The notes beneath the pieces were generated by a model, which searched no databases, was not told the origin of the DNA, and saw only the letters and a list, made by a program, of their open reading frames with translations. This document shows, one piece after another, positions 1-64,000 of a DNA stretch of 64,000 nucleotides. How positions within the stretch are numbered: position 1 is the stretch's first letter; every line of letters begins with the position of its first letter. The translations under genes were made by a program, and so were the position numbers. Source of the DNA: Bacteroidota bacterium. Lineage in GTDB: Bacteria; Bacteroidota; Bacteroidia; UKL13-3. The stretch is from NCBI GenBank assembly GCA_947477885.1, contig CANJUD010000002.1, positions 186,001-250,000 on the forward strand. The letters run 5' to 3'.

Positions 1-977
1 TGATAAAAATACAAGCTACTGATTTACCCTTTATATCTATTGGAAATTCAGAACAATTATTGGTGGGCGATTGGGTAATGGCAGTAGGTAATCCTTTTAA
101 TTTAACTTCTACAGTTACTGCTGGCATTGTGAGTGCCAAAGGAAGAAACATTAATATAGTAAATACCAAATTCCCTATCGAATCATTTATACAAACTGAT
201 GCTGCCATTAATCCTGGCAACTCAGGTGGAGCCTTGATAGACCTGCAAGGCAACCTTGTTGGAATTAATACTGCGATTGCTTCCAACACTGGTTCCTATA
301 ATGGTTATGGATTTGCAATTCCGATTGATATGGTTTCAAAAATTGTGGAAGATTTGAAAAAATTTGGCGAGGTACAACGCGGATATCCTGGCATGGAAGT
401 AAAAGATATAGAAGCTGAACTTGCTGAAAAAATTGATTACAAAGGCAATAATGGGGTATATGTAAATGGCGTGCTAGATGAGGGTCCCGCAAAAATTGGT
501 GGCTTGCAAAAAGGTGATATTATTATAAAAGCTGGCACTAAAAATATAGACAGCAAATCTGTATTCGACGAGCAGATAAGCTTACGCAGGCCTGGTGATG
601 AGCTTAGTATAATATATTTGAGAAAAGGTGTTCAAGGTACTACCAGTATCAAACTTTTCAGTAAGGAAACTACCAATAAAATATTATATAAAAACACCTA
701 TCATTCCAATTCTCTCAACTCCGATTTAACACCCGTAACTGCTGAAGAAAAAGAAAAGTATAGTATTGATGGTGGAATTAAAATTGACAATATCATTGGT
801 GGACCACTTAAACAAATGGGCTTGCAGAATGGAAGTATTATACTAAAGTTCAATAACAAAACATATAATGTTCCCACAGAATTGGAAGATGCAATTTTGA
901 AATCATCAGGAAGTATTAATATGAAAATCATTGACCAAAACGGCAATGTAGGGAATTATAGTTTCTTGAGGTATTGA
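1..977 (+). CDS. HtrA/DegP-family serine protease, C-terminal part (5' end outside window)
   Basis: Periplasmic trypsin-like protease/chaperone of the DegP/HtrA type that degrades misfolded envelope proteins. The reading frame is open to the left edge (first full codon at base 3), so about 325 C-terminal residues are present. The catalytic serine lies in GNSGGAL (about residue 74 of the visible part); the His and Asp of the triad lie upstream of the window. Two PDZ domains follow, at roughly residues 125-215 (with the [10 protein letters not shown] core) and 240-320. The protein ends at a TGA at 975-977. No operon partner follows: the next gene is on the opposite strand. The family is certain from the GNSGG motif and PDZ pair; the subtype (DegP, DegQ or DegS) cannot be decided without the N-terminus. 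Confidence 0.95.
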
Positions 978-1066
978 TTAAATTACGTATGTCAAATTAC
1001 GAATTAGGGATGAAAACTATATATCGTAATTGGCCATTCGTAATTTGTAATTTAAGATATTCAAAC

Positions 1067-1612
1067 TCAACTCGGCGTCCAAGTAGTTAAATACTTTTCT
1101 TTTATCACATTGATATGATGTATCTCGTGTGCCAATATCATATATCCCAATGCTTTTACAGATGCGGTGCTTTCATTTGTGCTGCCTCTTCTCGCCAGCA
1201 TTTCTTCGTCGAAACTTTCAAACATCATAATAGAACCATTACGCACAACGGTGTATTCTTGAAGCATTTTACGCCAGTTTCTATCTTGTGCTTTGCTAGC
1301 CATAGCAAATTCATTTTCATTGAAACTATGTAATACATTTTTATCATTGCGTGCAAAGTTTAAAGCACGATAACAATATATACGCTCGGTATCTATTATA
1401 TGTTGCCACATCTCTTTTATGGTCCATTTGCCGGGCTCATAGCGATGGGTTAGTATATTCACATCAAGGTCGAGCAAAAAATCGAATGTGCTGCAAAATG
1501 ATTCTTTTAAACCTTGAATTAAATCATCAAAATCTACTAAAGCTATATCGGCTTTATACCGCTCAGGATATTCATTGGCCAAGGGTTTTGTGATGATAAT
1601 TTCTTTTCTCAT
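1067..1612 (-). CDS. DinB-superfamily protein (DinB_2 / YfiT-like)
   Basis: 181-residue four-helix-bundle protein of the DinB/YfiT superfamily, whose members are metal-dependent thiol transferases or have unknown activity. The three expected metal-ligand histidines are visible: one in WKHI-type context (MWQHIIDTERIYCYRAL, about residue 90) and two in the HEIHH segment near residue 163. The preceding 'YEPGKWTIKEMWQH' is the signature entry helix. The gene stands alone between the convergent HtrA fragment and the S41 protease. In Firmicutes, relatives use bacillithiol, which Bacteroidota make in some lineages; substrate here is unknown. Confidence 0.85.
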   Translation of the reverse strand: MRKEIIITKPLANEYPERYKADIALVDFDDLIQGLKESFCSTFDFLLDLDVNILTHRYEPGKWTIKEMWQHIIDTERIYCYRALNFARNDKNVLHSFNENEFAMASKAQDRNWRKMLQEYTVVRNGSIMMFESFDEEMLARRGSTNESTASVKALGYMILAHEIHHINVIKEKYLTTWTPS

Positions 1613-1665
1613 TTTAATCTCTTTTTTTATTAGGTAGTTGACATATTATAATTCATCGCGGCAAA

Positions 1666-3324
1666 TTATTGAGTTAATATTTGAGGATAGGAAGTAATTG
1701 ATTCAAGTGCTTTTTTCATATAAGGATCGTTCTCGTTTGCAGTTTTAATAAACTCATTTTCGCCCAATGCTCGGCGTGCAATATACGACTTTAATTGACG
1801 CTCTATGATACTTATTGATTTTGCAAAACCTGCCCAGTTAATTTCCAGTCCTTTGCCCTTTGCAAACTGGGTCAACCCTTCTGAAACCTTCTGATGGCGG
1901 GCACTCCACCAAATATCAAAATCTATTTTATTTTTCATATTCTTCAATTCAGGATAGGCATCGGTTAGTTGGTAAACATATTGCTGCATATATCCATTTT
2001 GCAAAAGCTCACTCAAATATTGACTATTTTTTGAAGTATCAACTGGTATATATATGTCGGGTGAAATACCCATCCCATCCACCACGGTTCTTCCTTTTGA
2101 TGTTTTAAACTTATGAGACTTGAGCATTAATATACTGTCCGATACCCTGTCACTTTTATAACGGCTATATAATTCATTTTCATAATCGGCATGGCCATTA
2201 GGTGCGTAGTTTTTCTGTATGCACCTGCCTGATGGTGTATAATATCTTGCAATCGTCAATCGGACTTGCGAACCATCATCAAGTCCCAGTGATTCTTGCA
2301 CCAATCCTTTGCCAAAACTGCGACGTCCGATAATTACACCTCGATCCCAATCTTGTATGGCACCAGCCAATATTTCGCTAGCCGATGCTGAATGGTCATC
2401 AATCAATACCATTAATTTCCCGTTTTCAAAAAGTCCTTTGGTATGTGCTCTATAATCTTTTCTTTTTTGATGAACACCTTTGGTATATATAATAAGTTTG
2501 TCATCGTTCAACAGTTCATCTGCAATGCGGCACACTGCATCCAAATACCCGCCACCATTACCCCTAAGGTCAATAATCAAATTGGTCAAACCCTCATTTT
2601 CTAGCTCCTTCAACTTGTCATAAAACTCTTCATAAGTGTTGGCTCCAAAATGATTTATTTTAATATAGCCCGTTTTTTTATCGACCATATAAGCAGCATC
2701 CACACTGTAAATCGGGATCTTACCACGTTTAATGGTAAAATATATAACTTTCCCTGTTGACCTCCGAAAAATTCCAATTTTCACTTTGGTATCTTTAGGG
2801 CCTTTAAGCGATTTCATTACTATGTCGTTTGTGATTTTGATACTTGCAATATTCTTTCCGTCCACACTCACTATTCTATCATCAGCAAAAACGCCTACTT
2901 GTTGACTTGGCCCACCATTAATCACATTTACCACCATCACGGTATCATCCAAAATATTAAACTCTACACCTATCCCCTCAAAGTTCCCGTTCAGCGGGGC
3001 TTCTACAGCTGAGAGTTCTTCGGCAGGTATATATACTGAATGCGGATCGAGCTCTTGAAGCAAACCTTCAATAGCTGCTTTTTGCAGTTTGCTTTCGCTC
3101 ACTGTATCAACGTAGGCATTTTTAATTAAGTTGATAACATCCTCAGTGGATGTATAACTATTTCTAAAAATACTTCCTTGCGGTTTCAATAAAATGCCAA
3201 TTCCAACCCCACTTGCAAGTAGCAAAAAATACAGCAAGTACTTCATTCCCGCTTTGCTGTAGTCTTTGTTATGCTCAGTGTGTGGAATATTTTCTTCTTC
3301 AATCATTCTTGCAAAAGTGTACAC
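1666..3324 (-). CDS. S41-family C-terminal processing peptidase (CtpA/Tsp type)
   Basis: Periplasmic, inner-membrane-anchored tail-specific protease that cleaves proteins near their C-termini. The order is: short cytoplasmic lead, one transmembrane helix (residues 28-46), PDZ domain (about 115-200), then the S41 catalytic core. The catalytic Ser is S314 in HSASASE and the general-base Lys is K339 in FGKG; their 25-residue spacing equals that of E. coli Tsp. Length (552) is usual for Bacteroidota CtpA. A -7-type box TAAATTTG (minus strand, 3332-3339) would start transcription close to base 3325, so the ATG at 3306 (MIEEEN...) with a short leader may be the true start rather than 3324. Confidence 0.95.
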   Translation of the reverse strand: MYTFARMIEEENIPHTEHNKDYSKAGMKYLLYFLLLASGVGIGILLKPQGSIFRNSYTSTEDVINLIKNAYVDTVSESKLQKAAIEGLLQELDPHSVYIPAEELSAVEAPLNGNFEGIGVEFNILDDTVMVVNVINGGPSQQVGVFADDRIVSVDGKNIASIKITNDIVMKSLKGPKDTKVKIGIFRRSTGKVIYFTIKRGKIPIYSVDAAYMVDKKTGYIKINHFGANTYEEFYDKLKELENEGLTNLIIDLRGNGGGYLDAVCRIADELLNDDKLIIYTKGVHQKRKDYRAHTKGLFENGKLMVLIDDHSASASEILAGAIQDWDRGVIIGRRSFGKGLVQESLGLDDGSQVRLTIARYYTPSGRCIQKNYAPNGHADYENELYSRYKSDRVSDSILMLKSHKFKTSKGRTVVDGMGISPDIYIPVDTSKNSQYLSELLQNGYMQQYVYQLTDAYPELKNMKNKIDFDIWWSARHQKVSEGLTQFAKGKGLEINWAGFAKSISIIERQLKSYIARRALGENEFIKTANENDPYMKKALESITSYPQILTQ

Positions 3325-3331
3325 TTGTAGT

Positions 3332-3339
3332 CAAATTTA
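3332..3339 (-). promoter_or_regulatory. -7 promoter element for the S41 protease gene
   Basis: Reads TAAATTTG on the minus strand, matching the Bacteroidota -7 consensus TAnnTTTG. No TTTG lies at the preferred 19-bp spacing upstream, so this is a half match. The predicted start is about base 3325. Confidence 0.5.
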
Positions 3340-3364
3340 CATCAAAAACTTTTGAACCGCTTGT

Positions 3365-4171
3365 ATGCAAAATAGTACAGAATCAGAATCAATATATAGT
3401 AACCTGGAAACGATGGGTACTGCTGAGCTAATTTCCAATATCAATACAGAAGACCAAACAGTTCCACTGGCCGTGAGCAAAGCATTGCCACAATTGGAAA
3501 AATTGGTTGATGCGGTTTATGAAAAACTTAATAATGGTGGTCGATTATTTTATATGGGTGCTGGCACAAGCGGCAGATTGGGAATATTAGATGCAAGCGA
3601 ATGCCCGCCTACTTTTGGTGTACCGCATGGCTTAGTGATTGGCCTGATAGCAGGAGGAGACCAGGCCATTCGTAAAGCCGTCGAATTTGCTGAAGATGAT
3701 ACCGAACAAGGTTGGAAAGAATTGGACGAACACCACATTACCGCAAAAGATTTTGTGGTGGGCATTGCTGCTAGCGGCTCTACTCCTTATGTATTAGGTG
3801 CATTGCAGAAAGCAAATACTGAAAATATTGAAACGGGTTGCATCGTATGCAATGCAAATAGTTCTATTGCAAAAATTTCTAAATTTCCGGTAGAAGTTGT
3901 CGTTGGTCCTGAGTTTGTTACTGGCTCAACCCGCATGAAATCTGGCACTGCACAGAAGCTGGTGTTGAACATGCTCACCACCGCCGTCATGATAAAACTG
4001 GGCAGGGTAAAAGGAAATAAAATGGTGGACATGACACCCACCAATAATAAACTTATCGAACGCGGTGTGCGTATGATTATGGAGCAGCTTAAAGTAGATG
4101 AGGAACAAGCAAATGAATTGCTCAAAAAACACGGAAGTGTGAGAAAAGCAATTGATTTTTTCATAGTTTGA
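3365..4171 (+). CDS. murQ: N-acetylmuramic acid 6-phosphate etherase MurQ
   Basis: Cytoplasmic enzyme that splits the D-lactyl ether of MurNAc-6-phosphate to give GlcNAc-6-phosphate in peptidoglycan recycling. A single SIS domain spans about residues 45-210. The sugar-phosphate loop is MGAGTSGRLG (64-73). Both catalytic glutamates of the family are present: E79 in ASECPP and E110 in AEDD, offset by exactly four from E83 and E114 of the E. coli enzyme. The C-terminal UBA-like helix pair follows. At 268 residues it is slightly shorter than E. coli MurQ (298), as is usual in Bacteroidota. It is divergent from the S41 gene, sharing a 40-bp gap. Confidence 0.96.
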   Translation: MQNSTESESIYSNLETMGTAELISNINTEDQTVPLAVSKALPQLEKLVDAVYEKLNNGGRLFYMGAGTSGRLGILDASECPPTFGVPHGLVIGLIAGGDQAIRKAVEFAEDDTEQGWKELDEHHITAKDFVVGIAASGSTPYVLGALQKANTENIETGCIVCNANSSIAKISKFPVEVVVGPEFVTGSTRMKSGTAQKLVLNMLTTAVMIKLGRVKGNKMVDMTPTNNKLIERGVRMIMEQLKVDEEQANELLKKHGSVRKAIDFFIV

Positions 4172-4223
4172 TTGGAATAACTGATATTTGAAAGTTTTTT
4201 AGGGTTAACGTTATATTCATTTT

Positions 4224-5585
4224 TTGATTAAGAAAAACACATACTCATATATACTTATTGGATTCTTGCTTACACATAGTTTGCAGGCACAACTCACTGT
4301 TAAAAAATTTGAGCCTAGCCTTTTACAAAATCATGATGAAGTAGTAGAATCCCGTTTTTCGACTGCTGAAATTCCGGTATTTGAAACCAATGCTCCTTAT
4401 AGCATTTTCCTGCAAAATGGATATGCGTCTGCTATTATCAGAAACCCTTCTTCTTGGCGTCCAGATTATGATTCGATGGATGTGGTTGATATCACTTTAG
4501 TATATACCCGCTACCCATTTGACAAAAATAAATGGAGTATTGGATATCACTATTTACTGAATGAACGATTGATGGAACTGTTCCGTTTGGATAGCAACTT
4601 GAACGACGCACATATCAATTATCATATTGCTTACCAAACAGGTTGCAAAAATGCCAAGGAAGCTAAAAATTATAAGCATGGTATAAATATTACCTATAAA
4701 ATATTCGACCCTGAAACTATAGAACGTAAACGCGAACAACGCAAACGCCTAGCAGCTGTGGGCATACCCATGCAAAAAGCTTTTCGTAAAGATGTGGAAG
4801 CATTTATTAAAGAGCAGGGTGGTATCACCGACTCAACAGTTTATAAAATATTCGACCGTCACCCTGAGTGGCGTAAGTCTCTGGTGGTAATGGATTGGAC
4901 TAGCAGTATGTATCAATATGGCGCATCGTGTGTGTTGTGGCATAGCTTGCATTATAACCAAAGTGGAATTAGATATTTTTCATTTTTTAATGATGGCGAT
5001 AACAAACCCGAGAACTTAAAAAAACCTGGCTTTGCAGGAGGTATATATCATGAAAAAGCAGATAGGCTTGATGATGTAATTAAACTCTTCAGACTGGTGA
5101 TGAAAAATGGCAGCGGTGGCGATATCCCCGAGAATGACATGGAAGCCATGATTAAAGCCATACAATATTTTCCCGATTTTAATGAGCTAATTTTGATTGG
5201 TGATAACAGTGCATGTATTAGAGATTATATAATAAGTGACAGTATAAAAGTTCCCATCAAAATTATATTGTGCGGAACAAAAAATGGTATCAATCCTATG
5301 TACTTAAATTTGGCTGCTAAAACTGGCGGTTCAATACATACTATAGAAGAAGATATATATAGTATGCAAAACAGCGGTATCGGCCAAGAGACAGTGCACA
5401 TAGGTGGAATAGATTTCAAAAAAGATGCAAAGGGTTTATATATCCGTATCGATGGCAAAATGGCTGGAGAGTGCGAACAGTTCTACGACTACAAACCCGA
5501 AGTGAAAGTTGCCGAGAAAGAAAAAGAGAAAGAAAAGAAGCAAAAGAAATTGAATTGGTGGCAGCGTCTTTGGGGAAAGAAATAA
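4224..5585 (+). CDS. Secreted VWA-like protein, conserved in Bacteroidota (function unknown)
   Basis: 453-residue exported protein with a signal peptide (about residues 1-22, ending near LQA). The start is a TTG at 4224; an in-frame stop at 4206 and no ATG between leave no better choice. The middle (about 210-390) resembles a von Willebrand A fold: VVMDWTSSM is a MIDAS-like D-x-T/S-x-S strand, followed by alternating strands and helices and a closing ILCGTKNG strand. The final 30 residues are highly charged (repeated EKEKEK) and end in NWWQRLWGKK. I know no function for it; metal-dependent adhesion or a scaffold role is only a guess from the fold. Confidence 0.75.
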   Translation: MIKKNTYSYILIGFLLTHSLQAQLTVKKFEPSLLQNHDEVVESRFSTAEIPVFETNAPYSIFLQNGYASAIIRNPSSWRPDYDSMDVVDITLVYTRYPFDKNKWSIGYHYLLNERLMELFRLDSNLNDAHINYHIAYQTGCKNAKEAKNYKHGINITYKIFDPETIERKREQRKRLAAVGIPMQKAFRKDVEAFIKEQGGITDSTVYKIFDRHPEWRKSLVVMDWTSSMYQYGASCVLWHSLHYNQSGIRYFSFFNDGDNKPENLKKPGFAGGIYHEKADRLDDVIKLFRLVMKNGSGGDIPENDMEAMIKAIQYFPDFNELILIGDNSACIRDYIISDSIKVPIKIILCGTKNGINPMYLNLAAKTGGSIHTIEEDIYSMQNSGIGQETVHIGGIDFKKDAKGLYIRIDGKMAGECEQFYDYKPEVKVAEKEKEKEKKQKKLNWWQRLWGKK

Positions 5586-5590
5586 TATTT

Positions 5591-5620
5591 AATGATTTGA
5601 TGAGGTTTGATTGAATGATT
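5591..5620. repeat. 30-bp dispersed direct repeat, copy 1
   Basis: The 30 bases at 5591-5620 recur exactly at 13103-13132, in the same orientation. This copy contains the ATG (5615) used by the following lipoprotein gene; copy 2 lies just beyond the start codon of rpe. Confidence 0.85.
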
Positions 5621-6318
5621 GTTTTGAGAAACGTATTATTTTTTGCAACAATTATTATATTTGTTTCATGCGGTGATGATACGGATTCTGTTACTACCTA
5701 TCATAAACCTATTAGTGTGGTAGACTCCTCTATTAAATACACTCTTTCCAAACCCTATAATATCGATTTCCATGTTTGCGGTTCACAGTATGTTATATTA
5801 TATAAGTATGGACAACCTATTGATTCGGCATTGATGCATAGTGGGGTATTTTTATAGGTTGTGATTCGGCTTTGTATGTCCAAGTAAAATCCACCTATGT
5901 CCCTAGTGAAATGGATTATGACCACACAAAAACTAATGACATATATGGCGAAATTACCGACTTGATTCTGTACAATGGAGAACGTTTTAATATTATAAAT
6001 CCACCATTATTTAAAACTATGTTTTCATCATTCTATTATAATAAATATAATATATACTATTGGGGATTTGACAATGATTCAAATTCATCAACTGCAAATT
6101 ACATGATGGGTTGCAGATATAACATTCTGAATAAAGAATTTAAAAAAATAGCCTTAACTAATAATATTCTAGGGACAGATGATATTGGTGCGTATCCACC
6201 TCCCTCTATAAAGAACGACAACGTAGAATTCCATACTGATACAGGAAGCTGGCTTATTGACAAAGGATTTGAGAGGCTGATAAAAAAAGAGAAGATAAAT
6301 AGTATTATAGTTAATTAA
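5615..6318 (+). pseudogene. Lipoprotein gene split by a frameshift
   Basis: The first frame (5615-5857, 80 residues) has a lipoprotein signal with lipobox-like FVSC followed by GDD. It closes at TAG 5855-5857. The next frame (open from 5842, running to 6318) continues with CDSALYVQVKSTYVP..., echoing the style of the first part. One lost base around the G4/T5 runs at 5843-5853 would join the two into a single lipoprotein of about 230 residues. I therefore read it as one frameshifted gene. Whether it is a real lesion or a homopolymer sequencing error cannot be told here. No domain recognised. The membrane protein at 6322 follows with a 3-bp gap. Confidence 0.6.
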
Positions 6319-6321
6319 CAA

Positions 6322-6576
6322 ATGATCTATTTCTTAATTGCCATATCATTAGCATATTTAATTTACACCTTAAACTTCACCCTCAAGTTTAATAAAACAA
6401 ATATATACTTTACAAAGAATCAAAAAGTACTGCAAATTATTTTGATGTGGTTGATCCCATTCCTTTGGATTATAATTATTAAAACCATCATCAAACCCAC
6501 TCCCGGTTCAGATCATTTTATAAAGAAAAAAGATGATGATGGATCCTTTAAAGGTGGTGCCTATGGCCACGGATAA
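6322..6576 (+). CDS. Small membrane protein, two transmembrane helices (unknown)
   Basis: 84 residues with hydrophobic segments at about 2-20 and 38-60 and a polar, glycine-rich tail (KKKDDDGSFKGGAYGHG). It starts 3 bp after the frameshifted lipoprotein gene, so the two were probably co-transcribed. It resembles short phospholipase-D-nuclease N-terminal-like membrane proteins, but that is only a superficial impression; no function assigned. Confidence 0.6.
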   Translation: MIYFLIAISLAYLIYTLNFTLKFNKTNIYFTKNQKVLQIILMWLIPFLWIIIIKTIIKPTPGSDHFIKKKDDDGSFKGGAYGHG

Positions 6577-6627
6577 TAAACAATGTAGGCTATCCATCAT
6601 TAACAATTAACCATTAACCATTAATAA

Positions 6628-7512
6628 TTATTCCTTCGCCAATTTCACAACCTCATCCCCCACAACCAACCAATAAATTCCTTGACTATATAATGAAAGG
6701 TCAAACGCCTGTTGAGGTGCCTGTATATACGGGAATGTGCGAACAAGCTTACATAGGGAATTATATAAATATATAGTTTGATTTTGTGTGAGATTTTTAG
6801 AAGAAGTGAGTGTAAAAACTGCAGAAGAAGGATTGGGAAAAACAGAAAATCTTATATAATCTACATCAATTATTCCATTGGGTACAAATAAACAGGTGTT
6901 GGCATTATTATACAGATTACCGAATGCACTATCATAATAATTACAGATCCCGCTTTCATCACAATCAGAAATATTAATGCAAGGACTGATTAACGACCGA
7001 GGTCCCGCATAACCAATCCTTTCAAACACTGTATCGGTCTGAAGCTGATTATAATTCATATAAGTGAACGAATACCATTGTAAATTATATCCATTCACTA
7101 TTCTATGCCCAGTGTCATTTATATGAACATAAAAAGGCTTATAACTGCGATAAAAAAATGGTGTTGAATCACCAGGCAATAAATGAAAATTATACAGTGT
7201 GTCCCAACGACCGCTGTCGTTCAGTTCATAAATAATTCCATTGCTCGCATAGGAATATGATTCTGTAACCGGCCCATAAAATAATTTGGGGATGGATTGA
7301 TCCACATATTTGGTATGACTTGAAATAATATGGCATTGCTGCCCCGCAATTGTGGTATCATTTGTATAGATAGATTCTCGGTATCCATCTCTGGCAAATG
7401 AGCCGTAACGTGAATGCCACTTGGCCCCCTTTTCGCACCACTGTTGGGCGTTGGAGGTGAGTACTGTAATTAGTAATAGTAGAAGTATGATAGTATTTTT
7501 TTTGTGCTTCAT
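6628..7512 (-). CDS. Secreted protein with T9SS type A sorting domain
   Basis: 294 residues. A signal peptide (1-23, ending SNAQ) is followed by about 190 residues with no domain that I recognise, containing several cysteines (CINISDCDESGICNYY). The last 75 residues form a T9SS C-terminal sorting domain that begins FSVFPNPSSAVF and ends with the GIYWLVV strand, which directs export through the type IX machinery and cell-surface attachment. The gene is divergent from the restriction endonuclease and has a -7-type box and a 16-bp palindrome just upstream. Its role is unknown. Confidence 0.85.
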   Translation of the reverse strand: MKHKKNTIILLLLLITVLTSNAQQWCEKGAKWHSRYGSFARDGYRESIYTNDTTIAGQQCHIISSHTKYVDQSIPKLFYGPVTESYSYASNGIIYELNDSGRWDTLYNFHLLPGDSTPFFYRSYKPFYVHINDTGHRIVNGYNLQWYSFTYMNYNQLQTDTVFERIGYAGPRSLISPCINISDCDESGICNYYDSAFGNLYNNANTCLFVPNGIIDVDYIRFSVFPNPSSAVFTLTSSKNLTQNQTIYLYNSLCKLVRTFPYIQAPQQAFDLSLYSQGIYWLVVGDEVVKLAKE

Positions 7513-7530
7513 ATGTAATTTGATTTTTGC

Positions 7531-7546
7531 GTTCTATGTATAGAAC
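7531..7546. promoter_or_regulatory. 16-bp palindrome, possible operator
   Basis: GTTCTAT-GT-ATAGAAC is a perfect dyad with 7-bp arms and a 2-bp centre. It lies immediately downstream of the minus-strand -7 box (7548-7555), where the transcript of the T9SS gene would begin. It fits a dimeric repressor site; no partner is identified. Confidence 0.45.
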
Positions 7547-7547
7547 A

Positions 7548-7555
7548 CAAAAATA
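7548..7555 (-). promoter_or_regulatory. -7 promoter element for the T9SS protein gene
   Basis: Reads TATTTTTG on the minus strand (TAnnTTTG). No TTTG at 19-bp spacing. The predicted start (about 7541) falls inside the 16-bp palindrome. Confidence 0.45.
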
Positions 7556-7596
7556 GGGTTTTGGTTGCCTAAATAGAATCGTCAAATTAAAACTTT

Positions 7597-7627
7597 TTTG
7601 AACCAATGTATCTTATGACTATATTTG
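7597..7627 (+). promoter_or_regulatory. Canonical Bacteroidota promoter of the restriction endonuclease gene
   Basis: TTTG (7597-7600), a 19-bp spacer, then TATATTTG (7620-7627): an exact match to the -33/-7 consensus. It predicts a start near 7634, 13 bases before the ATG. Confidence 0.75.
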
Positions 7628-7646
7628 ACAACTAATATAAACACAG

Positions 7647-8360
7647 ATGATTGAAAAAGCTCTAATACAAAAAATAGTTGAATACTTTGATAAATTTATA
7701 TTTGAAAACCATATCAATGCGTCTCTAAACACTCATTCTAAGCTCAAATCATATAATATCAATCCAATAGTTGTCAAATACCTTTCAAAAGTATTAGAAG
7801 ACAACTATACTCCTGAAGGTGTTGCTAAGGCACTTTTTTATCCAAGGGTATTGGGAACTTCAATTAACACATCTTTTGGAACACGTATACAAAATATGTT
7901 TGTAGAATTGGAAATTGCTGAAGGTTCTATAATTAAAGGAATGGATATCGAGTTTTTTGATAAAATTGACAAAAGAAAAAAATGGTGTCAGTTAAAGTCT
8001 GGGCCAAATACTATAAACTCTGAAGATGTTCAACCGCTTATTAAAAAATTTACAACTACTATTCAATTGGCTAGGACAAATAGAGCTCTAAAAGGAATTA
8101 GTAATACAGATTTTATTGTAGGAGTGCTATATGGAGAAAAAACTGAACTCAGCATGCATTATAAAGAAATCGACAAAATTCATCCAGTAATAATTGGCAA
8201 GGATTTTTGGCATAGAATCACTGGATTTCCGAATTTCTATAATGGTTTAGTAACCGAATTACAAATTTGCATAAACAATCTTGACACAAAAGATTTGATA
8301 AATAAAGGTTGTGAAGAATTAGCTAATGAAATAAGAAAATCTAAACTATTTAAATTTTAA
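7647..8360 (+). CDS. Type II restriction endonuclease, PD-(D/E)XK type (PmeII/EcoO109I-like)
   Basis: 237-residue protein next to a C5-cytosine methyltransferase, so read as the cutting half of a type II restriction-modification system. The active-site pattern is a variant PD-(D/E)XK: GMDIEF supplies the acidic residue, and WCQLKSGPN supplies Q-x-K about 15 residues later. The upstream YPRVLGTSINTSFGTR block and the later FIVGVLYG and IGKDFWHRI strands recall the EcoO109I and PmeII families; I assign the family from memory of these motifs and not from a search. The recognition site is unknown. Its 3' end overlaps the convergent methyltransferase by 15 bp. A perfect promoter lies upstream. Confidence 0.8.
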   Translation: MIEKALIQKIVEYFDKFIFENHINASLNTHSKLKSYNINPIVVKYLSKVLEDNYTPEGVAKALFYPRVLGTSINTSFGTRIQNMFVELEIAEGSIIKGMDIEFFDKIDKRKKWCQLKSGPNTINSEDVQPLIKKFTTTIQLARTNRALKGISNTDFIVGVLYGEKTELSMHYKEIDKIHPVIIGKDFWHRITGFPNFYNGLVTELQICINNLDTKDLINKGCEELANEIRKSKLFKF

Positions 8361-9584
8361 TTTAGAATAATATTGGTTAAGAAATTTCACAATAGAAAAA
8401 CCAACTTCTTTACCTAAATTTACTGGAACTGCATTTCCAATTTGTTTGTATTGTTGAGCCATTGAACCTTCAAATTCCCAATCATCTGGAAAAGTTTGAA
8501 TGCGTGCATATTCACGAACAGTAAATGGGCGGGTTTCCTCAGGGTGACATCTTTCTGTCTGTTTTTGAGCAGGACTGCATGTCAATGTTAAACAGGGTTC
8601 ATCCCAACCTATCCTTCTTGCAATGCCCGTTTTCCCACCACCCAAATAAAAACTTCCGCCCATAAATTCTTTTTGAATTTTTAATGGTAAATCACGCCAA
8701 TATCCCTTTTGAGGAACCATGTCTAAAACTACCTTCTTACTCTGGGGATATGTTGCTCCTTCTGATTTTGGGACATTGCTATTATATAATTCACCTTTTT
8801 TTAGTGCATCCTTCAAGTTATAAATTTTCTTATATGGTTTTGGATATTCATAAATTGCATTTATATCTTTTCTAATACCGACTAAAATCAATCTTTCTCT
8901 TTTTTGTGGTACTTTATAATTTATAGCTTTTAAAACCTGTACAGGGACAACATTGTATCCAATCTCATCTAAAATTGAAATCATCCCTTGCAATGTTTTT
9001 CCATTTTCGTGACTCAATAAACCACGAACATTTTCACCAATACAAATTGGAGGATTTACTTCTTTTACAACTCTTGCAAACTCATAAAAAAGTGTTCCTC
9101 TAGCATCTGCTAATCCTAGTTTTTTTCCTGCATAACTAAAAGCCTGACAAGGGAAACCACCTGTTACAACATCTACCTTATTATAATATTTCTTAAAATC
9201 AAATGCCTTAATATCTCCTTCTAAAACTTCCCAGTTTGGACGATTTTTCCTTAATGTTTCACAAGCCCATTTATCTATTTCATTCAATGCTACACATTTC
9301 AATCCAGCTTTTTCCATTCCAACTGCTAAACCACCTGCTCCAGCAAATAATTCTAGTACTTTATATTCATTATCGGGTTCTACGTAATTTGATTCGATCT
9401 CTTGTATATTATTAGATAGAAAGTCCGCAAAAAGTGTTTCTACCTCTTTTCTTCTATAAACTCTATAATTGCTTATAGGTTCTCTTACAGCTAATAATTT
9501 ACCCTCTCTATCCCACCTTCTAAGGGTTTCTTTACTTTTACCAATCAATTCAGATGCTTCTGTGAGCGTTAAATATTTTTTCAT
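8346..9584 (-). CDS. DNA (cytosine-5-)-methyltransferase with N-terminal HTH domain
   Basis: 412 residues. Residues 1-55 form a MerR/excisionase-type helix-turn-helix (LTLTEASELIGKSKETLRRW). The C5 methyltransferase follows (from about 75): motif I ELFAGAGG, motif IV GGFPCQAFS with the catalytic Cys, motif VI GENVRGL, motif VIII PQKRERLILVG, and motif X near the C-terminus (QIGNAVPVNLG). It protects host DNA from the converging endonuclease. The fused HTH suggests that the enzyme also binds its own control region: three TAACC half-sites lie over the promoter and start codon (9584-9615). The 3' ends of the two genes overlap, so antisense transcription may add another layer of control. Confidence 0.96.
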   Translation of the reverse strand: MKKYLTLTEASELIGKSKETLRRWDREGKLLAVREPISNYRVYRRKEVETLFADFLSNNIQEIESNYVEPDNEYKVLELFAGAGGLAVGMEKAGLKCVALNEIDKWACETLRKNRPNWEVLEGDIKAFDFKKYYNKVDVVTGGFPCQAFSYAGKKLGLADARGTLFYEFARVVKEVNPPICIGENVRGLLSHENGKTLQGMISILDEIGYNVVPVQVLKAINYKVPQKRERLILVGIRKDINAIYEYPKPYKKIYNLKDALKKGELYNSNVPKSEGATYPQSKKVVLDMVPQKGYWRDLPLKIQKEFMGGSFYLGGGKTGIARRIGWDEPCLTLTCSPAQKQTERCHPEETRPFTVREYARIQTFPDDWEFEGSMAQQYKQIGNAVPVNLGKEVGFSIVKFLNQYYSKLKFK

Positions 9585-9615
9585 AACCTAGTCGTTTAAC
9601 CTTATACAATGGTTA
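9584..9615. promoter_or_regulatory. Triple TAACC motif, candidate operator of the methyltransferase gene
   Basis: TAACC occurs at 9584-9588 and 9597-9601 and as its complement GGTTA at 9611-9615. Centres are 13 and 14 bp apart. The array covers the start codon edge, the leader and the edge of the -7 box. Confidence 0.4.
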
Positions 9616-9623
9616 CAAACTTA
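9616..9623 (-). promoter_or_regulatory. -7 promoter element of the methyltransferase gene
   Basis: Reads TAAGTTTG on the minus strand (TAnnTTTG). No -33 TTTG at the usual distance. It predicts a leader of about 25 bases. Confidence 0.45.
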
Positions 9624-9755
9624 TGGCAATAAATTATAAGAATAATCAGATTTAAAAAAAACATATGATAAAGATATTTACACTGCTGTGTTAATAAAAT
9701 TATACAATATATTTTGCATACCGAATATGCAATATTTCGAGAAAATATCTAAAAG

Positions 9756-10550
9756 CTAAACCGCCACCTTCCCCTTAATCGCCGGCCATGGGTCATAATT
9801 CTCCAAAGTAAAATCATCATATACAAAATCGAAAACTGATTTTACATCGGGATTTAGTTTCATTATTGGATAAGCACGAGGCTCACGACTCAACTGCAGT
9901 TCCACTTGTTCGAAATGATTGGTATATATATGTGCGTCGCCAAGTGTATGTATAAAGTCTCCGGGTTTTAGATTGCATTCTTGTGCCACCATTAAAGTTA
10001 ATAATGCATAAGAAGCTATATTAAATGGAACGCCCAAAAATAAATCAGCACTGCGTTGGTATAATTGGCAACTTAGTTTTCCATCGGCTACATAGAACTG
10101 GAAAAATGCATGACAGGGCATTAAAGCCATGTGCGGCAAATCGGCCACATTCCATGCACTTACTATCATACGTCGGCTATCGGGATTGGTTTTTAATTGT
10201 TGTAATATATCGCTTACTTGGTCTATATGTTTTCCATCGGGAGCTGGCCAACTGCGCCACTGGTAGCCGTATACAGGACCAAGCTCTCCTTTTTCATCGG
10301 CCCATTCGTCCCATATAGTTACGCCATTTTCTTTTAAATATTTTGTATTGGTCTCCCCTTTTAAGAACCATAATAGTTCATGTATAATAGATTTTAAATG
10401 TACTTTTTTGGTAGTTACCATCGGGAAACCTTCACTCAAATCAAACCGCATCTGATATCCAAAAACTGATTTGGTTCCTGTACCTGTACGGTCACTTTTT
10501 AGGGTACCATTATTATATACATGTTTTAGTAATTCCTCGTATTGATTCAT
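9756..10550 (-). CDS. thyA: Thymidylate synthase ThyA
   Basis: Converts dUMP to dTMP with methylene-tetrahydrofolate in the cytoplasm. It has 264 residues, the same as the E. coli enzyme, and the catalytic cysteine sits at the same number (C146 in [10 protein letters not shown]). The dUMP-binding [14 protein letters not shown] block and the folate-binding C-terminus (ending KVAV) are intact. No dihydrofolate reductase gene is adjacent; the gene stands alone between the methyltransferase and ettA. The 85-bp upstream gap holds a dispersed inverted repeat. Confidence 0.98.
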
Positions 10551-10570
10551 TTTATATATTATATGTTTGT

Positions 10571-10621
10571 CACCCTGAGTTTATCGAATGGTATCTATTT
10601 GTCGGTCTTCGATAAACTCAG
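10571..10621. repeat. REP-like inverted repeat, CTGAG family
   Basis: Perfect 14-bp arms, CTGAGTTTATCGAA (10575-10588) and its complement (10608-10621), separated by 19 bp, between ettA and thyA. Related CTGAG...CGAA motifs occur at 23163 and 51811-51855. Confidence 0.8.
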
Positions 10622-10635
10622 ACTGACAAATACAA

Positions 10636-12321
10636 TTATACTACTGGCTTAAACCTGGTTCTATGAGGTGTTACATCGCCTAGTCTTTCTTTTTTGTTTT
10701 CTTCATAGTCAGAATAATTGCCCTCGAAATAATATACTTGTGAGTTCCCTTCAAAAGCCAATATATGTGTTGCTACCCTATCAATAAACCACCTGTCGTG
10801 ACTTATGATAACAACACAACCTGCAAAGTTTTCTATCGCTTCTTCTAGCGAACGAAGTGTATTAATATCTATATCATTTGTGGGCTCGTCCAATAGCAAT
10901 ACATTACCTCCATCTTTCAGTGTCATTGCCAAATGCAAACGGTTACGCTCACCTCCTGATAATACACCTACTAATTTACTTTGGTCGTTTCCATTAAAAT
11001 TGAATTTAGAAAGATATGCTCTCGAATTCATAGTCGTATTTCCTACTACTAAATTATCCAATCCGCCACTCACTACTTCATATACACTTTTGTCTGCAAG
11101 CAATGCTTCGTGACTTTGATCTACATAAGAAATCTTAACAGTTTCTCCTACTTTAAAAGTTCCACTATCTGGTTGTTCAAGTCCCATTATCATACGAAAC
11201 AATGTAGTTTTACCTACACCATTCGGACCTATAATACCCACGATACCGCCTTTTGGCAAACTCAGATTTAAGTTTTCATATAATAGTTTGTTGCCATAAG
11301 CTTTGCTCACATCATGTGCTTCTATAACAACATCTCCAAGTCTTGGTCCCGGTGGAATAAACAGTTCTAATTTTTGTTCTTTGTCTTTTACATCTTCACT
11401 CATCATTCTATCATAAGCTCCAAGACGGGCTTTGCTCTTGGCATGGCGAGCTTTGGGTGCCATGCGTGTCCATTCAAGTTCACGCTCCAAAGTTTTCTGA
11501 CGTTTGCTTTCCGTCTTATCTTCTTGGGCCATGCGTTTGGTTTTTTGATCGAGCCAACTGCTATAGTTTCCTTGCCATGGAATACCTTCTCCCCTATCCA
11601 ATTCCAATATCCAACCTGCAACATTATCTAAGAAATATCTATCATGCGTTACTGCTATAACAGTTCCTTTATATGTTTTCAAAAATGTCTCTAACCATTC
11701 CACACTTTCAGCATCCAAGTGGTTGGTAGGCTCATCCAATAACAATATATCGGGCTGACTCAATAACAAGCGGCAAAGAGCCACACGACGACGTTCTCCA
11801 CCTGATAATACATTCACCATTTGATCAGCATCGGGACAACGCAAAGCGTCCATGGCCTTATCTAGTTTGGTGTCTAATTCCCAGGCATCATAGGCATCAA
11901 TTTTATCCTGCAATTCACCTTGGCGGTTGAGATATTTCTCCATCACATCTGCATTTTCATATACTTCAGGAGTGCCTAGTTTTTCATTGATATCATTATA
12001 TTCATCCAACACATCTGTGATATGTTTCACGCCTTCGCTCACAACTTCTTTCACCGTTTTGGTTGGATCTAAATCTGGCTCTTGAGCTAAATATCCAATT
12101 TTAAAATCTTGATTGAATACTACTTCCCCATTATAGTTTTTATCAATGCCTGCAATAATCTTGAGCAGACTTGATTTACCTGAGCCATTCAGACCCAGTA
12201 CGCCAATTTTGGCACCATAGAAAAAGGAAAGATAAATGTCTTTAAGAACTTGTTTATTAGGCGGGTAAGTCTTGCTCACCTTCGCCATCGAGAATATAAT
12301 TTTGTGTGGTTCGTTACTCAT
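10636..12321 (-). CDS. ettA: Energy-dependent translational throttle protein EttA (ABC-F)
   Basis: 561-residue cytosolic ABC-F ATPase with no membrane segments; EttA binds the ribosomal E-site and gates entry into elongation according to ADP/ATP. The two ATPase cassettes each have Walker A (GLNGSGKSS near residue 41; GPNGVGKTT near 360), a LSGGER signature and Walker B (ILLLDEPTNHLD; VLLLDEPTNDID). The arm insertion in the first cassette and the inter-domain linker with basic helix (WTRMAPKARHAKSKAR) are typical of EttA rather than Uup. A minus-strand -7 box (12344-12351) lies just upstream. Confidence 0.96.
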   Translation of the reverse strand: MSNEPHKIIFSMAKVSKTYPPNKQVLKDIYLSFFYGAKIGVLGLNGSGKSSLLKIIAGIDKNYNGEVVFNQDFKIGYLAQEPDLDPTKTVKEVVSEGVKHITDVLDEYNDINEKLGTPEVYENADVMEKYLNRQGELQDKIDAYDAWELDTKLDKAMDALRCPDADQMVNVLSGGERRRVALCRLLLSQPDILLLDEPTNHLDAESVEWLETFLKTYKGTVIAVTHDRYFLDNVAGWILELDRGEGIPWQGNYSSWLDQKTKRMAQEDKTESKRQKTLERELEWTRMAPKARHAKSKARLGAYDRMMSEDVKDKEQKLELFIPPGPRLGDVVIEAHDVSKAYGNKLLYENLNLSLPKGGIVGIIGPNGVGKTTLFRMIMGLEQPDSGTFKVGETVKISYVDQSHEALLADKSVYEVVSGGLDNLVVGNTTMNSRAYLSKFNFNGNDQSKLVGVLSGGERNRLHLAMTLKDGGNVLLLDEPTNDIDINTLRSLEEAIENFAGCVVIISHDRWFIDRVATHILAFEGNSQVYYFEGNYSDYEENKKERLGDVTPHRTRFKPVV

Positions 12322-12343
12322 GTTTTTGGTTTTGATTGAAGGG

Positions 12344-12351
12344 CAAAGTTA
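12344..12351 (-). promoter_or_regulatory. -7 promoter element of ettA
   Basis: Reads TAACTTTG on the minus strand (TAnnTTTG), about 23 bases upstream of the ettA ATG. The nearest upstream TTTG has a 25-bp spacer, so only the -7 half is convincing. Confidence 0.45.
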
Positions 12352-12455
12352 ATTGAAAGCTTGTATTGTTTGTGACCAAATTTTAAGTTTTTACAGCATA
12401 ATATCTTATCAAGATAATGAAACCTCGAAACTTAAATTTGTATAATATAATAAAA

Positions 12456-13100
12456 CTATATATTCTTCAACTCCGCAATCACCTCCAAAGGACTGCTTGA
12501 AGAAAACACAAAATTCCCTGCAACCAATGCATCTGCCCCAGCCTGCTTGATTTTGGGAGCATTTTGTATATTCACACCACCATCAATTTCTATAATAGCT
12601 TTCGATGATTTCTGCAGTATCATATCTTTTAATCTCGATACTTTATCATAGGTATTTTCGATAAATTTTTGCCCGCCAAAACCTGGATTTACACTCATCA
12701 AACATATCAAATCTATATCAGCAATTATATCATATAATCCACTAATACTTGTGTGCGGATTTATTGCCACTCCTGCTTTCATTCCTAGTTCTTTAATCGC
12801 CTGAACCGTGCGGTGCAAATGGTGACACGCTTCTATATGTACAGATAAATTATCTGCTCCCGCATTTTTAAAAGCTTGTAAATATCTGTCGGGATCTACT
12901 ATCATTAAATGTACATCAAGTGGTTTTGTGCTGTGCTTTTTTATTGCTTGTATTACTGGAATTCCAAATGATATATTGGGCACAAACATGCCATCCATTA
13001 CATCCACATGAATCCAATCGGCAACACTGCCATTGAGCATTTCAGTTTCTTTTTGCAAGTTTGCAAAATCAGCGGCGAGGATGGAAGGAGCGATTAACAT
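12456..13100 (-). CDS. rpe: Ribulose-phosphate 3-epimerase
   Basis: Interconverts ribulose-5-phosphate and xylulose-5-phosphate in the pentose phosphate pathway. 214-residue TIM barrel. Metal and catalytic residues are visible: HVDVMDG (His and Asp near 32-36), DVHLMIVDP (His near 63) and EIDGGV (Asp near 173). The phosphate-binding GGQKF and loop AGNFVF at the C-terminus are intact. The gene stands alone; repeats fill the 210 bp upstream. Confidence 0.97.
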   Translation of the reverse strand: MLIAPSILAADFANLQKETEMLNGSVADWIHVDVMDGMFVPNISFGIPVIQAIKKHSTKPLDVHLMIVDPDRYLQAFKNAGADNLSVHIEACHHLHRTVQAIKELGMKAGVAINPHTSISGLYDIIADIDLICLMSVNPGFGGQKFIENTYDKVSRLKDMILQKSSKAIIEIDGGVNIQNAPKIKQAGADALVAGNFVFSSSSPLEVIAELKNI

Positions 13101-13102
13101 TG

Positions 13103-13132
13103 AATGATTTGATGAGGTTTGATTGAATGATT
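13103..13132. repeat. 30-bp dispersed direct repeat, copy 2
   Basis: Identical to 5591-5620. It sits directly upstream of the rpe start codon (minus-strand gene, ATG at 13100), within a repeat-rich 210-bp gap that also holds GTTGTCTGTTGTC-like short tandem words and a GGTTGGTG-type hairpin remnant. Confidence 0.85.
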
Positions 13133-13310
13133 TATTTGTTGTCGGTTATCTGTTGTCTGTTGTCTACACATGCCTTTGGCTGTGTGTTTTCACCAACCAC
13201 TAACGTGAGCATATGGTTGTCGGTTTTATAGCTGCCGCATGGACACATAACTATTGGATTATATATATGACCAAAATATTCATCATTTATAATTCATAAT
13301 TTATCATTAT

Positions 13311-15476
13311 TTATTGTCCCAGTTCTTGCAAAAGATTATCCGCATGTGCTACTTTTTTCAAAACCCAACATACATATCTTATATCACATCCAACTGAGCG
13401 GCTGTAGTTTTCGTTCCATGCATAATCATTTATAGTGGCAGTATATGCACGGTCGAAGTTTACACCTACTAATTCTCCATAAGCATTGAGCACAGGGCTT
13501 CCGCTGTTTCCTCCGGTAGTATCCATATTATATAAAAAATCAACAGGCAAATCTCCCAAATTAATATCCATATATTTATCGAAATCTTTTGCTTCATATA
13601 ATTGCTGATAACTTGCAGGCATTACAAAAGTGGTATTATCACATTTTTCTATAATACCTTTTAGTGTGGTGAAGGGTTTATCATACTCACCGTCGTTGGG
13701 TTTATATCCACGTACATATCCGTAAGTAAAACGCAAAGTTATGTTTGCATCGGGCGTGAAATTTTGTTTTTTCCAATACATTTTTATCTCCACATATTTT
13801 GAGAGTAACAAGTTCAAAGCCGCGTCCTGCTGAATTCTACGGGCATCCAACTCAATATAAAAATCAAATATTACTTTGGACAAACGTTGCAAATCATCGA
13901 ATTTTTTAAACACTTTTGTAGGATTAGTTGCCAATAAAGTATCTATATTTTTGGGGTCATTCAGATAACTATTTTCTATAATATTACGCACAAAATTACC
14001 AATGGCTTTTCGTGGATTTGGATCATTTACTATGGCACCATTTCCAGCAAACATATTCACCAATCTTCTATCAAAACAATCGGTGAACATCATAGTGAGC
14101 CAACCTTTATCGAACTCCAAACTCCTTTGCCCATAGGCACCTCTAATTTCGGAACGGATTGTTGTTGCATTTGAAATAACCGCTTCTTCCCATTTCGTTT
14201 TCATTAGAGCTTGGTTCTCTTTTCTATACCTGTTTAATATCATCGATGCTCTGAAAATTCCAGGCGTATTCATCAGTTGTGTGAGCCATAAAAACTTATC
14301 TGCATCAGCCATTTTATCAATATATATTTTATCAATATCACGTAATAAATTACCATACTGTTCCATGAGTAATGGGTCACTTTCTATAAAGGTTTGCATC
14401 GCTGTTTCTTCATCTATCTTATTTTGCAAAAGCCCGATGCGTCTGAATCCCTGTAATTTTCCTTTATAGTTTTTGGTAACATTGGCAAGTTGTTTTACGC
14501 GGCTACTATATGCCAACTCTACATTCTTATTACCTTTGCCTAACTCTTCCATCTTTGCAATTTGCCAATCATATACTTTCGATATAAAAGGTAATTGATG
14601 GTCTTGGTGATATTCGAAAAATTGTGAAGGCTGATGTCTATAGGTTCGCCCGGGATAACCCAAAATAAATACAAAATCATTTTCTTTAAGTGTACTTGCA
14701 TTTATTTTAAAATGTTTGGCAGGTTTATAAGGAACATTACTTGGTGAGTATGCGGCTGCACTTCCATCGGGAGCAACGTATGCGCGCACAAACGAGAAAT
14801 CGCCTGAATGACGCGGCCATACCCAGTTATCTGTTTCGCCTCCATACTCGCCCACACTGCGAGGAGGCACATACACCAAACGCACATCTTTAATGGTTTT
14901 ATAGCGGAACAACACATATTGTTTACCTGTAAACATTTCCGACATTTCGCATAATAACCCTGGATTATTTTCGCGTTCTTTTAATTCAATTTGTTTAATT
15001 TTTTCATTAATGGTTTTGATACGAACAACTGGGTCACTTATTTTATTTGCATCTTGCAATACATCTGTAGACACATCCTGATAAGAAACTGTAATTTTCA
15101 CAGGTAAATCAACCGACCTTTCTTCCTCGTGGGTGCTGGCTTTAAAACCATTAGTTATATAATCGTGAGCCGAATCGCTAATAGAAGCTGCAGCCCCAAA
15201 TGCACAATGGTGGTTGGTAATAATAAGTCCATCGGGCGAAACGAATGAGCCAGTGCAGCCTCCCAAACGAACCACTGCATCAATCAAACTTATGCCATCG
15301 GGATTGTATAATTCTTTTGCTGAAATTTTTAGACCTGCCTTTTGCAAATCCAAACCAGACAGGGACGAGAGCGGGAACATACCTTCTTCCGACTTGTTAG
15401 ATTGTAGGGTAATGGCGAATAAAAGCAACAATAGTAGTTTACTTTTTCTTCTGACAACAACAGATTTCAATTTCAT
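13311..15476 (-). CDS. S46-family dipeptidyl peptidase, DPP11-like
   Basis: Exported peptidase that removes dipeptides from peptide N-termini in the periplasm, feeding amino-acid catabolism. 721 residues with an N-terminal hydrophobic signal (about 13-25). The chymotrypsin-like fold is split by a helical insertion: the catalytic His is in TNHHC (89-90) and the catalytic Ser is S658 in GNSGSP. The residue 18 positions after the Ser decides specificity in this family (Gly in DPP7, Arg673 in DPP11). Here it is Arg (R676, in NFDRAY), so I infer preference for Asp/Glu at P1. A -7 box, TACTTTTG, lies at 15487-15494. Confidence 0.94.
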   Translation of the reverse strand: MKLKSVVVRRKSKLLLLLLFAITLQSNKSEEGMFPLSSLSGLDLQKAGLKISAKELYNPDGISLIDAVVRLGGCTGSFVSPDGLIITNHHCAFGAAASISDSAHDYITNGFKASTHEEERSVDLPVKITVSYQDVSTDVLQDANKISDPVVRIKTINEKIKQIELKERENNPGLLCEMSEMFTGKQYVLFRYKTIKDVRLVYVPPRSVGEYGGETDNWVWPRHSGDFSFVRAYVAPDGSAAAYSPSNVPYKPAKHFKINASTLKENDFVFILGYPGRTYRHQPSQFFEYHQDHQLPFISKVYDWQIAKMEELGKGNKNVELAYSSRVKQLANVTKNYKGKLQGFRRIGLLQNKIDEETAMQTFIESDPLLMEQYGNLLRDIDKIYIDKMADADKFLWLTQLMNTPGIFRASMILNRYRKENQALMKTKWEEAVISNATTIRSEIRGAYGQRSLEFDKGWLTMMFTDCFDRRLVNMFAGNGAIVNDPNPRKAIGNFVRNIIENSYLNDPKNIDTLLATNPTKVFKKFDDLQRLSKVIFDFYIELDARRIQQDAALNLLLSKYVEIKMYWKKQNFTPDANITLRFTYGYVRGYKPNDGEYDKPFTTLKGIIEKCDNTTFVMPASYQQLYEAKDFDKYMDINLGDLPVDFLYNMDTTGGNSGSPVLNAYGELVGVNFDRAYTATINDYAWNENYSRSVGCDIRYVCWVLKKVAHADNLLQELGQ

Positions 15477-15486
15477 AAATGCCTTG

Positions 15487-15494
15487 CAAAAGTA
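15487..15494 (-). promoter_or_regulatory. -7 promoter element of the S46 peptidase gene
   Basis: Reads TACTTTTG on the minus strand (TAnnTTTG), with the predicted start about 5 bases before the ATG. No TTTG at 19-bp spacing. Confidence 0.45.
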
Positions 15495-15508
15495 AGGTGT
15501 AAAGCCCT

Positions 15509-16678
15509 CTAAAGGACTTTTTTCAGCACAGATTCTAGTTTTGTGGAAACCAATTTGTAATCGAACAACGCCAATGCCTGCTGCTTGCCACTCAGTCCCA
15601 TTTGGTCAAATTTATCCACATCATTATATCGTGCTATAATTCCTTCCGAAAGGGCATCAATATTATTCGGAGGTATAATATACAATGCTGAACTTTCGCT
15701 AAAATACAAGGCAACATCACTTACATCTGACGAAATTACGGGATTTCCAGTAGCCATATACTCTCCCAATTTATTAGGAAATCCATAATTTGCATAGGTG
15801 CTGTCAATTCGGTTCATCAACAACAAATCGCATTGCTGCAAATGAACAGGGACTTCATTATACAATAATGGACCTGTTAACGTTACATCGTTCCCAAGGT
15901 CTAGTTTTTTGATTAGCTCTAATATATTTTTAGGGTTTTCGCAATATCCCATCAATTTTAAGGTAATAAAATGATGTTGCTTTTTTGCTTTTGCAAATGC
16001 TTCTATAATCAATAACAACCCATCTTTCACACCAAACGAACCTATATAACCAACGCTACCTTTTACTCTAGGTACGCTTAATTTGAATCGACTTGCATCT
16101 ATTGTATTTGAAAGCAGGTGAACACGATTTGTACCATACCGCTTTATATAATATTGCTGCAGGCGGGTAGAATTGACTGTAATATGTTTGGCAAAAAGGT
16201 GGGAATATCTTTCATCAAATTTATTCAAATAATAAAATATACTTTTTTTATGTTGCCAATATTGCGATGATTTAAGTTCTGTTTGTTCAATCACCAAGGG
16301 TATGGATAGCATGCGAGCTAGCAAATAGATGTGTATATCATAATGTATATCGGGTGAATACAAAAACAGCACATCGATGTTTTTGCGATTTCTAATTAAA
16401 TATAAATTGGTGAGAAAAAACGATTTTAAGGTATCTGAAAATTTCCCAAAATAACTTTTAGGTCGTTTATTGTTTTTGTTAATATATATAAAAGGAGTTC
16501 CTTCATAAATTCCTTCGGTAGCTTTATTAATCCCTGAATCGTTGAAATGCGAAGCCCACATCAGCATCAACTTAGTATTGTTACCTAGTTCCCGCAAGCC
16601 TTTGCACAAATCTTTAATGCGTGAAGTTCCAGCACCACCTTCGGGAAAATCTCCTTGATATATAATTAAAATATTCAA
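15509..16678 (-). CDS. Family 4 glycosyltransferase
   Basis: GT-B-fold glycosyltransferase of about 389 residues, probably for surface polysaccharide. The N-terminal Rossmann part begins NILIIYQGDFPEGGAGTSR, and the C-terminal donor half has GSVGYIGSFGVKDG and the family E-x7-E-type region near PNKLGEYMATGNPVISSD. I chose the TTG at 16678 because it places NILIIYQ directly at the N-terminus; a TTG six codons upstream (16696) is the longer alternative. No ATG is available. It is isolated, between the S46 peptidase and the divergent NFACT gene, so donor and acceptor are unknown. Confidence 0.88.
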   Translation of the reverse strand: MNILIIYQGDFPEGGAGTSRIKDLCKGLRELGNNTKLMLMWASHFNDSGINKATEGIYEGTPFIYINKNNKRPKSYFGKFSDTLKSFFLTNLYLIRNRKNIDVLFLYSPDIHYDIHIYLLARMLSIPLVIEQTELKSSQYWQHKKSIFYYLNKFDERYSHLFAKHITVNSTRLQQYYIKRYGTNRVHLLSNTIDASRFKLSVPRVKGSVGYIGSFGVKDGLLLIIEAFAKAKKQHHFITLKLMGYCENPKNILELIKKLDLGNDVTLTGPLLYNEVPVHLQQCDLLLMNRIDSTYANYGFPNKLGEYMATGNPVISSDVSDVALYFSESSALYIIPPNNIDALSEGIIARYNDVDKFDQMGLSGKQQALALFDYKLVSTKLESVLKKVL

Positions 16679-16727
16679 ATTAAAATAATAGTGCAAATTA
16701 AAAGTGAATAGTCGGGCTAAATAAATT

Positions 16728-16735
16728 TATTTTTG
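16728..16735 (+). promoter_or_regulatory. -7 promoter element of the NFACT gene
   Basis: TATTTTTG (TAnnTTTG) ends 5 bases before the ATG at 16741, which implies a leaderless or almost leaderless message. No -33 TTTG at the usual spacing. Confidence 0.4.
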
Positions 16736-16740
16736 CAAAC

Positions 16741-18159
16741 ATGTTCAATCAATGGCCGGTAATAAAAGATTTGGGGAAATGGATGGATGCAAACTTCGAT
16801 GGTGCTTACCTTACAGCTTGCTTCAGCAGGTCGAAAGAAATTATTTATTTGTATTTTGAAAAAGACAAAAATCAAATACACCTCAAATTTGAATTCTTAA
16901 CAGACGGAACTTTTCTGCTCAATGAAAATTCCAATTACAAGAAAACAGATTTGGTTCAATTCCCAGAAATCATCAACCAACAAATTTCTTCCGTAAATTA
17001 TTTCGACAACGAAAGAAGTGTTATTCTCAATTTCTATAATGGATATGCTTTTTGGATTAGGTTTTACGGCAGTATGGGAAATATTATATTATTGAAAAAT
17101 GGGGCAGCAGTGAAAATATTTCGTACACAATTGCAAAATGATATGCAGGCAAACATTGCTCAAACAGACTCCACCAAAAATATTATAGCCAAAGTAAATC
17201 CATTTATCATCAAATTAATTCGAGAAGAAAACAAATCTATTGAAACCATTAGTTATCGTATAGAGAACCATCAGAGTCAGATTCAATTATTATATACAAC
17301 AAATAATGTATATGATGCCCTCGACAATTTCTCAAAGCTATATTTTCGGTTCAAACATAACTATGACAAGAACCACACGCAGCTTCTAAAATATATTCAG
17401 CGAGAAAAGACACTTAGCAAAAACCTACTAAAATACCAACAACGATTAGATGATATAACTAACAGTCGTCCACTCGATGAGGTTGCACATATTATAATTG
17501 CCAATATGCATACTATAATAATTGGAAGCGATGAAACAGAGTTACTCGATTTTTATAGCAATACAAATATTAAAGTTAAGTTAAATCCCAAAATAAGTCC
17601 GCAACAAAACGCGGAAGTTTTATTCCGTAAGCAAAAAAATAGGAAAATAGAGATTGGATTTTTGGAGCAGTCAATTACCAGTTTTACCAATGAAATCAAG
17701 GCATTGCAGAAACAAGAGGATTCTTTAAAAGAACATCTGTATGATACAAGTTCAATTATTAAAACAAATAAAACTTATAGTAAAAAAAATAAAGATACAA
17801 TTCCTGGAATTCGAAAAATAAGTATCGAGGGTTTTGAAATTTGGATTGGTAAAAACAGTGAATCTAATGACAAACTAACTCACCAATTGGCAAACAAAAA
17901 CGATTTGTGGTTTCATGCTTTTGGGGTGAGCGGCTCGCACGTAATCATCAGAAACAACAGCAATGAAACCATCCCACAACATATAATACATAAAGCCGCA
18001 GCCTTGGCAGCTGCAAATTCAAAAAGCAAACACAGCAATATGGTGCCTGTTATCAAAACATTTAAAAAGTACGTACGACGACCTCGTGGTGCAAACCCCG
18101 GCCAAGTAAGTGTAGAGCATTATGATATTATAGACGTAAGGCCTGACAACGATATTTAA
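16741..18159 (+). CDS. NFACT-domain protein, RqcH/Rqc2-like
   Basis: Member of the NFACT family; RqcH in Firmicutes binds stalled 50S-peptidyl-tRNA complexes and adds C-terminal alanine tails. 472 residues: NFACT-N-like region (1-130), coiled-coil/helical middle (170-340) and a clear NFACT-R domain (about 360-470) with GFEIWIGKNSESND, NDLWFHAFGVSGSH and the closing ANPGQVSVEHYD segment. It is shorter than B. subtilis RqcH (about 570). In the segment that I align with the catalytic Asp-Arg of RqcH, the sequence reads NERSVIL, so Asp appears replaced by Glu; this alignment is by eye. Ribosome rescue is therefore probable but tailing activity is uncertain. Confidence 0.85.
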   Translation: MFNQWPVIKDLGKWMDANFDGAYLTACFSRSKEIIYLYFEKDKNQIHLKFEFLTDGTFLLNENSNYKKTDLVQFPEIINQQISSVNYFDNERSVILNFYNGYAFWIRFYGSMGNIILLKNGAAVKIFRTQLQNDMQANIAQTDSTKNIIAKVNPFIIKLIREENKSIETISYRIENHQSQIQLLYTTNNVYDALDNFSKLYFRFKHNYDKNHTQLLKYIQREKTLSKNLLKYQQRLDDITNSRPLDEVAHIIIANMHTIIIGSDETELLDFYSNTNIKVKLNPKISPQQNAEVLFRKQKNRKIEIGFLEQSITSFTNEIKALQKQEDSLKEHLYDTSSIIKTNKTYSKKNKDTIPGIRKISIEGFEIWIGKNSESNDKLTHQLANKNDLWFHAFGVSGSHVIIRNNSNETIPQHIIHKAAALAAANSKSKHSNMVPVIKTFKKYVRRPRGANPGQVSVEHYDIIDVRPDNDI

Positions 18160-18227
18160 TTCTCATTTCTTTTAGGTTCTTCCTTCCCCTTAATCAAGCA
18201 TTCCAAAATATTGAAAGTATGATATTA

Positions 18228-18290
18228 CAATACGGTTTGGGATTCGAGGCTATTCGGCGTCAGTTCCCTGAATCCTGAATCCCGATTCCC
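18228..18290. repeat. GGGATTC / CCTGAATCC repeat element, imperfect copy
   Basis: Contains GGGATTCGAGGC and CCCTGAATCCTGAATCCCGA words related to the stronger palindrome at 36297-36360. Sits between the convergent NFACT and histone-like genes. Confidence 0.6.
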
Positions 18291-18300
18291 ATTATCCATA

Positions 18301-18333
18301 AAAAAAACCCACCTCGTTAGAGATGGGTTTTTT
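18301..18333. terminator. Bidirectional rho-independent terminator
   Basis: A-run, CCCA-CCTC, GTTA loop, GAGA-TGGG, T-run: a 10-bp perfect outer stem plus 3 inner pairs. It lies between the convergent NFACT gene (ends 18159) and the histone-like gene (ends 18353), so it can serve both. Confidence 0.85.
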
Positions 18334-18352
18334 AATACTTAAAAGTGTTAGA

Positions 18353-19084
18353 TTACTTTTTGGCTTTAGGTGCGGCTTTCTTAGGAGCAGCTTTTTTAGC
18401 GGCTGGTTTAGCGGCTTTCTTGGCAGCTGGTTTAGCAGCTTTCTTTGGAGCAGCTTTCTTAGCAGCAGCTTTCTTTGGAGCAGCTTTCTTAGCAGCGGCT
18501 TTCTTAGGAGCGGCTTTCTTAGGAGCGGCTTTTTTAGGAGCGGCTTTTTTAGCTGCGGCCTTTTTTGGTGCAGCCTTTTTAGCTGCGGCCTTTTTTGGTG
18601 CAGCCTTTTTAGCAGCGGCTTTTGGTGCTGCTTTTTTACCTGCTTTTTTCTTAGCTACTTTTTTAGGAGCAACTTTTGGAGCAGCTGGTTTTGCAGAAAC
18701 ACCTTTAATTCCATAATGGAATTTAGGGCCGATTTTTTCGCGATGCAACATTCCTTTTTTGGTCATCTCAACAATTTTAATGTTTAGATAAGCTTTCACT
18801 TTTGCAAGTGTTTTTCCAGGACTTACCATCTTAGTTGCAATTTCATGAGAGGTCATCATACGACCTTCTTTTTTAATTGCAGCCAACATTTTGTCAGCAA
18901 AAGTTACACGGTTAGATGCTTTTTTAGGAGCAGCTTTACCAGATCCTTTTGGACGACCAGAGGTTTTTGCAGCCTTTGCTTTAGCAGCAGGTTTTGCAAT
19001 TGGAGCTTTTGCTTTAGCAGCTTTTGCTTTAGCAGGTGCGGCGGCTTTTTTTGCCTTCGCAGGTTTTGTTACTTTTTTTGCCAT
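18353..19084 (-). CDS. Histone H1-like DNA-binding protein with AT-hook and winged-helix core
   Basis: 243-residue basic protein in three parts. Residues 1-40 are a Lys/Ala/Pro-rich arm; 42-50 (TSGRPKGSGK) is an AT-hook-like core; 58-128 is a compact alpha/beta segment with the outline of a winged helix (MMTSHEIATKMV ... LNIKIVEMTKKGML ... KFHYGIKG). The tail, 130-243, is a long run of AAKKAAPKK-type repeats like the C-terminal tail of histone H1. It probably coats or condenses the nucleoid. I place the start at the ATG at 19084 (MAKKVTKPAK); an ATG at 19147 would add 21 hydrophobic residues that do not suit a nucleoid protein. Confidence 0.9.
   Translation of the reverse strand: MAKKVTKPAKAKKAAAPAKAKAAKAKAPIAKPAAKAKAAKTSGRPKGSGKAAPKKASNRVTFADKMLAAIKKEGRMMTSHEIATKMVSPGKTLAKVKAYLNIKIVEMTKKGMLHREKIGPKFHYGIKGVSAKPAAPKVAPKKVAKKKAGKKAAPKAAAKKAAPKKAAAKKAAPKKAAAKKAAPKKAAPKKAAPKKAAAKKAAPKKAAAKKAAPKKAAKPAAKKAAKPAAKKAAPKKAAPKAKK
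18360..18680. repeat. Short tandem repeats encoding the Lys/Ala tail
   Basis: Degenerate 9- to 15-bp units (GCAGCTTTCTTAG-type) repeat about twenty times and encode the AAPKKAA tail of the histone-like protein. Such arrays are prone to length change by slippage. Confidence 0.85.
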
Positions 19085-20037
19085 TGTATTATAATAATTA
19101 ATTTTAATTAGTGATGCAAAAATCACTATGATATTTGTTACTGCCAAATTTTTTCTTTATATACTTTTTCACAATTGTTAACAAGTGTACAATTTATATA
19201 ACACTCTCATCTCCAAAAACCCTTTTATTATGTTACATTAAATCCTCAAAATAAAAAATATATACTCCTAGAGTACTGATTTAACAGCATTCTTAATAAA
19301 AAATACAATTTTGTAAAAGGCCACATTTATATATCACAATACTTTTTATTTTTTAGAGTTTATGCACATCGAAAAAAAAAATAAGAAACTTAGGGATTGT
19401 TTGAAATCAAAATTGATTGACTCTAAATTAATCAAATCATGATATACTCAGTTTAAAACAAATTGCCTATACATTTAACTACAATTCATATCCCACAAGG
19501 GATTGCATGTATAACAGAGATTTTTTGATTTTTAAAAAAATAATAAAATATCACATTATATCAATCACATCTATACTTCAAATTTATTTTTAGTCCTTTT
19601 GATTGCATTTGAATTTTTATCCATTTTATATTTAACGACAACTTTGATTGAATTAAAATTGGAACCATTGTCAATTTATTATTCCGATACTTATTCAAAA
19701 AATAGATAGGTATTTGTGAAATATGAAAAAAGATTTTATCAGCATGATATATATAGCCTACTTTTTATTCTGAGAAATTGTATATATATAGTTTTTAAAT
19801 GCCTGCTCCATTAAATATATACTGCAGTAGCCGAAATAAATAAATTTCAAAGCAAAATAACTATACTATATGTGTTAGCAACAATTGGCGTGTATTTACT
19901 TTTGATGTGTGCGGCATGATATTAGGTTTTCTAGCCGCTAAATATTTCACAAAGCTTTTTAGTCGAAATTCTTCCTATGCCTGTTTGTAGGGCAAAAAAA
20001 ATTGGTTACTTTTGCGGCACGTTATTAAAAAAAACCA
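19085..20037. other. 0.95-kb AT-rich gene-free region
   Basis: No supportable gene on either strand; stop codons are dense and there is no recognisable RNA gene. It holds the upstream region of the histone-like gene on the left and a canonical promoter at 19984-20014 on the right. Long A/T tracts and many TATATA words dominate. Confidence 0.7.
19984..20014 (+). promoter_or_regulatory. Canonical promoter of the Leu dehydrogenase gene
   Basis: TTTG (19984-19987), 19-bp spacer, TACTTTTG (20007-20014): exact match to the Bacteroidota consensus. The predicted start is near 20021, 17 bases before the ATG. Confidence 0.75.
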
Positions 20038-21138
20038 ATGTCAGTAATTAACCAAGAAAGCGTAGAAACCAAATTGAACCTATTTGAAGGCCTTAAAACC
20101 TACGATCATGAACAGATTGTTTTTTGCCAAGACAATGCAACGGGTCTCAAAGCCATCATCGCTATCCACAATACCGTGCTAGGCCCTGGACTAGGCGGAA
20201 CACGCATGTGGGCATACAGCAATGAGCAAGATGCTATCAATGATGTGATGCGACTGTCGAGAGGTATGACCTATAAAGCAGCACTGGCTGGTTTGAACCT
20301 TGGTGGTGCCAAAGCCGTAATTATCGGTGATGCGAAAACTCATAAAACTGAGGCGCTGATGCGTAAGTTCGGTCGCTTTGTGGAAAACCTAAATGGTAAA
20401 TACATTACTGCTGAAGATGTGGGAACCACAACTTTGGATATGGAGCATATACGCAAGGAAACAGAGCATGTAGTTGGCCTGCCCAAAAATATGGGCGGCG
20501 GTGGAGACCCTTCACCAGTAACTGCTTTTGGCGTTTATATGGGTATGAAAGCTTCTGCCAAACATGCTTGGGGTAATGATGGCTTAAGCGGTAAAACCAT
20601 TGCAATTCAAGGAATTGGAAAAGTTGGTGGGCACTTAATAGACTACCTAACCAAAGAAGGTGCTAAAATTTATGTAGCAGATATCAATGACGAAGCTGTT
20701 AACCATTATGTAAACAAATATGGCTGTATAGGGGTTCCTACCCAAGATATAATTGGATTGGATGTGGATGTGTTCGCCCCCTGTGCACTTGGTGCAGTGC
20801 TCAATACGGAGAATATTGAAAAACTAAAATGCTCGATCGTATGTGGTGCTGCCAATAACCAATTGGCCGACGAAAAAGTTCATGGCCCTATGTTGGTGAA
20901 ACAAGGCATTGCCTATGCACCTGACTATTTGGTAAATGCGGGTGGATTGATAAACGTATACCAAGAACACAATGGCTATGTGGAAGAACGAGCCATGAGT
21001 GCTACTGAAAAAATTTATGACATTTGCCTAGCCATCCATAAGAAAGCTGCCGACGAGGGAACACATACCCAACAAGCTGCAAACAGTTTGGCTGAAAAAA
21101 GGATAAACGATATCATGAAAGTGCACAGTACCTACTAA
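20038..21138 (+). CDS. Leucine dehydrogenase-type Glu/Leu/Phe/Val dehydrogenase
   Basis: NAD-dependent oxidative deaminase of branched-chain amino acids, cytoplasmic. 366 residues, the usual length for leucine dehydrogenases. The substrate domain carries GPGLGGTRMW and the catalytic lysine K80 in GMTYKAALAGLNLGGAK. The Rossmann domain begins GKTIAIQGIGKVGG (about residue 183) and the C-terminal NAGGLINVYQE follows. In Bacteroidota the same branch often supplies branched 2-keto acids for iso-fatty acids; that link is inferred. It has its own promoter and no operon partner. Confidence 0.93.
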   Translation: MSVINQESVETKLNLFEGLKTYDHEQIVFCQDNATGLKAIIAIHNTVLGPGLGGTRMWAYSNEQDAINDVMRLSRGMTYKAALAGLNLGGAKAVIIGDAKTHKTEALMRKFGRFVENLNGKYITAEDVGTTTLDMEHIRKETEHVVGLPKNMGGGGDPSPVTAFGVYMGMKASAKHAWGNDGLSGKTIAIQGIGKVGGHLIDYLTKEGAKIYVADINDEAVNHYVNKYGCIGVPTQDIIGLDVDVFAPCALGAVLNTENIEKLKCSIVCGAANNQLADEKVHGPMLVKQGIAYAPDYLVNAGGLINVYQEHNGYVEERAMSATEKIYDICLAIHKKAADEGTHTQQAANSLAEKRINDIMKVHSTY

Positions 21139-21290
21139 GCTTTTTTATTTTATTATTGATATTTTTTGTTTTGTTGATACCATTGTCATTGTTCCTTAGT
21201 GACAAGTTTTCAATTTAGTACCATTAAAAAAACAACTTAATTACTTTATAACTTATACTTTATACTTTTTTCACTCTCTAAGTTCTTTTC

Positions 21291-22229
21291 ATGCTCAACC
21301 GTCGTTATATCCGTATCAAAGTTTTTCAGGCCGCATATTCTTTTGCACAGCAAGAAAATGTATCGCTAGAGACTATTAGGAAATTGTATAAAGGAAATAT
21401 TTCCAAATTGCAAGATGCCTATCTCAAAATTTTGAGCCTGCCTGTTGATCTGAAACATTTTGCTACTGTTGAACTCGATAAGCATCAACAACGGAATTTT
21501 ACAGATGCAAAACGGATGGAGAGCTATAAGGTACTTAGCGACAATCTCACTATCGACAAAATTTCTCTTGATGCTAAGTTTGCTGACAGTTTGCTGAAAA
21601 GCGGAATGAACTGGCAAGCAGAGTGGGACAGTTTCCATACCCTTTTTGATGAAATAGAACAATTGCCTTCGTATATGCAGCGAAGTGCCAAACCCGATTT
21701 GGAAGAGGATAAGATTTTACTTAAACATATTTTAAATTTTCTGTTCGACAAAAGCGAGGTATTTAACAGCTTGATGGAAGATGAGTTTATCGGATGGCAA
21801 GAAGATAAACCTGTTTTATTGAAAAATTTAGGCAAAACCATCGATCAAATTACAGAAACAGAATCACTGAAACTTTATCATTTGCCAAACCCTGAATGGA
21901 AAGAAATACAAGAATTCGGTGCCGATCTTTTAGAAAAAACAATCGGAAATTTTGAAGAATTTGAAACTTTAATTGGCGGCAGAACATTGAACTGGGATTC
22001 AGAAAGAATTGCACTTACCGATAGTATTTTTATGAAAATGGCCTTGTCGGAATTTTTATTTTTTGAAACAATTCCCATCAAAGTTACCATCAATGAATAT
22101 TTGGAATTGGCCAAAGTATATAGTACCCCAAAATCTAATTCTTTCTTAAATGGTGTGCTCGATAATTTGCAAAAGGATTTGAAAGAGGAAGGCAAAATTG
22201 TAAAAACTGGACGCGGATTAATACAATAA
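21291..22229 (+). CDS. nusB: Transcription antitermination factor NusB
   Basis: RNA-binding component of the antitermination complex acting on rRNA operons. 312 residues, about twice the E. coli length, as is usual in Bacteroidota: the N-terminal region starts with the NusB motif NRRYIRIKVFQAAYSF, a long insert follows, and the conserved C-terminal NusB core (about 215-310) has FMKMALSEFLFFETIPIKVTINEYLELAKVYS. The aminotransferase gene starts 6 bp downstream, so they probably share a transcript. Confidence 0.93.
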   Translation: MLNRRYIRIKVFQAAYSFAQQENVSLETIRKLYKGNISKLQDAYLKILSLPVDLKHFATVELDKHQQRNFTDAKRMESYKVLSDNLTIDKISLDAKFADSLLKSGMNWQAEWDSFHTLFDEIEQLPSYMQRSAKPDLEEDKILLKHILNFLFDKSEVFNSLMEDEFIGWQEDKPVLLKNLGKTIDQITETESLKLYHLPNPEWKEIQEFGADLLEKTIGNFEEFETLIGGRTLNWDSERIALTDSIFMKMALSEFLFFETIPIKVTINEYLELAKVYSTPKSNSFLNGVLDNLQKDLKEEGKIVKTGRGLIQ

Positions 22230-22235
22230 ATTCCT

Positions 22236-22982
22236 ATGGAAGAAATCTATATACTTGACGGTGTAAAGCTTGATATTCCTGTTATCCCCATCAACCGTGG
22301 TTTTTTATATGCCGATGGTTTTTTTGAAAGTATGTTGTATAGAAACGGGCAAATTGAATTGTGGAATTTGCATGTGCAACGCTTAACCAACAATTGTAAA
22401 ACTTTATATATGCAAGCACCTGATGTGGATGCTATATATGATAGTGCGATAAAACATATTCCCACTGATTGTACCGATAAACATATACGTATAAGGCTTA
22501 CTATATACCGGAAAGGTGCGGGCTTTTACAAACCTGAAAATAATGAAGCCGAGTGGCTATTGCATTTGATGAAAGTTATACCAGCACAAATAAATATTTG
22601 CAAATTATCAATCGAAAAAAATCTGAGAAAAAATATTACACATTTTTCAAATCTCAAATCTCTTAACGCACAATTGTTTGTAATTATCACCAATAATCCC
22701 GAGCATACAAATGCAGATGAAATATTATTGCTGAACGAAAATGGACATGTATGCGAAACTACTTCGTCCAATATTTTCTGGCAAAAAAATGATATCTATT
22801 ATACTCCCTCACTCCAAACTGGATGCATAGGAGGCGTGATGCGACAACATCTCATCAATAAATTTAAAGAAGAAGGTATCTCTATAATAGAATGTGCCGA
22901 ACCTTTGGAAACTATATTAGATGCTGATAAAGTATTTGTGAGTAATGCGGTGAGAGGATTTAGGGAAGTGAAATGGATTTGA
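22236..22982 (+). CDS. Class IV aminotransferase (PabC/IlvE fold)
   Basis: 248-residue PLP enzyme of fold type IV. The PLP lysine is K141 in SNLKSLN; the N-terminal INRGFLYADGFFES and the ETTSSNIF and TGCIGGVMR segments complete the cofactor pocket. Length and the short N-terminus favour 4-amino-4-deoxychorismate lyase (PabC, folate synthesis) over branched-chain or D-amino-acid transaminases, but sequence inspection cannot settle it. It sits 6 bp after nusB. Confidence 0.88.
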   Translation: MEEIYILDGVKLDIPVIPINRGFLYADGFFESMLYRNGQIELWNLHVQRLTNNCKTLYMQAPDVDAIYDSAIKHIPTDCTDKHIRIRLTIYRKGAGFYKPENNEAEWLLHLMKVIPAQINICKLSIEKNLRKNITHFSNLKSLNAQLFVIITNNPEHTNADEILLLNENGHVCETTSSNIFWQKNDIYYTPSLQTGCIGGVMRQHLINKFKEEGISIIECAEPLETILDADKVFVSNAVRGFREVKWI

Positions 22983-23240
22983 AGTAATATAGATTTAAGA
23001 ACAAGTCTGCCGCGGCGGAAACGATTTTACTGCATGTGGTTTGGTCTTTTGACCAACCACACCCTGCACATATGATTTAAGAACAAGGATTGTCGAAGCG
23101 ACCAACGGGGTTTAACCGGTGATGATTTTTGAAGTTTGCTCACGCCTGATTGCAACTGTAATGCTGAGCGAAGTCGAAATATTTCCCTTTGAAAATATAA
23201 ACATTCTCACGATAATTGTGGTTCAATAATATTAACGATC
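22983..23240. repeat. Repeat-rich intergenic segment
   Basis: Contains an imperfect hairpin, GTGGTTTGGTC-TTTT-GACCAACCAC (about 23036-23062), related to GGTTGGTG hairpins at 13180 and 38530, and a CTGAGCGAAGTCGAAA word (23163) of the same family as 10571-10621 and 51811-51855. No gene. Confidence 0.55.
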
Positions 23241-26200
23241 ATGACAAAACTCTTTACCAACAAAAACTGTATTAAACCTTTATTTATTATAGCTTGTACA
23301 TTTATTATACAAACTGTATCTGCACAAAAATTTGTTACCACTGTAGGAGCGGGTAACGTGGACGGCACTACCTGGAACGATGCGTATGACGAAGCTGGAT
23401 TTCGTGCGGCTTTAAGAAATGCCAATGCGGGAGATGAGTTTTGGGTGGCAGATGGCACATATAAACCCGATAATGTTCGTGACTCATCATTTCGAATTCC
23501 AAATGGTGTGAAAATATATGGAGGGTTTTCAGCAACAGATACTACTTGGGCTAGTAGAAATTGGAAAATGAATATTACAATATTGAGCGGAGATATTGGA
23601 ACCGTAAATACGATTACAGATAATTGCTATCATGTAGTTTTATTATATGGTACAGATACCTCCACTGCAGTAGATGGTTTCACTGTTGAGCTAGGCAAAG
23701 CCAATGGAGCCGCAGGTGGACGTAACCAAGGTGCTGGTATATATAATGATGGAAGTAATACAGGCCGCAGCAGTTCAGTTACGGTTAGAAATTGTTATAT
23801 AGCTAACAATGCATCCAATGGCGATGGCGGAGGTATGATGGACAATGGAGCACTGGATGGAAATGTAGCATCGATAATTACGAATTGTATATTTTATAAA
23901 AACTCTGCTGGTAATGGTGGTGGATTATATTCAGCAGGATATAATGGCAATAATACAGGAACCGCAAATACCATTGCCACCAATTGTTTATTTCTTGAAA
24001 ATACTTGCACCAGTTTGGGAGGTGGCGGCCATGCTCATACAAATAAAGGCACTGTGCGTTATTTCAATTGCACATTCTATGGCAATAAAGCTACAAGTGG
24101 AACTGGTTCGGCATTTTATGATTATAAAGGAGAGAGTAATCTTATTAATTGCATTATATATAATAATTACAATACCGACATAGCGAAGAGTGTTTCAAAT
24201 ACCAATCTAAATGTATATAATACTTTGGTAGAAGGTGGATACACATCTGGAACTTCTATCATAAATGCAAGTCCCAATTTTGCGGATTCAACAAATTATT
24301 TGGGCAACGATGGCTATTGGGGAACTAGCGATGATGGGCTTCAGCTTACAGAAGGATCGCCCGCAATTAATTGGGGAATTAATGACAGTATCCCAACAGA
24401 TATTACAACAGATTTAAGTGGCAATGCAAGAATTGTATATAACACTTCTGATATTGGTGCTTACGAATCACCCTATGATTGCACTACAGTTGGCATTACT
24501 ACTTCACAAACAACTTTCTGCAGTGGCAATGCCCTTACGTTTAAAGCACACAGCCAATTTAGTGGAGCCAATCCAACTTATCTTTGGAAAATAAATGGTA
24601 AAAATACCATTATAAAAGATTCTGTGTTCACCACAACTTCTCTTAAGAATAATGATATTGTTACTTGTTATATAACAAGTAGCCGAGCTTGCTCTTACCC
24701 AAATTATCCAGTTAGTAATGATATAAAAGTGCAAGTGCAAACAGCTCCCAAATTAACTATAACAGGCAACCCATGTTTGGGTAGCACATTAACATTATCA
24801 GGAGTATCAAACGCATCTTCTATTATATGGATGCAGGGAAATACCATATTATATAATAGTATCAGAAAAGGCATGGGAATTGGCAGCACAGAGGCTGGCG
24901 ACTCAAGTGGAAGCGCAGGAAACGGCAGTACCTTATTAAACGGACCAAATGCTGTTTTTGTAGATGCTGCAGATAATATATATATATCCGATGCATTAAA
25001 TCACCGCGTGCAAAAATGGGCAAAAGGAAGTTCATATGCTGCGACAGTTGCAGGTGATGCAAATGGAAACTCAGGTAATGACAGCACAACACTTAATACA
25101 CCTGGCGGTATATATGTCGACAATATCGGTAATATATATATTGCAGATGGCCTAAACCATCGCGTACAAAAATGGGCCCCAGGTGCAAGCTATGGAATTA
25201 CCGTAGCAGGAATTGGAAGTCCTGGAACAAATAGCAGTTCATTATATATACCTACTTCTGTTTTTGTAGACGATTCATCTTATATATATGTTTCCGACTA
25301 TATGAATAACCGGGTGCAGAAATGGGCTCCTAGTGCCAGCAGTGGCTTAACTGTAGCAGGCGATGCAAATGGAAGTTCGGGGAACGATAGTACCACATTA
25401 AATGGCCCAATAGGATTGTATGTTGATACTGCTCTAAATATATATATCGCTGATTCCAAAAATAACCGTGTGCAGAAATGGGCAAGCAATGCTGCTTATG
25501 GAAATACAGTGGCAGGCGACCCCAATGGGGCATCGGGTAGTGATAGTAGTAAACTAAATACCCCAACTGGAATATATATAGATGCTGCATCAAACTTATA
25601 TATAGCAGATAGATATAATAACCGTGTAATGAAATATATGCCTAGTCTAAACTACGGTATCAATGTGGCTGGCGACATCAATGGAACAAATGGAGGTGGC
25701 TCTGCTTATCTTAATCAACCAACTGGTGTATATACAGATGCCAATGCTGATATATATATATCGGATGTGGTAAACAACCGCATACAGAAATGGAACCAAC
25801 AAATAATGGACAGCACATATACACCTAATAGCACCGGAACATATTATGCAATAGTAAACTCAACCGCGGGCTGCAATAGCAGTAGCAGCAGTGTCACTAT
25901 TAATAGTAAAGTTACACCCACAATTAGTATTTCTGCTTCGCAAATGAGTGTGTGTGCAGGTGCACCTATTACCTATAGTGCCGCAACAACTTTTGGCGGA
26001 ACTGCTCCCACTTTTACGTGGATGAAAAATGGGAATACTGTTGGCGCAAACGATTCAACATATACTGACACGGCAGCTGCAAATAATGATACTATATATT
26101 GTATTTTGACTAGCAATATGCAATGTGCATCGGCTACACAAACCAATAGTAATATTATAGGAATTACAGTGAATGCAGTTCCTGTTGCGGCCATCGCTAC

Positions 26201-27344
26201 CAAGGGAAATACAACATTTTGCCAAGGCGACAGCTTGGCTTTATATGCCACTTCTGGAGCTACAAGTTATAGTTGGTTATTGAATAATAATGTGCTCAAT
26301 ACTTCTACAGATAGTATATATTATTCCAAAACTTCTGGCGATTATTCAGTGATTGTATCAAATGGTGCATGTGCTGACACTTCAACCGCAGTTACCATAA
26401 ATGTATTAACCGCTCCCGTAGCAAAAATAACTCCTGCAAGTAGCCAATCTATTTGCCAAGGAGACAGTATCATATTATATGCTTCAAAAGGGGCGGGATA
26501 TACTTACCAATGGCATGATGGAGCGAATACCATCAGTGGAGCTACTGATAGTTTATATATTGCAAAAACTTCAGGAAACTATATAGTGAAAATTTCCAAC
26601 GGAACTTGTGCTGGAACGTCGTCATCTGTGAGTGTTACAGTTAATCCATTGCCAACAGCTGCTATTACACCCAATACAAGCCAAACAATTTGTGCCGGCG
26701 ATAGTGTGATATTGCAGGCAAGCACTGGCAATAATTATACTTACCAATGGTATAATGGAAGCAATACAATAAACGCTGCCACTAATAGTTCATATATTGC
26801 TAAAACGTCGGGAACATATAATGTAACGGCTACAAGTAATGGGTGCAATGCAACTTCATCTAGTGTGTCAGTTACAATAAATCCATTGCCCACAGCACCC
26901 ACTGTATCAAGGGCTGGACAAGTACTTACTTCCACCATAGCGGTTTATTATCAATGGTATTTTAATGGAACTATTATAGCAGGTGCCACAGCAAAAACCT
27001 ATAATACAAATAACCAAAATGGAAAATATAGCGTACAGATAACTGATGCCAATGGTTGTAAAAATACATCTGCAGATTTAAACTTTATTGGAATCAATCA
27101 GAACATTTCTGACATATTCATTAATATACAACCCAACCCGACTTCAGGCTTGTTTAGCTTAAATATTGAGGGACTTGAAGGAATAGCAAAAGTATCTATT
27201 TATGATATTGCCGGACGGGAAATTATATTGCAAAATAAAATATCTTTGTTTGATTATAATATAACCGACCAACCCGCTGGAATCTATATCGTAAAAGTAA
27301 TTTGCGGACAAAGAACCGCGAGTTTGAAATTGGTAAAAGAGTAA
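23241..27344 (+). CDS. Giant secreted T9SS protein: beta-helix, NHL propeller nested in Ig-like domain, Ig-like repeats
   Basis: 1367-residue cell-surface protein with signal peptide (1-29, ending VSAQ). Residues 40-410 form a right-handed parallel beta-helix/choice-of-anchor region with repeated NC.FY.N.A..GGG rungs. About 555-860 hold six NHL-type units (NRVQKWA...TVAGDANG...LN.P.GIYVD...IYIAD), enough for one six-bladed propeller. The propeller is flanked by two halves of an Ig-like domain (SIIWMQGNTILYN before, STGTYYAIV after). Several Ig/PKD-like repeats with C..DS...L.A..G..YS pattern run to about 1270, and the last 75 residues are a T9SS sorting domain (IQPNPTSGLF ... GIYIVKVI). The role is probably adhesion or polymer binding. 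Confidence 0.9.
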   Translation: MTKLFTNKNCIKPLFIIACTFIIQTVSAQKFVTTVGAGNVDGTTWNDAYDEAGFRAALRNANAGDEFWVADGTYKPDNVRDSSFRIPNGVKIYGGFSATDTTWASRNWKMNITILSGDIGTVNTITDNCYHVVLLYGTDTSTAVDGFTVELGKANGAAGGRNQGAGIYNDGSNTGRSSSVTVRNCYIANNASNGDGGGMMDNGALDGNVASIITNCIFYKNSAGNGGGLYSAGYNGNNTGTANTIATNCLFLENTCTSLGGGGHAHTNKGTVRYFNCTFYGNKATSGTGSAFYDYKGESNLINCIIYNNYNTDIAKSVSNTNLNVYNTLVEGGYTSGTSIINASPNFADSTNYLGNDGYWGTSDDGLQLTEGSPAINWGINDSIPTDITTDLSGNARIVYNTSDIGAYESPYDCTTVGITTSQTTFCSGNALTFKAHSQFSGANPTYLWKINGKNTIIKDSVFTTTSLKNNDIVTCYITSSRACSYPNYPVSNDIKVQVQTAPKLTITGNPCLGSTLTLSGVSNASSIIWMQGNTILYNSIRKGMGIGSTEAGDSSGSAGNGSTLLNGPNAVFVDAADNIYISDALNHRVQKWAKGSSYAATVAGDANGNSGNDSTTLNTPGGIYVDNIGNIYIADGLNHRVQKWAPGASYGITVAGIGSPGTNSSSLYIPTSVFVDDSSYIYVSDYMNNRVQKWAPSASSGLTVAGDANGSSGNDSTTLNGPIGLYVDTALNIYIADSKNNRVQKWASNAAYGNTVAGDPNGASGSDSSKLNTPTGIYIDAASNLYIADRYNNRVMKYMPSLNYGINVAGDINGTNGGGSAYLNQPTGVYTDANADIYISDVVNNRIQKWNQQIMDSTYTPNSTGTYYAIVNSTAGCNSSSSSVTINSKVTPTISISASQMSVCAGAPITYSAATTFGGTAPTFTWMKNGNTVGANDSTYTDTAAANNDTIYCILTSNMQCASATQTNSNIIGITVNAVPVAAIATKGNTTFCQGDSLALYATSGATSYSWLLNNNVLNTSTDSIYYSKTSGDYSVIVSNGACADTSTAVTINVLTAPVAKITPASSQSICQGDSIILYASKGAGYTYQWHDGANTISGATDSLYIAKTSGNYIVKISNGTCAGTSSSVSVTVNPLPTAAITPNTSQTICAGDSVILQASTGNNYTYQWYNGSNTINAATNSSYIAKTSGTYNVTATSNGCNATSSSVSVTINPLPTAPTVSRAGQVLTSTIAVYYQWYFNGTIIAGATAKTYNTNNQNGKYSVQITDANGCKNTSADLNFIGINQNISDIFINIQPNPTSGLFSLNIEGLEGIAKVSIYDIAGREIILQNKISLFDYNITDQPAGIYIVKVICGQRTASLKLVKE
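24888..25795 (+). repeat. Six tandem NHL-encoding repeats
   Basis: Six units of about 150 bp each, with near-identical stretches such as GTGCAGAAATGGGC and GGCGATGCAAATGGAAG. High nucleotide similarity between neighbours suggests recent duplication or conversion. Confidence 0.8.
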
Positions 27345-27358
27345 ACAAATAGATTAAT

Positions 27359-27407
27359 CCGTAAAAAAAAAACCGTTCAGAATATTCTGAACGGTTTTTT
27401 TTTACGG
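27359..27407. terminator. Bidirectional rho-independent terminator
   Basis: Nearly perfect palindrome: CCGT, A10, CCGTTCAGAAT meeting its complement ATTCTGAACGG, T9, ACGG. It lies between the convergent 1367-aa gene and the minus-strand lipoprotein, and each direction ends in a T-run. Confidence 0.95.
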
Positions 27408-27422
27408 AATAATTTTTAAATG

Positions 27423-27854
27423 CTATTGCTTGGAAACTTCTACGGTTCCAGAAACTTTTTGAGATACTGGACCCATAATTGGATCATTATAACTAAATGT
27501 ATAGTCAAATGTCCACTTTTCTTTTTTCTTTTCATTTGTAACAACCGTCACTGTGTTCGCCCCTTGGGAATCGGTCATAGTAATAGTGTTATCAGTAGCC
27601 ACCCAAGTGAAAGAGGTGTTAGTGCCATTGCTGTTATTGTTTGTGGTGCCCGTTCCATCACTTTTAAAAGTATAGTTGCCTCCCGTTGAAGTAGCAGTAG
27701 TTGGAAATGTAGTTCCTCCAATAGTTTGAACTACAGATACATTTTGACTAGTAATAGTCCACGAGCCTGGGAGGCGGCTTTTAACGCTTTTGTTGCACGA
27801 AGAGAAACTAACTGCAATGGCAATAGTAAATAGATAAATTGTGATTTTTTTCAT
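27423..27854 (-). CDS. Lipocalin-like lipoprotein
   Basis: 143-residue outer-membrane-type lipoprotein: signal peptide with lipobox SFSSC (Cys20), then a beta-rich domain opening with the lipocalin-like signature LPGSWTITS and continuing as alternating strands (GGNYTFKSDGTGT, SFTWVATDNTITMTD, KEKWTFDYTFSY). This is the small 'lipocalin family' type common in Bacteroidota. Ligand unknown. It ends against the bidirectional terminator and lies downstream of the copper-type locus, from which it is separated by a 63-bp gap. Confidence 0.8.
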   Translation of the reverse strand: MKKITIYLFTIAIAVSFSSCNKSVKSRLPGSWTITSQNVSVVQTIGGTTFPTTATSTGGNYTFKSDGTGTTNNNSNGTNTSFTWVATDNTITMTDSQGANTVTVVTNEKKKEKWTFDYTFSYNDPIMGPVSQKVSGTVEVSKQ

Positions 27855-27917
27855 TTTTAGATTTCATTATTTTCTCTGCAAATAAAAACAAATAAATTAA
27901 AAATTACTACTTTTATT

Positions 27918-28142
27918 TTAAAAAAAATACTCCACAACAAGCTTTTTTGTAATAGAATTTCTATTTTTCAAGTCTACCAATTGTATAGAATATATCCCTG
28001 ATGAACATTGGCTAACATCAACCCCTATCTGCAATTTTGAACTTGAAAGAACAATTATATTTTTGCCTACAGAATTAAATATCTTTACTATATTTGATTG
28101 TGATAAAAATATATTCCGAAAAAAAAATCTAATCGAATCCAA
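27918..28142 (-). pseudogene. Orphan T9SS sorting-domain fragment
   Basis: About 74 residues that match the second half of a T9SS type A sorting domain (VKIFNSVGKNIIVL ... IGVDVSQCSSGIYSIQLVDL ... TKKLVVE) closely resembling the tail of the protein at 33947-34831. The YPNPS entry motif is degraded to LFYLDS, there is an in-frame stop just upstream (TAA) and no signal peptide or cargo domain. The only initiator is a TTG. It is read as the remnant of a lost secreted protein downstream of the thioredoxin-like gene. Confidence 0.7.
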
Positions 28143-28163
28143 ATAGAATAAGTTTTATACAAT

Positions 28164-28796
28164 TTATTTCCTGTAGAATATTCGACACCCCACCGAGCTT
28201 GTTACCGATTTAGCAACCTTCTTCCCTTGCAAAAGCTCTTCAACGGCATCTGAAATAAATGGTGTTGCTATTTCTGGATCTTGTCCATTATCATCAATTG
28301 CTCCGCTATATTTTATTTTCCAAACTTCGTTTTCTTTCCAAATTATAAATGCATGAGGTGTGTGATCGGCCTTAAAATCCTTAACAACCGTTTGCATATT
28401 ATCATACAAATAGGGAAAATTATATTTTTCAGCCAATGCGATTTCCTGCATTTTTTGGAAATTTTCATCCTCATATATTGCAGTATCCATCGAATTAATG
28501 GCAAGAAGCGGAACACCCAAACTATCGAACATTTTACTGAGTTTATTTAAACGCTTAGTATATAGTTTTGCAAACGGACAATGGTTGCACGTAAAAATTA
28601 TGATGAACCCTTTTGCATTGGGATAATCACTTAATGAAATGCTACTGCCATCGACATTTTTTAATCGAAAATCTGAAATGGTCTTTTCAATTATATTATT
28701 CCTATCATACTTGAAACCCGCAACTGTAAAACCTGCCAAGCCAATAGTTGCAAAGGTTAATGCGAATAAAGTTAAAGCTCTAGCTCTATTCATCAT
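28164..28796 (-). CDS. Thioredoxin-fold protein (AhpC/TSA-like), membrane-anchored
   Basis: 210 residues. An N-terminal hydrophobic segment (about 9-27) would export or anchor it; the rest is a thioredoxin fold. The active-site region is FTCNHCPFAK: two cysteines in C-x2-C spacing, as in peroxiredoxin-like and thiol-disulfide proteins of the DUF-type 'TlpA-like' group. A cis-Pro TPHAFII follows. Its ATG overlaps the stop of the multicopper oxidase gene (ATGA, 28793-28796), implying translational coupling; reduction of copper-protein cysteines or methionines in the envelope is inferred from that context. Confidence 0.88.
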   Translation of the reverse strand: MMNRARALTLFALTFATIGLAGFTVAGFKYDRNNIIEKTISDFRLKNVDGSSISLSDYPNAKGFIIIFTCNHCPFAKLYTKRLNKLSKMFDSLGVPLLAINSMDTAIYEDENFQKMQEIALAEKYNFPYLYDNMQTVVKDFKADHTPHAFIIWKENEVWKIKYSGAIDDNGQDPEIATPFISDAVEELLQGKKVAKSVTSSVGCRIFYRK

Positions 28797-30505
28797 TCTA
28801 CAATAAATTTCTTAGTTATTGTGCCTTTAGTTTTCTCATCAGTTAATTGTAAAAAATACAATCCCGGAGAAAGGTTACTGATGTCAATACCATTTTGCAA
28901 TTGAGGTCGTGGAAGCATATAAATAGTTCTACCAAAAGAATTATTAATTTTTATATAATAAGCTTGCATTAATGGGCTGCCAAATTTAATATATATTTTT
29001 TCAGAACTTGGATTTGGATAAATAGAAAAATCATTTAATTCTTCCTCAATTTTATTAATGCCAGTTGTTGAACTCTTAACAACAAATTGCCCCATCATAC
29101 CGCCATCTTCGTGATTAGAAAAATGACAATGATACATAAAAGGGTGAATGGAATCAGAATAATCATCGAACTTGGCAACAAAAGTAGCAGATGTATTTCT
29201 TGGTAGATACAAAACATCTTTCCAACCAGCTTCGTAGTTACCAACCGAGCTTCCACTTCTGGAAACAATTTTAAATTCGACATCATGAATATGAAAAGTG
29301 TGGCCAAAAACATTGTTATTCGTGATCGTCCACTTTTCAATGGTATTAAGATTTACAGTATTATTAATTTGTGTTAAATCAAACGGTTGGGAATCTAAAG
29401 AAAACGGCTTACTGTTCGGACCGGGATTTCCATCAGTTACTTTAATGGTTCTACTCACAGTTGCATCGGCTGCTGTCCAGTATGTATTATTTGCCAAAGT
29501 TGATGGAATTGATTTTATCGCATTATTTGTTTGAGCAACCACATTAATGTGTAATAAATTAAAAGTTGTATTATTAAGTAAGCTACCAAATTCACCAGTG
29601 GTGCCAGGTTCACCGCCAGGGAATCCAATAGCGAATCCAGAATTATAAGCTTCCAAATCTAGGCTAGAACCAACAGCATCATTACTAAGGTCTACTAAAA
29701 TTTCAATACGCTCGCCAACAGCGAGTATTACTTTTGTCACTGCTACAGGAGTATTCACCAAACCACCATCAGTAGCTATAATATAAAATGTTCTGTTGTC
29801 ACTGAATCCCAAATTATATGCTCTTTCCATTTCTGCATTTAATATACGCAACCTCACAAACTGTTTTGGTAAATCTGTTTGAGCATTAGGAGTTCCATTG
29901 GTCAGCATATAATCGCCATAAGAGCATTTGGTGGTAACAAATGCGTTTGAAGCATTATATCTTCTGCTAGTTAATACCAAGGGGATATCATCAACGCCAT
30001 AGCTCCTAGGTAAAGCTAAAGATGATTCATGCTGATCTCTCACTATAATAAACCCGCCAAGTCCTTTAGTAAGTTGCTCTTGCGTCATGGTGTGAAGATG
30101 CGGGTGATACCAATATGTCGAAGCATTATTAGTCACTTTCCAGTAGGGTTGCCAAATTGTTCCTGGAGGAATTACTTGATGCGGTCCACCATCCATCACT
30201 GCCGGCAAGTGCATGCCATGCCAATGCAAAGTCGTGGAATCATTCAATTTATTTTTCACTTTCATATATACTGTATCCTCCTTATTAAAGAACAAAGTAG
30301 GACCCCAAAATTTACTATTGTTAACACCTGCTGATATGGTTTGATTGCCTGTTTTAAATTGCGCGAAAGTGTCTTTTAGCGTAAGCTCGAAATGTGTTCC
30401 TGACAAGGTATCGGGAATCCACAAGGTATTATATTGTGCATTTGCATTGTTTGATGAAAATGCTATAAAAACAATTATAGCTAAGTTGAGAATATTTTTT
30501 TTCAT
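28793..30505 (-). CDS. Multicopper oxidase exported by T9SS
   Basis: 570-residue secreted laccase/CueO-like oxidase that oxidises a substrate (Cu(I), phenols or metals) at a type 1 copper and reduces O2 at a trinuclear site. All ligand motifs are present: HWHGMH (94-99), YWYHPHLH (131-138), GHTFHIHD (about 400) and HPFMYHCHFSNHEDGGMM (about 450), with Met as axial ligand. Signal peptide 1-23; T9SS sorting domain in the last 75 residues (FSIYPNPSSEKI ... GLYFLQL). A surface-anchored oxidase is unusual beside periplasmic forms. It lies within the MbnP/MbnH/YHYH locus. Confidence 0.95.
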   Translation of the reverse strand: MKKNILNLAIIVFIAFSSNNANAQYNTLWIPDTLSGTHFELTLKDTFAQFKTGNQTISAGVNNSKFWGPTLFFNKEDTVYMKVKNKLNDSTTLHWHGMHLPAVMDGGPHQVIPPGTIWQPYWKVTNNASTYWYHPHLHTMTQEQLTKGLGGFIIVRDQHESSLALPRSYGVDDIPLVLTSRRYNASNAFVTTKCSYGDYMLTNGTPNAQTDLPKQFVRLRILNAEMERAYNLGFSDNRTFYIIATDGGLVNTPVAVTKVILAVGERIEILVDLSNDAVGSSLDLEAYNSGFAIGFPGGEPGTTGEFGSLLNNTTFNLLHINVVAQTNNAIKSIPSTLANNTYWTAADATVSRTIKVTDGNPGPNSKPFSLDSQPFDLTQINNTVNLNTIEKWTITNNNVFGHTFHIHDVEFKIVSRSGSSVGNYEAGWKDVLYLPRNTSATFVAKFDDYSDSIHPFMYHCHFSNHEDGGMMGQFVVKSSTTGINKIEEELNDFSIYPNPSSEKIYIKFGSPLMQAYYIKINNSFGRTIYMLPRPQLQNGIDISNLSPGLYFLQLTDEKTKGTITKKFIVE

Positions 30506-30560
30506 GATTTTATATTTTGAATTACGTTCTATTAAATATTTTGCAAATGTATTACGGAAA

Positions 30561-31118
30561 TTATAGCAAGCGTGTAACAGTCCAATAAAGAGCTACACTG
30601 CCTATTATACAGGATATCGGATAAACTACTCTTTCTTTGTACCATGATTTATTTCTAAACCATTTACTAATTAAAAAATAAGCCAATATAATAATTGAAA
30701 TCTGACCCATTTCTACGCCCATATTAAATGAAATTAATGCAGCCCAAAAAGCAGTGTCAGGTATTCCAATCTCAATTAAAGCATTTGCGAAGCCCATCCC
30801 ATGAATTAATCCAAAAACAAAAATGATAAGGAGACGCCATGCATTTACTTTACTATGTATAATATTTTCGACTGAGGTAAATAATATTGACAAAGCAATT
30901 AAAGGTTCTACAATACTAGCCTTGGGCATCATATAGCCAGCCGCCGCAAGTGCTAAAGTAAGGCTATGTGCTAGAGTAAAAACCGAACATTGTATGATAA
31001 CAGATTTGAGATTTGAATTTAGAAAAAAAATGCTAAGAATAAAAAGTATATGATCGAAACCCAAAGGTAGAACATGGCAAAATCCTATTTCGAAATATTT
31101 GAAGACAGTATCAATCAC
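30561..31118 (-). CDS. HupE/UreJ_2-family integral membrane protein
   Basis: 185 residues with about six transmembrane helices. The family's polar motifs are visible: GFDHILFIL near residue 20, FTLAHSLTLAL near 48, EPLIALSI near 71, FGLIHGMGFA near 101 and FNMGVEMGQ near 130. Members of this group are thought to move Ni, Co or other metal ions, but the subgroup found in Bacteroidota and proteobacterial gene clusters with cytochromes is uncharacterised. The conserved His and Glu residues are suited to transition-metal binding. Placement between a DUF1566 protein and the multicopper oxidase supports a role in copper or metal handling (inference). Confidence 0.85.
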   Translation of the reverse strand: MIDTVFKYFEIGFCHVLPLGFDHILFILSIFFLNSNLKSVIIQCSVFTLAHSLTLALAAAGYMMPKASIVEPLIALSILFTSVENIIHSKVNAWRLLIIFVFGLIHGMGFANALIEIGIPDTAFWAALISFNMGVEMGQISIIILAYFLISKWFRNKSWYKERVVYPISCIIGSVALYWTVTRLL

Positions 31119-31128
31119 GAATCCTCTA

Positions 31129-32325
31129 TTAATTTTTTACAATCTTAATTGCACCACTTTTTCCTTGCTCTCGAAGAAAATAAACACCACACTTCAAGTT
31201 TGAAAAATCTTGTTCTTTTATATTATTTCCTGAATATATCAACTGCCCCAAGCCATCATAAAGTGCAACCACCTCTTGATTATTTACAACATATATATAA
31301 CTACTAAATGGATTTGGATAAACTTTCAGGTTTGAGATAATTGTATCATAACTATTAAGCGACGTATTAATGCTATTGCCTCTCACGCATAATAAATAAT
31401 TTGAATTTGTTTTTGTATCATAAGTTGTAATGCCGAATTGCGTATTCCAGTACCAAGCTTTTGTGGTTTGATTGGGTAGTGTGGTTGACGACCAATAATG
31501 TTTAACACCAATGCTACCAAAAAAAGCAGTATTTACTGATGGGTTAACTGTAGTTTCATCATTGATAGATTGCAGTTCTTTAATATTGGGAACTCTCCAA
31601 TCGTTATCACCTGCAAAGCTTAATGACTCAGCATTGTTTAATGCTTGCTCCCAAGTAAATATAGATGTGCTAGGCGTTTTCTGCCAAACCAAATTGGTAA
31701 GATTATCTGTAATGGTTCCATCCCCATTATCAGTATAATGATTGGGAATTGTTGCTGGAGCATTATTATCTCTAACCGCACGCACATGAAATTTCTTTGA
31801 TCCGCCCGCACTAATAGTTTCTGCTTTGGGGTGATTACCAATTCCACCTCCAGCATTGGTTGCCCATATTTTAGTGGCGTCATTAACTTGCGATTCACTG
31901 GTCCACCAATATTCTGCAGCCGTCTTTGTAAATACTTTTGTATCAATTGCAGGATTAACATTTTGCATATTTAATATACTAAATGCTTCTTGTGCATCAG
32001 GAAGCCGCCAATTAGAATAGCCCCCCAAAGTTAAAGTGTCACAATATATTATTGCATTTTCTATAGTCATTTCTCCACCATCTGTTTGCTGCCAAGTCAA
32101 TCCTGTTATGGTATCGGTGACCGTTCCATTTCCATGTAATATAAAATATGGGGAATTTACTAGATAATCATGATCTTCGCCAAAAGTATTAGTATAACTC
32201 GTACTTTCACCCGTATCGGGCAAACGCAGCATAGTTTTTTTTACACTTTGTGCAGTAATTTGATAAACCTGAAATACACAAAAGAATCCTATGATTTTAT
32301 AATACATATCTGGCTTATTGAACAA
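31129..32325 (-). CDS. DUF1566 (Lcl_C) double-domain T9SS protein
   Basis: 398-residue secreted protein: signal peptide (about 1-25), two consecutive DUF1566/Lcl_C domains (about 65-185 and 195-325) each with the signature TGLTWQ/TNLVWQ, WRLPDAQE/WRVPNIKEL, and YWWTSES/YWSSTT, then a T9SS sorting domain (KVYPNPFSSYIYV ... GVYFLRE). The fold resembles C-type lectin/FGE-like lipoprotein-binding domains; ligand unknown. It overlaps the upstream YHYH gene by 11 bp and leaves 10 bp to the HupE-type gene, so it belongs to the same transcript. Confidence 0.88.
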   Translation of the reverse strand: MFNKPDMYYKIIGFFCVFQVYQITAQSVKKTMLRLPDTGESTSYTNTFGEDHDYLVNSPYFILHGNGTVTDTITGLTWQQTDGGEMTIENAIIYCDTLTLGGYSNWRLPDAQEAFSILNMQNVNPAIDTKVFTKTAAEYWWTSESQVNDATKIWATNAGGGIGNHPKAETISAGGSKKFHVRAVRDNNAPATIPNHYTDNGDGTITDNLTNLVWQKTPSTSIFTWEQALNNAESLSFAGDNDWRVPNIKELQSINDETTVNPSVNTAFFGSIGVKHYWSSTTLPNQTTKAWYWNTQFGITTYDTKTNSNYLLCVRGNSINTSLNSYDTIISNLKVYPNPFSSYIYVVNNQEVVALYDGLGQLIYSGNNIKEQDFSNLKCGVYFLREQGKSGAIKIVKN

Positions 32326-33928
32326 TGAGCTTTTTATAAACCTGCGATGTCGACAATTGTATCTTTACCAGATAAAGTCCCTTTGCCAAATTTCTGGTAT
32401 CGATAGTGTTTCTGTAACTGCTGACATTATAAACCAATTGCCCATCCAAATCGTATATACATATTCCTTGAATTTCCTTTTCTGAAACATGATTACCTAA
32501 TTGAATATATAATAAATTGGTACTTGGATTGGGATATAATACTATTGAATTATCGACAAAAGAAATATCCTTCATACCCACAGGAACCTTGCATTGTTTG
32601 AAACCATTATAATTGGAGGTAGTTTTTCCCGATGGTGTGTAGAAATTAAAGGTATAAGACCCGCTTGTGTTCCAGCTATATTCAACCGAATCAGTGTTCC
32701 CATTTAAAGTATAAGTTAAAGTGTATCCATTATTACTTGCATTTGGTTTGCATTTCTTAATCAATGCACCTTTTAGTGGCTTGCCAGCTGGACGAATTGG
32801 AGAAGCGGCTGCTTGTGGAATAATTTGATGCGTGGCATCTTCGTTTACTACGCCAACCATTTTACCTATCATATAAGGTGCTGAGGTGGTTCCATGATAA
32901 TGATAAACCCCATTAAATATATGACCATGATTGCCGTCAAGTGCAAGCATATTGGAACCATCAGGCTCTTTGATTCCATATACCGCAAATCCATCCAAGC
33001 CAAAAGCAATAGGCACAGTAGGCAATGTATAATTATACAAATGTAGCGGTGCAATATGATAGTGATAGTCATCAGCTCTACCGCAATGACCACCATAAGT
33101 ATCAAGCTGTCCATCTGTATAGGAATCGACACCCGTATTGGTATGTACATTAAAAATAGGAATACCGTTAACAGCAATCGCTATGGCCCCTCTGGTAAAG
33201 TGTATATTGTCCACTGCAATAGGATTACTTGAAATAGTTGGATTTAAAGGAATTGACCATGCATTACTTCCTGTGTAACATTGAGGTATGGGGAACTGCT
33301 GCTGCCATCCAGAATCCGAAATCCCTACCATCATATCATGTGTGGTCGGAATTCCTTTCGATTCTATATAGAAATAAGTTTGATCCCAACGAGTATATAC
33401 TATGGGTTTAAAGGGAACAAATGCAGAATCTATATATATTGGATCGGTAGTGGTACCAGCTATTTTCATTATTTTGGCAGTAAAACTATATAATGTTGTA
33501 ATCACCCCCACTAAGAACATAGGCAATAAATATTTAAACTTTTTACTATCGGCGAATATATAAATGGACGTTCCTAATAATGCCAATACAATAAATAACA
33601 ATAAAAACTTCTCCTTGCCCGAACTTGCCCCTGCTGAAGAAACTGGCAAGGCTTCTATTTTGCGGTTGAGTTCAACCACACGTTCTTGCTTTTGTAATAC
33701 GTATTTTTGATCACTAATACTCAATGAATGAAGCGAAAAATGAAGTACTTTGTTCCTTGCATCTTCTATATATACTTCGTTATTCTTTAATATATAAAAC
33801 GACCCTGATACCACTCGATGCTCCTTCTCAATATTCCATTGTTTCAAACTCAAATGTTCATAACTTAAATTATGAGCGAAGGCCTGCAAAGCACAACATA
33901 TAAATAGAAGAATTATTGTTTTTTTCAT
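32315..33928 (-). CDS. YHYH-domain protein with internal transmembrane pair and T9SS tail
   Basis: 537 residues. Signal peptide 1-18; region 20-95 beta-rich then a heptad-like stretch (QKQERVVELNRKIEAL); two strong hydrophobic helices at about 107-126 and 132-152; the YHYH domain at about 160-440 with GGHCGRADDYHYHI, GLDGFAVYG and FNGVYHYHGT; and a T9SS sorting domain (LYPNPSTNLLYI ... GLYLVKIQ). The YHYH family is widespread but of unknown function; its His/Asp-rich centre looks suited to metals. Internal membrane helices in a T9SS cargo are odd. Downstream overlap of 11 bp with the DUF1566 gene. Confidence 0.9.
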   Translation of the reverse strand: MKKTIILLFICCALQAFAHNLSYEHLSLKQWNIEKEHRVVSGSFYILKNNEVYIEDARNKVLHFSLHSLSISDQKYVLQKQERVVELNRKIEALPVSSAGASSGKEKFLLLFIVLALLGTSIYIFADSKKFKYLLPMFLVGVITTLYSFTAKIMKIAGTTTDPIYIDSAFVPFKPIVYTRWDQTYFYIESKGIPTTHDMMVGISDSGWQQQFPIPQCYTGSNAWSIPLNPTISSNPIAVDNIHFTRGAIAIAVNGIPIFNVHTNTGVDSYTDGQLDTYGGHCGRADDYHYHIAPLHLYNYTLPTVPIAFGLDGFAVYGIKEPDGSNMLALDGNHGHIFNGVYHYHGTTSAPYMIGKMVGVVNEDATHQIIPQAAASPIRPAGKPLKGALIKKCKPNASNNGYTLTYTLNGNTDSVEYSWNTSGSYTFNFYTPSGKTTSNYNGFKQCKVPVGMKDISFVDNSIVLYPNPSTNLLYIQLGNHVSEKEIQGICIYDLDGQLVYNVSSYRNTIDTRNLAKGLYLVKIQLSTSQVYKKLIVQ

Positions 33929-33946
33929 GCTATATTTTATTAGCTT

Positions 33947-34831
33947 TTATTCTATCACAAACTTTTTAGTATTTGCTTGCTTTGTTCTATTATCAATTAA
34001 TTGTATAAAATAAATTCCTGATGCAAATTGGCTAATATCAATACCAATATTGCTTTGAATGCCTGAATATATATAAATAGTTTTACCTCCCGAATTTAAA
34101 ATTCTAATACTATTGGATTGAGATAAAGAATGGACTAACGTGAAATTTAAAATATTTTTTGCTGGATTTGGATATAAAAGAAAATCCGGCGAATCATCTT
34201 TTTGTGACGAAATTCCAGATGCTATTTTTGTAACAAAAGCGATATCATCTACCAATAATATGGAACCCAATTTTCTTTGCTGTGGATCACTGCTTGCAAG
34301 CACAATGGCAACAGAATCGGGTGTGGCACCGCTTGAATAATTTAGTGGAAAACTGAAACGTGTATATGAACTTGCCGCAGTCCCTACATATATAGTATTA
34401 GAAATAATATCTCTTTGATTTGTTGAAGTGTTCCATTTTGTTAACGTAACTGCAATAGCAAAATCATCTTGTCCGATGGGTGCATATTTATACCATCCCG
34501 TAAAACTATCAGGACGGGCGGTGGACGGATAACCATCAATTCCTTTTACACCAGGCCCCATGCCGGGTTGTCCTGTTACACAAATTCCGGGAATACTATC
34601 TGTATTTTGTGTTTGCGGATTGGTGAATATATCCGATTTTAAATTGATAGTATAAGTGCCTGAATGGGCATCCGTACTTTTAGTCACTGCCGGGCTACCT
34701 GCCCATTGGTCGGGCATTTCGAAGGGGCCTTGACTATTCCAAGTTTCAAATCCAGGATTGGGAATTTGTTGCGATTTTGCGATAAAAGATATAGCAAAAA
34801 TAATTACGGAGCTTAATAACAGTTTTCTCAT
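33947..34831 (-). CDS. T9SS-exported beta-sandwich protein (PCMD/CBM-like)
   Basis: 294-residue secreted protein: signal peptide (1-20), then a single jelly-roll-like domain (about 22-205) that opens IPNPGFETWNS and has the PDQWAGSPAVTKSTDAHSGTY pattern of carbohydrate-binding modules and of the putative carbohydrate metabolism domain found in Bacteroidota. It ends in a T9SS sorting domain (LLYPNPAKNILNF ... GIYFIQLID). It lies between two YHYH genes with gaps of 18 and 10 bp, so it is part of the same operon; it may anchor the others to glycan (inference). Confidence 0.85.
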   Translation of the reverse strand: MRKLLLSSVIIFAISFIAKSQQIPNPGFETWNSQGPFEMPDQWAGSPAVTKSTDAHSGTYTINLKSDIFTNPQTQNTDSIPGICVTGQPGMGPGVKGIDGYPSTARPDSFTGWYKYAPIGQDDFAIAVTLTKWNTSTNQRDIISNTIYVGTAASSYTRFSFPLNYSSGATPDSVAIVLASSDPQQRKLGSILLVDDIAFVTKIASGISSQKDDSPDFLLYPNPAKNILNFTLVHSLSQSNSIRILNSGGKTIYIYSGIQSNIGIDISQFASGIYFIQLIDNRTKQANTKKFVIE

Positions 34832-34841
34832 ATTTTAGTTT

Positions 34842-36203
34842 TTATTTTATTACGGTTATTTTTTTAGTAATGTTTGAATGTGCATTTGATATCTTGACTA
34901 TATAATCACCTTGATATAATGTTTGGGTATCGAAATAAGCAATCGTACTTCCTTGATATAAAATAGTTTTTTGAATGAGTTTCCCAGCAATATCATACAA
35001 TGCAATATCTATATTTTCTTTGGTAATATCATTCATTTGAATTGCTACCAAATCATTGGTGGGATTGGGGAAAATGCTGATATCTATTTCCTTAATTTGT
35101 TTATCAGAAACACCTGCATTTGTTGGTGAATAGGTTGTTACATTTTCAGTAATTGAAGTAACTTTGGCTACTACCTTTGGACCATAAAATGTTGGACCTA
35201 CTACATAAGGATATGCAGAATTCCAATTAGAATCAACCGTTGCAAAATAACAATATATACCATTGGGGTATTCAGGAGTTACACAAAATCTTCCATTATG
35301 ATCATCCAGATAATCAGAAGCTGTTGTAGTATTATATTGATAGTCTTCTCTGAAATATCCAAGCGGGTAAGTCGCATTCACATCAGGACCTGCAGTCACT
35401 GTTGAGCCATCAGAATAAGTAGTTCTTGTTGTTATATTTCTCAAACTAAAACTCGATTTCATTCTCACAATTCCTCCACTTCCATCTACATTTTTATAAG
35501 CATAAGCACCATATATAGGGAAACCATCATAAGCAAAGCCAATCAACGGAGAATGCTTGGCACTATCAATAACATATAATCCATCGGCATCATATAAATT
35601 GCATATTGTTGATATTACTTTCAAATCCAATTTAAACGCACTTGGATTTTGATGGTGGTGATAGTTACCCATAGCTGGATGACCTTTTGAACAATCGAAT
35701 CCTTTTTTCTCAGCAGGAATTGCATCCCGGTTCCACACATTGTCACCCATACATTGTGGCTTTATCGGCCCGCCGCACAAAGCGTTGGTGGAACTTTTCC
35801 AAGATACGCCATCTCTATAATCAAATAATGCAACACCGTTAATAAATATACCAATATTCCCTCCAGTGGTATTGGTTGGCTTGCCCATATTTTTTGTTGG
35901 ATTTATTGGAAACTTAAATATCGCCTTCTGATCGCTTGCAAAAGACGGATTCCCATCTAAGAAAGGACCTGTGATATAGGCAGGAATGCCATGCGTAGTA
36001 ATGTAGACGGATGAGTCAGAGTATTGCACCATTTGCACATTGGCAGAAACATTATCATTAATAGATGTCGAATTTCCACTTACATAATGGCGGCCCATAA
36101 TGTTTGTGGTGTTTCGCAACCATGAAGTGATTGCTGGATTTGTTTGTGCAATACATATTATAGATAATAATGTAAATGCAGATGTAGTAATAATTTTTTT
36201 CAT
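34842..36203 (-). CDS. YHYH-domain T9SS protein
   Basis: 453 residues: signal peptide (1-19), YHYH domain (about 40-340) and T9SS sorting domain (ISIFPNPTNDLVAI ... GDYIVKISN). Hallmarks are CSKGHPAMGNYHHHQNPSAF, GFAYDGFPIYGAY and, near the end, LDDHNGRFCVTPEYPNGIYCYF, which is the fuller 'YHYH' type of planctomycetes and flavobacteria. Clustered His/Asp/Cys residues suggest metal binding; enzyme activity unknown. The upstream gap of 162 bp to the peroxidase gene contains a palindromic repeat, so transcription from the mbnP promoter may be attenuated here. Confidence 0.92.
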   Translation of the reverse strand: MKKIITTSAFTLLSIICIAQTNPAITSWLRNTTNIMGRHYVSGNSTSINDNVSANVQMVQYSDSSVYITTHGIPAYITGPFLDGNPSFASDQKAIFKFPINPTKNMGKPTNTTGGNIGIFINGVALFDYRDGVSWKSSTNALCGGPIKPQCMGDNVWNRDAIPAEKKGFDCSKGHPAMGNYHHHQNPSAFKLDLKVISTICNLYDADGLYVIDSAKHSPLIGFAYDGFPIYGAYAYKNVDGSGGIVRMKSSFSLRNITTRTTYSDGSTVTAGPDVNATYPLGYFREDYQYNTTTASDYLDDHNGRFCVTPEYPNGIYCYFATVDSNWNSAYPYVVGPTFYGPKVVAKVTSITENVTTYSPTNAGVSDKQIKEIDISIFPNPTNDLVAIQMNDITKENIDIALYDIAGKLIQKTILYQGSTIAYFDTQTLYQGDYIVKISNAHSNITKKITVIK

Positions 36204-36296
36204 TGAATAGATTTTGTAATGGTTAGTGGTTTATGTTAATGTGATTGTGTTTACAAATAACATTACGAGAGATTACTTCAAAGGGTGGGGCAGTGT

Positions 36297-36378
36297 GGGA
36301 TTCAGGATTCGGGATTCAGGGCCATACGGCAATATTCCCGAATCCCGAATCCTGAATCCCGGCCGCTAATTCCTGAAT
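36297..36378. repeat. GGGATTCAGGATTC palindrome supplying the 3' end of the peroxidase gene
   Basis: Left arm 36297-36321 and right arm 36337-36360 are complementary over at least 21 bp. A further ATTCCTGAATCC unit (36369-36380) overlaps the last codons of the peroxidase gene: its C-terminal GFRN and stop codon are repeat sequence. Confidence 0.8.
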
Positions 36379-37373
36379 CCATACTTTGGATTAAATAAAA
36401 ATTCTTTGTCACTTAAAGTTAATAGAAATGCAATTATATCAGCTTTTTCATTAGAAGTCAAAACAATTTTTTTTTGCAATTGTTTTGAAAGCGTTTTGCT
36501 CTGCTGAATTCCTGATGCATAATGATTCATCACTTCTGATAATTTTTTAAATCTACCATCATGCATATAGGGATAAGAAAATTCTATATTTCGCAAGGTG
36601 GGCACTTTAAATAATAAAGAGTCTTTTGCATCTTTTGTTATATTCATCCTGCCGTAATCGTTTAATGTTTTTTCAACTGGCAAACCATCGTTTTCAAATT
36701 CCAAATTGGTGAACAAAGGCTGCTTGTGGCAAGAGCCACAATGCTTTTGGAATAATTCAAATCCATTTTTTTCTTGTACAGTAAATTCAATTTGCTTTCG
36801 CATTACACTATCATACTTCGAGTTTGCACTTATTAGCGTTAACATAAATTGTGAGATTGCTTTTAAAGTATGTTCGCCCGTTATTATACTATCGCCAAAT
36901 GCGATTTGATATAGTTTCGGATATAATATAGTTTGCTGCAAACTTGCCACTACCCTACCAATTTTATTATCCATTTCCAAAGGATTGCTCATAGGGGCCA
37001 ATGCTTGCATATCGAGATGATTGATTGCCCCATCCCACATAAAAGATTTATGCCAAGCCAAATTCATTAATGCAGGCGAATTCCGTGTCCCAATTTTATC
37101 TTCTATACCATGACTCAAAGCATGATCAACATGCGTGAATGCGGTAAACTGCGAGTGACAACTTGCACAGGATATTTTATTATCTCTTGATAAAATAGGA
37201 TCATAAAATAATTTCCTGCCGAGCTCAATTTTATTTTCACTAAGTATGTTTTTAGTAAAATCATAATGCGGCTTGGGCCAGTTTTTCGGGACAATAAATA
37301 TATATTCATTTTTAATACTGAACGAAGCAATAAACAAACCTATTAAAACTATGATAATACTTTTGTTACTCAT
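36366..37373 (-). CDS. Dihaem cytochrome c peroxidase / MauG-family (MbnH-like)
   Basis: 335 residues: N-terminal signal/anchor (about 6-20), then a dihaem CcpA/MauG domain. Two haem motifs are present, CASCH (69-73) and CGSCH (about 213), with the conserved YPYMHDGRFKKL near 280. It overlaps the MbnP gene by 4 bp (ATGA-type), the arrangement known for methanobactin-locus mbnPH pairs, where MbnH oxidises a Trp of MbnP to kynurenine. I therefore infer the same partner chemistry rather than H2O2 detoxification. The last residues derive from an intergenic repeat. Confidence 0.92.
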   Translation of the reverse strand: MSNKSIIIVLIGLFIASFSIKNEYIFIVPKNWPKPHYDFTKNILSENKIELGRKLFYDPILSRDNKISCASCHSQFTAFTHVDHALSHGIEDKIGTRNSPALMNLAWHKSFMWDGAINHLDMQALAPMSNPLEMDNKIGRVVASLQQTILYPKLYQIAFGDSIITGEHTLKAISQFMLTLISANSKYDSVMRKQIEFTVQEKNGFELFQKHCGSCHKQPLFTNLEFENDGLPVEKTLNDYGRMNITKDAKDSLLFKVPTLRNIEFSYPYMHDGRFKKLSEVMNHYASGIQQSKTLSKQLQKKIVLTSNEKADIIAFLLTLSDKEFLFNPKYGFRN

Positions 37374-38056
37374 TGTTTCTGAATACTGAATATTTTTGAG
37401 AACTTTTCAGAAAGCAAAACAGCTTCCTTGCCTGGGGACATGATTTGATTTTGCTCAGATAAATCAATAGCTGCAAGCATTTTTTCTATATCAATTAAAA
37501 TATCAATATTTTTATTTTCTGACACATTGAGTATAATAGTTTGCAAAGCATTATCCGCATTTTGATAACCACCCAAATGAAACTGAAATTCATTATTCCT
37601 GGTTTTGCATAGTTTGCTTTTTCCTTCCAATTTCAAATTGATATATCCACTTTGCCAAGTCCAATACATTCCTTTGGTGGGATCCAAATCGCCGCCCATA
37701 GCCCCTGAAACATTGGTAATACTATCAATTCCGAGATTGAATTTAATTTTTGTAAACTTTAAATCCGAAGGCGAGTTTACCAATATATACAATGATTTTT
37801 CATCCGATGCATCGAGCAAATGATAACTGTTTGCTTCTTTCCAAACTATACTATCTTTATTCAAAAACTCAACACCTGATATGTATAGTTTTAATTGCGA
37901 GAAATAGATACTGTCCTTCGTATAACATGAATCATCTAAATGCAAAGCAGATTTGCCGAATGTGGGATGGAATAAAATTTTGTCCGTAGATTGGGCATGA
38001 AGATATCCATTGCAAAATATTGCCACAAACAAAGCAAATAGGATTTTAAGTTTCAT
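37370..38056 (-). CDS. MbnP-family protein (copper-binding partner of MbnH)
   Basis: 228-residue secreted beta-sandwich protein of the MbnP family (signal peptide 1-22). Family marks: FHPTFGKSALHLDD, the GIDSITNVSGAM-GGDLDP block, GMYWTWQSGYINLKLEG with W132 and W134, and FQFHLGGY with H160. Two cysteines (C44, C150) could form a disulfide. In characterised MbnP/CorA proteins one Trp is turned into kynurenine by the partner dihaem enzyme and a copper site forms; which Trp corresponds here is not settled by eye. First gene of the locus, behind a perfect promoter. Confidence 0.93.
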   Translation of the reverse strand: MKLKILFALFVAIFCNGYLHAQSTDKILFHPTFGKSALHLDDSCYTKDSIYFSQLKLYISGVEFLNKDSIVWKEANSYHLLDASDEKSLYILVNSPSDLKFTKIKFNLGIDSITNVSGAMGGDLDPTKGMYWTWQSGYINLKLEGKSKLCKTRNNEFQFHLGGYQNADNALQTIILNVSENKNIDILIDIEKMLAAIDLSEQNQIMSPGKEAVLLSEKFSKIFSIQKQ

Positions 38057-38072
38057 TAATATATATTACGTG

Positions 38073-38103
38073 CAAAAGTAGTGCGGGGAGGGGTAATGGC
38101 AAA
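38073..38103 (-). promoter_or_regulatory. Canonical promoter of the mbnP/mbnH locus
   Basis: On the minus strand: TTTG (38103-38100), 19-bp spacer, TACTTTTG (38080-38073). Exact match to the Bacteroidota -33/-7 consensus; predicted start near 38067, 11 bases before the ATG. A one-base-shifted GC-rich spacer gives no clear operator. Confidence 0.78.
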
Positions 38104-38144
38104 ACGAAGCTCTTTGGTTGGTGAATAAGACTATTAGCAGATTC

Positions 38145-38298
38145 AATATTTCGTCCCTACGGGACTTTGCTATTTACTCATACCTTTTTTCTACCGATAT
38201 CACGTCCCTATGGGACTTTAAAAATAGTCCCATAGGGACGTGATATCGGTAGCATCAATAAAACCCGGCCGCAAAAAGTCCCGTAGGGACGAAATATT
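38145..38298. repeat. Nested perfect inverted repeat (GTCCCTA-GGGAC element)
   Basis: Outer arms of 22 bp (38145-38166 and 38277-38298) and inner arms of 27 bp (38191-38217 and 38226-38252, 8-base loop) are all perfectly complementary. Each arm carries GTCCCTA(C/T)GGGAC, itself palindromic, giving four copies. No gene inside. The transcript would fold into a long double hairpin. Confidence 0.95.
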
Positions 38299-38471
38299 AG
38301 ACGCGTCTTAGTTTCTAAAAACCTCCGAGTTCTTTTATTTACATAAATTCACAAAAGTGGGTGGCGGTACATACATTTGCAGATATGAATTTTAACATGG
38401 GATTTGTTGTAGTATTTTCATCGGTGTGGTTCATTTACCGGGTTGCAAACCCTCCATTCTATTATAAGTCA

Positions 38472-38607
38472 CCGTTCTTGAAGAACGGCGACAACATGGC
38501 TCTTACAGTATCCATATAACTGTTTTGGTCGGTGAAAACACCAACCAAAGGCAGTGAATGGGATTGCCACGTCGCCCCGAATAAGATTCGGGGTCCTTGC
38601 AATGACG
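38472..38607. repeat. Cluster of short REP-like hairpins
   Basis: Three hairpins in 140 bp: CCGTTCTT-G-AAGAACGG (38472-38488), GGTCGGTG-AAAA-CACCAACC (38527-38546) and CCCCGAAT-AAG-ATTCGGGG (38575-38593), the last flanked by ATTGC/GCAAT arms. They fill the gap between the copper-type locus and the tRNA. Confidence 0.75.
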
Positions 38608-38621
38608 GCAGCTTATAGAAT

Positions 38622-38657
38622 AAAAAAAGCCCAACAAAATTGCTGGGCTAAAAAAAA
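38622..38657 (-). terminator. Rho-independent terminator of the tRNA-Met transcript
   Basis: AGCCCA (38628-38633) pairs with TGGGCT (38644-38649), with inner CAA/TTG pairs. On the minus strand it is followed by a T-run, 3' of the tRNA. Confidence 0.85.
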
Positions 38658-38691
38658 GAAAAAAGTTAAGCTATTTATTGCTTAACAAGAG

Positions 38692-38765
38692 TAGCGGGGA
38701 GCGGGATCGAACCGCCGACCTCAAGGTTATGAATCTTGTGCTCTAACCAACTGAGCTACCCCGCC
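38692..38765 (-). tRNA. tRNA-Met (anticodon CAT), elongator type
   Basis: Minus-strand cloverleaf of 74 nt: acceptor GGCGGGG pairing with CCCCGCT (first pair G-U), D-arm GCTC/GAGC with GTTGGTTA loop, anticodon loop TTCATAA (anticodon CAT), T-arm GGCGG/CCGCT with loop TTCGATC, discriminator A. The 3' CCA is not encoded. It could be tRNA-Ile2 if the CAT anticodon is lysidine-modified; elongator Met is favoured. Confidence 0.93.
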
Positions 38766-38795
38766 GTTTTTGGGGTGCAAATATAAGAAGGAAAT

Positions 38796-40076
38796 TTAAT
38801 GGGGCAAAGAAGCGATTTCAAATAAACAATATTTTTGACTACCGACAGGCTGTATCCATTGTTTGATATGGTCTCCAGCATTTTTTTTGATTTCTTCAAA
38901 TTTGTTTGGATCCGCTACCAACAGACGTGCATGAGGCACTTGAACCAAAGGTGTGTAGCTATCTGTCTCGAGATGATGGTAGAGCAATTTCACATTTTTG
39001 TTGCCCATCGCCGGCAGTGCAAACTCCATAGGAACTTGATAGGTTTTGTCGTTTATCAATACCACCTCTCCTATTCTATATAATACTTGTTTCAAATTGC
39101 TGTGGACATCATAATTTTGAACTTCCTTATACAAATTTCGGAATGGGAATAGACAGAAAGAGGCAAATACCATAGTCAATTGAATATTATTGAAATCTTT
39201 TGCTGGCATTGAAATGGTAAAACATTTGTATAAAATATAAATTACAACATAGTCAAAATAATAATCTTTGCCCAATAGTGTTGCAAGTATTATGAATGCT
39301 AGAAGTTGCAGCAAATCTCTTTTGGTGCTTTCACTAAAATATAATCGGTAACTATAGTACATAATGATAAAAATGCACGATTTGCAAAAACTTAAAAATG
39401 GCATAACCAAATTCCCTTCGTATCTTGACTGGAGTGAGAATAGCAGGGTTTGTGAAAGTTCAGGGAAAATGAAATAAATACCAACCGCTATGAGTCCCAA
39501 AATACCAAGTTGTACTAGGATATTTTTGATATTATAACTTTTATTTGTTAGATTAAGCAGCATAGCAAACAATCCCAGGGCTGGGTGAATTGCAATAAAA
39601 AGAATGCATATAATTAAGTGCTGCCAAATATATTTGATACGAGAATTATATAAAAAATATAACAGTAATAATATATTGATTAAATGTTCAGGACGCAAGC
39701 TGGAAAATACATTACAGCTGAGGAACAAACCCAAAATTATCCAACTTTGCGTTTTAGACAGATTATATTTTTTGCCAAATTTCACAATGATATACACATA
39801 TAATAAATTTATAATGATATTCAAAATAAACGGCCCGTAGATACTATTTCCCATTACTAAATAAAAAGGAATTTTAAGGTAATAATGCAGAAATGGCAAA
39901 CGATATCCTGTATATATATCCTCATTCCAAAACCCCTGAATAGTTGAGAATACCGGTGTGAGCGTCCACACACCATCGTGGGTAGGGAGCGGATGTATAT
40001 AATAATTTGAACCCAAACAAATTAGTGTGAGCACAGAAAATAATATCGCAAATCTATATACTAATTTTTCGTTCAT
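38796..40076 (-). CDS. Polytopic membrane protein, putative glycosyltransferase (GT-C-like)
   Basis: 426 residues with about ten transmembrane helices and a soluble C-terminal part (about 340-426). An acidic/His pair in the first extracytoplasmic loop (PLPTHDGVWTLTP near residue 32) resembles the DD/DE loop of GT-C polyprenyl-phosphate-sugar glycosyltransferases. It starts on the base directly after the stop of the upstream GT-C-like gene, so the two are cotranslated. Substrate unknown; lipid or surface-glycan decoration is inferred from the fold only. Confidence 0.7.
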   Translation of the reverse strand: MNEKLVYRFAILFSVLTLICLGSNYYIHPLPTHDGVWTLTPVFSTIQGFWNEDIYTGYRLPFLHYYLKIPFYLVMGNSIYGPFILNIIINLLYVYIIVKFGKKYNLSKTQSWIILGLFLSCNVFSSLRPEHLINILLLLYFLYNSRIKYIWQHLIICILFIAIHPALGLFAMLLNLTNKSYNIKNILVQLGILGLIAVGIYFIFPELSQTLLFSLQSRYEGNLVMPFLSFCKSCIFIIMYYSYRLYFSESTKRDLLQLLAFIILATLLGKDYYFDYVVIYILYKCFTISMPAKDFNNIQLTMVFASFCLFPFRNLYKEVQNYDVHSNLKQVLYRIGEVVLINDKTYQVPMEFALPAMGNKNVKLLYHHLETDSYTPLVQVPHARLLVADPNKFEEIKKNAGDHIKQWIQPVGSQKYCLFEIASLPH

Positions 40077-41555
40077 CTATTTGAGTTTTATAAATTCCTT
40101 GTCTTGGTTTTGTTTGTGAAAGTCTGTGATGGTTGAGTTGTAGCGAAACATCCGGTTATCTCCATTTTTAATAATTTCGAAATACACGGGGCCTGGATGT
40201 TTCATGATATTTTTCTCAAACTCGCTTAAAGTTGGAGATAAATTTTTCATTACATTTTCATATGGCGAAATCACATATACATCCGTCCGCATAAACTCCA
40301 ACCACTTATCAGCAAATGCCACTACCGACTTAGGTTTTATGGATTTATATTTACTTTCCAATCGTTCATATCGTTGTACAAATGTTTCTGATTTGAGGTA
40401 TTGATTCATATAAATACTTTTGCCCACACAATTGATGGCGAAAATAATCAAAGCTGTGTGAAATAAAAATTTATACGAAATCTTGATCTGATAAAAGTGC
40501 AAAATGCCAAACAAAATTATAATTGTTGACACCATAAAAAATCGTGGACTATTTAGTCCGATAGCGTAGTTGTTACGCATCAGTAAAGGGATTGCTAAAT
40601 ATGCTATGCCTAGTGTCAAAGCACAAATCATGATGGTTTTGTCAGATGACTTCTCAGATTTTGCATATAGGTTTGATTTAATAATTCTGTATATAATCAT
40701 TACAATAACTGTTAAACTAAACAACTTTTCATACCAACTATTTAGACCAAAACAAGAAAGGAAATCAAGACTATTTAATATTTGCAGGAAGAAGCTAATG
40801 CCAAAATCTTTAAGCTCAGCAAAACTTGGATTCCAATCGTAACCAGATACTTTATTTTTTACAAAATAGTTGAACCAAATAAATGCCAATTCTGCTAGTG
40901 AACATATAATAAAAAAGACTATAATACTATATAGTTTTCGTGTATTTTTCTGTTTGTAAGTTTGATATATCAAATAGCAAAAAGGCAGCAACGTAATAAT
41001 ACCCAAATATCTTAATCCAACGGCCATCATACTTGCCAGGCCCATAGCAATAGACCATTTGAGATGCTTGTCACTACTCAAAAGTTTTTGCGTAGCCAAC
41101 AAAAACCAAATCAATACACATATAAAAGGAACTTCGCTCCAGCCTTGATAAACCATATCAAAAAATGAAGCATGAAAAAATAACAATATATAAATAGGTG
41201 CTTGCTGGCGATAATATTTATGCAGCAATAATATAGTAATTCCAATAAAAATCAAATTCACAATTTTAATCGTAATATATACTGGAAGATTTGTTACAAG
41301 AGCCAAATACCCAGTGAGCATAGGATACAAAGGCGGCCAAATAAAAAAATTCTGAGCCTCATTATAATATACATAATCGGGCGACATTACAGCAAATCCA
41401 TTCCCCTCCTTAATACTCTGTGCCAATCGCAAATACCAGGGAGCATCCATTGTAATGCCACCATATGAATCGAAATAGCTAAGAGCCGCTACACTCAGGG
41501 CAAGCAACAGCAAATAGGTAAATGGATTTTTATATATCTTTTGGTAAATTATCAC
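40077..41555 (-). CDS. ArnT/PMT-like GT-C glycosyltransferase
   Basis: Polytopic membrane enzyme of about 492 residues, ten or more transmembrane helices. The first periplasmic loop has GGITMDAPWYLRLAQSIKEG with an Asp at the expected catalytic position, and WPPLYPM follows in the next loop, both typical of the dolichyl/undecaprenyl-phosphate sugar transferases (PMT_2 type). I chose a GTG at 41555 as the start: the longer frame to 41651 would begin inside a dispersed repeat (41607-41636) and add 32 residues unlike a membrane protein N-terminus. It is followed without gap by a second membrane gene. Confidence 0.78.
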   Translation of the reverse strand: MIIYQKIYKNPFTYLLLLALSVAALSYFDSYGGITMDAPWYLRLAQSIKEGNGFAVMSPDYVYYNEAQNFFIWPPLYPMLTGYLALVTNLPVYITIKIVNLIFIGITILLLHKYYRQQAPIYILLFFHASFFDMVYQGWSEVPFICVLIWFLLATQKLLSSDKHLKWSIAMGLASMMAVGLRYLGIITLLPFCYLIYQTYKQKNTRKLYSIIVFFIICSLAELAFIWFNYFVKNKVSGYDWNPSFAELKDFGISFFLQILNSLDFLSCFGLNSWYEKLFSLTVIVMIIYRIIKSNLYAKSEKSSDKTIMICALTLGIAYLAIPLLMRNNYAIGLNSPRFFMVSTIIILFGILHFYQIKISYKFLFHTALIIFAINCVGKSIYMNQYLKSETFVQRYERLESKYKSIKPKSVVAFADKWLEFMRTDVYVISPYENVMKNLSPTLSEFEKNIMKHPGPVYFEIIKNGDNRMFRYNSTITDFHKQNQDKEFIKLK

Positions 41556-41606
41556 TTTCTGCTGCGAATTACAGATATTTTTTGCATAGTAGGAACAAAA
41601 AGGTTT

Positions 41607-41636
41607 GGCCACAAAGGCACGAAGGCACAAAGATTC
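41607..41636. repeat. Short tandem-like intergenic repeat
   Basis: The segment has GGCAC repeated within CACAAAGGCACGAAGGCACAAAG, a low-complexity word seen between genes in Bacteroidota. It lies inside the longer alternative reading frame of the membrane gene. Confidence 0.6.
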
Positions 41637-41724
41637 TAACATTACCCACATTGTACAATGCCGTAAAAACTAATAGTCGGCGATAATTGTTCATATCTTA
41701 TAATGCATTTTGCCAAACGAATAC

Positions 41725-41732
41725 TATTTTTG
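41725..41732 (+). promoter_or_regulatory. -7 promoter element of the RelA/SpoT gene
   Basis: TATTTTTG (TAnnTTTG), 8 bases before the ATG; the predicted transcript has almost no leader. No TTTG at 19-bp spacing (one lies 12 bp upstream). Confidence 0.4.
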
Positions 41733-41740
41733 AGCACTGA

Positions 41741-43972
41741 ATGGATACCGCAAAAATTGATCAAGCCGCACATGAAAAAGCGGAACTATTAAAACGATAC
41801 AGGCAATTATTAAAAGCCTGTAAATCGACTTTGGAGAAAGGCGATAAGGAACTGATTCGTAAAGCCTTCGACATGGCGTTGGAAGCCCACAAAGACATGC
41901 GACGCAAAAGCGGTGAGCCTTATATATATCATCCAATAGCTGTTGCAAAGATTGCTGCCGAAGAAATTGGACTGGGCACAACTTCGGTGGTTTGTGCATT
42001 ATTGCATGATGTGGTTGAGGATACTTATATCACACTGCCCACCATCAAAAAACAATTTGGTGCCAAGGTAGCAAGTATCATTGATGGACTTACTAAAATT
42101 TCTGCTTCTGTTTTCAACGAACAAACAAATAGTTTGCAAGCAGAAAACTTCCGCAAAATGTTGCTCACCTTGGGTGACGATGTGCGGGTAATCATACTCA
42201 AACTTGCAGACAGGCTGCATAATATGCGTACGCTAGAGAGTATGAGCCGCAATACCCAACTTAAAATTGCCAGCGAAACATTATATATATATGCACCGCT
42301 TGCCAACCGTTTGGGATTATATGCTATCAAAACTGAATTGGAAGATTTATCCATCAAGTTTACCGAGAGCAAACAATATAAATTGGTACTTGGAAAACTG
42401 CATGAAACCAAACAAGAACGTGATAAGTTTATCAAAAATTTTATTGACGATCTTGATAAAAAACTACAATCTTTAGGACTTAAATATAAAATTATTGGGA
42501 GGCCAAAAAGTATATATAGCATCATGAAAAAGATGCAGAAACAGCAAATACCTTTTGAAGAAGTATATGATTTATTTGCTATACGAATTATCGTAGATTC
42601 GCCACTGGAAATGGAGAAGGCTGACAGTTTCCAAATATATGGATTGCTAACTGAAAACTATACTTTAAATCCAGCTCGCTATCGTGATTGGATAACGCAC
42701 CCCAAATCGAATGGTTATGAAAGTTTGCATACCACTGTGCTAAGCAATGATAATAAATGGGTTGAGATTCAGATACGCACCTCACGTATGGATGACATAG
42801 CTGAGAAAGGTTATGCAGCGCATTGGAAATATAAAGAAGCAGGTGTAAAAACCGACAGTGGATTAGAGGATTGGTTGAGTAAAGTGAGAGAAACATTAGA
42901 AAATCCGGAATCAAATGCTTTGGATTTTATTGATGATTTTCAATTGAATTTTATGGGTGAAGAAGTCTTTGTGTTTACACCCAAGGGCTCATTGAAAAAA
43001 CTATCGCAGCATGCTACTGCTCTGGACTTTGCGTATGATGTACATAGTGATGTAGGCAATCACTGTATAGGTGCCAAAGTAAATAATAAATTGGTGCCCT
43101 TAAGTTACAAATTGCAGAATGGTGATACTATAGAAATTCTCACTTCTCAGAAACAAAAACCAAATGAAGACTGGCTCAATTTTGTGGTGACAGGAAAAGC
43201 CAGAAGTAAAATAAAATATTACTTAAAAGAAGAAATACATAAAGTAGCTGAAGAAGGTGAAGAGTCCATTAAACGTAGGTTTAGAAATAGTGGAATTGAA
43301 ATGACGAATGAGGATATTGAAAAACTTGTCAAACATTTTGATTTGAAAACTTCGATGGATTTTTTCTATTTGGTGGGAAAGGGTTCGATAGATAACACCA
43401 CGTTGAACCTGAAAAAAACACTTGCAGAAAAACCTCGTCAAACTACTGAAGACAAAAGCCAAGACAAAGCGAGAGAGAATGCTGAAAAGGCCAAACATAA
43501 AAATTTGGTTCGCCCAGATACTATTATAATAGGCGAGAATGATACGGATTTAGATTATACACTCGGCTCATGCTGTGCCCCTATTCCAGGCGATGATATA
43601 TTTGCATTTGTAACCGTGGGAGAGGGAATAAAAATTCACCGAACGAATTGTAAAAACGCTCCCAAAATGATGGCGACTTATGGGTACAGAGTTTTGAAAG
43701 CACGTTGGTCGAAAGGCGGGGCTGTAAGTGAGAAATCATTTTTGACCAATATAAGTATTGTAGGAACTGACTCGGTGGGAATTGTGCAGGGAATAACTGA
43801 TATTATATCAAAACAGATGCAAGTGAATATGAAATCAATTAGTATTGATACAGTGGATGGACGATTTGAAGGAAGCATTTCATTATATATATATGACACC
43901 AATCATCTTGATGATATTATACAAAAAATATCTGATTTGGATGGTATATATGAAGTAACTCGCAATAGCTAA
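41741..43972 (+). CDS. Bifunctional (p)ppGpp synthetase/hydrolase, RelA/SpoT family
   Basis: 743-residue stringent-response enzyme, the single long Rel/RSH of Bacteroidota. HD hydrolase domain (about 40-200): metal residues in YHPIAVAK and LLHDVVEDT (H89, D90). Synthetase domain (about 240-360): GRPKSIYSIMKKMQ, DLFAIRIIVD and HPKSNGYESLHTTV. TGS domain (about 410-470) beginning VFTPKGSLKKL, helical region, and C-terminal ACT domain (about 660-743). Hydrolase motifs look intact, so it probably makes and degrades (p)ppGpp. The copper-type P-ATPase starts 7 bp after the stop. Confidence 0.97.
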   Translation: MDTAKIDQAAHEKAELLKRYRQLLKACKSTLEKGDKELIRKAFDMALEAHKDMRRKSGEPYIYHPIAVAKIAAEEIGLGTTSVVCALLHDVVEDTYITLPTIKKQFGAKVASIIDGLTKISASVFNEQTNSLQAENFRKMLLTLGDDVRVIILKLADRLHNMRTLESMSRNTQLKIASETLYIYAPLANRLGLYAIKTELEDLSIKFTESKQYKLVLGKLHETKQERDKFIKNFIDDLDKKLQSLGLKYKIIGRPKSIYSIMKKMQKQQIPFEEVYDLFAIRIIVDSPLEMEKADSFQIYGLLTENYTLNPARYRDWITHPKSNGYESLHTTVLSNDNKWVEIQIRTSRMDDIAEKGYAAHWKYKEAGVKTDSGLEDWLSKVRETLENPESNALDFIDDFQLNFMGEEVFVFTPKGSLKKLSQHATALDFAYDVHSDVGNHCIGAKVNNKLVPLSYKLQNGDTIEILTSQKQKPNEDWLNFVVTGKARSKIKYYLKEEIHKVAEEGEESIKRRFRNSGIEMTNEDIEKLVKHFDLKTSMDFFYLVGKGSIDNTTLNLKKTLAEKPRQTTEDKSQDKARENAEKAKHKNLVRPDTIIIGENDTDLDYTLGSCCAPIPGDDIFAFVTVGEGIKIHRTNCKNAPKMMATYGYRVLKARWSKGGAVSEKSFLTNISIVGTDSVGIVQGITDIISKQMQVNMKSISIDTVDGRFEGSISLYIYDTNHLDDIIQKISDLDGIYEVTRNS

Positions 43973-43979
43973 TATATAT

Positions 43980-46088
43980 ATGCAGGAAGAGCTGATTGTA
44001 CAAGGAATGCATTGCCAGGGTTGTGCCGATACCGTGCGTAAGGAGCTAGAGAATAAAGGCCTAGAGCATGTGTATGTAGATTTTGTGAGTGCCAAAGCAA
44101 AGTTTCAAAATTCAAAAAATATTCCATTAAAAACTATTATACCTTCTATACAAAAATTGGGATATCGTGCAAGTATTATAGAACAAAAAACAAAGTGGTA
44201 TGATAAAGTAGAAAATCTGTTTCTACTTACACTTCCTTTCACTATTATTTTATTATCTCACATGTTTGTGAGTATACATTTATTGCATAATCCTTGGTTT
44301 CAATTAATCATTACTTTGCCAGTATTGGCAGCAGGGTTATGGACTTATGGCAAATCAGCATGGGCTAGTGTAAAAGGCTTGTCGCCCAATATGAATGTAT
44401 TAATTATGCTGGGGGCATTGGCATCTTTTATATATAGTTTGGTGGGATTGCTAATATACGATGGCGACCATCTTTATATATTCTTTGAAACAACTGCAAG
44501 TATTATATCTTTTATAATGCTTGGTTCTTATATAGAAAAAAAAGCAGTGGCACAAACTACCACAAACCTAGATTTATTAAAAGCAGGTGTTCCCTTTAAA
44601 GCTGTGAAATTATTATATGATTTACTAAGTGGTAAAGAAGAACAAATAGAAGTAGATGCCCGCCAAATAAAGAAAGGTGACAAACTAATGGTAGTTACAG
44701 GAAGTCAGATTCCCGCTGATGGCATTATAATAAATGGGGAAGCTATTATTGATGAAAGTTTGTTGACAGGTGAAAGCCCTGGGATGAAAAAAAATGTTGG
44801 CGATAAAGTAATTGGAGGAAGTTTGTTGACCGAGGGCTGGCTCAAAATTACAGCTACCAGTAATTTTAATGATAGCACGCTAAGTCGGATTGTATCAGAA
44901 GTGGAAAAAGCAAGTAGTCAAAAACCACAAATACAATTATTGGCAGATAGAATAAGTGCGATTTTTGTTCCTGCGGTTATTATTATATCTTTCTTAACTT
45001 TTTTAGTTAATCATTATATAATAGATATTGATTTAGGGCAAAGTTTGATGCGAGCAGTGGCAGTATTGGTTATATCATGCCCCTGTGCACTAGGTCTCGC
45101 TACGCCCCTTGCTGTTGTAGTAGGATTGGGCAGTGCTGCACGCAAAGGTATTATAGTAAAAGCAGGGTTGCATTTGGAAACTTTGGCTAAAGTTAATACA
45201 ATAGTCTTCGATAAAACTGGAACTTTAACTAGTGGAAAAATGAAAGTGAGTGATTTTAAAAGTTTTGATTTTAGTGAACGTGATGCCAAGAATTATATAC
45301 ATTATTTGGAGACCCATTCATCGCACCCAATTGCACAAACTATTTATAGAGACTATTATGATTGGAGACACCACAGCATCGCCTTCGACCATATAGAAGA
45401 AGTGAGTGGACAAGGTATAAAAGCCCTTGACCATTTTGGGAACAGATATACTTTGGGAAGTTTGGAGTTGAGCAAAAAACCTATCAAAGAACCTAAAATG
45501 AAATGGGATATATACTTAACCTTGAACGAAAATATTGTGGCAGCTTTTGACTTGGAGGAAGAACTGAAACCTGGGGCCAAAGAAATGACAATTACATTAA
45601 AACAAAAAGGTTTTGAAACTATTATATTAAGTGGCGATTCACAAAGTAAATGTGATAGAGTTGCTAAAGCACTAGGAATCGATAAAGTATATGCACGCAC
45701 CCTTCCCGAAAAGAAAGCTGATATTATAAAGAAACTCTCCAAAACCAAAACTGTGGCGATGATTGGTGATGGAATTAATGACACCATCGCAATGGCAAAA
45801 GCCCACATAGGCATAGCTGTAGGCGGAGCTGCAGACCTTGCCCGTGAGCATGCAAATATTGTGATATTAAAAAATGAACCCAATATAATAGTCGATGCGC
45901 TCACAGTTGGGCAAAATACTTATTATACAATCAAACAAAATCTATGGTGGGCACTGGCATATAATATTGTAGCAATTCCTTTAGCGGCTATGGGATATTT
46001 AAGTCCCCTACTCGCTGCATGGGGTATGGCTTTCAGCGATGTGGTGCTGGTATTAAATACCCTTTGGAAATTAGGAAGAAAGAAATAG
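43980..46088 (+). CDS. Copper-type heavy-metal P1B ATPase
   Basis: 702-residue metal-efflux ATPase in the inner membrane. N-terminal HMA domain with GMHCQGC (9-15), eight predicted transmembrane helices, actuator motif TGES (263-266), metal-site C367-P-C369 in helix 6, phosphorylation DKTGT (D411), HP motif SSHP and GDGINDT. CPC indicates Cu+/Ag+ transport. The last helix reads GMAFSDVVLVLN where Cu-ATPases usually have M-x-x-S-S, so one serine of the canonical Met-Ser-Ser site is Asp. It follows relA/spoT by 7 bp. Its link to the mbnP locus 6 kb away is functional inference only. Confidence 0.94.
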   Translation: MQEELIVQGMHCQGCADTVRKELENKGLEHVYVDFVSAKAKFQNSKNIPLKTIIPSIQKLGYRASIIEQKTKWYDKVENLFLLTLPFTIILLSHMFVSIHLLHNPWFQLIITLPVLAAGLWTYGKSAWASVKGLSPNMNVLIMLGALASFIYSLVGLLIYDGDHLYIFFETTASIISFIMLGSYIEKKAVAQTTTNLDLLKAGVPFKAVKLLYDLLSGKEEQIEVDARQIKKGDKLMVVTGSQIPADGIIINGEAIIDESLLTGESPGMKKNVGDKVIGGSLLTEGWLKITATSNFNDSTLSRIVSEVEKASSQKPQIQLLADRISAIFVPAVIIISFLTFLVNHYIIDIDLGQSLMRAVAVLVISCPCALGLATPLAVVVGLGSAARKGIIVKAGLHLETLAKVNTIVFDKTGTLTSGKMKVSDFKSFDFSERDAKNYIHYLETHSSHPIAQTIYRDYYDWRHHSIAFDHIEEVSGQGIKALDHFGNRYTLGSLELSKKPIKEPKMKWDIYLTLNENIVAAFDLEEELKPGAKEMTITLKQKGFETIILSGDSQSKCDRVAKALGIDKVYARTLPEKKADIIKKLSKTKTVAMIGDGINDTIAMAKAHIGIAVGGAADLAREHANIVILKNEPNIIVDALTVGQNTYYTIKQNLWWALAYNIVAIPLAAMGYLSPLLAAWGMAFSDVVLVLNTLWKLGRKK

Positions 46089-46341
46089 AATATATACATC
46101 AATCCTGAAGGGATAGCATTCACTGTGTTTGGTTGGTGGCCCAAACAATCAAATGAATACACCACTAACCAAATACTTGTAGAAACAACAATAGAACGAT
46201 GAATTAATTTTCATATGATGCGGTACAATTATAAATACTATTCAAAACATGTTACGTTATTTTAAAATACTATTTACCAACATATTAACTAAAATATTCA
46301 AAAAAAAATACCAAAACATACCAACATAACATATAGCCACA

Positions 46342-46349
46342 TATCTTTG
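46342..46349 (+). promoter_or_regulatory. -7 promoter element of the RRM gene
   Basis: TATCTTTG (TAnnTTTG); the predicted start near 46356 gives a leader of about 57 bases, longer than at other genes here. No -33 TTTG. The 324-bp intergenic gap 46089-46412 holds nothing else but a GGTTGGTGG-type repeat remnant near 46130. Confidence 0.5.
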
Positions 46350-46412
46350 CCTTGCTTACCCTAAAAATAAAATAAACAAAAGGATAAGCATTAAACTAAC
46401 TAAATTACACAA

Positions 46413-46796
46413 ATGACTATTTACATTGGAAACCTCAGCCATCAGGCTACCGAGGATGATTTGATGTCCCTGTTTTCACAACATGGTGAGGTAACATCAG
46501 CAAAGATCATCAAAGACAATTTCAGTGGCAGACCTCGTGGTTTTGCTTTTGTAGAAATGGCTGACGATGAAGCTGCAAAAGCAGCAATCGAAGCCCTAAA
46601 CGACACCGAGTTTATGACCCGTACAATGGTTGTTAACGAAGCTCGTCCCAAAACCGAAGGCGGTGGTGGAGGCGGCGGCGGCAGACCTCGTGGCGGTTTT
46701 AACCGTGGCGGTGGAGGCGGCAACGGCGGAGGCGGCGGCGGTTTCAACCGTGGCGGCGGCGGCGGCGAAGGCGGCGGCTACAACAAACGCTATTAA
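46413..46796 (+). CDS. RRM RNA-binding protein with RGG/Gly-rich tail
   Basis: 127-residue glycine-rich RNA-binding protein like those of Bacteroidota and cyanobacteria, probably an RNA chaperone induced by cold or stress. One RRM (1-80) with RNP2 IYIGNL and RNP1 RGFAFVEM; aromatic residues needed for RNA stacking are present. Tail 82-127 is an RGG-type repeat ([17 protein letters not shown]). The gene has a comparatively long leader and a strong terminator, features of an abundant, separately regulated message. Confidence 0.95.
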
Positions 46797-46815
46797 TTTG
46801 CATTCAACTCACAAT

Positions 46816-46847
46816 AAAAGGCAGTCAGAAATGGCTGCCTTTTTTTA
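46816..46847 (+). terminator. Rho-independent terminator of the RRM gene
   Basis: AAGGCAG (46818-46824) pairs with CTGCCTT (46835-46841) around a 10-base loop, followed by a T-run. Confidence 0.9.
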
Positions 46848-47008
46848 TGCCTCACCCCTGCCCCGCTAAATTTGGAGAGGGGGTTCGCACTATTTCACAA
46901 ATAGTCGAACGATGAAACTTCAAATAATATAAGAATAATTCTATCTCGCTTATGAAAGGAGAATAAATAAATCTAAAATTTACACCACTTCTGTTGTTGA
47001 TTTGCACA

Positions 47009-47896
47009 ATGAAAATTTTGATTACCGGAAGCAACGGACTGCTTGGCCAAAAACTGGTTGACAAGCTTAGGAAAAAAGAAGATATAGAATTAGTTGCTAC
47101 TGCACTTGGACCTGACAGATATCCATTTACTGAAGGATATATATATGATAGTTTGGATATAGGAAATGAAGCTGAAGTGAAAACTATTATACAAAAACAC
47201 AACCCCGATTGCATTATAAACACCGCCGCCATGACCAACGTGGATGCTTGCGAAACAGATCACGAAGGTTGCGACAAATTGAATGTGCACGCAGTAAAAT
47301 ATTTGGCAGAAGCTGCCGAAGAAAATGGTGCACGTCTCATCCACCTCTCCACCGACTTTATATTTGATGGAACACACGGACCATTAAAAGAAGATGAAGA
47401 ACCCAAACCTCTAAGTAATTACGGAAATAGTAAATATATAGGGGAGCAAATGGTGCAACAATATTGCAGCAAATGGTCGATTCTTCGCACTGTTTTGGTA
47501 TACGGCGTAGTGCATAATATGAGCCGGAGCAATATAGTGTTGTGGGTGAAATCATCGTTAGAAAATAATATAACAATTAATGTTGTTGATGACCAGTTTC
47601 GCACCCCTACCCTAGCCGAAGATTTGGCTGACGGATGTATACTTGCCGCAACCAAAAATGCACAAGGTATATATAATATATCTGGTAAAGAATTTATGAG
47701 CATTTATGATTTAGCACAACGTATTGCCGAGCATTGGCAACTCAACAAAACCCTCATACGCCGTGCCCAAAGTGCCGATATCAACCAACCCGCAAAACGA
47801 CCACCAATTACAGGTTTTAATATAACAAAAGCTAGAGAAGAATTGGGGTATGAACCGCATAGTTTGGAGGAGGGGTTGCATAGTTTGAAGATATGA
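47009..47896 (+). CDS. RmlD-like NAD-dependent sugar reductase
   Basis: 295-residue short-chain dehydrogenase/reductase of the dTDP-4-dehydrorhamnose reductase fold. The NAD-binding GSNGLLGQKL (7-16), the INTAAMTNVDACE block and the catalytic Y-x3-K in YGNSKYIGEQ (around 137-141) are visible. I place the start at the ATG at 47009 (MKILITGSN); the TTG at 46994 only adds five residues. No rml cluster neighbours are present, so it may act on another sugar nucleotide or on a different substrate class. Confidence 0.88.
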   Translation: MKILITGSNGLLGQKLVDKLRKKEDIELVATALGPDRYPFTEGYIYDSLDIGNEAEVKTIIQKHNPDCIINTAAMTNVDACETDHEGCDKLNVHAVKYLAEAAEENGARLIHLSTDFIFDGTHGPLKEDEEPKPLSNYGNSKYIGEQMVQQYCSKWSILRTVLVYGVVHNMSRSNIVLWVKSSLENNITINVVDDQFRTPTLAEDLADGCILAATKNAQGIYNISGKEFMSIYDLAQRIAEHWQLNKTLIRRAQSADINQPAKRPPITGFNITKAREELGYEPHSLEEGLHSLKI

Positions 47897-48380
47897 AAAA
47901 CTTGGTTAATTTCAATTCGCTTAAAAGCTACGATTGTAATTATACCAGTTTTCATACTGCTATCTTCACATCTGCCTTTTAAAGATCTGTGCGGTGCCAC
48001 TAATAAAATTGGATTTTCATAACCACTCTATTTTAACAAATCCGGTAATCGGCAATTGCAACTGAAAGGAAAGGAAAGTAGGCACTAGAGATGCCACCTC
48101 AGCTACTCTCTCAAGCAGGCATATAGCAATACTTGCACGAAGCAAATCGCAAGAAAAATCATTACCCGATGCCAATCAGTGAATCATTGAACGCGGCAAG
48201 AAGTCACCAGCAATAAGTATTTAGAAATAAATGATACTCCAGGCACTAAAAACTCTCATTATTTTATTCAATTCCATCCTGCCCCAATAGCTATCCGGAG
48301 TAGTTGAAGGGCGCTACTTTATAGTTGATACTAGTTTGTTTTTTTGGTAAGCAAAGAGTTCGTGCCTATTTTCGCGAACA
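47897..48380. other. Gene-free 484-bp region
   Basis: No gene on either strand and no strong repeat. Right end carries the -33/-7-like promoter of the next gene (48343-48374). Confidence 0.7.
48343..48374 (+). promoter_or_regulatory. Probable promoter of the EreA/ChaN-like gene
   Basis: TTTG (48343-48346), 20-bp spacer, TATTTTCG (48367-48374), one base off the TAnnTTTG consensus. Predicted start is at or just before the ATG (48381). Confidence 0.5.
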
Positions 48381-50345
48381 ATGAGAATAATTTGGGGAAT
48401 CATTTGGTTATGCCTATATGGTCTATCAGCGTTAGGACAAGAGCTGCCAAGCACTCCAGGATTTATAGGTAGTATTAAAGCGGGGAAACATTTTGAGCCG
48501 GATAGTGCTTATGACCAGAGTTGGTTTGCAATTTTAGACGAGGGAGCCAAAGCCAACAAAATATTTTTTACAGGCGAAAATCACAATTACCGTAAAATAA
48601 ACGCGAAATTAAAAGTACAGTTTTTTAAATACTTGCATGAACGTGCGGGAGTGAATGTATTTGTTGCTGAGATGGGTTGGAGTTGTGCCTCGCTCCACAA
48701 TAAATATCTTCAAACCGCTGACAGTGACGCTTGGGACGTGATCACAAAATATACCTACCCTAGTAACCAAGAAATGTTAAAGGACTTGAGGGCCTATTGG
48801 TTAGCCCAACCTGATGATAAAAAGTTTACGATTGCGGGTTTGGAGTTCGATAGAGAACCTGAATTTGGAATAAAACTATTAACCATGCTCATACCCGAAA
48901 CTATTGCACCACATGACTCTATGCGTTTCGAAACAGAGGCTTTGAGGTTTATGGATGGTTATATAGAAAAAGATTTGGTTAGCAGCCACAAATATGAATA
49001 TGATGAATCCCGTGATTTAGTAACCAACGAACAAACAGAAAGATATTATAACCAATACTTGTTTTTGAAAAATTTTGTGGACCATTACAAAGGCTTTAAA
49101 AGCAGTTATAAAACTTGGCTAGGAAAAGATTTTGACAAATGGGAAATGGCCGTACAGAGTATTGAAGAGTATCAAAAATTTGACGATCTGAGCAATCTAC
49201 CACAAGCCGATTTATATCGTGAAGAACACATGGCTCTTGAGCTTGAGAAGGTAATGGCCGGCAGCAAAAGTAATATATATGGTCAGTTTGGTCGTTGCCA
49301 TATTAATTTGCAGAAAGATAGGGAATGGTGTGGATTCTATTATTTTCGCAGCCTAGCTTATCGCATGCAACAAAAAGCTGGGATGGAAAATAAAGTTTTA
49401 TCGATACCAATATTATATATGGATAAAGTAGAAGATTATAAAAATTCGGAATTTGAAATCATTACAGATTATTTTACCGAGACTAAAGAACTTCTTAAAC
49501 CAGGTATTACTTTAATAAAATTAGAGGGTGACGATACAATTATAAATACTTTAAAAACTAAATACATATATATATTTATATACAAACCTTATAGCGAATT
49601 TGAAATACAAGAAGCTGATGCTATAGTGGAAGAATCAATGGAAAAAGCATTTGAAACTATGGAGAAAAAGAAACGTTGGAGCAATACTACTTTAGGCTAT
49701 GGCATGTATACGCCTTTTAAAGAACCGCTACACTACTTCTATAATTCTCCAGGATTAATTACTATTGCACAACCCATAAGCTATTATAGTTTCAACATCA
49801 CAAATATTAGTGAGAAAAATAAAACCTTTGGGCGTAAAAATAAAACCAAAGTTAAATTCAACGAAAACTATGCAAACTATAGTGTGCCTAACAGGCAAAA
49901 TGTAGGTGATACACTAGATGTAGTGCTTAACTCTTGGCAAGTGGGAACCCACGGTGGTATTGACTTATTGAAGAGAAAAAAACATCTGAGTTTGATTATA
50001 GGGTATGGTATATTATATAATCAAACCAAATTAAAAGTATATAGATATAGCAATAATTTAATTGCAGTGAATCCTACCAATAAACCCACCATGAATGAAT
50101 TATCAAATCCTGCTATAATGGTTGATGCTTTAGTAGATTTTAGATATATGAGAAAGGGAGTGTGTATATTTGTTCGCAGTGGTGCAAGATACGACTTGTC
50201 GAACCCACACTGGAAAGCTAATGGAGAGATATTGAATAATACGCCCAAAACTTCTTCGTCGGGCTGGTACGCTCAGGGAGGCATAGGTATTTCGATTGAA
50301 GGAAGCCGTAAAGGCTTGAAAAACATCTTGAATTTAATTAAATAA
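48381..50345 (+). CDS. Secreted EreA/ChaN-superfamily protein with C-terminal beta-rich domain
   Basis: 654 residues, signal peptide 1-19. The first ~330 residues carry the conserved GENHNYRKIN (Glu/His pair) and VAEMGWSCASLHNKYLQT blocks of the erythromycin-esterase/ChaN/Tiki fold, in which His and Glu residues line the active site; a second conserved strand is YGQFGRCHINLQ (about 305). The last ~230 residues are strand-rich and resemble an outer-membrane or surface domain. I cannot assign a reaction; hydrolysis or haem/iron uptake are the two precedents. Probably a periplasmic or surface enzyme. Confidence 0.7.
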   Translation: MRIIWGIIWLCLYGLSALGQELPSTPGFIGSIKAGKHFEPDSAYDQSWFAILDEGAKANKIFFTGENHNYRKINAKLKVQFFKYLHERAGVNVFVAEMGWSCASLHNKYLQTADSDAWDVITKYTYPSNQEMLKDLRAYWLAQPDDKKFTIAGLEFDREPEFGIKLLTMLIPETIAPHDSMRFETEALRFMDGYIEKDLVSSHKYEYDESRDLVTNEQTERYYNQYLFLKNFVDHYKGFKSSYKTWLGKDFDKWEMAVQSIEEYQKFDDLSNLPQADLYREEHMALELEKVMAGSKSNIYGQFGRCHINLQKDREWCGFYYFRSLAYRMQQKAGMENKVLSIPILYMDKVEDYKNSEFEIITDYFTETKELLKPGITLIKLEGDDTIINTLKTKYIYIFIYKPYSEFEIQEADAIVEESMEKAFETMEKKKRWSNTTLGYGMYTPFKEPLHYFYNSPGLITIAQPISYYSFNITNISEKNKTFGRKNKTKVKFNENYANYSVPNRQNVGDTLDVVLNSWQVGTHGGIDLLKRKKHLSLIIGYGILYNQTKLKVYRYSNNLIAVNPTNKPTMNELSNPAIMVDALVDFRYMRKGVCIFVRSGARYDLSNPHWKANGEILNNTPKTSSSGWYAQGGIGISIEGSRKGLKNILNLIK

Positions 50346-50419
50346 TATTATATTTGCTGAGTTATGATATTATATAATAAAATATAAAATGGTAAATATA
50401 AAATATAAAACATTATAGT

Positions 50420-51055
50420 ATGCTTACCACAATATTAATAGCATTGGCAACTGGTTTCGCTCTGGCATGGGGTTTTGGAACTGTGTTCTTTTCGTTAATA
50501 CAAACAGGCATAGAGCATGGGTACCGAAAGGCCATGAATATTGCTATAGGTGTCGTAGTGAGCGATGCTATTATGATATTGATTGCCGTGGGCGGCAGCT
50601 CTATATTAACTAATGTGATAAAAAAATACCAGCCAATTGTAGGATTTGTTGGAGGTTTTGTATTAATAATTTTAGGTATTGTTACTTTTTTTAGGAAGCA
50701 AAAACCTGTTAAATTGCCACAAACACCATTCGGTAATTTCTTATATTTTTTCTCAACAGGTGTGTTTATGAATATCATAAACCCTGTCAATTTTTTAGCT
50801 TGGCTTGGAGTGGCAAGTGTAATATTTCCCTTTGTAAATCATTCTGGGCTCGAGAATTTTGCATTCTATGCTATCGTATTGGCCACCATATTTACTACTG
50901 AATCATTCATCGCTTATTTCTCAAACAAAGTAAAAAAATTTTTCACCCCGGCAGTATTCACTTTCGTAAACAGATCTACGGGAGTAGTATTTGCCGGTAT
51001 CGGCATTTATCTGATATATGATAATTGTGATGAAGTGATGCAGATACTTCGTTGA
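50420..51055 (+). CDS. LysE/RhtB-family amino-acid exporter
   Basis: 211-residue inner-membrane exporter with six transmembrane helices. The start GFALAWGFGTVFFSLIQTG corresponds to the LysE entry motif and FMNIINPVNFLAWLG (about 117-131) to the N-P-N/K-x-L re-entrant motif. Substrate not predictable. It is 74 bp after the EreA/ChaN-like gene and converges on menG. Confidence 0.9.
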   Translation: MLTTILIALATGFALAWGFGTVFFSLIQTGIEHGYRKAMNIAIGVVVSDAIMILIAVGGSSILTNVIKKYQPIVGFVGGFVLIILGIVTFFRKQKPVKLPQTPFGNFLYFFSTGVFMNIINPVNFLAWLGVASVIFPFVNHSGLENFAFYAIVLATIFTTESFIAYFSNKVKKFFTPAVFTFVNRSTGVVFAGIGIYLIYDNCDEVMQILR

Positions 51056-51068
51056 TTTACATCTTACA

Positions 51069-51791
51069 TCATTTCTCCCCAGTATATATACTACAAATCC
51101 CAAAAGTAAGTGGGCGGTGTTTATAGTTTTTAAAATTGGATTTATGTAAATATTCCAAAAACTCTTTGCCTTCTGGGAATGCTTGTACTGATGCAGGTAA
51201 GTATGTGTACGCTGTTTTGTGTTTGGCAATCAATCGACCCCAAAAAGGTAATATATATTTGAAGTAGAAATTGTAGAATTGTTTTACTGGAAATTTTGCA
51301 GGTTTCGAAAATTCTAATACGACTAATTTACCGCTCGGTTTTAAAACTCTATATATTTCTGATAATCCTTTGGGTAAATTTTCAAAATTTCGCACACCAA
51401 AAGCTACAGTAACTGCATCGAAAGTATTATCAGCAAATGGCATGTTTTCTGAATCACCTTTGATGGTTTCTATCATACTTCCCAATTTCTTGTCTGCAAT
51501 TTTTTTGTCGAACACTTTTAGCATACCTTCTGACAAATCAAAACCTATAATTTTCTCTGGTTTTAATCTAAGTGCTTCAATAGCAAAATCGCCGGTGCCT
51601 GCTGCTACATCTAGCACCATTTTAGGTTTGGTTTGCACCAATTCATCTATGGCTTTGCGTCTCCATAATTTATCAATTCCCACACTTAAGAAACGATTCA
51701 AAAAATCATAGCGACCTGATATCTGGTCGAACATTTCTTCTACCTGTTCTTTCTTGTTTTTACTATCTTGTGGATTTGGTTTTACTTCCAT
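51069..51791 (-). CDS. menG: Demethylmenaquinone/2-octaprenylphenol methyltransferase (MenG/UbiE)
   Basis: 240-residue SAM-dependent methyltransferase for the last step of menaquinone synthesis. Start motif YDFLNRFLSVGIDKLWRR, motif I VLDVAAGTGDFA (about 60-71), GFDLSEGML, and the FSKPAKFPVKQFYNFYFKYILP family signature. Bacteroidota respire with menaquinone, so menG is preferred to ubiE. It converges with the LysE gene; REP-like words lie at its 5' side (51811-51855). Confidence 0.95.
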   Translation of the reverse strand: MEVKPNPQDSKNKKEQVEEMFDQISGRYDFLNRFLSVGIDKLWRRKAIDELVQTKPKMVLDVAAGTGDFAIEALRLKPEKIIGFDLSEGMLKVFDKKIADKKLGSMIETIKGDSENMPFADNTFDAVTVAFGVRNFENLPKGLSEIYRVLKPSGKLVVLEFSKPAKFPVKQFYNFYFKYILPFWGRLIAKHKTAYTYLPASVQAFPEGKEFLEYLHKSNFKNYKHRPLTFGICSIYTGEK

Positions 51792-51810
51792 AATATATAT
51801 TTACTTTATT

Positions 51811-51855
51811 GTCATCCTGAGCGAAGTTGAAGGGTGTCATTCTGAGTTTTTCGAA
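51811..51855. repeat. REP-like tandem CTGAG words
   Basis: Two consecutive related words, GTCATCCTGAGCGAAGTTGA (51811-51830) and GTCATTCTGAGTTTTTCGAA (51836-51855), of the same family as 10571-10621. Located between nth and menG. Confidence 0.75.
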
Positions 51856-51858
51856 AAA

Positions 51859-52506
51859 TTATTTTTTTGCAACTTCCTTTTCAAAATATTTACAGTATGC
51901 TGATAACTCACAAATATCACATTTGGGATTGCGTGCCACACATATATAACGTCCATGCAGTATGAGCCAATGATGTGCTTTGGGTATCATACTATCGGGA
52001 ATATTTTTTACCAATTGTTGCTCTGTTTGCAAGGGTGTTTTTGCACCACTAGTTAAACCCAAACGTGCTGAAACCCTGAACACATGTGTATCGACAGCCA
52101 TTGCGGGTTTATCATATATAACAGATACAATCACATTTGCTGTTTTACGTCCCACTCCCGGCAGTTTCACCAAATCATCAATCTCCGATGGGATTTCTCC
52201 ACCAAAATCTTTCAATAACATTTGTGCTAAACCTATCAAATTTTTGGTTTTATTATTGGGGTAACTTACGGTTTTTATATAAGGAAATAATATATCGAAA
52301 TTGGTAGCTGACATTTCTTTTGGTGTAGGAAAATCTCTGAATATAGCTGGTGTTACAAGGTTTATGCGTTTATCGGTACACTGGGCTGAAAGCACCACTG
52401 CAACAATTAATTGAAAGGGATTATCATAATATAACTCCGTTTCCGCATTGGGATTGTGTGCCGCAAAGTATGCCAATATTTTTGAGTACCTATCCTTTAT
52501 GGTCAT
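51859..52506 (-). CDS. nth: Endonuclease III
   Basis: 215-residue base-excision DNA glycosylase/AP lyase for oxidised pyrimidines. HhH motif LPGVGRKTANVI includes the catalytic Lys; VDTHVFRVS carries the catalytic Asp; the C-terminal C-x6-C-x2-C-x5-C iron-sulfur loop (CVARNPKCDICELSAYC) is complete. It is 8 bp downstream of the alpha/beta hydrolase gene, so these two form an operon. Confidence 0.97.
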   Translation of the reverse strand: MTIKDRYSKILAYFAAHNPNAETELYYDNPFQLIVAVVLSAQCTDKRINLVTPAIFRDFPTPKEMSATNFDILFPYIKTVSYPNNKTKNLIGLAQMLLKDFGGEIPSEIDDLVKLPGVGRKTANVIVSVIYDKPAMAVDTHVFRVSARLGLTSGAKTPLQTEQQLVKNIPDSMIPKAHHWLILHGRYICVARNPKCDICELSAYCKYFEKEVAKK

Positions 52507-52514
52507 ATATAATA

Positions 52515-53378
52515 CTAACTAAACAAAAATAAACGAATGAAGTTTGCCACTTCTTTATATTTTTCTACATGCAAGAAATGGCCGCACTGGTCAAGCATTT
52601 CCAATTGGTGGTTCTCAAATGTTTTTGTACTGTCTTCTGCTATATGTTTTAAAGTGAGAAATGGGTGCAGCATTCTGTTCGGAATCAGTTCATCATTTTT
52701 ACCAAACACAAGCAGTGCAGGTATTTTAGAGCTTTCATCGAGCAAGGGATTTTCGCACATATATTTGATGGATTGTGTGAGCATATGCTGATACGATTGT
52801 GAATCCACATTTCTAAATTGCATCAAAACATTGTCTAATACTTCTTTGCTTTTATCAGTCATATTATAAAAACTCTGATGCAAAACTTGCGATAAATAAC
52901 TATGTCCTCCTTTAAAAATATCCATCCCAAAACCCGCAAATCCATTTGCAATGGAATCAAACATTTCGCGTTCATGATGGTGAAACTGTTCGAAACCAGC
53001 TGGCGATAATAAAATCAGTTTTTTGATTTCTATCTTTTGATTTAAAGCCACATGTGCCGCAATCTGGCTAGCCATTGAATGGCCAACCAAAATCACATTT
53101 TGCAAATCTAAATTTTCGCAAACACTTTCTATAATACTTGTATAAAATGCTTTATCGTAATCGTACAAACCCGCAGCTGATTTTCCGCACCCGGGCAAAT
53201 CAATCATATAATAATTCGCGTCGGGATTAAGTTCTGAAACTAATGGATGCCACACCAATGATGAATTGCTGAGGCCATGTATAAAAAGAATATTTTTAGA
53301 ACTTTGGTTGCTTTTAAATTCAACATGTATTTTTATATCATTTACAAAAATCTCTTTCGACTGGAACTGCTGAAACAT
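52515..53378 (-). CDS. Alpha/beta hydrolase
   Basis: 287-residue cytoplasmic alpha/beta-hydrolase. Nucleophile elbow GHSMAS (Ser near residue 98), oxyanion strand FIHGLSNSS near 35, acid FGKNDELIP near 226 and histidine DQCGHFLHVEK near 269. This is the plain esterase/peptidase-like type; no substrate can be named. Upstream partner of nth (8-bp gap). Confidence 0.9.
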   Translation of the reverse strand: MFQQFQSKEIFVNDIKIHVEFKSNQSSKNILFIHGLSNSSLVWHPLVSELNPDANYYMIDLPGCGKSAAGLYDYDKAFYTSIIESVCENLDLQNVILVGHSMASQIAAHVALNQKIEIKKLILLSPAGFEQFHHHEREMFDSIANGFAGFGMDIFKGGHSYLSQVLHQSFYNMTDKSKEVLDNVLMQFRNVDSQSYQHMLTQSIKYMCENPLLDESSKIPALLVFGKNDELIPNRMLHPFLTLKHIAEDSTKTFENHQLEMLDQCGHFLHVEKYKEVANFIRLFLFS

Positions 53379-53765
53379 ACTGCAAAGTAAAGGTGGTTCT
53401 GAGAATTTGCACTGATAAATATTTGAACCTGATATAAACGGTTAAACCCACCCAAAAGTTGATAGCTTTAACCGCTATGAAAACAAACTTAAACCTTTTT
53501 TGCCGATGGATACCACCTACACCACAAAGATATTAATATTGGAGAAAACCCAATCGTAATTGAATTCCGAATATTATCATTTTTTTTATTGCAGTGATTT
53601 TCAGATAAATTATTTTTTTGAAAAATATTTGAGTCTCTCAATTGCAAACAATTATATACTGAATTCTAGCTATTTAAGCCATTAAACACTGTATTATAAA
53701 TATATATAAAATCCTATCAACAAAAATTGAACTTCATTGCCTAATTTTGAAGGCTAATTTTTGAA
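53379..53765. other. AT-rich 387-bp intergenic region
   Basis: Nothing gene-like seen. Divergent promoters are expected; a TAATTTTG -7 match (53742-53749) precedes pdhB. Confidence 0.6.
53742..53749 (+). promoter_or_regulatory. -7 promoter element of the E1-beta gene
   Basis: TAATTTTG (TAnnTTTG), predicted start near 53756, leader of about 10 bases. No matching -33 TTTG. Confidence 0.4.
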
Positions 53766-54743
53766 ATGAGAACTATACAATTTCGTGAAGCACTGCGTGA
53801 AGCACTCAATGAAGAGATGCGTAGAGACGACAGGGTATTCCTTCTGGGTGAAGAGGTAGCCGAATATAATGGTGCCTATAAAGTAAGCCAGGGCATGCTG
53901 GATGAGTTTGGCCCCAAACGCGTGATAGATACACCGATTGCCGAACTGGGTTTTGCAGGAATTGCCGTAGGTGCTGCCATGAATGGGCTGAGACCCATCG
54001 TTGAATTTATGACCTTCAATTTCTCTTTAGTGGGAATTGATCCTATTATAAACTCAGCCGCCAAAATGCTTTCCATGAGTGGTGGTCAATTTGGATGTCC
54101 CATTGTTTTCCGCGGACCAACAGGCTCAGCCGGACAATTGGGTGCACAGCACTCGCAAGCTTTTGAAAACTGGTATGCCAATACACCAGGGCTAAAAGTA
54201 GTCGTACCCTCAGACCCTTATGAAGCCAAAGGATTATTGAAGTCTGCAATTCGTGATGATAATCCTGTAATTTTTATGGAGTCGGAACAAATGTATGGCG
54301 ACAAAGGTGAAGTACCCGAAGAAGAATATTTATTGCCAATTGGAGTTGCCCATGTAAAAAAAGTTGGAACCGATGTTACTATTGTATCTTTTGGCAAAAT
54401 GATGAAAATAGCTATGGGTGCTGCTGCCCAACTTGAGAAAGACAATATCAATGCTGAAGTGATTGACCTAAGAAGCGTGAGACCGATTGATTATAATACC
54501 ATCATTGAAAGCGTAAAAAAAACCAACCGATTGGTAATTGTTGAGGAAGCATGGCCGTTGGCAAGTATCTCATCAGAAATTGCCTATATGATACAGAATC
54601 AGGCTTTTGATTATTTAGATGCTCCTGTAAAACGTGTAAATACACTTGATGTTCCTTTGGGATATGCACCTACATTTGTGGAGGCTTTCCTTCCCAGTAT
54701 AAAACGTACCATCGATGCTGTAAAAAGTGCAATGTATATTTAA
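53766..54743 (+). CDS. pdhB: Pyruvate dehydrogenase E1 component, beta subunit
   Basis: 325 residues. Thiamin-diphosphate enzyme subunit that with E1-alpha decarboxylates pyruvate (or a branched 2-keto acid). Transketolase-like pyrimidine domain (1-175) with the conserved Glu in LLGEEVAEYNGAYKVSQG and PIAELGFAGIAVGAAM; GGQFGCPIVFRGPTGSAGQLGAQHSQ loop; C-terminal swivel domain from about 200. Length and these blocks favour PdhB over branched-chain BkdB. The alpha subunit gene is not in the window, as is common in Bacteroidota. Followed after 44 bp by the nucleoside kinase. Confidence 0.95.
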   Translation: MRTIQFREALREALNEEMRRDDRVFLLGEEVAEYNGAYKVSQGMLDEFGPKRVIDTPIAELGFAGIAVGAAMNGLRPIVEFMTFNFSLVGIDPIINSAAKMLSMSGGQFGCPIVFRGPTGSAGQLGAQHSQAFENWYANTPGLKVVVPSDPYEAKGLLKSAIRDDNPVIFMESEQMYGDKGEVPEEEYLLPIGVAHVKKVGTDVTIVSFGKMMKIAMGAAAQLEKDNINAEVIDLRSVRPIDYNTIIESVKKTNRLVIVEEAWPLASISSEIAYMIQNQAFDYLDAPVKRVNTLDVPLGYAPTFVEAFLPSIKRTIDAVKSAMYI

Positions 54744-54787
54744 CAATCCGTAAAACCTATATATAATACCATTCTCAAATAATACCC

Positions 54788-55414
54788 ATGGCAAAAAAAA
54801 ATAAGCATATCGCAATTGCAGGAAACATTGGTTCAGGCAAAACCACACTCACCACTATATTGGCAAAACATTATAACTGGGACCCGCATTTTGAAGATGT
54901 AGAAGACAATCCTTATATCTCCGATTTTTATGATGATATGCAACGCTGGTCGTTCAATTTGCAAATATATTTTTTAAATGCCCGTTTTAATACTGTACAA
55001 CATTTTCGCGATGGCGAAACTACTATTATACAAGACCGCACTATTTACGAAGACGCATTCATATTCGCTCCCAACCTGCACGCCATGGGCTTGATGAGCA
55101 CACGCGATTTTGAAAACTACCAGTCATTGTTCAAAACCATGAACCAGTTTATCAAACCTCCCGATTTATTGATATACTTGCGTGGCACCATCCCTACCCT
55201 AGTAAACAATATACAAAAACGTGGTCGCGATTACGAAGACAATATCCGTCTCGATTATTTAAAACGCCTCAACGAAAGATACGAAGCCTGGATTAGCACC
55301 TATAAAAACAAACTACTTGTAATAGATATCGACAACTTAAATTTTGTAGATAACCAAGAAGATTTAGGTGGAATTATAGCGAAGGTGGAAGGTGAGATTA
55401 ATGGGTTGTTTTAG
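54788..55414 (+). CDS. Deoxynucleoside kinase
   Basis: 208-residue salvage kinase of the dNK/dCK-dGK family. P-loop GNIGSGKTT (12-20), the DRTIYEDAFIFA block with the acidic base and Glu-Arg pair, and the LID RGRDYED (about 142-148). Likely phosphorylates dA/dG or dC; specificity is not clear from sequence. Its TAG stop (55412-55414) is the first three bases of a 35-bp inverted repeat. Confidence 0.95.
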   Translation: MAKKNKHIAIAGNIGSGKTTLTTILAKHYNWDPHFEDVEDNPYISDFYDDMQRWSFNLQIYFLNARFNTVQHFRDGETTIIQDRTIYEDAFIFAPNLHAMGLMSTRDFENYQSLFKTMNQFIKPPDLLIYLRGTIPTLVNNIQKRGRDYEDNIRLDYLKRLNERYEAWISTYKNKLLVIDIDNLNFVDNQEDLGGIIAKVEGEINGLF

Positions 55415-55446
55415 TATCAAATAGCTAGTAGCTAGTATCAAGTATT
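55412..55446. repeat. 35-bp inverted repeat, left copy (starts at a stop codon)
   Basis: 32 of 35 bases match the reverse complement of 56558-56592. The first three bases, TAG, are the stop codon of the deoxynucleoside kinase. The two copies enclose two lipoprotein genes. Confidence 0.85.
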
Positions 55447-55536
55447 TGTCGCTGCTTCAGTTGGATTTTTAGTGTAAATATATAAATGCATATTCTATTG
55501 CCGTCTGGCTTCAGATTGCGGAATCGAGTATCAAGA

Positions 55537-56091
55537 ATGAAAGCACTTCTCATTATTATATCATTTACATTTATTATAAACTGCTCTTTTAATACAAAGG
55601 ATAATACCCCCACTCCCCAAAATCAAACTATTGATTACAAAGCTTTACAATATAAACTCTTTATAGGGCAGACAAAAGATTCCGTTAAAAAGATAATACA
55701 TTTAAGTAGAGACTATAACTCTATGGATAGAGGAATAGGTAATGGTGATACTGGGATTTCCTGTTATATGAATGTAGGGGAAGACCTATTATCAATAAAT
55801 AAGACTGATGCTTTACCTGCTTTGTTTTTTAATTTTTACAATAACAAACTGACGGACTTTACATGTTCTATAATTTTCGCACGAAAATCTCCTGAAAACT
55901 ATGGTTTTACAGAATTTATAAATGCTGTTGAACCATTATTTGAAAAATTACGAATTGAGGAGAATAAAACTACTTTATATAAAGCTAACTATTTAAATCT
56001 GGGCTCAAAAGACTATATAGAAAGATATAAAATAGATACCACTATTATGAAGCCTGATATGCTTTTTACTTATGAAAAAAAAGTAAAATAA
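55537..56091 (+). CDS. Lipoprotein, unknown function
   Basis: 184 residues; start ATG 55537 gives a lipoprotein signal (MKALLIIISFTFIINC, Cys16). The longer frame to 55486 lacks a signal. Mature part has no family I recognise; it contains a GISCYMNVGEDLLSIN stretch and ends lysine-rich. It lies inside the inverted-repeat pair and 21 bp before a second lipoprotein gene. Confidence 0.65.
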   Translation: MKALLIIISFTFIINCSFNTKDNTPTPQNQTIDYKALQYKLFIGQTKDSVKKIIHLSRDYNSMDRGIGNGDTGISCYMNVGEDLLSINKTDALPALFFNFYNNKLTDFTCSIIFARKSPENYGFTEFINAVEPLFEKLRIEENKTTLYKANYLNLGSKDYIERYKIDTTIMKPDMLFTYEKKVK

Positions 56092-56112
56092 AAAATACAT
56101 ACTAAAATAGTT

Positions 56113-56514
56113 ATGATAAAACTTAATTTAATATTTATAATGCTCTTAACTATTTCATGCAGCAACAACCTAACTAAAACCCGCTGCAATTGCGAAACAG
56201 AAAAGAATGATTCCTTAAATTACAAAATATTGTCTTTTGAAAAAACAGTAGCTTTCGATACAACCACAGAAGTAGTAGAAGGCAAATTAATCAACCTCAA
56301 TAATCAAAAAGGAATCGACTCCACTTGCATTATTTTTAGCAGTGACACAGCATATACTAATGCAGAAGGAAACTTTAAGTTCTATCATATTATAGGGGGA
56401 AAAGGCAAACTGATAATTGAAAACAAATGCGGAATATTAGCCAATATGGATAATATCAATTTTGAAGAAGGCTGTGGTTGGGCACATCTGATTGGATTAA
56501 AATGTAAAAAATAA
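56113..56514 (+). CDS. Lipoprotein with carboxypeptidase-regulatory-like (beta-sandwich) domain
   Basis: 133 residues; lipobox LTISC (Cys16). The segment VVEGKLINLN...DTAYTNAEGNFKFY resembles a CarboxypepD_reg-type beta-sandwich, typical of Bacteroidota surface lipoproteins. Cysteine-rich ends (CNCE near residue 25; GCGWAHLIGLKCKK at the end) may form disulfides. Pair partner of the preceding lipoprotein gene. Confidence 0.65.
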   Translation: MIKLNLIFIMLLTISCSNNLTKTRCNCETEKNDSLNYKILSFEKTVAFDTTTEVVEGKLINLNNQKGIDSTCIIFSSDTAYTNAEGNFKFYHIIGGKGKLIIENKCGILANMDNINFEEGCGWAHLIGLKCKK

Positions 56515-56557
56515 TCAGTGTGAGTGAGGAATGATAAATGATAAATGGCTGACGCCA

Positions 56558-56592
56558 GATACTTGCTACTAGCTACTAGCTACTTGATACTA
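56558..56592. repeat. 35-bp inverted repeat, right copy (starts at a stop codon)
   Basis: Reverse complement of the left copy with three mismatches. On the minus strand its first three bases, TAG, are the stop codon of the TPR lipoprotein gene. Confidence 0.85.
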
Positions 56593-57204
56593 TTTCGGCT
56601 GATACCTATCCATAATTTCAACCTTACTCTTATTCATAAATCCCAATAACATTTCTTTAAAATCCTTGTCGGTTTGTTTATCATATATCTTTTTCAAAAG
56701 ATTATTGCCTTCTTTGTCTTTTCCCATCATTACAAGTGTGATTCCTTTATTCATTAAAAGCATATCATAATTGGGAGTTTGAGAAGTCATGGTATCCAAA
56801 TATTTATTATATAATTCCAAACCATTATTATAATACTTTGTAGCAGAAACTGTATCTTCCAATCTTTCATATAGTGTTCCTATGGTAACATATATATCTG
56901 GATTTGTGGGATTGGCTCTAATCAATTTTTTCGCAGCAATGAGTGCTTTATCGTAGTGTTTCAGTTCGGTTAATAAGGGAAGTTTATTCCAATAAGCCAG
57001 ATAATAATTTGTATCTAATTCAGTTGCCTTATCAAGTAATACTATTGCTTTTTCATAACTAGTAATTCCATCTGTACTGCTTAATATCATTGCACTGTCG
57101 CAATATTGCATGGCTTCTTCATTTACTTTGGGTGTTTCATTATTTCCACCACAAGCCAATAACACAAGCAAGGGGATGATATATATATGTTTTATAAATC
57201 TCAT
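56590..57204 (-). CDS. TPR-repeat lipoprotein
   Basis: 204-residue lipoprotein (lipobox LLAC, Cys18, followed by GGNN) with tetratricopeptide repeats from about residue 45 to 160, including AYWNKLPLLTELKHYDKALI and IGTLYERLEDTVSATKYY. TPR proteins mediate protein-protein contact; the partner is unknown. The stop codon comes from the right inverted repeat. Confidence 0.85.
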   Translation of the reverse strand: MRFIKHIYIIPLLVLLACGGNNETPKVNEEAMQYCDSAMILSSTDGITSYEKAIVLLDKATELDTNYYLAYWNKLPLLTELKHYDKALIAAKKLIRANPTNPDIYVTIGTLYERLEDTVSATKYYNNGLELYNKYLDTMTSQTPNYDMLLMNKGITLVMMGKDKEGNNLLKKIYDKQTDKDFKEMLLGFMNKSKVEIMDRYQPK

Positions 57205-57404
57205 TTTATGTTTATAATAATTTGCGAAGATAGTACAATTATATATTCAATAAAAACCTCAAAGAGGTGACATTACTATTAAATAAAAAAGCCGACTATC
57301 CAACCGGCTTTCTAATCAAATCAATTATGTTTATGTTATGAGGTTTACACTGAGCAGCCTGCACTGAGCAAACCTGTGCTTAGCGGCAGGCGAAGGGTTA
57401 CTCG
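57205..57404. other. Gene-free stretch upstream of the decayed SDR gene
   Basis: Contains a hairpin terminator (57287-57312) and CTGAGC-type repeat remnants with a CACTGAGCA word occurring twice (57348, 57362). No gene seen. Confidence 0.55.
57287..57312 (-). terminator. Rho-independent terminator, orphan
   Basis: GCCG-10 nt-CGGC stem extended by AAA/TTT pairs; on the minus strand followed by a T-run. No minus-strand gene lies upstream of it, so its gene appears to be lost. Confidence 0.6.
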
Positions 57405-57742
57405 TCTTATTTGGTATTGTCCACGTTGGTGTCCCCATTTCACTCACAAGTAGCTGCATCAAAAAGGAGCAATAGAAGGTTTAACAAAAGCGTTGGCCGC
57501 TGAATATGCTCCAAAATAAGAATAAATTGTATCGCACCTTCATTAACTGATAAGCCGCTTGCTGCTACATTCGTGAATAATGAGCAAAAAGGGATGCAAA
57601 CGCTCAACGACAGCCATTAAAACGAATTGGAACAGCAGAAGACATTGCCAACGTGGCTGAATTTTTACTTTCTGAAAAGGCTAGTTGGAAAACTGGACAA
57701 ATTTTACATGTTGATGGAGGTGTGTCGACAATAAAATTATAA
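57405..57742 (+). pseudogene. Decayed short-chain dehydrogenase/reductase
   Basis: Truncated 5' end and two frameshifts. Read across them, the product is: GIVHVGVPISLT (decayed), then AASKGAIEGLTKALAAEYAPK, RINCIAPSLTDKPLAATF, then, in another frame, [37 protein letters not shown] with a stop at 57740. These are the catalytic-helix remnant (the Y-x3-K loop reduced), the substrate loop and the C-terminal NVAEFLLS...VDGG motif of the SDR family. Both shifts lie at AAAAAGG(G) tracts (57471 and 57586 region). Confidence 0.8.
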
Positions 57743-57822
57743 ATTAATTACAAACTTTTAAGACTGACAAATGTTACTAATAATGATTCCTATATTTTAA
57801 CAAAAAAAAATAATTAAAAAAT

Positions 57823-58008
57823 ATGTTTAAAAGATTTACAACCGCAGATAAACTTTTATTTATTGCTGCACTATTATCATTAATATTTTCCGAGATACTT
57901 TATTTTAAAGGAGAAAAGGCAGATGGAAATTTTATTGGCATATGGGTTCCTTCCATATTAGCCTTTGGAATTTACCTTAAACTAATTAATAACTCAAAAA
58001 ATGATTGA
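57823..58008 (+). CDS. Small membrane protein (unknown)
   Basis: 61 residues with two hydrophobic helices (about 9-27 and 36-55). Its stop overlaps the start of a 33-residue membrane peptide (58001-58102). No family recognised; the pair lies just upstream of the photolyase-type operon. Confidence 0.55.
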   Translation: MFKRFTTADKLLFIAALLSLIFSEILYFKGEKADGNFIGIWVPSILAFGIYLKLINNSKND

Positions 58009-58102
58009 TTTTATACCCTATTTCGCTGGCCTAATTACGCTGCTTTTTGGATTGGGATTTGCCTTTTCAATTCCAGAAGTTGGAAAAAGGAAAAGTAAGT
58101 AA
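58001..58102 (+). CDS. 33-residue membrane peptide
   Basis: ATG at 58001 overlaps the preceding gene in ATGA-like fashion (TGA at 58006). The product has one hydrophobic helix (GLITLLFGLGFAFSI, about 10-24) and a basic tail (KRKSK). It fits the size and build of small inner-membrane proteins. Real only if the frame overlap with the preceding gene is conserved in relatives. Confidence 0.45.
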   Translation: MIDFIPYFAGLITLLFGLGFAFSIPEVGKRKSK

Positions 58103-58251
58103 TATCTTATGATTTAAGATTTAAATACTCAAAAATCGTTTTCTAGTTTTAGGAATAAAGTATAGAATTTAAATAAATTCTGTATGGAACACTTTGGATC
58201 GATACAAATTCAAAGTGTTCGATATTTGAATAATAAATAATGGATCAATAA

Positions 58252-58967
58252 ATGATGGATACTTTTTTATCTGCTCGTTGGGAAAATTTAATAATGGCAA
58301 ATTATGCCGTAAATGCAGAGGTTCTAAAACCGTATTTGCCGAAAGGTGTCGAACTCGATTTTTATGACAACAAACCTACGTGAGTCTCGTTGGCTTTATG
58401 TTTAAACAAACCAGTCTTTTTAAAATCCCAATCCCTTTTTTAGGAACCTTTGAAGAAATAAATCTACGTTTTTATGTAAAAAGAATTGAAGGAGATATAA
58501 TTAAAAGAGGTGTTGTATTTATTAATGAAACAGTTCCTTATAAGATGGTAGCTTGGCTTGCAAATAAATTATACAACGAACACTATATTTCTATTCCTAC
58601 AAAAAACCATATCATGAAGCATACCACTAAAAAAAACATTAGGTATGATTGGAAAATAAATAAGAACTGGAATCATCTGGCACTAAATACTATGACAGAA
58701 CAGGAGCAAATGTTACCAGGAAGTATTGAGGAATTTATTTTTGAACATTATTATGGATATACAAAAATAAATAACCAACGATCTCAAGAATACAAAGTGA
58801 ATCATCCCAGATGGAAAGTGAATAAAGTGATCGATTATTCTATTCACTGCGACTTTACTTCTATGTATGGTAACGATTTTTCCTTTTTAAACAACCAGAA
58901 ACCCGATTCTGTAATTATTGCCGAAGGATCGCCAGTTACAGTAAATTGGAAGCGAACTCAATTTTAA
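58252..58967 (+). pseudogene. DUF2071 (YqjF-like) gene with an internal frameshift
   Basis: The first part, 58252-58383, encodes MMDTFLSARWENLIMANYAV ... LPKGVELDFYDNKPT and then meets TGA. The downstream frame, from GTG 58380, begins SLVGFMFKQTSLFKIPIPFLG and continues as a DUF2071 protein to 58967. One lost base at about 58378 joins them (expected ...KPTYVSLVGF...). No homopolymer lies at the site. As a whole it would be about 238 residues, the usual family length. It is the first member of the photolyase-type gene string; in other genomes DUF2071 genes are also found near photolyases. Alternatively the 3' part is translated alone from GTG. Confidence 0.75.
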
Positions 58968-58979
58968 AATATTGAACAG

Positions 58980-59249
58980 ATGGAGCTAAAAGATATCGAC
59001 CGAATAATTGAAATGGCATGGGAAGACCGAACTACTTTTGAAGCAATTAAAATACAATTTAATTTTTCGGAGGCAGATGTTATTCTGTTAATGAGAAAGG
59101 AGTTAAAACGCAGTAGTTTTAATTTGTGGAGAAAGAGAGTAAATAGTGGTGTTAGTCAAAAACATTTACTTAAAAGAAACGCTGATATAAGCCGATTTAA
59201 ATGCAGCCGCCAAAATTCTATTTCTATGAATAAAATAAGTAAGCGTTAG
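58980..59249 (+). CDS. TIGR03643/DUF2805 family protein
   Basis: 89 residues with the family's DIDRIIEMAWEDRTTFEAIK helix pair and FNFSEADVILLMRKELK. The family has unknown function but is repeatedly found beside photolyase/cryptochrome genes. A helix-turn-helix-like layout (two helices plus a short third, then a basic tail) hints at DNA contact. It abuts the next gene: TAG (59247-59249) is followed directly by ATG. Confidence 0.9.
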   Translation: MELKDIDRIIEMAWEDRTTFEAIKIQFNFSEADVILLMRKELKRSSFNLWRKRVNSGVSQKHLLKRNADISRFKCSRQNSISMNKISKR

Positions 59250-60341
59250 ATGGAAAAGCTATTCATCACTGATTATGTAACAATAATTGATAAAATTGAA
59301 CACTTAGATCCACTGAAGTATGGCAAAACCAGAAATTACGTAGATGGTGATGTTACTTACTTATCACCCTACATTTCACGAGGTGTAATTAGCACAAAAC
59401 AAATCCTTGAAAAGTTGTTAGCTAAAGGATATAAAATTTCAGAAATAGCATCTTTTGTAAAAGAGCTTTGCTGGCGCGATTATTTTCAACGGGTGGGTCA
59501 AGTCAAAAATTTGAATCAGGAAATTAAACAACCACAACATATTGTTTTAAATAGTAAAATCCCCAAAGCAATTGTTAATGCCCTAACCGGCATTACAGGA
59601 ATTGACAATGCCATTAACCAACTATACAATAATGGCTACATGCACAACCATTGCCGAATGTATACCGCTTCGGTTGTATGTAACATTGCCAAATCACATT
59701 GGTTGCAACCTGCGCAATGGATGTATTATCATTTGCTGGATGGCGACTGGGCAAGCAATGCTTGCAGCTGGCAATGGGTGGCAGCAGCAAACAGCAGCAA
59801 AAAATATTTTGCCAATCAGGAAAACATTAACAAGTACACCCACACGAATCAGACAAATACATTTTTAGATACTTCGTATGAAGTTTTAGAACAATTGGAA
59901 ACACCTGCTGCACTTTTAGCTACACAAAAATTAGTTCTTGAAACGACATTGCCAGAAACAGCATTGCTAACTATTGACCCCAACTTACCTGCCTTCATTT
60001 ATAATTACTATAACCTCGATCCACTGTGGCACTCAGATGAACCGGCCAACAGAATATTATTACTAGAACCCGACTTTTTTAAAGCTTATCCTGTTAGTAA
60101 AAAATGCGTGGATTTTATGCTGGCATTGAGTAAAAACATTCAAGGATTACAATTGTATGCGGGTTCATTTGATTCGCTTGTTAAGGAGCATCACCTTACA
60201 AATATTTATTACAAAGAACATCCTTTAAACATTGGATATACTGGAAATATAGAAGAAAGAGATTTTATTGCAGCGGAGGTTTCAGGGTATTTTCCATCGT
60301 TTTTTTCGTATTGGAAAAAAATAGAAAAACATCTAAAATAA
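59250..60341 (+). CDS. Photolyase-like protein with FAD domain first and no N-terminal antenna domain
   Basis: 363 residues. From residue 35 the protein is a photolyase FAD-binding domain: LSPYISRGVISTKQIL, LCWRDYFQRVG, NNGYMHNHCRMYTASVV and LLDGDWASNACSWQWVAA. No antenna domain precedes it. The last ~110 residues (from about 240) form an alpha/beta segment (ANRILLLEPDFFKAYPV ... LQLYAGSFDSLVKEH ... NIYYKEHPL) that resembles the photolyase antenna fold in a permuted position. Repair or light sensing cannot be decided. Starts on the base following the TIGR03643 gene's stop and is followed by a flavin reductase. Confidence 0.85.
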   Translation: MEKLFITDYVTIIDKIEHLDPLKYGKTRNYVDGDVTYLSPYISRGVISTKQILEKLLAKGYKISEIASFVKELCWRDYFQRVGQVKNLNQEIKQPQHIVLNSKIPKAIVNALTGITGIDNAINQLYNNGYMHNHCRMYTASVVCNIAKSHWLQPAQWMYYHLLDGDWASNACSWQWVAAANSSKKYFANQENINKYTHTNQTNTFLDTSYEVLEQLETPAALLATQKLVLETTLPETALLTIDPNLPAFIYNYYNLDPLWHSDEPANRILLLEPDFFKAYPVSKKCVDFMLALSKNIQGLQLYAGSFDSLVKEHHLTNIYYKEHPLNIGYTGNIEERDFIAAEVSGYFPSFFSYWKKIEKHLK

Positions 60342-60350
60342 AAAATATCT

Positions 60351-60959
60351 ATGATTTTTAATAAAGCTGATATAGAAAACTTAGAAAAACGTTTCCGAAC
60401 TGCATTTATCAATTCACTGGGAGGGTTTCGGCAAGCTGTGTTGGTTGGCACAAAGTCTAAGGAAGGTCAAACAAACCTTGCTATTTTTAATTCGCTGATA
60501 CATCTTGGTGCAAGCCCGGCTTTGTTTGGCTTGATAAGCAGACCAGACAGTGTGCAAAGAGATACCTTACAAAATATTCTTGATACAAAAGAATATACAT
60601 TAAACTACGTTCGTGCCGATAAATATGAGAAAGCTCATCAAACATCAGCTCGTTATGAAAAAGGTGTTTCTGAATTTGACAAAGTAGGTTTTAAAGAGTT
60701 GTATCATAATAATTTTGCACCGTTTGTGGCAGATGCGGTGGTAAAAATTGCTATGAAGTTGGAACAAACCATACCCATTACATTAAATGGTACTATACTA
60801 ATTATTGGCAGTGTGATACAGATTGAAATAGGTGAATCATTGGTTGGGAAGGATGGGTTCATTGCATTGTCAGATGCTGAAGTATTATTAAGTCAGGGAC
60901 TTGATGCTTACTTTGTTTCAAAGCCAATTGGAAGGTTGAAGTATGCAAAACCTGAATAA
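60351..60959 (+). CDS. Flavin reductase-like (FMN split-barrel) protein
   Basis: 202-residue protein of the flavin reductase/FMN-binding split-barrel family. Marks: GFRQAVLVGTKSKEGQTNLAIFNSL at residues 23-47 and ALFGLISRPDSVQRDTLQNIL. It probably reduces free or bound flavin with NAD(P)H; in an operon of FAD-dependent photolyases it may keep the flavin reduced (inference). It begins 9 bp after the photolyase-like gene. Confidence 0.88.
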   Translation: MIFNKADIENLEKRFRTAFINSLGGFRQAVLVGTKSKEGQTNLAIFNSLIHLGASPALFGLISRPDSVQRDTLQNILDTKEYTLNYVRADKYEKAHQTSARYEKGVSEFDKVGFKELYHNNFAPFVADAVVKIAMKLEQTIPITLNGTILIIGSVIQIEIGESLVGKDGFIALSDAEVLLSQGLDAYFVSKPIGRLKYAKPE

Positions 60960-60980
60960 AAGTTTAATTAAAATACACTT

Positions 60981-62522
60981 GTGGAAAATAGCCTGAAGCA
61001 GGAAATTGTTATTGTTTGGTTTAAAAGAGATTTGCGATTTACTGATCACGAACCGCTTTACGTTGCTCAAAAACAAAGTCTTCCGGTGCTACTGATTTAT
61101 TGTTTTGAGCCTTCTGTAATGAATTACGATGATAGCGATTTTCGTCATTGGCGATTTGTTCATCAATCATTGCTGGAAATGCAATCAAAGCTTCGTGATT
61201 TGAATTCACAGGTATATGTTTTTCACAATGAAGCATACAATGTATTCCAAAAACTTGCTGAACATTATTGTATCAAAAATATTTTTTCGCATCAGGAAAT
61301 CGGTAATAAATTAACTTACAACAGAGATATTGCAGTCCAACAATTTTGCCTAAATAACAACATTGAATGGAAAGAATACCAGCATAACGGCGTAGTGAGA
61401 AAATTAAAATCTAGAAAAATTTGGGAGCAACTTTGGAAACAAAAAATGCAGGAAACACCTAAACTGGTTGACGAAGAAAATTGGAATTTATTAAAGCTGA
61501 GTGACGGGCTTTATAGCCATTTAAAAGGACCTGAGCTGCCTGCTGAAATCACCACCAATAATCGAGTATTTCAGCCTGGCGGGGAATCCAATGCATGGAA
61601 ATATTTGCAAAGTTTTTTAAAAGAACGCTATGTTAACTATTCCAAACATATATCTAAACCATTATTGAGTCGCAAAGGGTGCAGCCGAATTTCGCCTTAC
61701 CTTAGTTATGGCAATATTAGTATGCGAATGGTATACCAATTTACTATGCAGCATTATCCAAATTCTACTAATAAAAGAGCCATTTCAAATTTTGTTTCTC
61801 GCTTACACTGGCACTGTCATTTCATGCAAAAATTTGAAGACGAATGCCGCATGGAATTTGAGAATGTAAACAGTGCATATAATACTTTAGTGAAACCTAA
61901 AAATGAAGCTTACATTCTTGCATGGCAAACCGGAACAACAGGAGTTCCTATTGTAGATGCTTGTATGCGTTGTTTGGCTTCAACGGGTTATATTAATTTT
62001 AGAATGCGAGCCATGGTGGTTTCATTTTTTGTTTTTAACCTTTGGCAAGACTGGCGGGAATTGCATTTTTTAGCCCGAAATTTTTTGGATTACGAACCTG
62101 GCATACATTATCCGCAACTGCAAATGCAATCGGGTGTAACAGGTATTAATACCATTCGTATTTACAATCCAATTAAAAACTCACAAGAGCACGACGAAGA
62201 AGGTATATTTATAAAAACATGGATACCAGAATTAAGAGAAGTTCCGGCCGCAATAATACATGAGCCTTGGAAAATGAGTTTGATGGAACAAAATTTATAT
62301 CAGGTGATTATTGGTAAAGATTATCCTAATCCAATTGTTGATATAGAAGCCACCCGTAAAGCAGCAAGTGATATTATTTGGAGTTTCAAAAAAACGGATG
62401 AGGTGAGAAAAGAAAGCAAAAGAATTTTAAAGAAACATGTGAATAGTTCATCAGCATTCAACTCAAAAAGCAAACAAAAAAGCAACAGTGAAAAGGATAA
62501 AAAAATCAGACTTGCCAACTAA
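60981..62522 (+). CDS. Cryptochrome/photolyase-family protein
   Basis: 513 residues; start GTG at 60981. N-terminal antenna-type domain begins [18 protein letters not shown]. The FAD domain includes [39 protein letters not shown] and [17 protein letters not shown]. Two cofactor motifs differ from class I photolyases: the HNR-x-RM segment is NFRMRAM, and the usual DGDxASN...WQW is replaced by [15 protein letters not shown]. These differences recall the 'new' bacterial photolyase-like class, which I cannot confirm. A basic tail (residues 460-513) may bind nucleic acid. DUF2256 overlaps its 3' end by 35 bp. Confidence 0.88.
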
Positions 62523-62634
62523 AATTTGTATGGTTTGTCAACGACCCTTTGCATGGCGAAAAAAATGGGAGAAAATTTGGGACGAAGTAAAATACTGCAG
62601 TGATAAATGTAAAATGAACAAAAACAAAAAATGA
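62488..62634 (+). CDS. DUF2256 zinc-ribbon-like protein
   Basis: 48 residues. GTG start at 62488 restores the usual family lead ([11 protein letters not shown]). Four cysteines, C-x2-C in ICMVCQRPF and C-x3-C in YCSDKC, and the [20 protein letters not shown] signature identify DUF2256, a small protein almost always coded next to photolyases. It overlaps the cryptochrome gene by 35 bp and the next gene by 4 bp (ATGA), so it is coupled on both sides. Confidence 0.85.
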
Positions 62635-64000
62635 GTAAAACAGGAATCATATTTCCACATCAATTATTTGAAAACAATATACTTATTTCAAAATGTGATA
62701 CCATTTATTTGGTGGAAGAGATATTGTTTTTTAAACAGTATAATTTTCACAAACGCAAAATTGCTTTTCACAGGGCAAGCATGAAGTTTTATGAAAGCTT
62801 TCTTCAATCAAAAAATATAAAGGTTATTTATATCGATTCAACAAGTGAGCTAGCTGATATAAGAAATCTGATTGCTTATTTGAAAACACAAGAAATAAAT
62901 TCTTTCGAATACATGGATACAACCGACTGCTGGCTTGAGCAACGGATTAGCAAAACATGTAATATGCATCAAGTTAATAAAACAAAACATGCTACTCAGT
63001 TATTTCTTAATTCTTTCGATGAAATAGAAGCTTACTTTTTAAATAAGAAAAGAATGTTTCAAACAGATTTTTATAAGCACCAGCGTAAAAGCAGAACTAT
63101 TTTATTAGAAAAAAACAACAATCCAGTTGGAGGAAAATGGTCTTTTGATGAGGAAAATCGTTTAAAATACCCCAAAGGAAAAACGCCTCCTAAAGTTAAT
63201 TTTTTAGAACAAAATAAATTCTTTACAGAAGCTATTGCCTATACCAACAAATATTTCCCCAACAACTATGGTAAGTTAAACACAAATTTTGTTTATCCAA
63301 CCACTTTTACCGAAAGTAAAAACTGGCTCCAAACTTTTTTAAAATCAAGGTTTTCGGAATTTGGAGCATATGAAGATGCCATTGTGGCAAATGAAAATAT
63401 TTTGCATCACAGTGTGTTAACACCCATGCTCAATGCCGGTTTGCTTACCACTCAATTTATTATAGATGAAGCATTGCAGTATGCAAACGATGAAAAAATC
63501 CCGCTAAATTCTGTAGAAGGTTTTATAAGGCAAATGATAGGTTGGCGAGAATTTATAAGAGCAGTTTACGAATTGAAAGGCAGTGAAGAACGAACGAAAA
63601 ACTACTGGGGTTTTACCCGTAAAATACCTGCCTCTTTTTGGAACGGAACTACAGGAATAGAACCGCTGGACATTACCATAAAAAAAGTTTTAGAAACAGG
63701 GTTTTGTCATCATATAGAAAGGTTAATGGTATTGGGGAATTTTATGTTGTTGTGCGAATTTGACCCTGATGAAGTTTACCGTTGGTTTATGGAGCTTTTT
63801 ATAGATGCTTATGATTGGGTGATGGTTCCTAATGTTTATGGCATGAGCCAGTTTGCTGATGGAGGTATGATGGCTACTAAGCCCTATATTAGCGGCAGCA
63901 ATTATTTAATAAAAATGAGTGACTACAAAAAGGGCGTTTGGCAACAAATATGGGATGGATTATTTTGGCGATTTATGCATACCCATCGGAATTTCTTTTT
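62631..64000 (+). CDS. FeS-BCP/CryPro-type photolyase lacking cluster ligands (3' end outside window)
   Basis: 456 residues visible. It is a member of the prokaryotic (6-4) photolyase group (PhrB type): GIIFPHQLFENN..., KRKIAFHRASMKFYESFL, IGWREFIRAVYELKG, HHIERLMVLGNFMLL and VMVPNVYGMSQFADGGMMATKPYISGSNYLIKMSDY are all family blocks, including the HH pair used in lesion repair. The cluster-ligand positions, aligned with PhrB C350, C438, C441 and C454, are P345, K433, V436 and a shortened loop ending at Q439. So no cluster can bind in the known way. It follows DUF2256 with ATGA overlap. Confidence 0.92.
   Translation, partial: MSKTGIIFPHQLFENNILISKCDTIYLVEEILFFKQYNFHKRKIAFHRASMKFYESFLQSKNIKVIYIDSTSELADIRNLIAYLKTQEINSFEYMDTTDCWLEQRISKTCNMHQVNKTKHATQLFLNSFDEIEAYFLNKKRMFQTDFYKHQRKSRTILLEKNNNPVGGKWSFDEENRLKYPKGKTPPKVNFLEQNKFFTEAIAYTNKYFPNNYGKLNTNFVYPTTFTESKNWLQTFLKSRFSEFGAYEDAIVANENILHHSVLTPMLNAGLLTTQFIIDEALQYANDEKIPLNSVEGFIRQMIGWREFIRAVYELKGSEERTKNYWGFTRKIPASFWNGTTGIEPLDITIKKVLETGFCHHIERLMVLGNFMLLCEFDPDEVYRWFMELFIDAYDWVMVPNVYGMSQFADGGMMATKPYISGSNYLIKMSDYKKGVWQQIWDGLFWRFMHTHRNFF

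Follow-up and report, generated by a model that had tools for sequence, protein, structure and literature searches.

MbnP and MbnH are known from methanotrophs and other bacteria, in which an MbnP-domain protein and a dihaem MauG/MbnH-like enzyme are encoded by adjacent genes (TIGR04052/TIGR04039, GenProp0940; PMC3621798). Their chemistry is generally familiar: a Trp of MbnP is converted to kynurenine, thereby creating a copper site (PMC3912023; PMC9426467). CorA/CorB and MopE/SACCP of methanotrophs likewise combine a surface copper protein, with kynurenine taking part in its copper site, and a co-encoded dihaem peroxidase (PMC3912023). MbnPH pairs are widespread, and the literature examined assigns them no physiological role outside methanotrophs. 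For the Pfam family of YHYH proteins (PF14240), our searches found no relative of solved structure, and the only earlier prediction that we found, a speculative one, describes them as zinc-binding, Zn-dependent hydrolases (PMC7824862). Nothing linking YHYH to MbnP was found in the literature searched, and the 12 best-ranked of 1,417 papers for YHYH and copper do not contain the word YHYH.

The window, the whole 64,000-nt stretch of Bacteroidota DNA analyzed here, contains nine ORFs at 28164-38056, all on the minus strand, with intergenic gaps in transcription order of -4, 162, 10, 18, -11, 10, 55, and -4 bp, the first being the overlap between the MbnP and MbnH genes. The initial annotation had described this layout correctly except for the largest gap, which it gave as 163 bp, one base too many. 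It had also let the locus begin at 27918, where no gene ends; the intact genes begin at 28164. Its count of five T9SS-tailed proteins agrees with our PF18962 scores of 47.9, 51.2, 55.5, 34.2, and 48.3 bits against a cut-off of 27. With a type A C-terminal domain in these five proteins and T9SS machinery encoded in the same genome (the translocon protein SprA, 2461 bits), we regard them as T9SS cargo. The nine genes are not one conserved nine-gene operon. They are a composite of separately conserved modules: MbnP, MbnH, and then YHYH-A; YHYH-B and an Lcl_C protein, often with phosphatase-like proteins and HupE; and a multicopper oxidase with a redoxin. We think it rather probable that the window carries a modular envelope copper-handling locus of Bacteroidota, in which MbnPH and a surface YHYH-A partner are joined by two further modules. 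The gene context lends good support to this connection with copper.

The MbnP-domain protein (37370..38056, minus strand, 228 aa) matches PF20243 with 152 bits (cut-off 27) and carries the motif GMYWTW with W132 and W134 as well as H160. Its dihaem partner, an MbnH/MauG-like enzyme of 335 aa (36366..37373, minus strand), matches CCP_MauG (PF03150) with 178 bits and shows the haem motifs CASCH and CGSCH and an invariant Y285. An MbnP/MbnH pair, as initially annotated, is therefore indicated by both Pfam matches, yet both proteins score below the NCBIfam equivalog cut-offs (35 vs 140 bits for TIGR04052, 211 vs 363 bits for TIGR04039), so that the former is an MbnP-domain protein rather than an equivalog. 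The residues required for kynurenine formation are present. In 57 YHYH-linked MbnP sequences, W132, W134, and H160 are 100% conserved and H79 is found in 74%. In MbnH, the haem residues C69/C72/H73 and C212/C215/H216 form two invariant c-type motifs within a CCP/MauG fold, W113 is conserved at 94%, and the conserved Y285 falls on the 6E1C Tyr in the alignment, putatively the distal-ligand position. This structure is also the best PDB match of the MbnH family profile, narrowly above classical CCPs (184.5 vs 184.0 bits); the MbnP profile found no match among PDB sequences. From these residues we infer that the window's MbnH, a periplasmic dihaem enzyme, would oxidize a Trp within MbnP's WxW motif to kynurenine and thereby create a copper site. 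WxW, the conserved His, two CxxCH motifs, and an apparent MbnH-type Tyr are shared with the described pairs; here, a T9SS-exported YHYH protein is the third partner. Of the YHYH-linked MbnPs, 85 of 88 are non-lipoproteins. The window's MbnP has a signal peptide and no lipobox and looks periplasmic, in contrast to CorA and MopE, which are themselves surface proteins; here, this position is taken by YHYH-A.

YHYH-A (34842..36203, minus strand, 453 aa) scores 190 bits against PF14240 (cut-off 25), contains the motifs GHPAMGNYHHHQNP and HSPLIGFAYDGFPIYG, and ends in a type A T9SS tail (PF18962, 48 bits). It is the core of the first module. Its AlphaFold (AF2) model is confident (pLDDT 89.4), and sequence and fold searches against the PDB, CorA and MopE included, gave no match; only viral YHYH proteins resemble the model structurally. 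H175, H182, H184, and H217 are conserved at 94-100% in MbnPH-linked and unlinked proteins alike, and YHYH-A is a His-rich, probably metal-binding protein. The proteins of cyanophage tails and jumbo phages belong to the same Pfam family and match the YHYH-A model, but mostly lack the His-rich YHYH segment and are described as tail- or baseplate-associated (PF14240; PMC7824862), whereas YHYH-A is chromosomally encoded T9SS cargo with copper neighbors. That the phage tail homologues are without most YHYH histidines counts against a copper role of the family. Directly downstream of YHYH-A lies a gene for a PCMD-like T9SS protein (33947..34831, minus strand, 294 aa; PF13201 23.5 bits, below the cut-off of 28; PF18962 51 bits), an accessory that is rarely conserved (two of 82 YHYH-A loci).

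MbnPH genes are located near YHYH-A in 90 of 108 non-redundant loci with enough flanking sequence. The constant order MbnP-MbnH-YHYH-A is repeated in loci L091-L130 and occurs in named Bacteroidota and in a few Ignavibacteria/Kapaibacterium MAGs. MbnH lies within 6 kb in 56 of the 63 named loci whose upstream sequence extends over 3 kb or more. The named loci were ordered by how similar they are to YHYH-A of the window, and this set is biased toward close relatives. A less biased count within the window's order places MbnP within 7.2 kb of 25 of 45 YHYH-A matches. In a sample drawn evenly across the phylum, eight of 23 full-length YHYH matches are linked to MbnP/MbnH, and 22 of 296 genomes contain both YHYH and MbnP (odds ratio 6.7, p = 6e-7). 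YHYH is not obligatorily paired with MbnP, since 12 of the 34 YHYH-bearing genomes lack MbnP. Because YHYH-A adjoins MbnPH in dozens of genomes, this arrangement is far beyond chance.

The strongest of these statistics derive from a single order and from query-like loci, as would be expected if the genes were neighbors by chance or by lineage-wide inheritance and had no joint function. We regard this explanation as extremely improbable: linkage changes state 11 times on the tree of YHYH-A loci and nevertheless most loci are linked, the flanking genes differ among genera while MbnP-MbnH-YHYH-A stays constant, and a second YHYH branch is tied to a different copper gene, SCO. Moreover, lipoprotein MbnP paralogues of the same order have a YHYH neighbor in none of 20 cases.

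We therefore return to YHYH-A as a surface partner of MbnPH. Encoded directly downstream of MbnH, it would be exported to the cell surface via the T9SS and would work together with copper-loaded MbnP, either taking copper from MbnP or supplying it. The same gene position, which is kept in nearly all linked loci, could also mean that YHYH-A is a second substrate of MbnH and that an oxidized Trp or Tyr makes a metal site of its own; the aromatic residues W28, W135, and W157 of YHYH-A are conserved. We see no sign of such a modification, because no Trp cleanly tracks MbnPH linkage. W157 is also kept in most phage homologues, W28 is frequent in linked and unlinked groups, W135 is replaced by Tyr in a divergent clade with linked members, and YHYH also occurs without MbnPH, which together make a second substrate very unlikely.

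A connection with copper also exists outside the MbnPH loci. Elsewhere in the phylum, a separate branch of short YHYH lipoproteins (~260 aa) has an SCO1/SenC homologue nearby in 11 of 12 loci examined, encoded on the same strand and usually separated by one gene. The locus described here differs in that none of its nine proteins has an SCO domain and its redoxin is AhpC/TSA- or ResA-like. The initial annotation had staked its copper reading on linkage that recurs outside this genome, and YHYH proteins do recur both with MbnPH and with SCO1/SenC. Given the MbnPH, SCO, and module linkages, three YHYH branches are associated with copper genes. Since these branches adjoin MbnPH or another copper-delivery protein, a role in copper handling is probable for the family as a whole. 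It is possible, and we propose it only tentatively, that YHYH proteins constitute a new copper-protein family whose fold is absent from the PDB, serving as a general envelope chaperone, store, or cuproenzyme in Bacteroidota. The regular position of YHYH downstream of MbnPH, and of a sister branch next to SCO, provides a testable function for both MbnPH and YHYH. If true, Bacteroidota have an additional surface route of copper handling and YHYH likely represents a new metalloprotein fold.

The published prediction of a metal-dependent hydrolase (PMC7824862) offers a different explanation, by which YHYH proteins are surface hydrolases dependent on Zn or another metal and the locus serves nutrient scavenging at the surface by sulfatase, purple-acid-phosphatase-like, Lcl_C, and YHYH proteins, with the copper proteins merely co-regulated. 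D170, H217, D226, D287, and D300, which are universally conserved, would fit such an enzyme. In addition, T9SS sulfatase or metallophosphatase-type proteins often adjoin YHYH-A or YHYH-B (SULF in 10 of 82 YHYH-A loci, PAP1/PAP2 in 11-12 of 19 YHYH-B loci). However, the commonest neighbors of YHYH, MbnPH and SCO, are copper proteins and not hydrolases, and most YHYH-A loci and most short-YHYH/SCO loci examined contain neither a sulfatase nor a phosphatase. On balance, we consider a hydrolase role unlikely.

For the copper-handling locus, the remaining modules probably contain users or oxidizers of the same copper. YHYH-B (32315..33928, minus strand, 537 aa; PF14240 39.5 bits, cut-off 25; PF18962 55 bits) consists of a signal peptide, an SHD1-like domain, two hydrophobic stretches that are probably transmembrane segments, a YHYH domain, and the T9SS tail. 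Its YHYH domain contains two HxH pairs and NHGH. The SHD1 match is weak and found in five of 10 relatives, and the AlphaFold model, based on 10 sequences, was poor (pLDDT 44.5) and left unused. The next gene encodes a T9SS-tailed protein with two Lcl_C domains (31129..32325, minus strand, 398 aa; PF07603 181 bits) that adjoins YHYH-B in 17 of 19 loci. It is followed by a HupE/UreJ_2-like membrane protein with a GTG start (30561..31118, minus strand, 185 aa; HupE_UreJ_2, PF13795, 146 bits, cut-off 24.5). HupE adjoins YHYH-B in six of 19 loci and occurs in one of 82 YHYH-A loci, and therefore belongs to the second module. By analogy at the family level, it might act as a metal channel, a weaker proposal.

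The third module starts with a CueO/FtsP-type multicopper oxidase (28793..30505, minus strand, 570 aa; Cu-oxidase_2/3, PF07732/PF07731) that carries HWHGMH, WYHPHLH, HTFHIH, and HCHFSNHEDGGMM. As in CueO/CopA-type oxidases, the ligands of all four copper sites are present: the T1/T2/T3 ligands HWH, HPHLH, HTFHIH, and HCH...H...M are invariant in 14 sequences. Unlike those enzymes, the window's oxidase is T9SS-tailed and thus surface-exported, and it scores below the NCBIfam CueO cut-off (352 vs 525 bits). The last gene encodes a ResA-like redoxin of the AhpC-TSA type (28164..28796, minus strand, 210 aa; PF00578 64 bits; FTCNHCPFAK), in which C70 and C73 are invariant in 13 sequences. This thioredoxin-fold protein could serve as reductant, again a weaker proposal. 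The initial annotation had suggested looking for linked YHYH, HupE, and oxidase genes around mbnPH pairs; YHYH is recurrently linked, the oxidase less often, being found like the redoxin in ~15% of YHYH-A loci, and HupE hardly at all.

A dihaem peroxidase fold and an AhpC/TSA-type redoxin in one locus might instead indicate envelope defense against peroxide or other oxidants, with MbnH and the redoxin consuming peroxide and MbnP/YHYH being sacrificial or structural. Spy/CpxP-like regulators, which can be general envelope-stress sensors, would also suit such a role. But MbnH has retained a Tyr of the MbnH type and MbnP its WxW and His, the redoxin is present in just 12 of 82 YHYH-A loci, and the association of other YHYH proteins with SCO would be left unexplained. 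Oxidant defense is thus quite improbable.

Regulators of this kind were found in relatives of the copper-handling locus and distinguish them from the described MbnP/MbnH pairs. An ECF sigma gene precedes MbnP in 26 of the 51 loci whose upstream sequence was long enough, in 24 of them with a small protein in between, which matches Metal_resist in five of 22 cases (Spy/CpxP-like). Sigma factor and small protein also precede YHYH-B (locus L349) and short YHYH (locus L354). A sigma factor with a membrane-bound Spy/CpxP/Metal_resist-type partner points to regulation by metal or envelope stress in these relatives; the locus may serve either copper acquisition or detoxification. Neither protein is encoded among the nine genes described here. 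A distant ECF/Metal_resist pair controlling the window's locus was rejected, as its genome gave no Metal_resist match and no homologue of the small protein was found in it. The GTCCCTRYGGGAC palindromes upstream of mbnP were likewise discarded as a metal operator, since the genome holds 23 of them, spread over about a dozen sites. Reading of ORFs in the window revealed no methanobactin gene. Downstream of the redoxin gene, at 27919..28130 on the minus strand, lies an orphan T9SS-tail remnant, a pseudogene fragment whose translation ends in SSGIYSIQLVDLKNRNSITKKLVVEYFF and whose start codon is absent. Between the genes for MbnH and YHYH-A, we found an inverted repeat (36297..36360) with 24-nt arms and a 16-nt loop, a possible attenuator/terminator or interspersed repeat.

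The minus-strand run comprises nine genes (28164-38056) with intergenic gaps of -11 to 162 bp, and their Pfam families are MbnP (37370-38056), CCP_MauG (MbnH, 36366-37373), YHYH (YHYH-A, 34842-36203), PCMD-like, YHYH (YHYH-B, 32315-33928), Lcl_C, HupE_UreJ_2, multicopper oxidase (28793-30505) and redoxin (28164-28796). Type IX secretion (T9SS) tails score above the curated cut-off in five of the nine proteins, and SprA is encoded in the same genome. Gene coordinates and tails bear out the nine genes and five T9SS-tailed products of the initial annotation; its lower bound (27918) takes in an orphan T9SS-tail remnant lacking a start codon, and the intact genes begin at 28164. On the opposite strand, ∼6 kb from mbnP, a P-type ATPase with an HMA domain (GMHCQGC; 43980-46088) is probably a copper exporter.

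YHYH neighborhoods came from three sources: the same order (L091-L150), contigs of named genomes (L151-L230) and a sample drawn evenly across the phylum (L319-L354). The named loci are ordered by similarity to the query; the other two samples are smaller and less biased. Annotation relied on BLAST against the proteins of the window, with ORF calling and neighbor labels by simple scripts, so counts of divergent neighbors are lower bounds. In most loci, the gene for YHYH-A (∼455 aa) immediately follows those for MbnP and MbnH. Both precede it in 56 of the 63 named loci that have 3 kb or more of upstream sequence, and linkage holds in 90 of the 108 non-redundant loci whose flanks are long enough; the association noted initially recurs outside this genome. 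By HMM coordinates alone, YHYH and MbnP are linked for 25/45 hits in the order and 8/23 full-length hits in the phylum sample. MbnP is present in 22 of 34 YHYH genomes versus 56 of 262 YHYH-free ones (odds ratio 6.7, p = 6e-7, kinship ignored). On a tree of the 108 YHYH-A proteins the linkage state switched 11 times, and the linkage is therefore not frozen synteny.

The locus genes other than those for MbnP, MbnH and YHYH-A are optional. Among 82 flanked YHYH-A loci we found the oxidase in 13, the redoxin in 12, a T9SS sulfatase in 10, YHYH-B in six and HupE in one, whereas 19 YHYH-B loci contain the Lcl_C protein (17), purple-acid-phosphatase-like proteins (11-12) and HupE (6). By these counts, the window unites three modules: MbnP-MbnH-YHYH-A, YHYH-B-Lcl_C-HupE and oxidase-redoxin. 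Ahead of its YHYH domain, YHYH-B has an N-terminal domain resembling SHD1 and two hydrophobic stretches that are conserved, yet the protein ends in a T9SS tail; a T9SS cargo that spans the membrane would be unusual.

YHYH-linked MbnPs are non-lipoproteins in 85/88 cases (simple lipobox pattern) with the motif GMYWTW, whereas other MbnPs of the order are mostly lipoprotein-like, commonly with GMFWTW. No YHYH gene lies near lipoprotein-type MbnP-MbnH pairs in 20 loci of the same order (L355-L374); in ten of these a large secreted surface protein takes its place, in further loci a TonB-type receptor or a small, apparently barrel-like protein starting CDICGCG (both named by eye). The genome of the window encodes a second pair, of lipoprotein type, adjoining a giant surface protein that contains GEVED and PKD domains. 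Across L355-L374 and L231, the lipoprotein-type pairs are followed by envelope proteins of these various kinds (giant GEVED/PKD surface proteins, TonB-type receptor, CDICGCG protein) rather than by YHYH.

W132, W134 and H160 of MbnP are invariant in 57 sequences. The two haem motifs of MbnH are intact, and its Y285, also retained, falls at the position of the Tyr in an alignment with authentic MbnH (6E1C). All copper ligands are retained in the oxidase, as is CxxC in the redoxin. Judging by what is known of MbnPH and CorA/MopE chemistry (PMC3621798, PMC3912023 and general background), the product of the MbnP-MbnH-YHYH-A module is most likely a copper site in MbnP that depends on kynurenine and that MbnH would form; YHYH-A would then act with MbnP as a surface metal-binding partner.

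For YHYH-A, D170, H217, D226, D287, D300, N303 and R305 are invariant in aligned bacterial and phage sequences, whereas H175 and H182-H184 are retained in bacteria and mostly missing from phages. Its AlphaFold model (pLDDT 89.4, pTM 0.89) has no match in the PDB (best E 2.9); the only clear structural matches are viral YHYH proteins. The main rival reading is the zinc hydrolase proposed for YHYH (PMC7824862). From the gene context of three YHYH branches and the conserved histidines, we infer a metal-binding surface partner of MbnP. The initial annotation is thus supported in part: its copper theme stands, while HupE as channel and the thioredoxin-fold protein as reductant are weakly suggested.

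Other Bacteroidota encode short YHYH lipoproteins (∼260 aa) that have the motifs GHP...YHYH...DGFPVYG...YHGH...YPNGIYHYH in common with YHYH-B. In 11 of the 12 loci examined, the short YHYH gene shares its strand with a homologue of SCO1/SenC (identity confirmed by Pfam in six) at a distance of 369-1375 bp, usually separated by a single small lipoprotein gene; SCO proteins are copper chaperones. The trio of YHYH lipoprotein, small lipoprotein (MORN_2-like where tested) and SCO1/SenC recurs in L335-L343, L345 and L354.

An ECF σ factor is encoded upstream of MbnP for 26 of 51 genes with enough upstream sequence, with a small one-TM protein in between in 24 of the 26. This protein resembles Spy/CpxP/CnrX-type sensors (5/22 match Metal_resist at an E of 0.01, two LTXXQ); the genome of the window has no Metal_resist match. 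A similar pair also precedes YHYH-B (L349) and a short YHYH gene (L354; small protein by inspection). At 38145-38298, between tRNA-Met and mbnP, perfect inverted repeats whose arms measure 27 and 24 nt are nested and carry four GTCCCTRYGGGAC palindromes. With 23 genome copies at about a dozen sites, an operator is ruled out and GTCCCTRYGGGAC is therefore an interspersed repeat.

Elsewhere, the window encodes a cytosine-5 DNA methyltransferase whose N-terminal segment is MerR-like (7647-9584), adjoined by a 237-aa ORF that may be its restriction enzyme (by eye). Also by eye, we recognized a lysine/alanine-rich histone H1-like protein with long AKKAAP repeats (18353-19147) and a flavin-reductase-like gene flanked by two photolyase/cryptochrome-like genes (59250-62522).
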